Shown here: one piece after another, positions 1-64,000 of the stretch
How positions within the stretch are numbered: position 1 is the first letter of the stretch
Layout: each line of letters starts with the position of its first letter
NCBI RefSeq assembly: GCF_964355755.1
Contig: NC_092673.1
Location: forward strand, 25,425,001 to 25,489,000
Reading direction: 5' to 3'
Source of the DNA: Antedon mediterranea
Taxonomy: Eukaryota; Echinodermata; Crinoidea; Comatulida; Antedonidae
Length of the DNA stretch: 64,000 bases
Translations under genes and position numbers: made by a program
The notes under the pieces: generated by a model
The model's input: the letters and a program-made list of their open reading frames with translations, nothing else
Told to the model about the DNA's origin: nothing
Databases searched by the model: none

Positions 1-228
1 GATTAGTGGGTTGTGGAGGGAGAAGGATAACAGATAACAATAATAGATTATGAAGGGAACTCGAGGGGAACGAGGTAAAAAACATAATATTCACGGTAAT
101 TATCAACCAGCACAGCATATACAACCATATAACGTATACATCTTGATAAACCTTTTTATTATAAAGTTATTACTAAGTATACCTAATTCTATATAATATT
201 AACATTTAGTCAATCCATTTTTGTTCAG

Positions 229-2470
229 ATCCCCACTTCTGTCCGAAAAGAACCAACCAGTACCACCGAAAATTGCCCCAAAACCAATGAAAAAATGTAA
301 CAATTCCGACGAGCCGTCTTCATTAAGGTCGTTCAGTCGAGCTTCTACTAAATATAATGTCAGGTATGGTGGTTTATTAATTGAAAATAGTATTTGTATG
401 CTTCAGTGAGTAGTATTTTCAAAATTATACTCAATGTCATATACGGATTATATTGTGAACAGTATACATTTGTCAGTGGTTTATAGTTTATTATGGTGTA
501 ATTACTATTGATCACTTGTTTCAGTGGTGATTATGTTCGTGAGCAAGGAAAATCAAAAACAACTAGCGTCTCAAAACAGGAACTTGTCAGGAGAGGAATC
601 AAGTTGGCTGAAATCAACAACGGGATTTGGTAAGTAATATACAGTATATTATTGTTTCACATTATTATATCATGTTTAATACATTTGGCGTAAAAAAGAT
701 AACAGAAATATTCGACACTCAAAAGGAATCTTATGCTTCTTTATGAATACCACTACCATTACACAACAAGTTTTTTCTGATGTGTTCATGTTTGTCATGT
801 TTTTCCTTTGGCGTGGTATTTTAAAACCTTGAAGAGGTGGCTATATCAGGGAGTTTTCTGTTATTATTGTATCACAACTAACAAAGTTAACACTTTATTT
901 GCAGGTTTGGTGGTTTTGAAAATTCTTTGGAAGAAGAAAATGCGGAGGACACTCCACATTGGCTGATGTTTGGAGATCAACTGATTCAAATCAATGACCA
1001 ATGGCTGGATTCAGCCAAGTTTGCAGACAATATCATTAACACCACTACTAAACAAGAGGTAGGAGATTTTGATCGAAACTAATAAGATAATACATAATTT
1101 TTTTTAACGACAAGGAAAAATTATAAGAGAACATTGCGCGCCGAAACCGCTGACTTATTAAAGCGCAGCTAAGCACTAAAACTTGGTTCCCATTGGAACG
1201 TAACGCAAGGACGTAAACGCAACGAAAGCGTTTTAACCAATGACAAGCGAAGTTATAGACAGTTAGCAATCACAAGCGAATAAGCCATCGCTTGTGATTG
1301 GTCAATTCACTTGTGTTGCGTTACGTCCTTGCGTTGCGTCGCTAGTGGGAACCACGCTTAAAGACGCAACGCAAGGACGTAACGCAACGTAAGGGATTTG
1401 ACCAATCACAAGCGATGGACTTATTCGACTGTCGCTTGTCATTGGTCAACACGCTTGCGTTGTGTTTACGTCCTTGCGTTGCGTTATAATGGGAACCAAG
1501 CTTAACCATATTTACAGAAAAGCATTAACGTAACGTATACAAAAAAAGGCAATGCATAATGTCAGGAGCATAAAAGTAACCCATGTTGTCAGCAGGCAAG
1601 AAACTACAGATACTGTTTATTATCGCTAGACATGCTAACGTACGAGAACCGGGTTATCAAAGTGGAATGGCGGATCAGCATTGATGTACGACACGCAAGT
1701 TTTATTTTATAGCTCATAACTAAATACTATAGAATAACAAATGTGTATTTTATTTGATTTTTAGGTATCTTTGTGTGTAAAACGTTTACCTCATGCTCAA
1801 ATTATACCTCTAACTCGTCAACATTCAGGTCAGGACCTTGGCTTAGAGTGTCACAGTCGAGAGGTAAGTAACTTCATACACCAACAACTGTAGGGCATAC
1901 GCATGAAGAGAGGGGTTGGGATGGGGGATGCTTAGAGAGCGGAGAAATAGTGCCCGAGAGACGAATGCAAGCTGGAAGGGTAAATGCACCTCACTTCACT
2001 CTAAGTGAAACTAACAACACGTTAATAAAGACAATTATCGTTTTTTTTAAATTATATATTTGGCTCAATTAATATTATTATTTATAACATATTAATCATA
2101 ATATGGTGTTTTTATCAATCAGGTAACTAACGTAGCTCCTGACCACTTAGCTTCAACGCAAGGTCGGCTTAGACCAGAAGCTACAGGCATCATGGGAATG
2201 AACTGTACGTGGACAATAACACACGTAAACTCTGAAGAAATCCCTCAAAACATCACAACAGAAATGGTAAGTACATAATGATTAATGATCACATAATTAT
2301 TACAGTAATCAAGTCTATAAATCGTCGTAAATGGTTGTGGTAATTATGATCAGATTGATTGACTAGCTAATGATTGATGATCATGACTGGTGGTAATGAT
2401 GATAATATTGATACAGATGATGATGAAGGTAAAGATGATGATGATGATGGTGATAAATGATCCTGATGAC

Positions 2471-2523
<53 letters not shown>

Positions 2524-2688
2524 AATGATGAAGATGGTCTTGGTCATGATGACATGATGATAATGATGATCATGATTACATATATGATGATGATAATGAT
2601 GAGGATAAGGATGATGATGATGATAATGAGGATGGCGATGACGATGATGATGATGATGATGATGATAGATGATGATCATGATGATGAC

Positions 2689-2722
<34 letters not shown>

Positions 2723-2891
2723 GCCATGCTTTACACCACAGTATTAACTCTACCTAGTTTGTAGCATACGTGTAACACATTTATTATTTTGTATTTTTAA
2801 GATGGAAGAAAAACTTCAATCCGCTGGAAAAGTTGTAAACTTAATTGTACAGCCTACTGATTTTGTTAAAACAATCATAGAACAGTCATAG
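229..2891 (+). CDS. Tandem-PDZ adaptor-like protein, paralogue A (5' partial)
   Basis: C-terminal part of a multi-exon gene running in from the left edge. Readable exons are 229-363, 525-629, 905-1058, 1765-1863, 2123-2266 and 2802-2891 (stop TAG 2889-2891). All have AG acceptors and GT donors with matching phases (2,2,0,0,0). The first readable exon begins at an acceptor, so the start codon lies outside. The 905-1058 exon has WFGGF and GDQLIQINDQWL, typical of a PDZ carboxylate-binding loop and following strands. The 1765-1863 and 2123-2266 exons look like a second degenerate PDZ. The last exon ends VVNLIVQPTDFVKTI, matching the ends of paralogues B and C. Exon phases mirror B, supporting tandem duplication. 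Function is unknown. PDZ domains usually bind C-terminal peptides of membrane proteins, so a scaffold role is inferred only. Confidence 0.75.
1178..1505. mobile_element. MITE family 1 (GGTTCCCACTAG ends), composite copy
   Basis: Foldback element in an intron of paralogue A. The outer ends read roughly ACTTGGTTCCCATTGG and ATGGGAACCAAGCTTAA. Inside are repeated motifs of the type AACGCAAGGACGTAA in both orientations, and an internal GCTAGTGGGAACCACGCTTA end near 1344-1362, so one copy may be nested in or fused with another. No coding capacity. Best-preserved copies elsewhere have TA next to terminal AAGC(T/G)TGGTTCCCACTAG, consistent with a TA target site. Confidence 0.7.
2396..2732. repeat. 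GAT/ATG trinucleotide microsatellite
   Basis: About 340 bp of imperfect GAT repeats, longest pure runs near 2470-2510 and 2690-2722, in the last intron of paralogue A. It opens long spurious frames of poly-His/Ile on the minus strand and poly-Asp/Met on the plus strand, which are not genes. Confidence 0.95.
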
Positions 2892-3126
2892 CTTTATTAC
2901 TGTAATATCAAATGGTGACATTTGACATTCGAAAAGTGTAAAAAATAACAATGAACAGTATTATAATATCAGTATTATAATGTAATGACAGGCATACCTG
3001 TTGGCGAGGATATGGAGGAATTCCTCCATGGTGAGAAGAAGTGAGATAGAATTAAAATGGCCATCGTTTCTGCTTTAATTAGTATGTTTATCGTATTTGT
3101 ATTGTATATTAGTATGCTTATGTAAA

Positions 3127-3258
3127 ACAAGGCCATATAAATGGCTGCAGTCGCGTGCTCAAAATTGAGTTAGTGTTTACCGACCGACCGACCAACCGAC
3201 CGACCAACCGACCAACCGACATAGTGAGCTGTAGAGTTGCGTTGCACGCGACTAAAAA
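3127..3258. repeat. Stem-loop repeat with (CGAC)n core, copy 1
   Basis: Dispersed repeat starting AACAAGGCCATATAAATGG and ending GCACGCGACTAAAAA. The sequence AGTCGCGTGC near the left end is the exact reverse complement of GCACGCGACT near the right end. Between them lies a CCGA/CCAA tetranucleotide array (about 3179-3222) followed by ACATAGTGAGCTGTAGAG. A close copy lies at 10603-10735. Confidence 0.8.
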
Positions 3259-4135
3259 TATTTTACTTAATAGCCTACAAATCACAAATATTTTGTGAAT
3301 AAGATTTGTATTTTCTTGGTAAAACTGCTATTAGGCCTATTTGATTAAAAAAAAACATTTTGTATTATTACAAGCTTATTTTTTACGAAAACATGAGTAA
3401 CTTTTATAAAGTTTTGAGTGATTTTCAATTTTTGCATTATTTTCTATTTTGCATTGTTGTTGAAAATATTTGTTATATATATTATATAATGTTAAATATA
3501 TACTGGGAAATAACCTTAAATAATCTGTAGGCCTATAACAAAATATAGTTTAGGAATAAAAAAAACTTTTTTTTCACTATATTTTTGTTTCCCCTTTTCC
3601 TTGGCACCTACAAGGGATAAGGTACTATGTTTATATAGGCCAAATTATTAAAAATTGTACAAAAGTAAATATATGTATATACGTAGTTTAAACATTCCAG
3701 TTTTAACATTTTAACAATTATCTAACAAAATTAATGATTGCACCATCCTTATCTTATACAGTATTAATTATTATTAAATTTGTATTTGTTTTTCTGTGGA
3801 AACATTTTTACTATTTTTTTATATTGTAAATATCCTGTAATTCGGCTTAATCGGCTGCGATGATGAACATAAAACATTAACATATAAAGTAAATAAAATG
3901 TTATAGGAGGCCTATTGAAAAAAAAGCCTATATGCAATGTATATAATAAATCAGTGCTTTAAGAACAAATATAGCATTATATATTGATATATTAAAAAAT
4001 AAATGATTACCTAACTACAGTTTTTGTATTTCATTTGACTTACTTGTAGAATCTATGACTACCTTGTGTGTATCAGGGTACAAACAACTGTTTTCTGATA
4101 TATTTATCATTTAGACCAAGTGAGATGTATTGATA

Positions 4136-4285
4136 ACAAGGCCAACAGCCATTAAGTCACGTGCTACAATGCATAGTGATACCGGACCGACAGACAGACC
4201 GACAGACCGACAGACAGACCGACAGACAGACAGACAGACAGACAGAGAGACCGACCGACCGACATAGTGAACTATACTGACCGAA
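4136..4285. repeat. Stem-loop repeat with (GACA/GACC)n core, copy 2
   Basis: Divergent member of the same repeat. It has AACAAGGCCAACAGCC at the left, then GTGATACCGGACCGACAGAC, an array of GACA/GACC units, and GACATAGTGAACTATA at the right. The right-end CGCGACTAAAAA is missing. Confidence 0.7.
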
Positions 4286-4839
4286 ATTACTGAACATGTT
4301 TAAAAATGTTGAAATGTTTAAAAACATTTATTTTTTTTAAATTTACACGTGCGTAGCCTGTCACTTTCGACGTGCTCGTATAACGTAATTTCGAGTTGAA
4401 AAGTAAGTCAAGAAAACAGAAATCGGGCAAAAAGAGTGCGCAATAACATTTAACGCGCAGTGCGCGCGCAAAAATATGCGCACTCATGGCAATTTTGTAA
4501 ACGCTTAAAATTGCCTGAAATGTACTCTTATTTCATCGAAAATAAATTTTGAAAATTTTAAGCGCGCGTACGCATGCGTTACATGCGCTACGCACGTAAT
4601 TGTATTGCCATATGATGATTTATGCCCTGAAATTTATGAGTACCAAATTTTATTTAATTGTGATTCATGGTTGTGAAATGATTACAAACGTGATTTCGTT
4701 AAATCGTGCGTAGACCGCGTAATTTTTTATTGCGCACCGTGCAAACATAACCACATTGATTCCTGGCCATAAGGAATATACTGTGAAAAATTGACCTAGC
4801 TAGATTAAACTGATATCAAGATAAGGTCAGAAAGCGATA

Positions 4840-4970
4840 AAACGCATAGTGATACCGGACCGACAGACAGACAGACCGACAGACAGACCGACAGACCGAC
4901 AGACAGACAGACAGACAGACCGACCGACCGACATAGTGAACTATAGAGTCGCTTCCACGCGACTAAAAAT
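4840..4970. repeat. Stem-loop repeat with (GACA/GACC)n core, copy 3
   Basis: Shares GCATAGTGATACCGGACCG with copy 2 and the right end CACGCGACTAAAAAT with copy 1. The core at about 4857-4932 is a GACA/GACC array. The minus strand opens a spurious Ser/Val/Cys-rich frame that is not a gene. Confidence 0.75.
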
Positions 4971-6775
4971 TGAAACATGCCACAACCCATTAACCTTGAA
5001 AAGTAACCAAACATTTTCGGTATAATTTATTTAAAAGTCAATTACAGCGTCAATGTACAGTTCATCTGCTATATTGAGATTAGGTTTGATTTAGACTAGA
5101 ATAACGTGTATACAAACATCCTACAAGATACCACTTCAGGAAGCAGAAGAATACAGGCAGAAAAAGAAAACAAACAAGTTAATAAATTAATTATTTACAT
5201 TGTAAAATTAACAGTTGATTTGTTATTGTTTTTTTTTCGAAAGCGCTCGATTCAAATCACGGCATAAAACATTGTTCAGTTATTTGTGTTTAATTGTAGT
5301 GGTGGTTAACGTGCTTGTCTTTCAATCCCAAGGTCCAGGGTTCAATCCTGACCTAGTCTCAGCGTTGTAAAACAAATGATTTACCCAAAATAGTGCAAAA
5401 TACACTTTTGCATAATGAAAGGGCCAATTATAAGACATGCACCTGTTAAAAATGTATAAATAAATAGCGCTTGCCTCAACCACACTCTAATAGTCTAATT
5501 TGTATATAAGCCTAATAATAATAATCATTATCATATCTATCTATATTATTCTGTACCATACGGCGTCGGTACGACTCATTGTCATAGCAACAATATAGCC
5601 ACTGAACCATGATTTTTGCAAAGTCACTCTGCAATGCACTATTGTAACTTTATTATGAAATATTCTTTACCATAAATAAAGAGTTTGGAACTTCCATAGG
5701 AATTTCCTTATCTATAATAGTAATAATGATTCAGATCTAAAATTAAAATCTGGGATTTTGAAAAAAATACAAGAACATTCGATGTTATTTAAGGAGTCAC
5801 TTGCATCAGTACATTCAGTAGCAAGCAAGAAGAACGTTATCATACATAAAAAGGTGAGTTTCATTATTGGATTATTTGATATACAGATAAGATTATGATA
5901 ATCATGTAATAGTATTGAGGCGCCGTGTATATTTATTAACTAGGTAATCAATCAACTATCGACCAAAGACACTATTTTTGGTAATCTTAAACCGTGGTTT
6001 TCAGAATACTGTGGTTTGTCGCTTCGCCTTAAACGGACGGTAAATCGAAATTCCTTTTCTCTTCACAAAAATCGAGACCTGTCTTTATGTAGTTTTAATT
6101 AAATGTTTTTGCATTTGATCTCTGGAAATTTCATCCAAGATTTAGAAGTAATGGTGCTGGTGAAATTTGGAATCCTAAAATTATGCCAACGCGTTGAGGT
6201 ATATTTTTTTTAAATGCTGAATAGAAAGGGAATGAAAAAGGGAATGAAAAAAACTGAAAACACAAAATATCCTTGAAAAGAATGTTACAGGTATATGTGA
6301 CGTTTATAATGGTGTCCCTTTTGTTCATATTTTTACCATTAAAAAAGTCATAACAATTGAAAATGAATGTTACAGATAGTGAAATATAATTGTCAATAAT
6401 ATCAACATTTGGGAGAGAATATAATCGCGTCCCTTTTGTTCATATTTTTACCATTAAAAAAGTCATAACAATTATGAAAATGAATGTTATACAGATAGTG
6501 AAATAGAATTGTCAATAATATCAACATTTGGGAGAGATTCGATGGCGCAAGCGCAATGCGCTCTAATGAATATGACAGATATGACAAAAGTGATTACAAG
6601 TTTACTATTCTTTGTTATGGGATTGATTTTTATATTGCAAAGAAAACTTTGATATACATTGAGGGCTCACTGCAAAAATTCGAGAATTGAAAAGGTAAAT
6701 TTTTGTTTACACATACAGTAGGCATATTGCGTTGTTGTTTTTTTTTTTTTCAGTTTGATACAATACAGGTTTTGT

Positions 6776-9700
6776 ATGGCTACTAAAGGGACGGAAGTTG
6801 TCCTATTGTCCACTCTCCAATATAGGAAGGAAACATTTGAACGCCGTGAAACAGTAAAACAAGTGAGTATTAAAATTTATGTAGGCCTACTTCTAAAATT
6901 ATATAACACAAGTTTAGTGGTTTAAAAACCACCTTGTTTTAATTATGTTTTGTTAATTTAGCATATTGTTTACATTCAGTTGAATTTAAACATGACTGTT
7001 ATTGTGTTATCACCTACTTAACAAAAGAGCATTAACATCGTTAACAACATTTGGAGGCAGGCTAATGAGTTCAATAGTTTGAGACCTGTTATCTGATCCT
7101 CTTGGTTAAAGCCAAGAATCAGCTAACATCGTCTTGTAACTAGACTAACTGTTAGATTTTATTGTATATTAATTACATAATATTTAATTTTAGCCGGAAG
7201 AAAAAGTACAAGCAGTACTGCTGAACAATGGAAATATATCAACCACATTCAAAAGTTGTCCTAGTAGTGGTTCATCAATTTCTCTGTGCGAGAGCGAGTG
7301 CATTTCGATCTCTAAACAGCAGGGAAATAGTTACACATTGTATATTGATAATTCAGAATTTCAAATTCAGCTTTCATCCTCGAAAAAAGCTTTGATGAAC
7401 CAATGGTATGACACTGTAGTTGAAGTTTTGAACAATTTAGGTTTCACCTTTGCGATGGAGTATGATCCTAAAATCAATCGCAAAGTTGCACTACTTAAAC
7501 AAATTAAACCAAAATATTCAAAGTTGAAGAAAAAACTGACGAAAACACTAAGTGATCCAACATCTGGCATGACTTCTTATAAGGTAAGTCGATTTCAAAT
7601 TTAGATGAAATAATTAAAATGTTATGCCTAAAAATACATACCATAAATAGGCCTAAATAATGTGGTAACACGAACATACTGTTAATTGTATAGACATTTA
7701 CTGCTAAAGCGTGGTTCCCACTAGAACGCAACGCAGCGACGTATCGACGCAAGGTGCTGTATTGCGTAATCACAAGTGTGAAGAGACGATGCACTAGTAG
7801 TGCTGCAAACGTCGTAGGTTTAATTTCACGCAGGCGGGTGAAAACACAATTATTGGAAGGGCATTGGGACACAAGTAGAGGGGGAAGGAAAGGTGTGGAA
7901 ATGTTCAATCTCAAGATATATCTACATCCATTTTTTTACAGGCCAGTTATTCAACAATACCACCCAGTGATATACACAGTCCTGAGTATCAGTATGGCAT
8001 TTACAGACACCTACCAAACACACCGTCAAACAAATACCAAAATGAAGAAACAGATTTTGAGGTATACGAGCCAATTTGTGATAAAACAACACAAAACAAT
8101 ATATATGGAACCGACAATGAATACCTTGACATAGTAGAGGGTAAAAACCTGGAGCAGTTTAATTATCAACCAGATGCATATGTCACAGCAGAACATGGAA
8201 ATGTTTGTAATAAAGCTGCAGATGTGGGTGAAAGAGTTGGTAATGTTGGAAAGCGTACGAAAAAGCTGAATCAGCAAGTCAAGCAAAGAGTACAAGTTTC
8301 AATTGATAAGAAGAAACTAGACAGCAGAAAAATAATTCTGTCAATGTTGCCTGGTAACTGCTTTTTGTAAGTTCCATTCTCCTAGTCCATTTGTTGGCGG
8401 AACGTCTATCAATTCTGCTGAATATAATTATTTTTCTGTTTAAAAAAATTAATTAAAACTAAAACAAATAACAAACGTTCAAGACAAAAGAAATTGATTA
8501 ATATTATATATCAATCAATACCAAGTGAACTGTCGGTTTCTATGGTCTCTCTAGCCTAGAGTTTCTCTTTAGACATCCAAGCAACAACGGTAGCCCAAAT
8601 CGTTTTATAAAAGCAGATTGACCACATACATCACCAAGAGTGGTTCAATAATATAATATTGTATGACAGAACTTTCAATTTCTATTTTTGTTTGTCAAAT
8701 ATAGCATTGCATCGGTGGACCCTTCGCTTAAACATGACTTGTATGAAGGTGACATGGTGATGACCATCAACAACCAACGTATAGACTCCGTTGAAGAAGC
8801 CATGAAATATATACAGAAAACAGATAAGGGATCGGTAAAGTTCATAACTATCAATATAAAAAAATATTACTTAATCATTACAACTTCCACACAACTATTA
8901 ATTGACTGAAAAATTTGATTATACCACGAGATGTATGTAGCTGCTACAGTATTACGTATTAAGGTTGGTTCCCACTAGCAAACGACGCAACGTAAAAAAA
9001 TGCCTTTTTATACTATAACAAAAAAGAAAAAGAAATGTTAATTTTAATTTATTCGTTCTTTATAGGTAGAGATGGAACTTATTCGACTTCCTTACGCTGA
9101 GATTGTGACTATTCATCGACCAGAATTTAAAGTGAACCTTGGATTCAAACTAGATAAACGGAAGGTTGGTCTTAGATTTGTAAAGGATAAGAAAGATAAA
9201 GACTACAACATATATTAACCTATAGTTTAGTTACGAGGTCTACCTGTATACATACGCAAATGTTAAGGATTTCTACATCTATGCACAACATTATCAATTG
9301 TAGGTTGAAAGTGTAGAAGAAGGTGGACTGGCAGGAGTTGCAGGTTTGCGAAAACAAACAATGAAGGCGACTCAATTTGGTGGAACGACTAGTAATTGCA
9401 TAACATTCATAAACGAATACCCTCTTGACCGACACTGCACTCCAGCACAAGTAAGTATATTAACATCCACTCACAGATGTAAGCCTACACAATATTGTGG
9501 TAAAAGTAAACCTAGTCATCGCCAAATTTGACAATAATTCATGAAGATAAATCCTCAAAAAACATAACACTAAATCATGTATAAAAATACTATGTTCATG
9601 TTAGTAACCGTTTGATAATTACTGTAAAGCTCTGTCTCCACTATCAAACTTTATGTGACAACAAAAATGTGATGTGCCCATAATATGGACAGCCTCGTGA

Positions 9701-10426
9701 ATAAAAATACTGAAAGATGAGGGCGTATCAATTTGATCTCTGGTGCGCGTGCGTACAACTGAGGACTATAGTGCTGTTCCGCCGTACCACGCCGAGAATG
9801 TTAAAGAGTCGCTATCCAATCGAGTTCGAACAATACCATGAAAGCCCCAGTGGTCTAATGGTTAGGACATCTGCATATCAAGCAGGCGGTCCGAGTTCGA
9901 GTCTCGGTTGGGGCGACTTTTTCTCATTCTCACAGATTTCCTCATCTTTATCGTTTCAAATTAATTAATTAAATTTCAGTATATCACCGGGCGGTTTAGA
10001 ATTAATGTTCTGTGCCTGATTTGTTTATATATATATATATATATATAATTTTGAACGATAAAGATGAGGAAATCTGTGAGAATGAGAAAAAGTCGCCCCA
10101 ACCGAGACTCGAACTCGGACCGCCTGCTTGATATGCAGATGTCCTAACCATTAGACCACTGGGGCTTTCATGGTATTGTTCGAACTCGATTGGATATATT
10201 GGATATATATATATAATACTATACTATCGTGTCGTATCGTATTTTGGCACATCACATTTTTTGTCACATAAAGTTAATAGTGTAGACAGTACTTAACGTT
10301 GTTTTCTGTTTTGTATTACAGACCGATATGTTGTTAATAGAAGATCGTGGTGTCGTTACTCTTGTTGTGCAACCTCTTGATTTAATAAAGTATCTTGAAC
10401 AAGCAGTCGATTCGACAGAAGAATAG
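6776..10426 (+). CDS. PH-like, tyrosine-linker, twin-PDZ adaptor-like protein, paralogue B
   Basis: Complete gene, 460 aa. Coding exons are 6776-6862, 7194-7583, 7942-8366, 8705-8834, 9066-9164, 9304-9450 and 10322-10426 (stop TAG), total 1383 nt with consistent phases. The ATG 6776 gives MATKGTEVV; the exon begins at an AG at 6753, and a 5' UTR exon may end at the donor after 5853. Residues 30-159 resemble a PH/PTB fold, with the helix signature NQWYDTVVEVLNNLG. Residues 160-300 form a linker with tyrosine motifs, including YEPI (Y201) and YLDI (Y220), that resemble SH2-docking sites. Residues about 273-365 (YEGDMVMTINNQ) and 365-450 (VNLGFKLDKRK) look like two PDZ domains. The donor after 9164 (GTTGGT) is weak; reading through it reaches a stop within 17 codons. 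A signalling-scaffold role is inference. Confidence 0.8.
7706..7866. mobile_element. MITE family 1, subtype B, 5' fragment
   Basis: Starts TAAAGCGTGGTTCCCACTAG, then contains GTGCTGTATTGCGTAATCAC and a CTGCAAACGTCG / TTTCACGCAGGCGGG block that matches the full subtype B copy at 26728-26928. It stops without the opposite end. It sits in the intron before the tyrosine-linker exon of paralogue B. Confidence 0.7.
8961..9005. mobile_element. MITE family 1, short terminal fragment
   Basis: The 5' end only (AAGGTTGGTTCCCACTAGC followed by GACGCAACGTAA), in an intron of paralogue B. Confidence 0.55.
9626..9693. mobile_element. MITE family 2, left half (interrupted)
   Basis: Begins TAAAGCTCTGTCTCCACTAT, the family 2 end, and continues to GTGATGTGCCCATAATATGG, the normal centre of the element. 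The matching right half is at 10241-10293, so the 0.55 kb between them was inserted into this copy. Confidence 0.75.
9844..9915 (+). tRNA. tRNA-like sequence (loop reads AUC), probably SINE head or pseudogene
   Basis: Folds as a cloverleaf. The acceptor stem pairs GCCCCAG with TTGGGGC, the D stem GTCT with GGAC, the anticodon stem TCTGC with GCAGG, and the T arm CCGAG-TTCGAGT-CTCGG. Box A TGGTCTAATGG and a box B-like AGTTCGAGTCT are intact. The seven-base loop ATATCAA places AUC at the anticodon, which would read Asp GAU; eukaryotic tRNA-Asp normally has GUC. The odd anticodon, the mirrored second copy and a tail shared with 55331-55392 favour a SINE head over a working tRNA gene. Confidence 0.5.
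10094..10165 (-). tRNA. tRNA-like sequence, inverted second copy
   Basis: Reverse-complement copy of the tRNA-like sequence at 9844-9915, with the same stems, boxes and AUC loop. It lies in the right arm of the palindrome. Confidence 0.5.
10241..10293. mobile_element. MITE family 2, right half (interrupted)
   Basis: Resumes with GGCACATCACATTTTTTGTC and ends ATAGTGTAGACAGTACTTA, completing the family 2 element begun at 9626. Confidence 0.7.
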
Positions 10427-10602
10427 AAAGTATCGTCAATGTGTATAATACTGTATTATGTAAATTATGCTGATAATGGATACTATAGTTTATCCATATT
10501 TAAAAATGACATACCTTTTCCAGCTAAGAATACCTAACTTAATAATCCAGAAACAGTTCTGTATATTACTTCGTTAACTTGAAATCGTTGTTGGTGGTAG
10601 TT

Positions 10603-10735
10603 AACAAGGCCATATACATGGCTGCAGTCGCGTGCTCAAATTTGAGTTAGTGTTTACCGACAGGCCGACCAACCGACCGACCAAACCGACCGACATAGTA
10701 AGTTGTAGAGTCGCGTTTGCATGCAACTAAAAAGA
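10603..10735. repeat. Stem-loop repeat with (CGAC)n core, copy 4
   Basis: Close match to the copy at 3127-3258: AACAAGGCCATATACATGG, then GTCGCGTGCTC, a short CCGAC array, GACATAGTAAGTTGTAGAGT and a degraded right end. It lies 177 bp after the stop of paralogue B; copy 1 lies 236 bp after the stop of A. Confidence 0.75.
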
Positions 10736-11441
10736 AAATATCTGCATGATGTGTACTTGGAAGCAAAATGGACGGTTAATTAATTAATTTTTTAACAGTA
10801 TTATGATAATAATTAAATATTAAATACCATATGTTCTTTCCGTAATACGCATTCCTATAAAGTACGTAAGTTGCATTTTTGTTTCATCTTTTAATTCATA
10901 CATAAACAATTATTAATGGGTTTTGTTAAATGCTGGATCGTTAGTTTACAGACTTTTTTTTCTGGTAAAGAGATATTAGGCATAATTATGTATGATGTAT
11001 TTTTTTCTGAACGCAATAGGCCATAATGACTTACTAGCTAATATTATGCACAGTGCTGTTTTATACATTTCTGTGGAAATAAATTGAAATTCTTGTAATT
11101 TGAGTGGAATTAAAGGATCCTATTGCATATTTTCTTGTAGTTTCTCTTTCTATCTCTTTTTGAAGAAAAAGCTAAGAGTAGCGTGAGACATCATCAAGTC
11201 AACACAACGTTTATTGCGCCCTCTTGTATCAGACTGCAAAACAATATCGAAGCCAAGAGTTATGGATTAGTAATTTTGGGTACGGTTATTTACTATAATC
11301 CTTGGTCTGTGATTTAGAATTGTAGGTATTTTTTATTACACCAGAGCCAAAGCAGTTGATTAATAATAGTGTATATATAGTTAACTTATTATTTATTCAC
11401 ATTTTTGTATATTTTTCTTCATGTCTATTTAGGCATATGTA

Positions 11442-14400
11442 AATTTAAAGCTGTAGAGGAGCAGTAAGACAAGTGAGTATTTTGCAGTACTGCAGTAGGC
11501 CTACAGCAGTCCTACTCCGAAAATGTGTGAATCATTAATAAATAGTTGTTTAAAAGAAACATCAATGCTTGTCGGACTACTTATGTATACCTATAATAGG
11601 CTACCGGTACTAACTTGCTTCATTTCAGACCCCATGTGCTACAACCCACCAAATAACGAAAAAACCTCTATATCTATCCCGCGAGATTATTTACAATCAG
11701 TGGTCCTACGCTGGTAGGACCCTTCACAAAGCATCATGCAATTAATTTAGTTCATACATTTTGTATGAAATAGGTCTTTCAAACTATTTTATTTGATTTA
11801 ATTTCAGCCAAAAGAAGAGGTCACTGTAATATTGTTGGACAATGGACATCTTTCAATCACTCCTAAAAGTGGTCTTAGTGGTCCATCAATCTCTCTGTGT
11901 GACAGTGAGTGTATTTCGCTCGAGTCAGGTGTAGTACTTATTGAATATCAAGATTCTAAAATACATCTGTCATCCCCCAAAAAGATTTTGATGAACAACT
12001 GGTATGACACGGCTGTCGAAGTTTTGAACAATTTAGGTTTCAACTTTCCAATGCAGTATGATCATAAGAATAATCGCAAAGTAGCACAACATAAACAAAT
12101 TAAACCAAAACAATCTTCAAAACAACCAAAGAGAAAACTTTCAAAGGTATGTAAACATTCCTTTACACAACAAACCCTCCCCCCCCCCCCTCTATTTTTT
12201 AAAAACATAATCCTAGCATGAATATTTATACATATTATTGAAGAGGAGGGGAAATACCTTTGCATGATTGTTATTATAGAATGTGCGTATGTACAAGGAG
12301 TTTGACTGATATATTGAAATTATTGTGTTAAAAACCACTGAGATGGAAGAATCAACACGTTTCAGTATAAAGGGTTTTGTGTGAAATAATCTAGACTGCT
12401 TAACCTCATATTGTATTTAGCCAACAAATTTCGTTTGTTTTGTTTTGTTTTTCTTTTTTAAGGCGCTTTTTTGTTGTTTGTTATTATTTATCATAAGAAA
12501 AATAAAATGAAACTAGTATGTAGGCCTATTCGTGTTTTTCAGGATATTAATCAAGCAGCATCCAGTGATGGTAATGCATATTATAATTTTGGCCCACTAC
12601 CAAATATACCGACAAAAAAACCAGACGAGATAGATGATCTGTTCGGCTCCTATGAATACGAAGCAATCAGCGAATATTCTGAGCATCCCGAAGAAAGATA
12701 TGAACCCATCGATGAATATCAACAAGAAGATGTTATCCATACAGATTCCAGAACAAAATTGATTCAGCAGGTCAAGCAGAAAATCAAAATTTCAATCGAA
12801 AAGAAGAAACTAGATGGAAAAATAACTCTGTCAATGAAGAAAAATAGACACATTTTGTAAGTATCATTTATTTTTCCAAGAATAAAAAATAGCACTAACA
12901 AAACAAATATTGCGAGTGGCGGATCACACATTAAACGGACAATAAACACAAATCATGTTATAATAGCACTAAGTCAAAATGTGTTCCTCTATCTCCTCTT
13001 AAACCGCAAGTCCAATACTAGCGCCGGGCACCTTTTATTTCTCTTTATCCATTAGTCTATATTAGAACGGTAATTTGTACAAAAAATTTGGTTTTAGACC
13101 AATTTCTTTGCAACAATCCTCGGCCGTTTCCCCGCTAGTAAAATCTATTGAGCATGCAATATACAATTTAAGAGCACCACACGGGCAGCATGTCATCGTC
13201 GAGCGAGCATGCAATTGGCGACCATGTTGAATTATTTTTTTTAAATGGAAAAATATTCTCAGCTCATGTTCCCATTATTTATTAAAAAATACATAAGAAA
13301 ATATAATACATCAATCAAAGTACAATATTTGTGAACAGGGAAAACAACTTTCTGTCTTCTCTAAGACTACACAGATTCTCCAAACAATTGTGGAACAACT
13401 TATATGATTGGTTAAGTTTTTGTTTTAAAATAGTATCGCATCGTTGGATCCTTCACTTAGACACAACTTGTATGAAGGCGATATGGTGTTGACAATCAAC
13501 AACCAACATATAGACTCCGTTGAAGAAGCCATTAATATATACAGAGAACATGTATAGCAGTGGTAAAATTACTAATTATTAATTTATAAAAATACTGTAT
13601 TTCCTTTGTATTATTATTATAGTAGTATTATAAGCAGTGTGACAGAGACTAAAATCTTACGCCGTAAACATTTTTGTTTTTACGATCCAATTGAAGTGTG
13701 TGCGCAAATATGTACAAGATTGGGTAAATGTTAAAATATGCTTTAATCTATTATAACAATAGGCCTGCTAGTTTTAAATAAGGTATTTCAATATAGGTTG
13801 AGATGGACATCATTCGACTTCCTTACGCAGAGATTGTGCCTATCTATCGAAAAGAAACTAATATGCATCTTGGTTTCAAACTGGTAAAACGAAAGGTGAG
13901 GGTTTACCTTTATCAGGATTTATTAAAACGAAAATACACTTCGGCCAACAAAAAATAAACTGTTTTTTAAATTGAAAATGTATATTTGTTATATTAGAGC
14001 TTTATAGCTAAGACAGGAAAACAAATCTGTGCCAGGAAAAAAATGTAGGGACTACTGGAGTGTATTTTAGAATTTTCTAAAACGAGGCACAACTATGATC
14101 GTAGGCAATTCTTAATTTCACCAACTGCAGGTTGAAAGTGTAGAAGAGGATGGACTGGCTGGAGTTTCAGGTTTGCGAAAACAGACAATGAAGGCGACTG
14201 AATTTGGTGAAACAACAATTAACTGTGTAACAGCCGTAAACGATTACCCTCTTGGTCGACACGACACAGTGAGTAGTCTCAATAAAAAATGTCGCAAATT
14301 TGAAATAATAGAATAATTGAATTTTGGAAAAATGTTTTTTTTTTATGTTTTGTATTACAGATCGATGACTTGATAAAAAACTTTAAGTTCATTACTCTTA

Positions 14401-14471
14401 TTGTACAGCCTTATGATTTGATTGAGTCCCTAGAAAAAGCAGCAGACAATTGGACAGACTATAGAAAGTAA
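11442..14471 (+). pseudogene. PH-like/twin-PDZ paralogue C, apparently decayed
   Basis: Third copy of the A/B family. Exons by homology to B are 11808-12146 (PH-like, DNGHLSITPKSG and NNWYDTAVEVLNNLG), 12543-12856 (tyrosine linker with YEYEAI and YEPI), 13434-13562 (PDZ1), 13797-13895, 14131-14268 and 14361-14471 (stop TAA). Splice sites are all present. Two defects are visible. The counterpart of the start exon survives only as a stub ending GCAGTAAGACAA at about 11472, with no usable ATG in frame. The PDZ1 exon is 129 nt instead of 130; one base is missing near 13534, which brings a TAG into frame at 13555-13557. Otherwise coding is well kept, so decay is recent, or one defect is an assembly error. 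Confidence 0.7.
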
Positions 14472-17400
14472 ATTGTTCTACAGCTGCCTCAATGTGAAAT
14501 TGTGTGGTTTAAAAACAACTTACGAACAACGTTTTGAAAACCGGTGATTCTATGATACAAACATTACTGAAGCAGATAAGAATTTCTAACCTAATATAAC
14601 TAGAGCTTAGAATTTTCAGTAGATGTTTATTCATGACGTCACAAAAGTAACACGATAATTTGTGTATGGAATCTTCATTTGTTGCCATCAATAAAAAAAA
14701 AAGATTGTGTACGGTCGGGTCTATAAACGTAATGTTTATTATATTGTTGAAAGTTGACTTGTTTGTACTAAACAGCAATTCGAACGTATCGATCAGATAA
14801 CGTGTATAGCGCCCCCGCATTGTGGTATTGAACTCTAGTTGGTAAGTAGTATGTTAGATAGATTGGTACGGATTAGGTATTTTGAATTATATAAGCCGTA
14901 TATTAATGTGTCGTATTGCCTAAATATAAATAATTTGTGTAACAGTAACTTTATTTTCAAAACAGTAATTTTATTTCTATTTAATTAAAATGTAGTTATA
15001 TTTTTTAAAACAGTAATTATATTTTAAAAACAGTAATTAGTTTAAGTGTCTTACATTTATTTTCAGCAATTTTTTTATTTTAATAAATGAATAAAATTAA
15101 ATAAAACAGCACCAGGTATGAGTTTAATTAAAAATTGTAAAACTAAAAGAAATGAATTTATGACAACGGACAAAAGTTACACTTTGTATTTTCCGAACGT
15201 GTAATGCTAGACGAATTAGCTCATGTGAAATAAAATTCAGAGACACAAATTGATCTCACACACCTGGCATTTCCATTTTCCTCCCAATAAAAACACATAG
15301 TTCTGATCCCCAACAACCCCCTTTCTTCTCTCTTCACTATATTGATATAATACAAAAACACATACCTCATGATTTCTTGATGGAAACATTATTTTTCTTT
15401 TAAAATATAAATATTTACATTGTTGTAGCTGAAATAAAATAGTAAATAAAATGTAAATACGATTTCAATTTCAACAGAAACACAATTTCCACAGAAAACA
15501 CAATTTCCAGGCCCATTAAGGCTTGTAAAAGCAACTAAATTATATAGGCAATTTTATCAAACTGCATAGCTTTTGTTTTCTTGATGGCAGAATACAGTCT
15601 TTAAAGATAGAATGTCATTTTAGATGTAAAATAAAATAATTAATAAATCAATTAATAATAATATTAATATCTAAAAATGTATTTTCAAGAATCAAATAAA
15701 AATCAGTTTCAAAGGTCTGGTAATATTAGGACGACAACGAACTGCGATAAACTAAGCTATACTTTAGATAATTGTTTCCAAAATCGTGAAAAAATAAGAT
15801 TTATAAAATCAGATTTTGACTAGTTAGGCATTTTGTAGTTTTAATAAAGTTAACCACTTCCGTAGAAAAAACAAACGGTAAACATTAATATTTTCACATT
15901 AATTAAAAAAGGACGGGATTTTTTAAATAACTAAACATTAATATTATTATTTAAATTATTGTTAGTTAAATATGTTATTTCTATTTAATTTTGTTCAACT
16001 TAATAATTGTTTCTTGGTAGGCCTAATGCATTTTCAGCTTGGAATTAATGAAGGGCAGGATATATTTAAGATGACCATAATCCAGAATACAAATCATCAC
16101 CAAGATTTTAAAAGCCTAAACTCTAAAGTGCACAGACTCATTCGTTTTACAATCTTCTTGATTGAAAACGAAACTAATCTTAAAATTTAAGTAATAACTG
16201 GGTTGTCTCCAGAAGAAATAGCAAGCGCATTAATAGATTTATGCTTACAGTAAATAATACAACATCAAACAAGGTCCCTTATACATCATTATTAGGTTGT
16301 GTAAACATTTATTTTTTCAGATACATGTAATGGATTTTTGGCTAATTAGTATATTGTAAAACGTATTATTTAAAGAACATGAACGAGGTGTTTGAATTTG
16401 TTTATGTTCACCGCGTTAGATGTGGTAAAAAAAGGGGGAAGATGATGACATGTTTTTCTTAGTTGAAGGTCAAATATTTAATCAAACATATCGAATGTAT
16501 TTCAATTTTAATTTATTTCAGAAGAAAAAACTCTAGAAATTCCTGAATTATGTATAAACACCATAAAAACATTTTCCCACCAAGGGGCTAGATCTATGTC
16601 ATTTTTATAGATTTTTTGTCACCATTAATTTATCAAGTTATTCATCCATTTATCCAAACTTTGTATATTTTTATTCATCATTCGGAACAGGTTATGTCTC
16701 ACCAAAAAAAAGTTAAAAATAACAATATCTTTAGTTTCACCATAAGTATTAGTTCATAACAGTTTTTGACGAATTCTTGGAGTACAGAAAAATCCATTTT
16801 GGTCCGGTTTCGGGGGCCTGTTATTGTTTATAAAATATTTACTTGAATAATGATACATTAATCTTTATTCAATGTGTTTAATGTTGTAATCAGAATCTTA
16901 ATTATATTAAAATTAATTTTGTTATTGAATGAAATCTTTTTTGTACAGCAATCCTCTTTAATTTGTAACCGATTTCTCAGATTCGCGGTAATATAAGAGA
17001 ATGTCTTAATAACGTTAATAGACAGTGATTTAAGTCGATTGAAGTGGTGATTTAATAACATGACAACAGTTAGTAAACGTCTGTTTGCGTGGATTTCAAG
17101 ATGTAGTTGTTTCTGTCTTTTCTTAATTGGGCATTGGTTATCTAAATGCAATTACAAATAACATGATTTTTGTACCAGACGCCAGGTTACAATAATTAGC
17201 CTATAAAATCAGGATAGGTATTTCTTTTTCTTCTTCCACCCAATACATGGGCATATGGCCCTAATACAAAATATAATGATTATAACTTCATTAATTAATT
17301 TTCCTAAATTATGAGTTTGTGATAAAAGGTAATAAACATATCTTGTTAATAGAAGGATGAATTCATATATGAATAATTGTTTTGTTTCTTAAATAAAAAT

Positions 17401-17800
17401 CGGCAGAAAATGTGTAAATATCACTCAATGCACATGCATTAGTAAGGCGATCAATCTAAACATTCATTCAACATTTTATTTTGTTTGTTCATCTACAATA
17501 CTGTATTCATACGTGGGTATAGTGCTTCACAAACCAACAATAGGCTATTTCAGTATTCTCTTGTGGGCTATGTTCTTATCTAAAGGGGAAATATTAGGCT
17601 GGGGAAACATTAGGCTGGGGAAACATTAGGCTTAGGAACTTGTTGAGAAAATGCTATTTACAAATGACTGTCGTAATCAGACCTAATAATCAGAATATAA
17701 TACGTGATCGAATGGATGTAATCCGGTAACTATACCGGCAATTATAATTGTTCCACATGGGCATTACTACTCCACAGTATTATTGTTTATATATATATAT

Positions 17801-18169
17801 ATAAATCCAAAGGCAAATTACTGAAAAAATGACAATGCTGTGGGTATCAGTGGCTGGATCTCAATGGAGATACAAAAAAAAGCGAAAAGCTAAATCAAAA
17901 CGATAAAGTAAACAGCCAGAAAAGTTAGCAGAGCTTTCGGGCAACACTAGCCCTTCATCAGTGCAAGTGAGGGAATTTGGATAAATATATATATATATAT
18001 ATATATAAATCCAAAGGCAAATTACTGAACAAAATGACAATGCTATGGGTATCAGTGGCTGGATCTCAATGGAGATACAAAAAAAAAGCGAAAAGCTAAA
18101 TCAAAACGATAAAGTAAACAGCCAGAAAAGTTAGCAGAGCTTTCGGGCAACACTAGCCCTTCATCAGTT
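17801..18169. repeat. Tandem dimer of a ~204-bp repeat with hammerhead-core-like motif
   Basis: Two copies (about 17801-17962 and 18005-18169) of a sequence starting ATAAATCCAAAGGCAAATTA and ending AGCCCTTCATCAGT, joined through AT dinucleotide runs. On the minus strand the end reads CTGATGA, a GGGC/GCCC stem, then GAAA, the order of a hammerhead ribozyme core. No flanking stem I could be found. Similar ends occur in some retroelement families, but the class here is uncertain. Confidence 0.75.
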
Positions 18170-18512
18170 ATATAAATATATATATATTCATGTTCATTTA
18201 TTTTCAATTTAAATCTGTATTTCTTTAATAATTATAGGCGGGACTGTTTGAATGTCATACAATGTACAACGCAGTGGTTTTCCTAAATTAAATGGAATCA
18301 CGTTGCCATAATAAATATAAGAACTGATTTGATACAAGAACCAAAATACCTGCAGGCAAACTATTTCATTTTGCCGTCACTCATGCTAATTATTTATAAG
18401 AAACGTCCATAAACTTGTTTGATTAGGATTCTTAGTACTCTTAAAACAATTTCTAAAAATAATGTTAGGCCTGCTACAATAACAATGATGATGAAAAATT
18501 ATGATTTGAACT

Positions 18513-18657
18513 TAAAGCTTTGTCTACACTATCAAACCAGTTTGACAAGAAAAGTGTGATGTGCCTAAATATGGTAGTGATATGACATCATCGTGTCCAT
18601 ATTCAGTGTGGACACATCACACTATTTTTGTCAAACTGGTTTGATAGTGTAGACAGC
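18513..18657. mobile_element. MITE family 2 copy
   Basis: TAAAGCTTTGTCTACACTAT at the left and GTTTGATAGTGTAGACAGC at the right, with an internal GTGATGTGCC / GGACACATCACAC foldback. About 145 bp, no coding capacity. Confidence 0.85.
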
Positions 18658-18808
18658 ATAAGCTTGAGAGAGTGTCAAACTTCAGTAGGCAACATTAACT
18701 TTAAAAATAAAAAAAAGCGTGGGGAAATAGAAAAAGTAATCATTGTGTTTAGGCTACCAGGCCTAATAATAGTTATTCAAAAATATAAGATATTTGATAT
18801 TTTTACTG

Positions 18809-18951
18809 TAAAGCCTTGTCTACACTATCAAACTTTATTTGTATATGGTAGTGCTATGTTTAAATATGGTAGTGATATGACATCATCATGTCCATATATG
18901 GGCACATCACATTTTTGACAAATAAAGTTTGATAGTGTAGACAAGGCTTTA
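18809..18951. mobile_element. MITE family 2 copy, well preserved
   Basis: TA-flanked. Inverted ends read AAGCCTTGTCTACACTATC and GATAGTGTAGACAAGGCTT, about 143 bp in all. This copy best defines the family ends and a TA target site. Confidence 0.9.
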
Positions 18952-20238
18952 GTCTAATAAAAGTTTGTAAATCCAATGTTTAAACAAAGAAGCCTCCTAA
19001 CATGGAGATGTTAGAAAAACAGAAAATCACTGAATGACAAAACAAAAATTGCTAATCAATAATGTAAGTAAATGTTTTTTTTGTCTTGTGTGTGTAAGTA
19101 AATGTTAGTAAATATTTTTGATCGATGGGTTCGTTATTGTTGTTAATAGTTGTTTTGCCATCAAGCTAAATAATGTGTACATCGTAATTGTTTTCAAGCA
19201 ATATAACATCGCATATTTGTAATAGGCCAACTTACATTAAAAGAGGCATTCTCATTGAGTTTCATCTCGTATTTGAAAACACGCATACAACATTCTTGTT
19301 GAAGAACAATGGTGTTGGAAATCTAACCCCTTTCTTTGCACTTATATTTCAAAACATTCGTCTTTTGTCTGATATCGTTATTCAAACTAATTGATCTCTC
19401 GAAAACCTCAATAATGTGTTTTCTGTCCTTGATAAACACTCCTTCTCAAAATGACCATACATCTACATCAATATAATTGCATACCTCTTTAGTTGCTTAG
19501 CAAGCAAGTGGTTATTTCGTATTTATTTCTACGAGAATTTCTCTTTTTTCTCTTGAAATCACCAACACTTACAAAGTAGTTGCCCATTAGCCCGATAATC
19601 GTTAAATTTAATCAGTCTTTCTGAGATTACAAAATTAATCATCTTATTAACCACAAAATAAATTTGTGTTTCTGATGAAGAAATCTGGGAAAACCATCTC
19701 AATAAAGATCATCTTATCTCATTGAAGTGAAAATTTACATCACTCGTTTTGGAAAAGATGATAACAACAATAGTAATTAAGGATATAATGATTGATAGAA
19801 AAAGTTGTTTTTGGATATACGCAAGATGTATCTACTGTAGGCCTATTCCAATCATGCAGTTCTAATCAAGGAAAACGCATAAACCAAATACACTGTGGAA
19901 GCAGCACAGTAGCCTTACCTTAATTTGTTTAATAATCGAATTTAATCATTTGCAAATACATCAATACAACGAATGCGAATTGCCGCGCGATTGTAATATT
20001 ATCTTTCGCGCTGCTGTTAAGCGAGCCAAAGATTTGAACATTTGAATAAGTTACTTCAGTATTTGTAAACGTACTGTATACTATCGTGGTAGTATTTTAG
20101 TTAAAACTCTAAAAATTAAAGTACAGCGTAATCATGAGGTTTAATTTAAATCAAAAATGTTTGCACAAAATTATTCAATTTATTACTGGAACTGCCACTA
20201 GTTTACATGAATTAATAACAACTAGATGGCACGCTCGC

Positions 20239-20398
20239 TTCGCTCGCGTACCATCTAGGTCGTGCCCACAGATGGTTCTCGAATACACAGTATTTTCCAG
20301 CGAGAAAAAATGGAGATTCGCTCGCGTACCATCTAGGTCGTGGCCCGACAGATGGTTCTCGAATACACAGTATTTTCCAGCGAGAAAAAAATGGAGAT
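20239..20398. repeat. Tandem duplication of ~80 bp
   Basis: Two copies, starting at 20239 and 20317, of a unit beginning TTCGCTCGCGTACCATCTAG and ending AGCGAGAAAAAATGGAGA, differing by a few bases. Function unknown. Confidence 0.85.
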
Positions 20399-21323
20399 TT
20401 CAAATGTACGTACTGCAGGACTATAATACATTGTCGTTTACAGAAACGAATAAATATACACGATGATTTATGTAGTCCGCTAAAATTAGCACCCTGGGAA
20501 TTACTTCCGAGAGAGAAACAAAATGAGTCAAATTTGGACTGATTTAAAACAAACCCAATTTGTGTTTTGTATGTAACATTAAGGGTTGAGGGATGGGGGA
20601 AGAAGATAGGTACAAAGAGGAAACATTTTAAAATATATTCTTATCCACTCAGTAACGAAATATTGTTTTTAATGTTTTATAGGACTATAAATAATATACC
20701 ACTAAATACAGTAAAACATTTACGATTTAATACTTTGTTAAAACTCTCACTGTCATAGTCGATTGAAATAGTAAAGTACATGTAACGATACACCACTACG
20801 TACGTTTATATATTTTTAAATTATTAATTAATACAAACGTTGAGAAGCAACTGTCAGTAATAACGTTTATTTATTTGTATATTATATGTTTATAATCTAA
20901 CAGTAGGGCCTACCCACACTCACAGTAATAAAGTTTATTTGTATATTTGTTTATATTATATCTAACAGTATCAACACTCACAGTAAGAAATTTGCGATTC
21001 AAATTGCGATCAAAAGTGCATTGGAATACTATTTATGTTTATTCTCCAAGGGGGCCCATAAATCTAAATCTATACCTCTATGGTTAAACCAAATAATTTG
21101 GAATGTTCCATTCATCACAAATCAATACATTTGTAAAAACGTATATTACATGTATCAAAATAGCATTTTTTAAAGAAAATCGGCCTGTCTTCAACATTAT
21201 GATGCTGTACTCGAACTGTTCAACCGGTTTTCAGCTATTAAAAACAATTATCGTAGGAGGAGATAGGAAAATGCGAAGTGTCCTCGTATTATTGTGTGCG
21301 GGTATTTTTCAAATTGGACATCC

Positions 21324-21562
21324 ATTAGACAGTGTATACCACGATCGGAAAACACCCCTATTTGGGGCAAATCGTTGAACCTAAATTCGTTTTAATCGTC
21401 AATAACTAATTATCGAATTCAATTTAATTAGCAAATAGGGTTACATCAGGTGGTTAAAATCAGTACCGAAAGTACCAACCAACTTTACATACCATCGAGT
21501 AAACATTCTAGAAATAACGCGCGATTTACCGAATTTTGCCCTTACGTAAATTTATATATAGA
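21324..21562. repeat. Dispersed repeat shared with 53997-54235 (inverted)
   Basis: About 239 bp from TTAGACAGTGTATACC to TTACGTAAATTTATATAT. It matches 53997-54235 in reverse orientation with scattered differences. Part of the small frame ending at 21378 lies in this repeat, so that frame is not called a gene. Confidence 0.8.
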
Positions 21563-22164
21563 TAATAGCTATAATCCCACACCGTACCACGATCACGTTT
21601 ACATTAAAAGTGATATCATTATTAAATTATTAACTTCATTCATGGATCATTATAACAAATATACGAGGATATTAGAAAGTTTTATAGACATTCTCAAGAT
21701 AGAAGCTGTATATTATTTATGTTAAGTCGTAAATCGAACCAATAACACATCTATGCTTTCGTCTGTTCATATCGAAACAAAAACACACTTTAAATCGATG
21801 CAAGAATTGTTAGTTATACTGAATTCATAACTTCAAGAAGGTCTCTCTCAAGTCAACTCATTCATATTTTATTTACTTAAGGCGTGATGCAAATTAAATT
21901 CTAGCAAAAAGAAAATTAACCACGTCGACACTAACGGACGACTGGAACGAAGAAGAAGAAAAAACAATCTATCTAATGACCGCGTGGTTGAAAAAAATCA
22001 GCATTGTTCGACACGATATCATCAACGGAACACGTACGCAAAATTTAGCTCTCTGTCATTTCATTAAGTTGATTGAGTTTTCATACTGTCACCACCGACT
22101 CACTCATTCAGTTAACTTTACCAGACGCCGTTAGAGTAGAGACTTTATCAAGATATTTCCAGAA

Positions 22165-25100
22165 ATGCAGGAGTGTTGTCGAATACTACTGGTTCTTTTT
22201 GCGTTGGTGTCATTATCTACAGCTTGTTTTTGGAGGACATGTCCTGTAGGGGGAAAACGAACAGCGTTTAGGCCCTTAAGACAGGTAAAGTTTAACAATT
22301 ATATTTTTTTTTAACTATTACTAATATTATAGTAACGTTTCATTAAGATTTTATTTTCTTTAAATTTAATGTTGAATAAATTGATTTGAAATGGCAACAA
22401 ACTGTATTATTTACTTGTTTTTAAGCTCTCGATTATTAATTTTTTCTTCGTCCATCAACTTCTTATGGTGAACTACAAATATATTTTTTATCTGATTAAT
22501 TATATTTCTAAAGAATTATGCCTTTTAAATGTTAAATTTGTTTATACATTTCTCTATGGATGAGAACGATCTTTTGCTAAGACTTCTTTAATTCTCATTG
22601 AATCTTGATAAATTAATTGTTTAGCATCATATCATACATCTGGTTCCACAGAAACATCTTAATTCTTCAAGCAATTACTTTATTATTATCTAATAATAAT
22701 CCTTTTTTGTATAAATCTCAATAGACTTGAAAACAAAAATATCTAATACCATCTTAACTTCAAGTATCACAAACAAAGACATCCAATCATAGAGATTAAA
22801 TGACGTAATTCAGTCTGTTATTTTGATTTATTGAATACAAACCCGTAATGAATATGAACGAATATCTCCCTCTACAACGATCATACAGTAAGTTGCTTGG
22901 AAATTGTTCTCTATTTATACCTTTTGATACAAAGCACTGTAAAAGCACGATACATAATGTAATATAATTTTATTTCGCACTCACCATCGATAACCGGTTA
23001 AAAGGCCAATGTACGGTTCTCGAGAAAATAATATTTCCGTCGTGGTCAAAAAAGGGTAGGAACGGAGATTTAAAAAAAAAACACGTTCTGCATAAAAGAA
23101 AGATTAGCCTTTATCTTGTAAAAGTACTACTAAATTTAGGAAGACGCTTTTCATTTTATGGTTGGTTGTTGCCGTCAGCTGCAGACACGATACTCAGTCT
23201 GACGATACGATACTTCAAGCTGTTCTTGTCGCCGATATCATAGAACCGTGCGAGATTCAACTGTTTATGGGTAACATTAGGTCTACCCTTATGATAGAGC
23301 GCATCATGCCAAAGTTATCGCTCGAACTGTCACTTGCCATTGTTCAACTCGTTCGCGTTACGCTTACAGACGTCCTTGCGTTGCGTCCATAGAACCAAGC
23401 TTTAAAGAGAAGAACATGTTTTGCGAACATGTTTTGTTGTTGTTAGGCCCACGTTTTCGGATGTACATTAGATAGTTACCAATAGGAATGTGGAGGCAGA
23501 GTAACATTAAGATGACATTAGAGTTCGTTTGGAGTCATAGCGTTTATGAATTCTGTGAAACTAGGTATATTTCCAGAATACTTGTCACGAATTATTATTC
23601 TAACATTCACAGCAAGAGCCTAACAGCACGATATATAAACAAAGGAAACAATTATTACGAGAAATTTTAAAATGTTAAACTAAATAACAACGACCGTAAT
23701 TCAGGTAGTATTATTAATCAATATTTTACACAAACAAAACAAGCTATATAAATTACGAGCACTAAAGAATCATATGGCAAATTATACCTGTAAGAGAAGA
23801 TAAACCATTTTCTTAACCTTTCAATAAGGTAATAATTCGCTTAAATGACGTACCTCATGTACTGAACTCTGTGGGCGTTCTTGATGGTAATGGGTAATGA
23901 AAATTGTGTGATGCTACATAACAATAATACTTTACAATACTGTTGTAACATCATGTTTTAATCAAAGCTTCATGGTGTGAAGATTCATTAAACCGCGTGA
24001 TGGATCGGTACATTGTCGGATCGTTTATAAATACAGTAGTAAAAAAATACACTTTTAGCGATCTCTGCCAATCTACCGTACATGATATTGATTAAACAAA
24101 CCTGGTAAATTATTGTTATAAATTATTTTCTAAGCGAAAAGCGATGTTAAGTTATTTCAATCACACGGGTGTGTTTTTACTTTTGTTACTATATTGTACA
24201 TTTCCGCGTACCGCGTTTCCATTTCGTGTTTTAAATTTCCCGCCCGCTATCTAACATTGACTAAAGTTCATAAACATGAGACGTTAGCCAAAATATAACA
24301 CTTCGACAAGGCCAAAATATTTTTATATCAAGCGGTTGGTATAATGTACATAATACATGATACAATGGTATACAATTACAAAGTGTACTTTTTTATTTAA
24401 GGGTATTTGAGGTAAAATATCTCGTTATATTCTAATTATATTACGTTACAGTGGATGCACTTGGTGGTAATGTTTGGTTTAACCGGTCATATGTCCTCAA
24501 TAGCCGACTGCACAAGAACACCCCATAAAATATACTACTATTATCAATGACTTTATGCTATAATAATGTTACCCAAGTCGGCTGTATAAAATTATATAGT
24601 TATTGACAAAAGCCTAAAGCGTAAGGTTACAAGTCATTATCCCCATAGCAATGTTGTTTCAGAAAATTATGATTGAACTTAATAGTCAGTTTTATCATGT
24701 TTTTTCGAGCTCGTCCTCTGGATAACCTTTTAAAATTCTCCTGACATGATTTTAAAAATATTGTTATTATGTATTATGGCCTAACATTATAACATAAAAA
24801 AAATGTATACGTCGCCTTCATAATCTTAACTGAACTGGGGATTGTCATTTTGTGTTGATACATACGGTATCAATAAAGCTTGGTTCCCACTAGGACGCAA
24901 CGCAAGAACGTAAGCCGCAACGCCAGGACGTAAGCCGCAACGGAAGGACGTAAGCCACGACGCAAGGACGTAAGCCGCAGCGCAAGGACGTAAGCCGCCA
25001 CGCAAGCAAATTGACCAATGAGTGCCTTTTAATAAATGTGTGTAACATCGTATTGACGGTTTCTAAAAATGTTCGTGCCATAAAGATTTTTAAGGGCACA

Positions 25101-28100
25101 TCACATGCACTGCAGACAATATAATAAAGTTACCGTAATATTGTCGAAGAGTGACGTCAATATTTGAGGGCAATATAGCTCCGGGAAATGTACCAAGGTT
25201 GATACTGTGATATATAAAAACAAATAAATAATGGTATTAATTAATTAAAACACATTATAGTGTTATTGCTTTAGTGGTTTACTGGCGCACGTGTCGGGCC
25301 GTAGAAAAATGGGCGTTTCCTAGCCTATGAGGGAGTATACGCGTGGCCTAATGAATCTTTCCCACGTATTGTTCAAAAGGTTGACCAAACACGGATGTAT
25401 TTGGCTTGCTTTGCTATTGTATTATATGTGGTTGTTGTAACAAAGGTTGATATCAAGATAGACTATATCAATCAAATCTATATTTTTAATCAACTTATTC
25501 AATGAAACCAATCCCACAGGGAAAATTAGCCACTGTTCGCTAAGATTTGTACCGCTAATTTATCGAAATGGGTCTTTTAATCACGCGTGCGTTGAATCGT
25601 TGATTAGCAAATGAAATTTAAGATATTATTTTGATATATATTTCCATACTTGTTTACGTTTAGCTGTTTTAGGCAATACAATCTTGTATTGTGTTTGTAG
25701 TTAAAGGTTACTTCGGGGATTAAGCTTTCCACTATCGACGTAACGTAACGCAATCTACGTAACGTAACAAAATGCCTTTCTAATAATTGTATTTCCTCCC
25801 GCCTGCGCGCGTGAAATCAAACCTTTGATGTTTGCAGCAGCACTGTTGCGTCATCGGTGGTATAGAGGAACTATACACTATTTATCATGCCTCGGAGTTT
25901 TATCTATAATTTCAAACATTAACGGAACTGAAGGCCCTAATTTTTCAAATGTTTTGATAACTTATTACTCTAACGACCAGTAAAATTAGGATATCTGTAG
26001 GCCTATTTATATATTACATTTTTAATTGTCTATGGTTTTCAACACTCTTATATTTTGAGCAGTGAACTTTTCTATCAAAATAAACTCTCGGTTACGTTTC
26101 AATTTGTTATTTAATTCACAAATGTAAATTCATTAAAGTATCGCAAAACGGCATGGACTGTACAGTAGGCTACTGTACATCATAACCAGCTGGTTTGTGG
26201 TTTATGAACGTGAATCTGGAAGCTTGGTTCCCATTAGTGACGCAACGTAACGTAATCTACGCAACGTAAGAAAATGCCCTTCCAATCTTAGGGTTTGCCC
26301 CCGCCTGCGTGAAATCAAATCTACGATGTTTGCAGTACTATTGCGTCGTCGGTTTCCACTTGTGACTACTCAATCCATCACTTTGCGTCAATACGTCGCT
26401 GCGTTGCCTTCTAGTGGGAACCACGCTTTAGCAAACAGCCTGAAAACAATTTGGGACCACATATAGTAAAATGTTTTTATATTACATGACAACCAATATT
26501 TATAGGAGTAAAGTATATAGTATTAGTAATTCACATTGTTTAGCAACTCTTGGGAGTGTCGTACGTAATGCTTATTAAAGCTTGGTTCCCACTAGGACGC
26601 AACGCAAGGACGTGAATTGACCAATCACAAGAGCGATGGATTATTCGAACTGACGCTTTTCTCAGTAGTCGACACGCTTGCGTTTCGTTTACGTCTTTGC
26701 GTTGCGTCCTAGTGAGAACCAAGTTTAAGCGTGGTTCCCACTATGCAGAAAAATATTGACGCAAAGTGCTGTATTGCGTAATCACAAGTAGGAACCGACG
26801 ACGCAACATTGCTGCAAACATCGCATGTTTGATTTCACGCAGGCTGGGGAAAACACAATTATCGGAAGGACATTTTCTTACGTTGCGAGGTTGCGTTACG
26901 TTGCGTCGCTAGTGGGAACCATGCTTTAGTAAAAATGATTTCACGTCAAATTGATGGCAAATAAGAATAAGATGCGTATACTACACAAGCAATGATTGAA
27001 AAGGATCTATGCGGTGACAGGATGTATAAATCAGTACGTCTATATAGATCGTAAAATGTGCTCATCAAATGTCAGGTCTTACTGTACCTGTTTACTCTAT
27101 TCAATTTTTACATTCATGAATAAAAAACGCTATATTCGTTAGAATATTAAATATAGGTCTATAAATTCTATAAAATGACTCATGATTCGATAACATTTGA
27201 TTCTTATCACTAAATTAGATAATAATTGTCTGATGATGTCATAACAAATGTGTATGTATTGAATGTGCAATTGGTATGTAGGTGATGGCTCTCCAAACGA
27301 TGGAGGCATTGGGCGTTTTGAGCTTTTTCGGAATATTTTCATACCTGTTTGGCACTGCCCATGGGCCCCCTTAGCCAGTAAAGCTTGGTTCTCACTAGAA
27401 CGTAACGCAAGGGCGTAAACGCAACGCAAGCGTTTTAACCAATGACAAGCGAAGTTATACTAGACAGTAAAGCTTGGTTCCCACTAGAACGTAACGCAAG
27501 GACGTAAACGCAACGCAAGCGTTTTAACCAATGACAAGCGAAGTTATAGACAGTTAGCAATCACAAGCGAATAAGCCATCGCTTGTGATTGGTCAATTCA
27601 ATTGCGTTGCGTTACGTCCTTGTGTTGCGTCGCTAGTGGGAACCACGCTTTAGCAATCACAAGCGAATAAGCCATCGCTTGTGATTAGTCAATTCACTTG
27701 CGTTGCATTACGTCCTTGTGTTGCGTCGCTAGTGGGAACCACGCTTAAGCGCTCACGCCATTGTGTGTACTCATTATTTGTCGGAGTACTGTACTTTTGT
27801 ATTCTTGGCGTTTTCGGTTTACAGTATAAAAAGTATACAGTAGTACTGTAAACAAAAAATATTTGGGGCAAAGGTCGAACTGTAATACGAGGGAACGAGT
27901 CTATGTTTGGTGGTAGAAGCAAGGACCTAAACCGCAACGCAAGCCAGTTGACCAATGACAACCGATAATAATCGCGCGCCTGAAGGTGATTGGTCAAATA
28001 ATTTTCGTTGCGCTTACGTCCTTGCGTTGATATGAATGAATAGAATATAGATAATCAAAACGCATAAGATACTATATTGTGTGGATATAGATTACGTATT

Positions 28101-31100
28101 ATACCCAAAAAATCGTTTATGTTAATTTTATGAGGAATACCATGTTAATGGATAGTTTATTGCATAGGTTATATTTGGTAAGGTATGAACGCTTGCAACA
28201 AAGTAGTCATTTAATTGATTTGTTGCAGTCGACATAGGCAAAATGTCTTATGGCAAAGAAACTTGTACAACAAGGGTATTGTTAGCTCAGTTTAATACTT
28301 TAAGTAAATGTCATGACATCGCATAATTCACACACGGCTTTATTCATAACAAAACAGTTTTTTTTTGTTCTTTAAAAGTATTAATTTTATTTTACTGTCT
28401 ACAGTACGTAAGGGCACATCGTAGCGGGCTGCTATTTGAATACTTCTTTGAACTACCTTGCGGCTCAGTGTGGTTTCGATTTAATTGCCGTAATACATAT
28501 GTATAATAGTTTTTGGAAGGCCGGTATTATATTCCAAAAGCATTTTATTATCTAGATACACATTTTCTTATAAACTATCCTGATAAACTGCTGACTATAC
28601 CTATTTACAAGACAAATCAGTTGCAAAAAAAGATAACATGTAATTAGTCGGTAGCCATGGACTTTCCTGCAGAATTTCCTGAAGATATCTGCCAATCCAA
28701 ACGTTTATTAATAAACTAAACAAACTAAACTAAATAATTATTATTCATAACGTATCTAATGTGTGTGATTTAATGTAATGCCGATGCACTTTCAATACAT
28801 AAAGGACGCAACAGAAGGTTCGAAACAGTCCTATCACATAAGTTGATGATGATTGTAATAATACTAAATTAATGTATGTGTCTAGTAATTAATTTTTTTT
28901 TATTTTAGCTTAAGTCATGATTTGAATAGGTGACTGATTTTATAATTATTTATGTGATACTTTATTTTAAATCTATAGACAAAATTGTAATTGTACGCAT
29001 TTCATCCTTTGCCTGCCTTACTGTAGGTTGTATTAAGTTTATGAATGAATGAATTTAACATTCATAAATTAAAAATATATAGGCCTATATATATATATAA
29101 TTATAAAGACATATTAAGAGAAATATTTAGGCATTGAGACCTATATATATGTGTGTTCATTAACCACAAGGGATCAGGCTGCAAAACCTTCAATCCATAT
29201 AATGGAAATGTTGAGATGTAAAAGAAATCTGAAAATACATTAAGGATATAGGCCTACACCCTAACGAGAGTCAAGAATGATAATGGAATTAAATACATCC
29301 CATCGGTGTGTTACATTTGAGTGTATGTCGGATGATGATAATTGCATGTTATTATTTGTGGTATGATAATATAATGATAACAATGCAATGCATACGGAAT
29401 ATTATTATACGATTTATCAAATAATACGTTGATAATTACATTAAAGTTACAATAATATATGATATATACATACACCATTTATATTGCGCCTTATCGAAAC
29501 ATTTCAAGGCGCATTGCAGATTAAAGCTATTAGTGTTAATAATAATGGTGGTGGACGAAGTTCATGATAGGGCACGATGACGAAGGCCCCTGGTATAGCA
29601 TTCCTCCAACACCGGGTAGTTGCATTGGACTGCTCATGCTCTGCGGCCCCTTGAGCTATGGGGCCCCTTGAGCTCTTGGGCCTCTTGGTTTGAGTTTGGT
29701 TCCCACTAGAACGCAACGCAAGGACGTATGCGCAACATAAGCGAGTTGACCAATGACAAGCCACTGTTCGAATCGTTTGTGACTGGTCAAATCACTTACG
29801 TTGCGTTAAGTTCCTGCGTTGCATCGCTAGTGGGAACCAAGCTTTAGCAGTGAGCGCCACTGATTATAAATATTATTGTACTGAAAATGTATTAATGATG
29901 TTATTATTAGTGATAGTATTTAAAATGTAATAGTATTTAAAATAATTTTATCAGGTAGTGGAGACACGTTTTACGGAATTTATAACTATAACAATTTATT
30001 TTCATTTAAAGTGTTAGTTAATGATGTAATAAAGGCGCCAGATATTTTTATCAGTAGTTAGTTGACATTTAAATCAATTGTACTTACAGATTGTAAAGAG
30101 AAAAGAAAATGGTCAAGAAATGAGTATTTATTGCCAAACAGTCATTCGTTTAATTGTTTTCAATTGTCTGGTTTTTTTAGACGAATACAGAAAACAGTTA
30201 AAACCATTGTGACAATTAATGTTTTACTGGTCTTTAAAAAAATAGAAAGAAAAACACAATCAACTGCTTATGTGTCTCCGGTTGATTCTATTTGAAAATG
30301 TTTCTAACAATTCTAATATCAATCATAATGATTCAATCCATCAAACTATTCGACATGACATGCAGTAGATACCCTAGGCTCCTTTGGAATACTGTACCCT
30401 AATGCAAGGGAATACCAATATTAAATAGACACTCTCGTTAACGAGCATGGAGCAATGCGTTCGTTTTAAAAATATGATTTAAGACGATGTCGATTATTTA
30501 AACATCTTCTATTATTTAAATTAAACTGTATTATATTTATTAAATTGGGAAAAGGTGATTTAATAAATGGACTTATTTGTATTTCTTTTTTTTTTCGCAG
30601 TGTCCAAAATGTGGACCATTTGAAGGTGGACAGTGTGTAGGGCCTTTATTATGCTGTGGTGAATCATTTGGTTGTCATTTAGCCACGCCAGATACACTGG
30701 TCTGTTCCGAAGAAAGTCGTCTTTCTACACCTTGTACTGGACTAGAGTTGCAATCAAGTTGTCGATCTGTAGAGGGCGGAAGTTGTGCTACAAGTTATAT
30801 TTGTTGTAATGAAGGTAATGAAGGCGGGATATTTAATTTGAAATAAAATAGTGTGTATAGTTTTTCGTTTTAGTTTATTCATGAACATTTACATATAGGT
30901 CTATAGTTTATTAATCATTATTTTAAGGAATTATCGGTGAATGACGTCACGAATTTTGCTGCAGTTATGCTGTGCTGTAGCTAAGTACGGCTCTCAGAAT
31001 CGGTACCACGGACGATCACTGCACCAGGCGCCCATTTCAAGAAACCCTGAATCCTTACTTTTTTAGCCTAGGCCTAACCCACCTAACATTTAAAAAATCA

Positions 31101-32265
31101 AAAGTAGTCTAGGCTAGGCCTACTATATAATGCTACTACAGACCTGAAATAAACTGAACGCTGTAAATAAGGTATACCTACAAACTCTCTAATCTAGCTC
31201 TACTGGAGGTTTGGCTGTGTTACGGCCTGGTCAGCCTCGCTCGGAAGCCCATCCTCTCTACCACCCCTGCTAGGCTCTACCCGCAAGCTAGCCTATGGCC
31301 TAAGACTTTTTATTTTTTAGATCTTACTAGCTTTTTAACTTACGTTTTACGTAGATGAACATCACTATATGCTAGTCATTCACAATCACATTTTAAACAG
31401 GGCCTATTATGCTATAATATTTTCCAAGAAGATTTATTTTCAGCAGCAGACGATAATTGACACGATTAAACGTCGTAAACGTCACGAATAATTTATTCAT
31501 GCGTATTTTTGTGAGAAATGGGCGGAGCAACTAAAAATTATATAGAGAGACGCACGTTGCCTGGGGTAAAGCTTGGTTCCCACTAGAACGTAACCGTACG
31601 CAAGGACGTGTACGCAAGGACGTAAACGCAACGCAAGCGTTTTAACCCATGACAAGCGAAGTTATAGACAGGTAGCAATCACAAGCAAATAAGCCATCGC
31701 TTGTAATTGGTCAATTCACTTGCGTTTCGTCGCTAGTGGGAACCACGCTTTAGGGATGAAGTCACGTGTTGCGAAGGGTTTATGGCGGTTTACACGTTTT
31801 AAAACGAAACTCATTTAATAACATTACGGAATGGTAAAACGACGAGGATCGACTGACAATCGTAAACCGCAACGCAAGCGAATTGACCAATCAAAAGTGA
31901 TGGATTATTCGAACTCGTGATTGGTCATTTCACTTCGTTGTTGCATCAAAGAAAGTGGGAACAAACCTTATTAAGTTTTAAAACATGCGCAGCGCAAGAG
32001 CATAATTTGACCAATCACGACGCGATTGATCATCTATCGCGTCGTGATTGGTAAACGTTGCGTTGCATCCTAGTAGGGAACCAAGCTTCATAGCGTCTTT
32101 CTGAAATACGACGTCTTTCTAATAAGTGTTTTTTGTATTTTATTTACAGATACGTGTGCCATAGATTATTCTTGTGAGAGTGGTAGAATATCAAACTCAC
32201 ATTTACCACAGGAAACGTCAGCAAATCGTCAACTTTGGGACGCGTTTGTTAACGCAAACAACTAA
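22165..32265 (+). CDS. Vasopressin/oxytocin-type neurohormone-neurophysin precursor
   Basis: Complete three-exon gene, 149 aa. Exons are 22165-22284, 30601-30814 and 32150-32265 (stop TAA 32263-32265), total 450 nt. Intron 1 is phase 0 and intron 2 phase 1, both GT-AG. Residues 1-20 form a signal peptide with a hydrophobic core (ILLVLFALVSLS). The hormone follows at residues 21-29, CFWRTCPVG, with Gly30 as amide donor and Lys-Arg 31-32 as the cleavage site. Residues 41 on are neurophysin. All 14 conserved cysteines are visible (CPKC, QC, LCC, GC, VC, PC, SC, SC, ICC, TC, SC). Neurophysin carries the hormone through the secretory pathway. The ring Cys1-Cys6, Pro7 and Gly9 are canonical; Trp3, Arg4 and Thr5 are unusual. 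Intron 1 spans 8.3 kb and is rich in MITEs. Confidence 0.96.
23330..23402. mobile_element. MITE family 1, 3' fragment
   Basis: CACTTGCCATTGTTCAAC, then ACGTCCTTGCGTTGCGTCC and AGAACCAAGCTTTA, matching the right end of family 1. In neurophysin intron 1. Confidence 0.65.
24877..25035. mobile_element. MITE family 1 copy with internal 18-bp minisatellite
   Basis: Begins TAAAGCTTGGTTCCCACTAG. The subterminal motif has expanded into about six 18-bp units of the form CGCAAGGACGTAAGCCGC (about 24895-25003). It then reads AAGCAAATTGACCAATGA, where the right half breaks off. Confidence 0.8.
25722..25860. mobile_element. MITE family 1, subtype B fragment
   Basis: Reads ATTAAGCTTTCCACTATCGA, ACGTAACGTAACGCAATC, then CGCGTGAAATCAAACC and GTTTGCAGCAGCACTG. 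It is subtype B in reverse order relative to 26728-26928, and its far end is lost. Confidence 0.65.
26221..26430. mobile_element. MITE family 1, subtype B, full copy
   Basis: About 210 bp between AAGCTTGGTTCCCATTAG and CTTCTAGTGGGAACCACGCT, with the subtype B interior (CCTGCGTGAAATCAAATC, GATGTTTGCAGTACTATTGC). No coding capacity. Confidence 0.85.
26577..26727. mobile_element. MITE family 1, subtype A, full copy
   Basis: About 151 bp between TTAAAGCTTGGTTCCCACTA and CTAGTGAGAACCAAGTTTAA, with the subtype A interior (GACCAATCACAAGAGCGATG). Directly abuts the next copy. Confidence 0.85.
26728..26928. mobile_element. MITE family 1, subtype B, full copy
   Basis: About 200 bp between GCGTGGTTCCCACTATG and CGCTAGTGGGAACCATGCTT. 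It is inserted end to end with the subtype A copy just before it, suggesting a preferred target in the element ends. Confidence 0.85.
27378..27750. mobile_element. MITE family 1, nested or tandem cluster of copies
   Basis: Two left ends (27380 and 27471) and two right ends (about 27650 and 27750), all of type GGTTCCCACTAG, with repeated AATCACAAGCGAATAAGCC blocks. It is best read as copies inserted into each other or duplicated by unequal exchange. Confidence 0.8.
27918..28030. mobile_element. MITE family 1 fragment lacking clear ends
   Basis: Interior of subtype A: AACGCAAGCCAGTTGACCA and TTACGTCCTTGCGTTG. The terminal GGTTCCCACTAG blocks are absent. Confidence 0.55.
29692..29848. mobile_element. 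MITE family 1, subtype A, full copy
   Basis: Ends GTTTGGTTCCCACTAGAAC and GCTAGTGGGAACCAAGCTTT. Interior CGAGTTGACCAATGACAAG. About 157 bp, in neurophysin intron 1. Confidence 0.85.
31566..31754. mobile_element. MITE family 1, subtype A, full copy
   Basis: TAAAGCTTGGTTCCCACTAG at the left and GCTAGTGGGAACCACGCTTTA at the right, about 188 bp. It lies between neurophysin exons 2 and 3. Confidence 0.85.
31858..32093. mobile_element. MITE family 1, two degraded copies
   Basis: 31858-31972 has AAACCGCAACGCAAGCGAAT and ends AAGTGGGAACAAACCTTA. 31985-32093 has AGCGCAAGAGCATAATTTGA and ends AGTAGGGAACCAAGCTT. Both have lost one terminal block. The second ends only 56 bp before neurophysin exon 3. 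Confidence 0.65.
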
Positions 32266-33277
32266 CTTTGTGAAACACATGTAATTATTTTTAATGTATG
32301 CTTATTAAAACGCAAATTAATGAAACCTTATTTTTTTTAACGCTTTTGTCTAAACACAATAAGCAGCTTTTCAATGTCGGTCGGATGATTAAAAAATCTT
32401 CATGCGATTTTGGGGAAATTCGTCAAATTTGCCCAAACATGTCAAAGCTAACCTTTAATGGTCCACATCTATAATTCATAACAGAGCGAATTTCAGAGCA
32501 AATTCCCGACCTTTAATTTTATATATAAATATAAGTTAGCCTATAAATTGAAGGCAATGTTTTGTGGTTCTTAAAAAAGCTGTTTTCAAAGCTTAAAAGC
32601 AGTCCAAGCACGCAGTTGCGCATCATTAAGTATTTGAAAGTTATTGATAATAAAAGGCAAAGCAAGTACAATATAAAGTTAAAATTATATGTATGTATGA
32701 GTGTTATCAGAGCTACATTAGACCAGGGAATTTTATTCTTTCCCGACTACAAATAAGCCTACCGTCGATATCGATCCGTTGGATACAAATAGGCCTAATC
32801 TGCAACACCGATCTTGTTTTGAGCGGCGATTCCTGCCGATGTTAGAATATAAACTTTGGTGTATAAAGAAATGTATTAGGAACATCGCTTTAATATTATT
32901 TTAATATTTATATTTAATTTCACTGGGCATTGATAGCTTAAGAACACGTGTAATGCACATTACTGCATAACTTTGAACTAGGTAATTCTTACGCCATACA
33001 ATTAGGATAAAACCTGATTTATATGAAATGTAATCGATATTGTGTTCAGAAATATTATTTATGATTATAGTACTACATTCAATATTGGAATTAATAATAA
33101 ATCTTTAAAAAATAGCTTTAAACATCAAGTGTCTGTATTGGATTTTATTCGTTGTTTGTATTTATACATATTTACAGTACTGATAAAACTGAAGAAAAAT
33201 ATAATATTAAATCAAGCAATGAAAAAAAAGGTGGTGATATACAGGATGTCACACCACGCGTGTACCCATATTTGTGT

Positions 33278-33451
33278 TTAATGCTCTGTCTACACATGGA
33301 GAAATAATTTCTCCATGGTCTACACTATCAAACTAGTTTGACAAACAAAGTGTGATGTGCCCAAATGTGGTAGTGATATGACATCCTCATATCCATATGG
33401 GCACATAACATTTTTTTGTCCCATAAAGTGTGATAGTGTAGACAGAGCTTA
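33278..33451. mobile_element. MITE family 2 copy with palindromic insertion in its left end
   Basis: Left end reads GCTCTGTCTACAC, then a 23-bp palindrome-like block (CATGGAGAAATAATTTCTCC and on), then GTCTACACTATCAAACTAG. Right end GATAGTGTAGACAGAGCTTA. The inserted block splits the terminal repeat and duplicates TCTACA. Confidence 0.8.
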
Positions 33452-33581
33452 ACACTATCAAATTAGTTTGACAAAAAAGTGTCATGTCAAAATATGGTAT
33501 TGATATGACATAATCATGTCCATATATGGGCATATCACATTTATTTGTCACATTAAGTTTGATAGTGTAGACTGAGCTTAA
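33449..33581. mobile_element. MITE family 2 copy, abutting the previous one
   Basis: Starts directly at ACACTATCAAATTAG, sharing the AGCTTA of the copy before it, and ends GATAGTGTAGACTGAGCTTA. Its outermost left bases are lost. Confidence 0.8.
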
Positions 33582-35149
33582 AATGCATTTTGATGCTACC
33601 AAGGAGCAATTTCTGGTCAGCCTAATTTCTCTCAACTCCAAATACGAGGTGGCCTTACTGTCAATAATTAAATATTGTGGATATACAACCGAATCAAACA
33701 ACCATAAATCAAATAATAATAATAATAATAATAATATATTTAACTAATTAATGAATCTATCAATTAGTTATTGGAACATGATAATTAGTTTAACTCTAAC
33801 AATCATCAGTAAATAAAAAGAGGCACTTCCTACTTGCTTTTTGCAAGAAAATAGGGTTAAATGGAGGGCACTGGTTGCCAAAATATTAGACATCTTTACA
33901 TATTCATAGAAAAATTAACAAATGAATTAACCAATCGCCTTATTGATGAAATAAGAAAACGAATGCAACAGAGCAACGTCTCATTTCAACACTTTACAAC
34001 CATATTCCTATGTTGTGTGACTGAAGTACTGATGTGTAAAAATTAAAAATACCAAAATACTAATTCACACACAGTTTTAATTATTGTATGTCTCGCTTTT
34101 ACGTATGCTTTATGTCCAGTGAACGATGTACCAAAACAAGAATCACTGGGTTTACACATATAAGCTATGTTAATGCAGTGTTTTCAAGAGCGGCTTTTTT
34201 GAATAAGTGCATCAAATGTACGTGCATTAAATAAATCATGGTAAAGGAAAAACAATGACATTGTTCTATGCTTTATCCGCATATATACCCATGTATATAA
34301 TTATGACATTGATTACATACTGAATTATATTAAATCAGTTTTTAAATTACACAAACACAAAACATGGCTGTTTTTCAAAGATATGGCAATCCTGCATATT
34401 TCAAATAATAAGCAAATTTGCAAATGAAAGGTTACCGACGTTTAATTTTGTTCAATTTCATTCCTTCTTAATGGTTATGAATGATGTCAATATCATCCAG
34501 GTAGTATTAAATATATTATCTCAAAATATGCATTCAATTAAATTGAATAGAATTGCTGTACATCATACCACTTTGAAGTTACTTTTAAATATCATAATAT
34601 TGCATTGGTGCACAGCTAACTAAACAAAAAGTTACTTAATTTAAGTAAAATTCTAGATAGCATAAATACAACTTTTTAACTCAACAACATAAAATGTTAT
34701 TATACAAAACATAATATTAATTCTTATTTCAATTCGATAAACATTGCTAGAATCAATGTAAACAGTTATGTAAAGAGCCAATGATATTGAAATTAAAAGG
34801 GAAGGTGAAAAAGGCTCAGATATTTGTATCCTAATTTTAGGATAACAAACCTTTGAAAACAGTTAATCTGCAGAAGCCTGGAACCAACAGCAGTTCATCA
34901 CAACTGAAAGGAACTACTATAGTTGTGTTAGCACAACCATGTTGCATTGAGTAACTGAAAAGATCCAAGGTACAAGTGCTTTTGTGGCAGTCATCAGAAA
35001 TTATGCTAAAAAACACAAACTTCTTAAACAATCTAATTACTATTCTTATAACAATGTATACGCATTAACAAAAACAATGTCGCTGCACCATTTTGTAGAC
35101 CAGGAAGAACGTTCTACGCACAAAACAACATCTAGCATAGCAGACAGGT

Positions 35150-35399
35150 AAAAACATTATTCAGAAATAAAACCATTTTGATATTATTTCCATAAATAAA
35201 GATTCTAAAGTTTGAACCAATCAACTTTTCTTACCCAATGGATGGGCAAAAACCTTATTCAAGAATAAAACCATTCCGATATTATTTTCATAAATAACGA
35301 TTCTAAAGTTTGAGCCAATAAACTTGGTCCTTTTCTTACCAAAGAGATGCCTATGTCCACTATGAAACATCTAGCCCAATGGATGGGCAAAAACCTTCG
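35150..35399. repeat. Tandem ~100-bp duplication at the HMG20 3' end
   Basis: 35155-35240 and 35255-35335 are imperfect direct copies (TTCAGAAATAAAACCATTT; ATAAATAAAGATTCTAAAG). CCAATGGATGGGCAAAAACC occurs in both this block and the bases just after the HMG20 stop, so the unit probably came from the end of that gene. Confidence 0.7.
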
Positions 35400-38300
35400 T
35401 CAGAAATTGATGACCCCAAAGAGTGTTGGAATCATTCTCAGTCCATCTAATTGCCTTTGAAGTGCAGCGCCATACGTCTGCTGGTTTTTTAGTTCTTCTT
35501 CCTGTTTATAAATTGTATTCTAAAACAAAATATAATGATAATGAAACAGTATATACAGTATAGCAATTCTGTATATGCAATCTGGAACTCAAATTTCAGG
35601 AAAAGTCAAACGGGGTGGTGTCAAAAAGTTTGGGTGAGTAAGAACACATGGGTACATGTTTCTTGGGTGGAGGTATGTTTAAATTAAGCTGAGTGGATGG
35701 TTGGAGGGGGTGGAATACTTTGTAGGTGCCTTTGGGTATCACCCACCTCTGCTCAGAACAATTATATCTATGCGTAGGAATAATATAGGACAAACAATAG
35801 CAAATAGTAATAGCATAAAACATACCTGTAAATCTTTTAAATCTCGATTCAATATCATGTTAAGTTCCATCATTTCTTCTTGTCTTTTTCTCAAGATTCT
35901 CATTTCTAGCTCTCTCGCTGAAAAAAACACAAATCAAAACAAATTAATGTTATTATACTTTTTGTTTTTAAATTGATATTTTACTTCCTTTACTGTTCTG
36001 TACTTTACTGTTCTGTACTTTACTGTTCTGTACTTTACTGTTCTGTACTTTACTGTTCTGTACTTTACTGTTCTGTACTTTACTGTTCTGTACTTTACTG
36101 TTCTGTACTTTTTACTGTTCTGTACTTTACTGTTCTGTACTTTACTGTTCTGTACTTTACTGTTCTGTACTTTACTGTACTCTACTTTACTGTTCTGTAC
36201 TTTACTGTACTCTACTTTACTGTTCTGTACTTTACTGTACTCTACTTAATACTGTTCTGTACTTTACTGTTCTGTACTTTACTGTTCTGTACTTTATTGT
36301 TCTGTACTTTACTGTTCTGTACTTTACTGTACTCTACTTTACTGTTCTGTACTTTACTGTACTCTACTTAATACTGTTCTGTATTTTACTGTACTCTACT
36401 TTACTGTTCTGTACTTTACTGTACTCTACTTAATACTGTTCTGTATTTTACTGTACTCTACTTAATACTGTTCTGTATTTTACTGTACTCTACTTAATAC
36501 TGTTCTGTACTTTACTGTTCAGTCTGTACTTTACTGTACTCTACTTTACTGTTCTGTACTTTACTGTACTCTACTTAATACTGTTCTGTATTTTACTGTA
36601 CTCTACTTAATACTGTTCTGTACTTTACTGTTCTGTACTTTACTGTACTCCACTTAATACTGTTCTGCACTTTACTGTTCTGTATTTTACTGTACTCTAC
36701 TTAATAATGTTCTGTACTTTACTGTTCTGTACTTTACTGTACTCTACTTAATACTGTTCTGTACTTTACTGTTCTGTACTTTACTGTTCTGTACTTTACT
36801 GTTCTGTATTTTACTGTACTCTACTTTACTGTTCTGTACTTTACTGTTCGCTATTTTACTGTACTCTACTTAATACTGTTCTGTACTTTACTGTTCTGTA
36901 CTTTACTGTTCTGTACTTTACTGTTCTGCATTTTACTGTACTCTACTTAATACTGTTCTGTACTTTACTGTTCTGTACTTTACTGTACTCTACTTAATAC
37001 TGTTCTGTACTTTACTGTTCTGTATTTTACTGTACTCTACTTTACTGTTCTGTACTTTACTGTTCGCTATTTTACTGTACTCTACTTAATACTGTTCTGT
37101 ACTTTACTGTTCTGTACTTTACTGTACTCTACTTAATACTGTTCTGTACTTTACTGTTCTGTATTTTATTGTACTCTACTTAATACTGTTCTGTACTTTA
37201 CTGTTCTGTACTTTACTGTTTTGTACTTTACTGTTCTGTACTTTACTGTTCTGTATTTTACTGTACTCTACTTTACTGTTCTGTACTTTACTGTTCGCTA
37301 TTTTACTGTACTCTACTTAATACTGTTCTGTACTTTACTGTTCTGTACTTTACTGTTCTGTACTTTACTGTTCTCTACTTTACTGTTCTGTACTTTACTG
37401 TTCTGTACTTTACTGTACTCTACTTTACTGTTCTGTACTTTACTGTTCGCTATTTTACTGTACTCTACTTAATACTGTTCTGTACTTTACTGTTCTCTAA
37501 TTTACTGTTCTCTAATTTACTGTTCTCTAATTTACTGTACTCTACTTTACTGTTCTGTACGTTACTTACATAAAACAACTTTGAAATTGATATGGTGCTT
37601 TCCAAAGATTATAATATTCAAAATTAGTATACATTGGAGAAATAAATGTTAATGAAGCTAATGTGTTTTTTCAACTTTTAACTATTATTTTAATTTTATT
37701 CTCTTGTTTCCTCCTGATGATTCCAATACAAATCCCTTGCCCTCTATCTGTTTATTTTTTTAGACACGTTATATTGTCTGAAGAGTTTGTTTTGAATTTG
37801 AGGATAATGAATGTAAGGATATGCTGTTATGCAATATTTTCAGAAGACTAATTACAAATACTGCATATTGAAACAACTCTTGTAAATTTTAATTCAAATT
37901 GTCATTTATTCTTATTTTTCTCTCTCAAGATTCTCATTTCCAGATTTCATATCCATTCCAAATCACCTTCAGGGTTTAATTTTGAAAAGAGGAAGCCTCG
38001 AGATGTTTGTAAAAGCATTATAATACTATTTCTTTGCAATTATGGAATTACTTAGAAGAATCAGAGTATTGTATTAAATTAAAAAAAAAACACTGTAAAG
38101 TAACCTCTGGGCAGCTTAATTTTTTCAAAACACGAACAAAACACAATTTACTAATTTATATATCTTGGGATTGTCTTAAAACTAAATCACATAATGTGAT
38201 GTACATATAATTAAACAACACAAATAATGAGTAAGTAGTAGACCATGTATTGTTTTATGTAAAATAAAAAAGAGGAAAGCTGAGGTGTAGGCCTATATAT

Positions 38301-41300
38301 TTTTTTTTTCGATTCAATTTTTTTTCAAAGTATAACTATTAAAATGGCATTCAACAAAAAAAAATATTATTTTTTCCAGAGGGACAATACATCTTTAATA
38401 GGAGTTACAATTGGTTGATTGATTGAAATATATATTTATACTGGGTAACCTCTTCAGTCAAAGACTGGTCTCCCAGAGGGCCCAGTTGGTGATCAGTGGC
38501 TGTGATGTACTAATACACCGGGGTAACCCCCTACTCGTCTCGAAAGATGTACTAGGTTCTTTAAAGTGCACACGAGCAAGTTGTGTACACTGGACCTACG
38601 GTTTATAGTCCTTATCCGAGAAGACTCGTTCTACCACCAGAACCATGGAGTGAGTGAGCCTCGAACCCCTGCCGATGTTATGGCTACGTGATTACGGTTC
38701 CACTGTCTTAACCGCTCGGCCACTCACCCACATTTTTTTTTCAGGTGAAGTGGAAAAGGAATTGGTGTTAAATCATACTTTCAATTATTTGGTTACCTGC
38801 ATTCAATTCTATAAATTCTTCTTTAAACTGTTCTAAATTTATTGGCGCAGGTAGAATCCTCTTTGGAACAAGAACACTCTCAATTTCTGTAAATTCAGCT
38901 TGTGTGTCGAGATTTCTCAAGGAACCATCCTGGTTGCTGTTATCCAAATCAAACAATTCCTTTTCCACTTCACCTGAAAAAAAAATGTTTTGGTTTACAT
39001 AATATTAATGAACTAGTAGTACTGCATATTATAATTATTATATACAGTGGATATATAATATACAGACGTTTGGAACAATTTGTCATCTTTCATGGAAAAG
39101 TGGTCTGGACTTTAGAAGAAATTTGATTTAATATTACTGTTTTTTAGTATTTAATGGATGTTGGGTACTGTGTAAGCATTACATTTCAAATATGTATTAA
39201 TAGAAAATATTATTGAATAAAGTCTCTGAAAAGGAAAAAAAAATTATTATTATACTGTATATAGAAACTTAAGAAGACACCTTTGGTACCAATCAGTGTC
39301 CCCTGATTAGGGGTACGAGCCTGGAATAGCCTAGGGCTTGGCTGACTTAAAACATGAAAGTCTCCACTTAATCCAAAAGAAGGGGTGCTACTGTATGAAA
39401 ATTAGAGAAAACATGACATTCAACCTGCAATATGAACATTAACATTTAGTGTTTTTAAAGTTTTGTAGGACCCATCGAAATAACACTACCTTACTAAAAA
39501 GAAAAACATATAAATCAACATTTATAATATACTGTATAGGAAACAAACAAGCACAGTTTTGTTTATGTGATGAAAAACAAAAAAGTATCAAAAGGTCAAC
39601 TTATTTTCTTTGTAGTTCTAGAATATAAAAAAAAATATAAAAGCAAAACATGCAACTAAAAAAAACAAACCAAAAAGGTAAAAGGTAAATTGCTATTTAA
39701 AAATATTTCTTTAATTGATGGTGCACTTTGAATGGAAAGGTGTAATGAGTTCCATAATTGTTATTAGATATCATATTTTAACATCTGTTATGAGTGCCTT
39801 TTACGGGAATTGTGATCCATTACATGTACAGCTCACTAATTTTATCATATAAAACCTATTAAAATTCCCTGCCCACAAGACCCCCACTAAGAGAGTAATG
39901 TGACGTCAATATCATTCCAGACTTCACTCGGGGGCAACACTAACGTCCTGTTAATGTCATCTACATACGTGGGTGCAAGTACAATAATGAATATTTTATC
40001 ATAACACAGAAAAAAATAAAACGTAAGCACACGGACTGTAAACAGCTGAGCATTTGGGAATATATTAAACAATATACAATAACAACGCTATTAAAAATTT
40101 CCCTAACCATAATAGTAAATCTTAAAGTAATATCTTAATTAAAATTATTTAAATTGACACAAAAGTTACCCAACAAAAACCTTTAAGGTTTCAATAATAA
40201 CCTTTATGAATACAATAATCATACAAAAAAACATGGCCGCAAGCATTTAACATTGAATAGAATTGATTTAATTTAAGTGTAATAGGATAATGTAGTCTTT
40301 TAATACATATTAAACTACTATAAACAATGTTGTACTTTCATCAGGACAATATAATGTCATTAAGTAGCATAAAGAAGTTAACTTTCTTCAGTTCATGGAA
40401 CGAATGGTTTTTGACTGAATGAACATGAACTTTAGATTAAATTAGACTTTGTTATTAAAGTTAATTTCTATTTTGCATCAATGTATAGATAAGGTGCATA
40501 ATCAGACAAGTCTGTAACTGTGTAAATTAACGGATCATTGTGCTTTAAGTGGGGTTAATCATGTTGAGAAAATAAATAAATAAATTTAACAAATATGTAG
40601 ATTTAGGAAAGAACTGGAAAGTGCATAGACAGGCTATAAAATCATATGATCATATGTACTGGATGTACTATGATGGCCATTGAAAGACTGATTTGTGGAC
40701 TATGATATATTTTAGTATTACTTGTTTGGACTGTGTTATACTATGTGTTTACATTTTACTATTATATTTATGTCAACTTCATCACTGCTTACTTGATGCA
40801 ATAAAGGAAATAAATAAATAAATTATTATTATTATTAAATGAGATACAATGCCAGGTAGATGCACTTGTTATTATGTTTAGAAAACTTAGGCTAAATCTC
40901 TAACTACGTTATCAAACTCGTAAAAAAAAGTGTGATGTGCCCAAATGGTAGTGATATGCTTAAATATGGTAGTGATATGTGACATTATCATGTCCATATA
41001 ATATATGGGTTTGATATGAAGTTTGATAGTGGAAACAGAGCTAAACTCAACTTAATGGTTTTAGAGGTTTTTAGATATATATCGATATTTATTCACTAAA
41101 TTATGATTACATTGTTCTGCCAAAGCTTTTGCCAGATAAAATTTACCAGAATATGTTGGCTCCTAAAACCAGTAAAATTAACAAAATATAAAACAAAATA
41201 AACATTTTTAAAAGTTGTAATCTAGAAGGTATAGAAATTAAAAACATTAAACAAAAGCAAAAGAGTGTATACTATCCTACAGTTAAAACTATCCCCCAAA

Positions 41301-44300
41301 AAAATCATACAATTGAAATTACATTTGTCATTTTATTATTCTTATTTATATACTGGGTAGCCTCTTCAGTAAAAGACTGTTCTCCCAGAGGACCCAGTGT
41401 AAAGTACTATGATGAGTTAATGACAGTGGCTGTGTGTGAACAAGTACACTGGGGTAACCCCCTAATCATCTCTAAAGATGTACTAGGTTCTTTAAAGTGC
41501 ACATGAACCAGATGTGTACACTGGATGGTTTATAGTCCTTATCCGAGAAGACTTGTTCTACCACCAGAACCATGGAGCTAGTGAGCCTAGAACCCTTGTC
41601 GATGTTATGTTATGGCTACATTTATTACAGTTCCACTGTATTAACCACTTGGCCACTCACTCGCTGATAATTTTAATTAGTATGGGAGAGAGTGTCCACT
41701 ACTTAACAACTTGGTTCCATTGACATGGAACTAATTTCTAAAAAAAGTAGATTCACATCAAATGCATAATTGAATAATAATGACTACAATTTTAATATCG
41801 GTGAATTGCAAAATTCGTTTAATATAGTAATAGTCATTTTCTCTTATATCAAAATTAATTTAAGTAACAATGGTTTATAATTAACTTTAATAAATACATT
41901 AAATTTGTCATATAACAGAACTGAATAAATAATTTACCGGTGCCTAAAGAAATCTTACAACCGCCTGTGGCGGTATAGGCAAGGAACAATCAAGTATGAA
42001 CAAGTTTTTCACAGAGACGTTTATTGACCTAGTTTTTAGTGGGTTATAACCATATTAAAAAGATAAATTTCTTTACAAAAATCCATATTATTAAAAAGAT
42101 ATAAAGAATCAAATAACGCTCCCGCTAATGTAAAATTATATGGGATTCTTTTACGTAGTGAATTACTGCTACTGTTTTTCTTATTTCCTATAACCTACAT
42201 TTATCCGTTTATTACATTAAAAAATAAATGTATAATATGAAAAATGTTTCCTGGAAGCTACACTTTATTGAGGTGAAAAATGAATATTTGTTTCTAACTT
42301 GTCGGTTGAGCGGTGCTGGGTGTATATAAAGTGTGTAGAACGGATATTAATACTGGTTTAATCTGGTAAATTATTTATTAAAAAATATATCAATACTGAC
42401 AGACAATTTCAATACAATAATATTAACGAATGCTTTTAAGAATAGCGGTACAACACATTGTACTATACGGTGGCAAAGCAAGTGACATCTTGCAAGCTCT
42501 CATGTATCATGCAAAATAAATAAATCTAATAAAATTGATGCCAAAAAATTCTAAAAAAAATTAATATTCTGTTTTCTGTCTTTTTATGTCATTATAGATG
42601 GTTAATTTACTATTTTTTAAAAATAAAAAATAACTCTGAAGTCATGAAACTAATTTTTAGATTGAATTTGGAAGTTTTACAGTAGCCTATTCATGAGACA
42701 CCTCTCTCTATTCAGGGGACACTTTCGCATGAAAAAAAGGCCACAGCCAACCTCTGATCAGGGAAAATTCAATTGACTGCAAGGGAAATTTGGTTGGGTC
42801 TGGAAGCAAGGTGTGGCCTTAAAAGGGATGCTATTTTTATGTTTAAGTGAAGTCAAGTCAGATATATTATGGTGCTTTAACTTACATAGTTTTCCTGTCA
42901 AATTCAGTAAATGTTGTTTTCCATATAAATGCTCCTTTTTGTTGTGCATTGAGCTAAAATACTGGTCACATGTTTTGCAGAAAAGTTCACACGAATCATC
43001 ATCCTGTTAGAAAAAAAGGAACTACTTTAATTGATGAAGTATAGCTAAGGTATGGTAGTGTTTTCCACAGCACCATGGCATTTGACACCGCCTTGCTTTA
43101 TACTCCTAGGTATTCTTTTGTAGGTAACAAGATGGGATTCGGTAATTAAAGCGACGCATCAGAGCGGGAAGCGCTGAATGATTTTAATTCACACTAGCGC
43201 CACCTACGTTCACACAGCAAATGTCACAAAACCCCATAATTTATACAATTTTCTAGGAACCATAAGTTACATACCATTGACTCAAAACATGAAGATTACT
43301 CCAAAAAATATTTGTTATTCTTAAATACTGTACTAAAATACAATTCTAATGTAAAATGTCTTAATATTATGTTTACAAAAACCAGAAGAGCGCCTGATAG
43401 GATAATTATCTGGAAAAAAAAGCTCTATTTATCCACTTCTGCCATATTAATATGCAAAAAGCATACTCATTTTGATTTGTTGTATGGCATAAATATATAT
43501 ATTGCATATTTATTAAAATGTAATGTCTAAAATTACATCATTTGTGAATTGTTTATTAGAAAAATTAAATGAAAAGAGTTATTAGTATTACAATACAGTA
43601 GTAGTAATTATAAATGAGGGCGCTATCAAGATTTTTCAATTGCACATTGTATACTTCTAGGCTTGCTTCTGTTTTGGTTTAAATTAGCCTATTTATTAAA
43701 ATATAATAATACAATACCTCCATATTCATGCCACTAAGTAAAGTTGATTCAATGTCTGGTTCCAAAGCATCAGGATCTACACCTAAACAAGCAAAAATAT
43801 AATCTTTAAATATAAAGCAAAAACAGTTTCTGCAAGTATTAAGTTTTCAAGATTTATGTAAATAAATAAAAAGGCAATATCAATTTTCATATAATGGTAG
43901 TCATATGCCCAACTATATGGTAGTGGTTATGGCATCCTCATGTCCATATATGGGCACAGCACATTTTGTTGTCACATAAAGTTTGATAGTGTAGACAGAG
44001 CTTAAGTTGCAATATAATTATATAGTATTGTATAGTATGCACATAAATCTTTTTGAAACTATATGAAAATTGATATTGCCTTTTTATTTATTTACATAAT
44101 TCTTCAAAAATGATTACAAAATGTTTAGAGCAGTGATTTTACTGTGGGACTGATTTTAATTTACAAGTACTCCCCCATAGCAAAAAATTTAGTGGATTTA
44201 GGAAGGCTTTGGTAAAAATAGCATTTTTAGTAGCCCTAATAGTTTTTTAGTAGACCTTTTATCTCGCCTACTAAGGAATTTAACTCAATGAGTCAACGAT

Positions 44301-47300
44301 GGAATGACTACTTCTCAGCTATATAAAAAATAGATAGTTGATTAATATTTAACTGGCTATTATCAGTTTTTTTATAGTCTATTGATAGGTTACTGGTAGC
44401 CCTTGTATACCTATAATACTGTAAGTAGACAGTGGATAATGACACTTATAGATTTCTAATAGGTATCTGGTGGTTCATATCTATCTATTGTATAAAATAG
44501 ACAGTTTATTAGCAGTTTTTGGCTATTATCAGTTTGTTTATGTCTATAGACAATAGACAGATGTATAAAACTGTGTTATTCAGAGATTAAAATTAGTGAA
44601 AAATCTATCTAATACTATTAGTGGGAGATTGAATTATGCTAAAATAATGAGGTAAAACCTATTAGGAACTATCTAAATTCTACCTAAAATCTACTTATTA
44701 GTAGGTACCTTAATAGGTAATAGAGCTATCTATTAAGGCGATAATTATAAGGCTAATAGATATAGAGCTATAAGACTTTTTGTTATGAGCCATATTTACA
44801 TAGACCCTTCGGATCTCATGAGAACTTATGGGCCGATTTTGAGAACGCCCTGACTAAAGCTCCGTCTACACTATCAAACATTATCTGACAAAACATGCGA
44901 TGTGCCCATATATGATGATGTCATGTCACTACCATATTTGGGCACATCAAACTTTTTTTGTCAAACTAGTTTGATAGTGTAGACAGAGCTTATTAGTCAC
45001 CAAAAACTTACCCACTAAATTCTTGAATTTTTTTGCTGCTTGTTTTTTCATCAACATCTGATATAAATCAGTTTGCTGAAATGCTTTTAAATCATTGATA
45101 TACCGTCTCTTGTCAGATTCTGCATTTTCTATGTATTTCTAAAAAAAAACAATCAACATTAACTACTACTTTAATAAATGCTTATATTATAATTATATTA
45201 TTGACAGTCAGCATGGCTCCATATCAAACAATTAAGCCTCTTATATTATAAACTGTATATCCCTAATGCAATGTACAACAAGTACAAGTTTTACAAAATA
45301 CATGCCAACATCTTAAGTTAATTAAATGGGAGGTGGTTGATTTTAAGCTATTAAATTCCACACCATATCCATTGATGTGAGGGAGCGCAGTGAAAAGCAG
45401 TACCATAGTGAATATGTGAGGGAAACCCTTTCCCGCAAAGGAAACTTTTTTTTTTTGCGCAGATGGTCGTAAAATATAGAAAATTTGCTAGAAGATTTTT
45501 TAACAATATTTGATTACAAAAAACAACTCATACATTCAGGTATTCTTGTAACCATTGTAATATAACGATATACTTTTATATTTAAGAAATTGACCTTTGT
45601 ATCAGAATTCAAATAGGTTCACAAACTTGACCCAGAAAGTCCAGAGGAGAGTTTGTCCAGATGTTTTAATGACCATTTAGTTTATAATAGAATCCCTAAA
45701 GAAAACACTTAGCTTAACTTTGTGACTGTTCCCATCGTAAAACAATTAGATATTGACAGTTTTAAGCAGAGATTCGACAGGGCCAATTCATCATTGTAAC
45801 CTCCCCAGATAAGATCAATCACTCCCACTTAAACACCCCTGGATCAACTTAGGACCAATCGTTACCCTCACAGATTACGTAGTGACATATGCAAATGAAC
45901 CGAGGGCCAATATACTCCCAAGTTTCAGAAGGGCCCAGACACACCTTACAGCCACCTCACGGAGCACACACCTTACAGCCACCTCACGGAGCACACACCT
46001 CACAGCCACTTCTTCAGAAGCAGACCTACACACTTCACACCTCACCGACAGCATCATTGATCCTCCGTTCCTTATCTATACTTATAGTTGTATATTGTAC
46101 TGAAGTATTATACTGAATAAACAATATATGTGTTACGACAGTCAAGCGAGTAAGAGTCTTTCATTAGTACCTCAACAACCCAAACATTATATTACATGGT
46201 GGAAGACCCAAATTTCATAAGGAACAGAGTGAGAAAACAGAATAACAAGAAAACAAGAAATAAACACTTAACAAGACACGAAGACGAAGACGAAGACAAA
46301 AATAACCATATTTGTTTGAAAGGAGAAAACCAGAAATTTACTTTGACTCAAAAGACAAGCTGAAATTATATTTGAATGAGATCGAGACAAGCAGAAATTA
46401 TATTTGAATGAGATCGAGACAAGCTGAAATTATATTTGAATGAGATCGAGACAAGCTGAAATTATATTTGAATGAGATCGAGACAAGCAGAAATTTTATC
46501 AAATTATAACCATTGGATAAAGACAAAGAAGATAATCGAGGAAGACCCAAGAAGAATCAAAACAGAAGCAAGCGGACAAGAACTGTTTCGTTTGGACACT
46601 TTCAACTTCACGCCGTTTTTTTTCGATCGTTTTTTTTAAGATTTACTTTTTTTTGTGACCATTTTGAACATTGATGAACACCTTTCGCATTTTTTTTGAA
46701 TTCGTTGTTTGAAAATTTGAACATTGATGAGCACTTTAACATTTTTTTAATTCGTTGTTTGAACATTTAAACTTTTTGAACACTTTTTGCATTCCTTTAA
46801 TTCATTTTTAATTGGATCCGAAGCATTTGGGGTAAGTCAAAACCATTTTGATTTTAGATTTGTAACCTTGATTGAAAAGTGAGAGTTTACATATATACAC
46901 ACTAAAATTGTTTTTTAAATTGTTAAAATAATTGTTGAATAAACCCACCGATAATAATGAGAAAATTCAGAACACCGTTAACGTAGTAAATGACGAAAAC
47001 AATGTTTAATTTACCGACGAACATGATAGGACACCCACCCAATTGCAATCAGATACCCTTACACATCCAACTAAAGTAGAACCCCTTAACTTGCAACCTT
47101 ACATTGACTGTGTAGAGAATAACATGGGATTAGCAGCCCCATTCCAAATGAAAGAGGAACAAATTAAGGAACAAACTAATCTAATTATGACAGCACCTAA
47201 TGATTCAAATATGACATTAAACCGAGGTAGATTTAAAGAAGGACATTTCCAAGTTTTAGTTTCGTATTCTAAACCGACTTCAGCCAAACGCAACACCGAT

Positions 47301-50300
47301 AAAACAAAACAAGAATCTAATGATCGCAAATTTTGGTGGAATATTGACAGATATAACGATACAGATAAATTAATTAAAGAGATCATTAATGATAAACAGA
47401 TACCGATAAGTGGATCGCCAAACCGATTCATAAAACGTTTGTATAATGCAACAAGTTACTGATTTAATTTTTTGCAAGAATTTTTTTTAAATTACGACAT
47501 TTGCTAAATTAATGATAGCATAGTCTACGTATTTTTGATGAGATTTGTTTAGTAATGATGTGATTTCAGTTAAAAGAGAATTGAATTTATGTTTAAGTAT
47601 TGATTTTGTAACGAGTTTTTTGATAAAGATTAATTTTGAATTTTGATGATCGATATATTGAGATATTGAAAAGAACGACAATCATTTTGTAACAAATATT
47701 TTGTTTAACCTTTGAGTCGTTAATCTCAAGCATTAATTAATTGATATACAATAACAGGAGATTTTCTTAGTACTTTTAATTGTAATTTTTTTTACATTGA
47801 GTACAAAAGTCGAATTTGTCGATTGATTGAAATCGTAATTACCTGTGAATATAAATGCTTAAATCGATAAAGTTGTGATGATAACGATATATTGTGGATA
47901 AGTTTGTGTCAACGGGACACACACATTTGTTTCTTTAAAGTTTTAAGTGATTAAGATTGATATTTTTATTTTAGGCTAATCAGCCACAGTTTCTTGAGTT
48001 TTATGTTTTGATTTGATTGATTTATGTTTGAAGACCATTAGAACGCGATGAGTTGTCGCACGATTTGATGTATGTTTAATGTAACATACTATTTTTAAGT
48101 TTGTAATTTTATTTTTAACTGATTTATGTTTGATTTACGCGAATTTTATACCAAATTCATTTTTAATTTCATTTTTTTAAGAGAGAGAAGAGAGAGAGTG
48201 AAAGTGATAAGGTTACACTTCAGAGTCAATGGTTTTGGCTAACTCAATTTTTGCTTATATGTATAATAATGTTTTTTTCTTTTATATAACTTTAATTTTG
48301 CATGCCACTATTATAACCATTTTTATATTTAAAATAGATTAGAAAAAAAAAAAGGGAAACAGAGGGATGTAATATAACGATATACTTTTATATTTAAGAA
48401 ATTGACCTTTGTATCAGAATTCAAATAGGTTCACAAACTTGACCCAGAAAGTCCAGAGGAGAGTTTGTCCAGATGTTTTAATGACCATTTAGTTTATAAT
48501 AGAATCCCTAAAGAAAACACTTAGCTTAACTTTGTGACTGTTCCCATCGTAAAACAATTAGATATTGACAGTTTTAAGCAGAGATTCGACAGGGCCAATT
48601 CATCATTGTAACCTCCCCAGATAAGATTAATCACTCCCACTTAAACACCCCTGGATCAACTTAGGACCAATCGTTACCCTCACAGATTACGTAGTGACAT
48701 ATGCAAATGAACCGAGGGCCAATATACTCCCAAGTTTCAGAAGGGCCCAGACACACCTTACAGCCACCTCACGGAGCACACACCTTACAGCCACCTCACG
48801 GAGCACACACCTCACAGCCACTTCTTCAGAAGCAGACCTACACACTTCACACCTCACCGACAGCATCATTGATCCTCCGTTCCTTATCTATACTTATAGT
48901 TGTATATTGTACTGAAGTATTATACTGAATAAACAATATATGTGTTACGACAGTCAAGCGAGTAAGAGTCTTTCATTAGTACCTCAACAACCCAAACATT
49001 ATATTACAACATGGAAAAAAAAGCATGAGACAAGTGAGAATATTCTCCCAGACTATTAACAGAGTGTTAGAATGTATAATATTGTTCCTTTTATGCTAAT
49101 TTTAGGTAAGGTTGTTTCCTTGTACCCTATTGTATTATACCTTTTTCTCATCTTCTCCTAACGATGACCACCGATTTCCCAACACTTTTGTAATTTCTGT
49201 AAAATTTAACTCAGGGTGCTCTTTCTTAACCTTTGACCTCTGCTCATTTAAAAACAACACATACCTGTAATAAATAACAACCAATATTTTATAAGGTCTA
49301 AGAAATTGTTTGTTTGTAACATTAGGTGTACATCCCCATTAGAACTTTTTGGTCAAAATCCTTATCAGATAAATCAACTAAGCAGGTGATTAATGACCTG
49401 AATCCTATTATACCCCTGTGATTTTATTAGCTCTCTTGTAATTGATTGATTAGGACAAGTTACATTCTTCAGTATGCAAGGTCAATGGTCAGGCAAAAAC
49501 TAGCAGAATTCGGCAATAATCAAATAGTTTAACGACCTGCCGATCAAAGTTGGACTTAAATAAACACATGTCACAGTAGGAGGTTAAGTGACATTTATCC
49601 GAAGTTTTGAAAAACTTCGGGTAAAAATGAACACATTCTCTAATGGGGCTGTACACGTAATGAATATCTAAAAAACCAAATTTGATTTATTTGTTGATGA
49701 TTGACCATTAAATTGGTCCAGTAAAAAATAAACATAAAATGTTAAAAAACAAGAAACTTGTATAAAAAAAACGAAAAATTAAGTCTCATTTTGTAGTGAA
49801 GGCCACTAGTAATAACTTACGCAGTTGTTGGTGCTTTTGGTGCATTAGCCTCTTTTAAAGAATCTCTTTTGCGTTTTTTCCCTTTTGGCCATCCTCCCTT
49901 TTTCCTCTGAAAAATAAAATAAAATATTTCTAAATAGTTCGGAATCCCTTCAGGTCATATAAACCTTTAGTGAATTTAAAATACTTCATTTAATCAATTT
50001 AAAATAACAAATTAAAGAATTTATGTTAATATTTTAAAATATTGCAGGTCAATAGAACTATAATGAAAGTTTAAAACGCACCTTTGGGGCTTCTCCGTTG
50101 ACCGCTGTACCTTGAACTATATTGACTTCTTGCCCAATATTGCTGGTCAGAATTGCCTGTTGGCCATTGGCTAATGCCTGGGCATATACTACTGACCCTT
50201 GACTAATTACCAGCTGGCCTGTAGGTTGGAAATGTTAAATGCATATTATTAATCTTTGATTCATGTGCACAGAGTTGAAACAGTGCCTTAAGCTTAAAAT

Positions 50301-51684
50301 TTACACCATATAATTAAAAATAACAGCATTTCAATTTTTCAAGTATAATTGTATGACCCACCATACGACCCCCGGGAGAGATGCGTCATTTGTCAGATGT
50401 GCGTCATACCTAATGAATACCATTTAGGTGGCCATGACGAACCCATTCTGACGCACTGTGGCCATGTTGTTTATGATATTTTGGGTGGTAAAGTGAAGGA
50501 CATTGACACACCATTGTTCACTGATATGACTTACCATCTAGGTTTTTTGATGTACCCCTGCGTCAGTAATAATTTGAAAATGACGCACCCATGACGCACC
50601 TCTCCCGGGGGTCATACAATTGACAAGTGCATATAATAATCAAGTACTGTAAGTAGTCAAACTAGTTGTATTCTTTTGCTTATATGTAAAGCACAAGAGT
50701 CGTTCTTATGAATTACTGTATACGGTCTTTAATTATTGGTAATAATTTGATACCTGCAGACGTCAATTCCAGGTTAGGTACATTGACATACGACACATTG
50801 CCTTCACCAGGATGCAAGTTTGATGAAGATACCACTGATTCCAGACTACAAACAAGTTCTGGAGGAATTCTAATAGTGGTCACCATATCAGCTGCAGATA
50901 AAGCTTCTTCAGTGATGCCAGTTCCATCTAACGTAGTCGCATGCAAGGCATCTGCTCCACTCACCAGGCTGCAAAATGCAATTATACATATTATTTAATT
51001 ATATTACAGTCATGGAAATACCCCAATCAACAATCAATTGCACATATTCACAATAGAAAAATAAAACTAAACCTGAAACAAAACTGAACATACTCTATTA
51101 AAAACTAATTTACACCGTATTTGATGTTAAGAAGCAGAACCTATGTCTGTCTGCAAGATAGTTTGTTGGGTCTAAATTTTGTTTGTATTGTAGGCCTAGC
51201 CTAGGCTATGCGGATAGGCTAGGGCCTAGGCCTAGTAAAGTAGGCCTAGGCTAGGCCTAGAGTAGTAGGCTATTATGCAATTTTATTTTTACTCAATTGA
51301 ATTCTTTGAAGATTCAAGAAACATTGAATAAAAGCAAAATATTCATATATTCTAATTAATCTTTATATCAATCGAATGTGTCTCTGACCTAGGCCAAGCT
51401 AGCTAATTAGGTCCTAACCACCTTGAGGCCTAGGCCTAGGCTAGGCCGGATTATCCTAGTATTCTGCAGTTCACTAACCGAGCTGCAGCGATATCCTGCA
51501 CGGTCACCTGCTGTACGTTGTCAATCAGGGCTGCTGCGTCAATTCCAGTCACTTGAAAATTAGCCTTCTCTTGGTGGCCAGAGACAAGAGCCTCCAGATG
51601 GAAGGTCGTGGTTCCATCTCCTAGATCATCTGTACTACCAACACTTCCTACCACCAAAGTGCGATCAATATCACTACCGTCCAT
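35400..51684 (-). CDS. HMG20A/B-like protein: HMG box, C2H2 finger, coiled coil
   Basis: Minus-strand gene, ATG 51684-51682, stop 35402-35400. Exons in transcript order: 51684-51479, 50968-50754, 50218-50082, 49906-49821, 49266-49141, 45138-45012, 43782-43718, 43003-42886, 39390-39281, 38973-38797, 35917-35826, 35519-35400. The first three exons give a Ser/Thr/Gln-rich start without a known domain. A basic stretch (RKKGGWPKGKKRKR) precedes the HMG box (EHPELNFTEITKVLGNRW to YINDLKAFQQTDLY), close to HMG20A/B, which work with the LSD1-CoREST complex. A C-x2-C-x12-H-x5-H finger (FCKTCDQYF, HLYGKQH) follows, then a coiled coil. Two problems: exon 49266-49141 seems to carry two extra bases (TG) breaking the frame, and exon 42886 ends in phase 1 while 39390 needs phase 2, so a small exon is probably missing. 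Corrected length is at least about 525 aa; human HMG20A has 347. Confidence 0.82.
35990..37566. repeat. Minisatellite, ~1.58 kb, TACTTTACTGTTCTG units
   Basis: Over 100 variants of a 10-15-bp unit (TACTTTACTGTTCTG; TACTCTACTTAA and TTCGCTATTTTACTG variants), with a higher-order pattern of about 60-75 bp recurring in the middle. It fills part of the HMG20 intron between exons 38797 and 35917 and opens spurious Leu/Tyr/Cys frames. Confidence 0.95.
38431..38728 (-). mobile_element. tRNA-derived SINE, copy 1
   Basis: On the minus strand the element starts GTGAGTGGCCGAGCGGTTAA, a Ser/Leu-type tRNA head with a perfect box A (TGGCCGAGCGG) and a box B-like GGTTCGAGGCT. A shared body follows (CTAGTACATCTTTCGAG; GGGGTTACCCCGGTG), ending near AGTATA. 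About 298 bp. The same body occurs at 41345-41663. Confidence 0.85.
38731..38764. repeat. 34-bp inverted repeat arm flanking an HMG20 exon (left)
   Basis: Perfect reverse complement of 38954-38987. The partner arm contains the polypyrimidine tract, the AG and the first 20 nt of the exon 38973-38797. This arm lies in the following intron, right beside the 5' end of a SINE. Confidence 0.95.
38954..38987. repeat. 34-bp inverted repeat arm at an HMG20 3' splice site (right)
   Basis: Partner of 38731-38764. It spans nine Ts, the CAG acceptor and the exon start (GTGAAGTGGAAAAGG) of the exon 38973-38797 on the minus strand. Confidence 0.95.
40900..41045. mobile_element. MITE family 2 copy, degraded
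   Basis: TAACTACGTTATCAAACTCG at the left, interior GTGTGATGTGCCC, right end GATAGTGGAAACAGAGCTA. In an HMG20 intron. Confidence 0.7.
41345..41663 (-). mobile_element. tRNA-derived SINE, copy 2
   Basis: Same family as 38431-38728. On the minus strand it starts GAGTGAGTGGCCAAGTGG and shares the body through ACTGGGTAGCCTC. More diverged, with a short ATGTT duplication in the head. Same HMG20 orientation as copy 1. Confidence 0.8.
43892..44006. mobile_element. MITE family 2, left end missing
   Basis: Interior CATATGCCCAACTATATGG and right end TTTGATAGTGTAGACAGAGC, without the left terminal repeat. Confidence 0.7.
44854..44993. mobile_element. MITE family 2 copy, full
   Basis: TAAAGCTCCGTCTACACTAT at the left and GATAGTGTAGACAGAGCTTA at the right, about 140 bp. 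It ends about 20 bp beyond the donor side of HMG20 exon 45138-45012. Confidence 0.88.
45556..46196 (+). repeat. 5' LTR
   Basis: 641 bp, TGTAATATAA to TTATATTACA. Contains a 23-bp direct repeat (CCTTACAGCCACCTCACGGA) at about 45946-46010 and an AATAAA near 46116 that could be the polyadenylation signal. Small open frames within it recur identically in the 3' LTR and are not genes. Confidence 0.93.
46354..46490. repeat. 32-bp tandem repeat in LTR element leader
   Basis: Four near-identical units beginning AGACAAGCTGAAATTATATT in the untranslated leader of the retroelement, about 160 bp after the 5' LTR. Confidence 0.85.
47043..47462 (+). CDS. Unknown open reading frame inside LTR element
   Basis: An open frame of about 139 codons ending TGA at 47460-47462. 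No ATG opens it: 47043 is TTG and the first ATG in frame is near 47124, leaving about 112 codons. The product would be hydrophilic, with WWNIDRYND and IPISGSPNRFIKRLY, and no motif I recognise. It may be the relic of a larger retroelement protein. Coding status is uncertain. Confidence 0.4.
   Translation: MQSDTLTHPTKVEPLNLQPYIDCVENNMGLAAPFQMKEEQIKEQTNLIMTAPNDSNMTLNRGRFKEGHFQVLVSYSKPTSAKRNTDKTKQESNDRKFWWNIDRYNDTDKLIKEIINDKQIPISGSPNRFIKRLYNATSY
48368..49008 (+). repeat. 3' LTR
   Basis: 641 bp, same length and nearly identical to the 5' LTR. Ends 133 bp from HMG20 exon 49266-49141. Confidence 0.93.
49328..49654. mobile_element. MITE-like element, TGTACATCCCCATTAGA ends
   Basis: About 327 bp bounded by TGTACATCCCCATTAGA and TCTAATGGGGCTGTACA (one mismatch), in an HMG20 intron. 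No coding capacity; family unknown. Confidence 0.6.
50347..50621. mobile_element. MITE-like element, AATTGTATGACCC ends
   Basis: About 275 bp with inverted ends AATTGTATGACCC...CCCGGGAGAG and CTCTCCCGGGGGTCATACAA. The left end carries a short extra block (ACCATACGAC). ATGCGTCAT / ATGACGCA motifs recur inside. Lies between HMG20 coding exons 2 and 3. Confidence 0.7.
51185..51445. repeat. TAGGCCTAG-rich cluster
   Basis: Many copies of TAGGCCTA and CTAGGCTAGGCC in HMG20 intron 1. The same palindrome TAGGCCTA is scattered through the window in introns and spacers (for example near 6883, 11501, 12522, 19838, 25998, 38287, 52481). Confidence 0.7.
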
Positions 51685-53212
51685 TAAAGTTTAAATGCAA
51701 AAACATAATACTACTTTATACAACTGCCATTTTTTCTCTACATTTTCTCTGTTTACGAAAAAAACAGCCGGGGCGCCCTCAAGGATCACACTTCAAGTCA
51801 CAGTACAAGGCGCGTTTAAAGCGTTAAAAAACGACTTAACGCGTCATGGTGCTTCATAGAGTGAGACAAACATGATGCCAAACTAAACAAAATAAACAAA
51901 TTTCGTTTTCCTACATTGAAAGATATAATATTGTCCCCCAAAAACATGAAAAACGAAGACTAATAAAATCAGAGTTTAATTTTGCAGTTTTGATAAAGCT
52001 ATAAAAAAAACAAAAATATAATTATTTCACTAAAACAATCGAAATGGTTAATTGAACCAAAAACCATTGTCTAGCAGACAATCTAAATATTTTTTGCTTT
52101 AAATTACATATGTTCAGGAAAATATTTTTTTCGATCTAGTTTTTGATCAAATTAAATATAACTATTACGGTACGTGACATTAAAATGGCATCATTAAACA
52201 ATTGCTTAGGGGTACAATAAATATTTAATACTTTAAATATTATTATTATACTGCGATTTTCCAGAGATCCTTTGTTCCTTTAATTTGTTCTGAAATAAAA
52301 GTTGATTGTTTGTTGGTTGCGGATTTAATTATTGATAAGCTAAATCAACTACAGAAGCAAAACCGAATCCAATCAAAAATTTCTAAACAGTATTTAATAT
52401 CCGATAGGCCATGCTTTATAATTAAATAGAGCATTCAGATTATAGTTTACTGACACAAATGTTTACGGTAATAGGCCTACTGATTGTTAAACTAAATATT
52501 TAATAGAATATAATAAATATATAATTTTTTTTAAAGCGCTCGGAACTACTCGGAACTACTCGGAACTACTCGGAAAGAGTAACCTTATCTGGACCAGCAG
52601 CCGTTGCTGTTTTTGTGGCCTTTATGGCTGTATTCACTTCAACAATAATAAAACTACGTCGCTAAAAAGTTGAGCGGCGTTTTTTGTAAGAAAAATGTAT
52701 TGTGTTTTAAATATAGTATTTAGAGAATGTATGTTAATGTATTTTAATATTGTAGCTATAATACTATTCATATACAGCATCAAACATCTGTGTGCACTCG
52801 TCATATAATTTGTTCTTCATAAAATATACATACAATATATGTTTACATATTCCATTATAGGCCCATAAAAATATATTTCATTGATTTTTCAATGAATTTT
52901 TAATTAGGCCCCTATGTGTTTTTTATTACTGTATTAAAACAAGATGATTGTTAACGTTGGTAACATGTGTTATGATTTCATGGTATAAAATCATTTGATA
53001 AAAAAAGTACGCTATAATTATTATTTATTTGCATATTTTGAACGTTGTTTTTTTTCTCTCTCAAAACCTATGCCATCAGTAACATACATAGTACAGTATT
53101 GTCCTAAGCGGCGCCCCGTACAGAGGTATACTTTTTGTTTTGGGAACACTGAACACTTCGCGGAAGTGAATGGAAGTGAACGTGTCAGAGAATTTGAAAA
53201 CATGAGCACTGT
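51685..53212. promoter_or_regulatory. Head-to-head promoter interval, HMG20-like and FAM20-like genes
   Basis: 1.5 kb between two divergent start codons, so it must hold both 5' UTRs and probably both promoters. It includes a tandem TACTCGGAAC array (about 52536-52576, four units). No clear TATA box stands out at a usable distance from either start. No other gene is seen here. The regulatory role is inferred from position only. Confidence 0.4.
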
Positions 53213-56200
53213 ATGATGACGTGTTTCGGGCCTACGAGGAAGGTTTTTAGAATTGTATTTGTTTTGATATTATTTAATAGTGTAGCTTTATTCTACTATT
53301 TTCTCTTGAAATTGGAGAATTTAGAAAATGGATCAAATTTCGTGGGACAGCGTGCCATTCAGAAGAAGAGCGAGTCACAACAATCTAAGCATGCGCTTCT
53401 GCAGCACAACCAACCCGACAACAATATTAATGTGTAAGTATATACAGTGTAAGTTAGTACTAAAGAGGTTAACAAATGGGTTGAGAATCATTTGACCCAC
53501 GTCGTCCATTGGGGTACGGTCAGTGAGTGGGTGGGGTTTTGAAAAGGCTCCCTTTGAAAAGATTGAGACATGGATCCAGCTCGATTTCTCGTATGGTACG
53601 CAACATGTGCATCAACTACAAGAAAAAGTAACGTCAGTATACCCCTTTATTCCATGGTATACCATACATAAGTATTTTAAATACTACATGTAAAGAACCA
53701 GTCTCTGTAATAAATGTTATATCTGTTGTACTGTGCACAACTTCCCTCAAACATTTCTCTTATCCATATTGCCATTTTTTACATTTTTTGTGTACAAAGC
53801 CCGCCCCCCCCTCCCCCCTATTTCAAAAGGATTACGGTCGAAGCGGCTGCCAACCAAAGCGGCCGCTAGTTCAATAACGGTAATTTGTATGGAATGCCGT
53901 GTGCGCTTTGATTGTCGTTGTTTTGTAATCTTTGATTGTCATTGTTTCGACAGGTTTTCTTTTTCTCGGACGTAATAAATAACAATCTACATCTACATAT
54001 ATATAAATTTACGTAAGGGCAAAATTCGGTAAATCGCGCGTTTACTTCTAGAATGTTTACTCGATGGTATATAATAGTTGGTTCGTACTTTCGGTACTGA
54101 TTTTAACCACCTGATGTAACCCGGTTTATTAATTAAATTGAGTCAGATAATTAGTTATTGACGATAAAAACAAATTTAGGTTCAACGATTTGCCCCAATT
54201 AGGGGTGTTTTCCGATCGTGGTATACACTGTCTAATACATGTCCCATCACGTGACATGTATCAGACATGGATCAGAGGCCATGTTGCATGCAATAAAAGG
54301 CATGATTGCATTGCCTGCTGATCCAATGCACGTACATGTCACGTGACGGGACATGTACTAATTATTAAGTGGCGGCCGCCAGATAATTAAGTGGCGGCCG
54401 CCAGATAACAGCTTTTAAAATATAGTTAACTTGTGGCCCGAACGGGCTTCCGTAGATTATGATGCAAACGTAAATTATTAATGATTCGATAGTATATGTA
54501 AATATATTTAGTTAGTTAAAATACAAATAAAATATACATTGATTTATCGGCAGGCAAACTTAATTATTATAGAAATATAAAGATTTGATAGTACATGATT
54601 TAGCTTATATTTATTGGTTTGACCATACATACAGCTGTAACTCAACTCAACTGTGGCGTTCCATACAAATGACGATATTAAACAGGCGGCCGCTTTGGTT
54701 GGTGGCCGCTTCGACCATACTCCTTTCAAAATCCTTGATCTGCCACTGCTGTGCCTTAAGGATTTAATATTAGTATATACAAGTGCCATAATGCCATTTG
54801 TTATTTATATTTCTTACTATTTTGACTAAATTTAACATTTCCAGGAATGAAATGCAAATATTGATCCCACCCAAGGAAAAAGAAAAGGTACACAAGGCAA
54901 AAATTAGGTAAGAAATTAAGCTAAAACCACTGATTTGAATGAACAGACATTATTAGGCCTAAGTATGTGTTTATTTCTCGGTATATTATTAATAGCTGCT
55001 ATATTGTACTCCATGCTCTATAATCCTAATAGTCCTATTATAAAATTAAAACTGACTATACTAGTACATTGAATATTGATTATGTAAATTTAAATCACAC
55101 AAGGTGTGTGTATATATTGATTTTGTAGCTGTAACTGTAATTCATTTAAACACGTTAAACTGACAAATTAACTACAATTTTACATCAATATCATTGTTCA
55201 TGACAGCAGTTCATGATGGCTGTACTCAACAAATGTACTGTAATTTATTTATTTTGGAACCACCCCAATCAGTGGTCGGTGTATTCACTTTATTTACATA
55301 AAAGGAAATATTATGTATAAAACAGAAAATTATTGGTTCAAATATTGGTTGGGGCTGCTTTTTCTCATTCTCATAGATTTATCCATCCTTTTCTTATAAC
55401 AAACATCTTTAGTACTGTATATCACTGGATTGTTTACACTTTAACACTACACAAATATCATCATCAAACAAAATTTAATTTCTTTTACTTTCAGTGCACA
55501 AAAACCATGGCAACAATTTCAGAGCGGGATTACAAAGGACTTCATGTACCCAAAGGATGCTCCCTATATGCAAGATCTGTTAGACTATTTAGCCCATACT
55601 GAAATAAAAGAAACTCGCCTGTTTAAAAGTGGTAGTCAGTTTAAATTGCTTTTTCTTTTTGCTGATGGTAACACTGGGCTTGTAAAACCTCAGAGGTGAG
55701 AATATTTGATTTGATTGGTGGATTGTGTGTCACATGATATTCACTTCATTGAGCCCATGCAGCATCAAGAGTAAAATAGTTTGTTATATGCGAGTCCAAA
55801 CTTTTACTATGCGCATTCATTCTTATTATTTTGTTTATATTCATGTAAATGAAACAAATATTTATATACAGGTATTATATTTGGTGAAAGATAAAATATT
55901 CTTTTTTCGCCTCATGAAAATATTTGTACCATTGCACTTATAAAACATTCATTATTTGTATGCCTTTTTCTTGTTCTTTTATGTCTTTGTTGAGAAATGA
56001 ATTATCTTGCCTTTTATTGCATCATTGTTTTTGTTTCATGCAGAATGAAAATAAATGAAATTTATCCTTATACAAATGAACATCCATTTTGGCTGGACCC
56101 GGAAAGACACAGTGCTGAGATTGCATCATTTCACCTTGATAGGTACATTTTTGTATATATTTTATTTCATCTCATATTCAATTACTGCATTCACTCAGAT

Positions 56201-59200
56201 GATGGAGCTATTATTTATAGCTCCGTGCTCAGATGAGTTATGTGGGTTTTATCAACAACAGGATGCTGAGCTCCGGAGATCAAAGGGTTTATTTGTGGCT
56301 GCAACATGATCAGTTACACAGTCCTTATCAGATACCGCGCGCAGCCGATATGTACATAGTAATGTACATTACTGTTGGTATTTGTCGCAGCCAGACGTAA
56401 GATCAAAGGACTGTTACAAGTTCCTATCTTGTCAAGGCAAGCTCAGTAATCTGTTGGATTTGTTAATGATCGGGTTGTTTGTAATAGTATTGTTTTTTAC
56501 CTGTCAAACTTTTGAATTTTAAGTTTTTGTTTACCTCATTTTATTTTACATGTACTTTAGAATATTAAATTTCCGTCGCAGTGTTCCTATTGCTGGTCGA
56601 AGAATAAACATGACTGAAGACATTATACAAAAATGTGATGACAAGGAATTTTTAGATACATTCATTAAAAAAGGTTAGTCCATTATGGTACAGGGATGTT
56701 CTAGGAACGTTTTACTTTTGTATCTAATCCCTCCCTCTGGAGAGCACTGGCTATTGTCTGTTTATCGAGGTAAGCTAGCACTCATAGAATACTAGCACCA
56801 CTATTGGTTTGTGTAGTTTTGAATACTATGTTTCTAGATTATTATCCCCAGAACAAGAAAGAGTTTAGTAAGTTTTTGTTGTTATTACAGTGTTGCTCAC
56901 AGACTTTAACAATAAGCATTAGGAAGTTGAAATATGTTTTTATGAGGTAATTAAAGTTTTAGAACTCTCGGACCAAAACGAGTAGAGATTCCCACATGGA
57001 CAGACAGACAAACAAACAAACGGGAATATTTATCAATGCACTTTATCTTGTAGATGGAAACCTGTGTTTCATTGGAGTATGTGTTCCATGGTTTTGCAAT
57101 GAAGATCGTGCGATGTGTGGTGTAGAGGAGATTATGGAGGTATCTGTTTCACAATTTCTACCACAGGCTCCTAAAAGTAGATATCCCGTATTTGACAGAC
57201 CGTATCCATGGAGTCAGGGAATTAAAGAATCGAAAGTGTAAGTTTTCATAATAGTTTTTATTCGTTTTTTTTTCAAATTTATATTTACAACAAACGCTGT
57301 GTGGAGACTGAAGTAACTACAAAGTGCGCAGGAGCAAATTGTAGATATACTGTAGTGGTGTTGTTAGTCGGTTAACATCTAATACCCAGTTCCAGGGTTT
57401 AATCTAGGCTCAGAGTTTGGCAGGGGCCATGGTTGTGACTGAAGTTCATGCTTAGATTGTAGTGAGTCGCTCTTTTTCTGAATGGCATGCTGTCCCTCGA
57501 AATTTGATCCATTTTCTAAATTCTCCAATTTCAAGAGAAAATAGTAGAATAAAGCTACATTATTAATTAATATCAAAACAAATATAATTCTAAAAACCTT
57601 CCTTGTGGGCCCGAAACACGTCATCATACAGTGTTCATGTTTTCAACTCCATGGCGGGGGCTAAACAAACTTTATGAGCCAAAAAATGTGACGTGCCCAT
57701 ATAAACTCATATCACTACCATATTAGGGCATATATCACCATATTTGGGCACATCACACTGATAGTGTAGACAGAGCTTTACCACAATATTTTTGATTTTT
57801 TTATTGTAAGATGGAAGGGTGCAAATGTATGTGATGATGTATTTAAGGTAAGATTTAAATTTATATATACATAATATCAAATTTTCTATTTCTGTTTTGA
57901 GACTTTCTTTTTGAATAAATGTTATTGGTAAATAAAAAATGTCGTAAAGAATAATATATTATGATAATGATATATATCAACAGCTGTAAAATATAGTTAT
58001 GTGCAAGTCTGAAGTCAAACAATTGATTGTTATATACGTCGGCATTGATAATTTAAAACGCTGCCATAAAAGGTTAAAGTTGGCGAATTTGTGACTTAAT
58101 TTCTTTGGTGGCAGTCTTTTTTATATAAGTAATATGTATTATGTGGAACAAATGAAATAATAATGATGAATAATATTAAAGAAATATTACACAAAAGAAA
58201 CTGGAATCGCATAACAGCATGAACACATTTTTAATTGATTATTTTCTATACTTCCAGGGTTTACAAAATGGTAAAGATCGTGCATTTTTAGATCTTATTG
58301 ACTTAGGCATATTTGACTTTCTCATAGGTAAGTCCGTCATAAAATAATAAACAAGTAATGAATGATTATGAGTTGAATGGGAAAATATATTCAGGAGTTG
58401 AACCTTTGACTTTTCTATTCAACAAGGTAGAACTCAGTTGGATAGCAAAATGAGGCTTCAATGAATGAAGATATTCTCCCCATTCAATGAACGCAAAACA
58501 TTTATTATCTATTTTATCAGATGTAAAAGTATATACTTGCCATTTTTATCTCCGACCAGTATAAATAATATTACTACTAGTTAACAAACGTTTGATTCGT
58601 TGTTTTTTGCCTAGTCACAAACCACACCCTTTCATTTATAATCAAACAAATTACTACCTTGTTTTCAGTGAACTATGATCGCCACCACTACTCGATGTTA
58701 AGTCAATTTAAAAACGAAAGCTTTATAACTCTGCTGGATAATGGGAAAGGCTTTGGAAATCATAAGAAGGATGATATCACATTTCTAGCCCCAGTATATC
58801 AGTGTTGCAAGTAAGTGTAGAGGGCATCCAGGGATAAAAGGGTATTTTACATTGATGTTCGAACCGTGCCATAACAGGGTGTGAAAGACCCTTAAAAGCA
58901 AACAGAGGGAGAACATTATGAATTCAGAGAGAACAAATTAGTGGTTGGGGGAGGAAAGCACTGCCAAATTGTTTTGCAGGCTGATGATGACCCCACTTTG
59001 TTGTTTTGACCCAAGGAAGTACTTCTACCAGTATGAAGTTTAATTAATGACAATGACAAGAAAGAGCTACAGATTAATTTTAAATTAGGTTCTCCGCTTG
59101 ATTGAACATATAGTGTGTATAATTGATCAGACATGAAGAATATTATACAATATGCAAATAATATTTTATCCACTAACAATAAAATATTAAACAAATAAGG

Positions 59201-59645
59201 AATATTTATGATTTGAGTGTGAAAAACATCTTTATGAGTATAACATATATTACCCACAATCCTTGAGAATGATACATATTGTAGCATGTGATACAAAATC
59301 AACCAATCAAATGACAAGGATTTGCTTGGATTGATAATACTTTTGTGTTAGGCTTCAAGTATATAATGCTCCTCATTATAATAAAAAAAAATTATCATCT
59401 GATTATAAATTTGTTTTTGTTTTAGAATTCGTAGATCTACTTACAACAGACTAACAGAGCTTTCACAAGACAAAAAAAATAAACTGAGCACCCTAATGCG
59501 TATATCATTGTCACGAGATGTACTGTCGCCCGTCGTCAACGATAAATTTTTGGAGGCTCTTGATCGGCGAGTCAAACAAGTGTTAGAAACTGTACAAACC
59601 TGTTTATTGGACAAAAATAGAGAAAGTGTTCTTATGGATGGGTAG
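53213..59645 (+). CDS. FAM20B-like Golgi kinase (glycosaminoglycan xylosylkinase family)
   Basis: Complete gene, 449 aa, in 10 exons: 53213-53433, 54845-54907, 55495-55695, 56044-56142, 56561-56673, 57054-57237, 57811-57847, 58258-58327, 58669-58810, 59426-59645 (stop TAG). Phases agree throughout (1350 nt). An N-terminal type II membrane anchor (VFRIVFVLILFNSVALFYYF) fits a Golgi lumenal enzyme. Kinase landmarks: LVKPQR (ATP-site lysine region), AEIASFHLDR, the disulfide-rich NLCFIGVC...MCGV segment, catalytic NYDRHHYS, metal-binding LLDNGKGFGN, and the VYQCC...RSTYNRL end. Human FAM20B (409 aa) phosphorylates xylose in the proteoglycan linker; the sequence looks closer to FAM20B than FAM20C. 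Substrate is inferred. A second AG at 56579-56581 would remove seven codons in frame. Exon 1 has an inverted copy at 57430-57641. Confidence 0.93.
53829..53899. repeat. Left arm of inverted repeat with GCGGCCGC core
   Basis: About 71 bp (GGATTACGGTCGAAGCGGCT; CCAACCAAAGCGGCCGC; TTTGTATGGAATGCC). It matches 54655-54727 in reverse with some differences. In FAM20-like intron 1. Confidence 0.75.
53997..54235. repeat. Dispersed repeat shared with 21324-21562 (inverted)
   Basis: Reverse-oriented partner of 21324-21562. It lies between the two GCGGCCGC arms, suggesting it is part of a larger foldback element. Confidence 0.8.
54236..54357. mobile_element. Short foldback, TACATGTCCC...GGGACATGTA
   Basis: 122 bp. 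The left 26 bp (TACATGTCCCATCACGTGAC and on) and the right 25 bp are inverted copies, each itself partly palindromic around CACGTG. AT-poor centre with GCATGATTGCATTGCC. Lies directly after the shared repeat. Confidence 0.75.
54362..54410. repeat. Tandem AATTAAGTGGCGGCCGCCAG
   Basis: Two direct copies of a 22-bp unit containing the palindrome GGCGGCCGCC. Confidence 0.85.
54655..54727. repeat. Right arm of inverted repeat with GCGGCCGC core
   Basis: Partner of 53829-53899 (GCGTTCCATACAAAT; CGGCCGCTTTGGTTGG; CTTCGACCATACTCC). Confidence 0.75.
55331..55392 (+). repeat. Diverged tail of the tRNA-like SINE of 9.8 kb
   Basis: ATTGGTTGGGGCTGC followed by TTTTTCTCATTCTCATAGAT resembles the tRNA 3' end plus tail at 9905-9955. 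The tRNA head is missing. This supports the idea that the 9.8-kb unit is a dispersed element. Confidence 0.5.
57430..57641 (-). pseudogene. Inverted copy of FAM20-like exon 1
   Basis: Reverse-oriented copy of about 53193-53410, inside intron 6 of the same gene. The start codon (57627), membrane anchor (KVFRIIFVLILINNVALFYY) and stem region are open, with several amino-acid changes. Homology ends before the splice donor, after which the frame runs into unrelated sequence and stops at 57379. On its far side it joins a family 2 MITE that has lost its left end. Confidence 0.88.
57663..57780. mobile_element. MITE family 2, left end missing
   Basis: Starts within CAAACTTTATGAGCCAAAA and ends GATAGTGTAGACAGAGCTTTA. 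Its left end abuts the inverted exon-1 copy. It ends 30 bp before FAM20-like exon 57811. Confidence 0.75.
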
Positions 59646-60039
59646 CAAAGTATTATTGAAACTAATTTCATGTTAAGTATTAGTTTTTAAATTAATTTTT
59701 ATTAATAATTTGAAGCCCTCATTTGTATATTTAGGTGAATACGTTTATGTCTAACAAACAATGGGCCATAAGAGATTCAGCGCACTCTATAGCTATTGGC
59801 TGAACGTGAGCTAACAGGTCACTAAAAAATTCCACTGCATGACATGTTCTAATTTATTATAATATGTCACTGCGCGCAGTATAGCGTAGTAAGTAGTTAT
59901 CCAATCAAAAATACTAAAGGCTTTATTGTTATTAACCAGTACTATTGACCTTATTTGGATGCCTGAATTCTATTTTTTTTATAGTAGTAGAGTAGATGAT
60001 TTATTTGTTTAATTTAATATATTTAAAATATTTATCTAT

Positions 60040-60243
60040 GACCCTATTTACACTCACAGTTGTGTCCTGGCCCGCTCTAGATTTAGATAGTCCAGATTTA
60101 ATTGTTTTGGTTCGATCCAGCGTGTTTACACTGCCATTAGCCACTGTTCATTTCATAAGCTTGCCCAAACGTAAAAGCCACTCCTAAACCTATCTCAAGA
60201 GGTGGTCCAGCCCTGGGCCAACCCAAATCGTAAGTGTAAATTG
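60040..60243. mobile_element. MITE-like repeat, TATTTACACTCAC ends
   Basis: About 204 bp with imperfect inverted ends (TATTTACACTCACAG and CGTAAGTGTAAATTGG) and a GC-richer interior than its surroundings. A single copy in this window, so the call is tentative. Confidence 0.4.
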
Positions 60244-61256
60244 GTCTATTTCATTATCTAATTTATAGAAACGTTTAAAAAAAAATCTACCTTGGTTTAC
60301 TATTTTTAGTATGAGTAATGTCTCATTAAAGTGCAATTTCTAAGTCCAGGTCCATTTTTTGTGATATACTGTATTAATTTTTTTAAATAAATAATGCATC
60401 AATTGTACTTTTTTCATGCATTCAATCAGTTAAAATTCAGAGTAGGACACTCCAGTAATAATTGATTGCGATAGGAATACAGTATTTACTAAGTTTATTA
60501 TTTTAATTGAGAATTACTCAAAATAAGCACTGTTACATTGATATTATATTTTGATATTATTATAATTTCCATTTTTAAAATCATTATTATGTTACAAAGG
60601 ATTAGATTTGCAGTTGTTTCACCTTTTTTTTAAAAGAAGTATTTAATTATTGGTATAAATTAACAAAAAAGTGCCTTATTTTATTTTTATTCGTAGTGAT
60701 TTAATTCATCAAATTTTGCACAAAGACCTGTGCTTTTTAGAAAAATAAAATTATTCCTTATCATTTTTTTTTATTCGACTACTTAAAGTTGAAATAAAGA
60801 TTGAAAATGAGTTTTCGTCTTTGGTTTGTTTTTCACTTTTTATACAATATCCAGAAAAGTTGTTCTCAACCCCATGATTGGTTCACTTTTTTATCTTTGG
60901 TTCTTTGGTATCAACCGTTAACCATATACCTGTACAAGATAATTTGTTAGTTATAAGTTATTTATAAGGAGAATGTGCTTATTTTGTATTAGTGAAGTAT
61001 TTCTTTTAATTATTAAAATAATTGTGTGAATACATATGTATGTTTTGACATCAAATATATATAGTAGGATCCCCTCCTTCTGAACACCTCTATACTAATA
61101 TCCTGGATTTATATAGTGCCTAGTGTTGTGAAAGCGCTGAACATTATTACCCCATTCATTTTATGGGATTAAAAACGTATGGAAACATACTCCCATAATG
61201 CAGCTAGTAATCAGCGCAAATTTGTGGAGACACCTCTATTAAGGCCCATTTACATA

Positions 61257-61377
61257 GACGAGCGGTAACGGTAATAAAAATATACAATCTATGTTATTCC
61301 TTATGACCATTTACACACAACGCGGACAGATTCATATAAAAAGCTACGCGGTTTTCCGCTTACCGTTACCGCTCGTC
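61257..61377. mobile_element. Foldback element, GACGAGCGGTAACGGTAA ends
   Basis: Perfect 18-bp inverted repeats at 61257-61274 and 61360-61377 around an 85-bp centre. It lies about 290 bp upstream of the second FAM20-like start codon, so it may affect that promoter. Confidence 0.75.
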
Positions 61378-61663
61378 TCAGCTTAAACAATGTATCCCCT
61401 TAAACAAAAATAGACCATTATTTATCCTTCATATTCTACCACGTCATATCGCAGACCTGCTGTGTGTGTATAATAACGTCAGATAAATTAATAAAGTATT
61501 GTTCTATCTCACAAATGGTGGGATGGCGCGTTAATTGTAAAGTTACGCAACACGTACCATCTGTTTCAACGACGTACAATAAACCTGTAACATCCACTAA
61601 GCAAATACACTTTTTTACTCATAAATCATTTCTCAACGTGTAAATAGTTTGGATACTATTGAA

Positions 61664-64000
61664 ATGTTTAAAACTAGGCTTCTTATTTGTTTAGCGATAG
61701 TAGTTACGATTTATATCCAGTTTAAGTTTATTCAAATCAGCATTCAAAGTCATAATGAAGGGAGTGGAACAAACGAAGTGCGTCATCAAGGAGTTGATAA
61801 AGTGTTGTTAAACGCATTACGTGTTTCATCTAAAATGACACTAAACAGTAGGGTAACAGCCCCTCCGGTGGCATATTCGACTATGTTCGGTAATCTTCGG
61901 AAGAACTTCAAAAAGTATCACTCATCGTCTTCGAGAACATTTGATGACTTTGGGATAAGGCATATGTCTGCTGAAGAACCATCAATGACAACCAGGTAAA
62001 GTAGAAGACTATAAAGTTTTGTCTCCACTATCAACCTAGTTTGACACAAAAGTGTGATTTGCCCAAATATGGCAGTGATTTGACCAAATATGGCAGTGAT
62101 ATGACATCATCATGTCCATATATGGGCACATCACATTTTTTTTGTCGCATAAAGGTTGTAAATAGAGCTTAATATGTGAAAATTCATTTTAATGTGTAAA
62201 CATAGCGTTTTGTCTTATGTAGGTTCGACCAACTTTTATTACATTAGAGCACACGGTAGCCCAAGTTTAAGATTATGACAGAATGAGTGTAATAATACTT
62301 CTTTCACTTTGTTTGGTGGTTATTACTGTTATTTATTATTATTATTTACTATTTCTAAATGTACAGATTAAAACAGCAGACAGAGAAAACGTTGCCTCCA
62401 TATAAGTTATTTAATCAGCGAATTGGAATTGGAGGCAAGTTATATCAAGATAAGTTTGCAGACGATATATGGAACCTGGAGCGCAGTTTACTGGAATCGA
62501 ATATCGTTGCCGTGAAAATTCCGACATCAGGAACACAACTGAAATGGGAGTGTATTCTAGAAAATGGCAATCACGTGCTTGTTAAACCAATTCGGTAATT
62601 ATTAATTATACACGTGTTAAAACAAAACACAATAGAATAGGTAGGCAGGCCTATAATGACGTATATAAATCCATTTTTAGTTTTGATATTTTTGTTATTA
62701 TATTAACAGATCTAGAAGAGACTTTATGACTGGAAGAGATTGGATAGGAGATATTGAAAGACATACCTCAGAGATTGCAGCGTATCATCTAGACAGGTGT
62801 GTTGACTATCAGCTTTTTTTGCCGTCGTCTGCCCCTCTTGAAGAGAAAGGGAAGATATCCCTAAGTTTCCACTGCCATAGTGTCTCTGTAGTGTGCTGAG
62901 AGGTGTGTATGTGGTGTAAATAAGTAACTTACTTTCGTCTCTACTTCTCTACTTAATAATATGTACGGAATGTTTTCTCTTTGGTTATTGTCTTAATATA
63001 ATGTCTTATATATTACTTAAACTATCTGATTTAATTGTTGTTTTTATTGAATTAAAATGATTGGCTCTAATTTAGAATTATTGGATTCAATCGAGCACCG
63101 GTAACAATTGGAAGAACTATCAATATTACTGGCGAATTCCGTGATCTTGTGAAAGACGAAGCCTTTCTCAACACATTCTCGATTCAGAGTAAGTGTGTAA
63201 TTAATACATAGAAAAATATGCAACCTTAAAATAATCAAATAAAGCTCGCATGTCTACACTATCAAACTTTAGTATGTGACACAAAATGTGATGTGCCCAT
63301 ATATGGACATGATGATGTCACATCACTACCATATCTGGACATCACAACCATATTTGGGCACATCACACTTTTTTTTGTCAAACTAGTTACATACAGATAG
63401 TGTAGAGAGATTGTTTGCGGCAGGAAGAACCATTCTGGACCAGAAAGAACCCTATTCAATGAATCAATCAATCAGACTTACATAGCGCCGGTATCCATAA
63501 AATAATGTTCAAAGGCTCATTTCATTCAAAACATTTAAATCAAAACATTTAATTCAAAACATTTCGTTCAAAACATTTCATTCAAAACATTTCATTCAAA
63601 ACATTCATTTCAAAACATTTCATTCATTAACATTTTATTCAAAACATTCAATTCAAAGCATTCAATTCAAAACATTTCATTTATATCGCGTCATAAAATT
63701 CATATAATTGAAATGTTGCGTAAACGGCATTCCATAGTTCTGTGTACAAGTGAGTTTTCAGTCGTATTGTAGAATAAATATAAATTCAAAGTTCGTATAC
63801 AGAACCTCTGATGATAAGGTTTTTCGAAGAAGGATGTCTTTGATAAGACGTATAGACCTAATTGCATATCAATTTTAATATTAATAGATGATGAATATTG
63901 TTTCTACGGCGTGTGCCAAGGTCCTTTCTGTAAACCAAGTAAGTTGATCTGTGCAGTCAATGGATCGCTCGAGATTTCTATGACTACGTACGTGTTCAAG
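61664..64000 (+). CDS. FAM20-like kinase, second divergent copy (3' partial)
   Basis: Exons are 61664-61995, 62367-62594, 62710-62796, 63076-63188 and 63888 to the window end, with phases 2,2,2,1 as in the upstream gene. ATG 61664 gives a type II membrane anchor (LLICLAIVVTIYIQFKFI); in-frame bases upstream have only TTG. A long Ser/Thr/Lys-rich stem follows. Readable kinase parts are LVKPIR, SEIAAYHLDRIIGFNRAP, a glycosylation-type NIT, and YCFYGVCQGPFC leading to a conserved glutamate (SLEIS). Catalytic DRHH and DNG regions lie beyond the window, so activity cannot be judged. Order and introns match the gene upstream, so the pair arose by tandem duplication, but divergence is large. Confidence 0.88.
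62012..62172. mobile_element. MITE family 2 copy
   Basis: TAAAGTTTTGTCTCCACTAT at the left, a duplicated GCCCAAATATGGCAGTGAT block in the middle, and AATAGAGCTTA at a degraded right end. In intron 1 of the second FAM20-like gene. Confidence 0.75.
63239..63408. mobile_element. MITE family 2 copy
   Basis: TAAAGCTCGCATGTCTACAC at the left and GATAGTGTAGAGAGA at the right. Interior GTGATGTGCCC and GGGCACATCACAC. Confidence 0.75.
63515..63685. repeat. Short tandem repeat, TTCAAAACATTTCA units
   Basis: About a dozen variants of TTCAAAACATT(T)(C/A)A in the last visible intron of the second FAM20-like gene. Confidence 0.85.

Follow-up and report, generated by a model that had tools for sequence, protein, structure and literature searches.

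Does a cysteine-ringed nonapeptide encoded in the window, by which we mean the whole 64,000-nucleotide stretch of Antedon mediterranea DNA analysed here, belong to an intact vasopressin/oxytocin (VP/OT)-type precursor gene, and how unusual is its ring? The locus is that of a crinoid, and crinoids are sister to all other living echinoderms. Direct translation of the forward strand at 22225-22260 gives CFWRTCPVGGKR, that is, CFWRTCPVG and then GKR, exactly as the preliminary description of this DNA had claimed. The peptide is already known: Aleotti et al. 2022 (PMC9793003) reported crinotocin, CFWRTCPVG-NH2, as a VP/OT-type peptide of this feather star, with a precursor of 149 residues that includes neurophysin, and crinotocin is also mentioned in PMC10532012. 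Its sequence, its expression in nerve, and its action on arm movement have been in print since 2022, so the peptide is not new and adds nothing new to the family; the exon coordinates on the chromosome are new relative to that work.

Exon structure of the crinotocin gene

The coding part of exon 1 (22165-22284, forward strand, like all features of this gene) runs from an ATG start codon at 22165 through a leader, MQECCRILLVLFALVSLSTA, to the nonapeptide with its Cys1-Cys6 ring (22225-22251), which is identical to the published A. mediterranea peptide (PMC9793003). The leader places 20 residues, hydrophobic as judged by eye, before Cys1. Next come a glycine and a Lys-Arg pair (22252-22260), which by analogy with the family would serve as amide donor and dibasic cleavage site, and then eight more residues before a phase 0 donor, GTAAAG. 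A search of the animal's own genome recovered exon 1 (match at 22165-22287). Predicted intron 1 (22285-30600, 8316 bases, phase 0) leads to exon 2 (30601-30814), which encodes neurophysin with 12 of its 14 cysteines, starts in phase 0, and ends in phase 1 at a GTAATG donor. Beyond predicted intron 2 (30815-32149, 1335 bases, phase 1), exon 3 (32150-32265, acceptor TATTTTATTTACAG) supplies the last two neurophysin cysteines, a C-terminal tail, and the stop codon. Both predicted introns have GT...AG borders, with phases 0 and 1, and the predicted spliced precursor has 149 residues from three coding exons.

Exon 3 was sought between 30801 and 50000 with a pyrimidine filter and a requirement for at least two cysteines, giving 14 candidates, 4 of them in the required phase 1. 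The acceptor at 32150 is the nearest of these four, reproduces the Cys-x5-Cys spacing seen in neurophysin II, and yields the published length of 149; the other three phase-1 candidates, unlike it on proximity, spacing, and length, were rejected. The coding exons can be read directly from the DNA, and their splicing is predicted from sequence.

The diagnostic features of VP/OT-type precursors (Cys1-Cys6, Pro7, Gly9, and then Gly plus a dibasic site) are all present in CFWRTCPVG-GKR. Position 5 is Thr, the common but non-defining Asn5 being absent from the nonapeptide. The Trp3-Arg4 pair that marks crinotocin is present, as is the full A. mediterranea sequence CFWRTCPVG, and the predicted gene product is a VP/OT-type precursor with an unusual ring.

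We also surveyed other open frames of the window, scanning 10 of 67 with Pfam: seven were without a family at E values up to 0.01 and three matched, none of them tied to crinotocin. One match is an exon similar to Fam20C kinase (56963-57238, forward strand; PF06702, E = 7e-09, above the cut-off). Open frames near it look by eye like possible parts of the same gene, and the nearby frames 55445-55696 and 61625-61996 have no Pfam match. Also on the forward strand, frame 7194-7601 resembles frame 11802-12218 by eye, and parts of 7879-8370 resemble parts of 12462-12857; between them, at 8667-8906, a PDZ domain is weakly matched, with a score under the curated cut-offs. The similar frames across 7194-12857 perhaps represent a tandem duplication. 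A long repeat occupies 35922-37573, where several frames read as CSVLY/TVLYF repeats. Forward-strand frames 45813-46103 and 48631-48915, about 2.8 kb apart, are alike by eye over nearly their full length, which suggests a local duplication or a dispersed repeat.

Neurophysin domain and copy number

The predicted precursor contains 14 cysteines downstream of the dibasic site, 12 in exon 2 and 2 in exon 3. It matches the Pfam family Hormone_5 over profile positions 1-79 of 79 (E = 3.4e-18, 66.7 bits against a cut-off of 27.2), and this is the sole Pfam family in the spliced precursor at E values up to 0.001. A search against PDB returned eight matching sequences at E values up to 0.001, all of them neurophysins, the best being neurophysin II (2e-15). 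The neurophysin match is far beyond chance. A complete 14-cysteine neurophysin, as proposed from the raw sequence, is thereby borne out, by way of the predicted splicing of exons 2 and 3.

Neurophysin alone is not decisive for family membership, because the sea-urchin NGFFFamide and echinotocin, two unrelated peptides, both come from neurophysin-containing precursors. The gene might accordingly be read as a neurophysin-bearing NG-peptide (NPS/CCAP-type) precursor and not as a VP/OT-type one. The shared domain is what such a reading has in its favor; against it, a Cys1-Cys6 nonapeptide with Pro7-x-Gly-GKR stands directly after the leader, the predicted precursor contains no Asn-Gly pair anywhere, including between leader and neurophysin, and the peptide itself was published as VP/OT-type (PMC9793003). 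We consider an NG-peptide precursor extremely improbable. No second neurophysin-bearing precursor, for example of the sea-urchin NGFFFamide type, was found in the assembly by profile or protein search, within the limits that gaps set on such an absence, and section 42 of PMC9793003 lists no neurophysin-bearing NGFFFamide-type precursor for crinoids.

The same searches bear on whether the VP/OT-type gene described here could be a pseudogene, a degenerate duplicate of a VP/OT gene located elsewhere. The Hormone_5 profile has one match across the assembly's 18 contigs, which total 354 Mb. The spliced protein, searched at E values up to 10, matches in three places, one for each of its own exons; identities there are 93-98%, which we read as matches overrunning the exon ends by a few codons. 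Neither search thus gives another genome match, an absence to be read with assembly gaps in mind, and all three exons are open, with GT...AG borders and the 14 neurophysin cysteines retained. We found no support for decay, and a pseudogene has next to no probability on this evidence.

Aleotti et al. also printed primers for two further neuropeptide genes of A. mediterranea (PMC9793003), and all four can be placed in the assembly as facing pairs. The calcitonin-type precursor (CTP) primers map to C7, separated by about 2.3 kb, the first with one mismatch and the second with none; the orexin-type precursor (OXP) primers map to C2, separated by about 0.46 kb, the first matching perfectly and the second with one mismatch. 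The second OXP primer is less specific, with an extra place at 2 mismatches and five matches for its reversed control; the controls of the other three primers gave none. These placements show the close kinship of the genome with Antedon.

A VP/OT-type receptor candidate

We searched the genome for a receptor with an approximate human oxytocin receptor query, obtaining at least 122 genome matches; in so large a family such counts are lower bounds, and a second VP/OT-type receptor may exist. The best match lies at C2:33218928-33219515 (E = 1.6e-40, 40% identity), and the next place, on C6, reaches 1.7e-25 and 30%. The C2 candidate spans 33218928-33223322 in at least two exons. One piece (33219657-33219818) was reported with a single TAA, and the open frame ends just there; we take this TAA to be overrun beyond the exon end. 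A downstream piece (33223212-33223322) carries ASLNSCTNPW, fitting the helix 7 motif ASLNSCxNPW of the human receptor query. When the C2 frame was compared with PDB, the best 12 of 767 matches were V1a, oxytocin, and V2 receptors (217-165 bits), with the next at 100 bits; the top match was a V1a receptor (3.1e-63), followed by oxytocin and V2 receptors. By sequence similarity the C2 gene is therefore a strong VP/OT-type receptor candidate, new here and the one strong candidate of the two places, C2 and C6, that were characterised.

The C6 locus (C6:2022854-2023660) was set aside as a VP/OT receptor. Compared with PDB, it scores highest against a GnRH receptor fusion (93 bits), narrowly ahead of V2, V1a, oxytocin, and MCH receptors, and shows no VP/OT preference. 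The locus holds one long open frame, encoding a peptide GPCR that falls close to the GnRH and VP receptors.

We are highly confident in an explanation that leads from a crinotocin precursor gene, found in single copy, through a processed neuropeptide and a VP/OT-type receptor to arm mechanics. The leader would take the crinotocin precursor into the secretory pathway; cleavage at Lys-Arg would free the nonapeptide, the following Gly would serve amidation, a Cys1-Cys6 bond would form the ring, and transport of the peptide into regulated vesicles would fall to the neurophysin domain. Crinotocin would then be released from neurons of the brachial nerve, where Aleotti et al. showed the transcript to be expressed (PMC9793003), and would act via a VP/OT-type receptor, the best candidate being the C2 gene at about 33.219-33.223 Mb, to alter arm mechanics. 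The effect on arms was shown in the same study: crinotocin altered arm bending dose-dependently, with the largest responses at 10^-5 and 10^-4 M, weak or absent ones at 10^-7 and 10^-8 M, and variation among preparations (PMC9793003). The effective doses of 10^-5 and 10^-4 M are high. Cloning of the crinotocin cDNA failed in that work, and a synthesised cDNA was used instead (PMC9793003).

The phrase "crinotocin receptor" is absent from the main text of PMC9793003, and we know of no paired receptor to report. Through the present analysis crinotocin gains a chromosomal position and an exon structure, and the genome that encodes it also yields one clear receptor candidate. We infer that the two may form a pair, and the main useful lead is that the receptor candidate makes crinoid ligand-receptor pairing directly testable.

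Ring residues, receptor pocket, and known peptides

To gauge the ring we used Table 1 of PMC7181382, whose 39 rows comprise 29 distinct peptides; it predates the crinoid paper and covers selected species, and is not a census. The family constants are nearly uniform among the 29 (Cys1 and Cys6, 29/29; Pro7, 27/29; Gly9, 25/29), and Asn5 occurs in 19. Trp3, Arg4, and Thr5 occur jointly in none of the 29 tabulated peptides; taken singly, Trp3 is found in 2, Arg4 in 8, and Thr5 in 1, with Val8 in none. Among the three crinoids analysed in PMC9793003, Trp-Arg at positions 3-4 is found in all and distinguishes them from other echinoderms. The three residues are hence rare as a set and known singly, and at positions 3-4 they are the described norm for crinoids. 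The preliminary description had called Trp3, Arg4, and Thr5 together unusual, which holds for the combination among the tabulated peptides and overstates the case in that each residue is known singly; it had also stated that finding these ring residues in many known relatives would count against its view, and for the Trp3-Arg4 part such relatives exist, in all three crinoids.

The closest of the 39 tabulated rows is cuttlefish sepiatocin, CFWTTCPIG, identical at 7 of 9 positions, and eight more rows, all molluscan or annelid and including octopressin, are identical at 6 of 9. In the text of the two papers searched, crinotocin was not seen to be compared with its cephalopod counterparts: octopressin is absent from that of PMC9793003, and the string "CFWR" from that of PMC10532012.

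The contacts of oxytocin in its receptor were described by Waltenspuhl et al. 2022 (PMC9293896), the main ones of ligand residue 3 being 5.39, 5.42, and 6.51, and the partner of residue 4 being 6.55. We mapped the 14 oxytocin-contact positions named there onto the C2 candidate and compared them with the human oxytocin receptor, with 7.40 located by its distance from the NP motif and the last receptor exon border set by eye. Eight of the 14 are unchanged (1.35, 2.61, 2.65, 3.32, 4.60, 6.52, 6.55, and 7.40), and six differ in the C2 candidate (2.57 Q to N, 3.29 K to M, ECL2 W188 to K, 5.39 I to V, 5.42 I to V, and 6.51 F to Q). All three residue-3 contacts are thus changed, and Gln 6.55, with which residue 4 interacts, is retained.

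As an addition to the VP/OT-type reading, the crinoid ligand and receptor pocket might have changed in parallel, in line with the co-evolved receptor that the preliminary description took the ring changes to imply, the Trp3/Thr5 ring having come to resemble the octopressin/sepiatocin type by convergence; with human receptors as the comparison, we regard this as a tentative and rather doubtful proposal. The rank of sepiatocin among the tabulated rows is consistent with convergence, as is the likeness to octopressin, though the score of the latter is equalled by seven other molluscan or annelid rows, and nine residues offer few positions, so that coincidence is easy. On the receptor side, the altered residue-3 contacts point the same way, and four of the six changed positions (2.57, 3.29, the ECL2 position, and 6.51) differ in printed alignments from human V1a and V2 also. 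Those alignments show Val at 5.39 in V1a and V2 and Met at 5.42 in V1a, with V2 departing at 2.65; because of the former residues, part of the pocket change is common.

Set beside known systems, the VP/OT-type precursor predicted here agrees with published A. mediterranea crinotocin in nonapeptide and precursor length, the two features on which they were compared. The peptides of Anneissia japonica and Florometra serratissima, known to us by their stated residues 3-4 (PMC9793003), have Trp-Arg there as well. Among cephalopods, a different phylum, sepiatocin shares Phe2, Trp3, and Thr5, and octopressin (CFWTSCPIG) shares Phe2 and Trp3; both have Thr4 for Arg4 and Ile8 for Val8. The eleutherozoan peptides echinotocin (CFISNCPKG), holotocin (CFITNCPLG), asterotocin (CLVQDCPEG), and that of Ophionotus (CLVSDCPEG) share Cys1, Cys6, Pro7, and the Gly9 amide with crinotocin but have neither Trp3, Arg4, nor Thr5, position 5 being Asn in the first two and Asp in the last two (PMC7181382).
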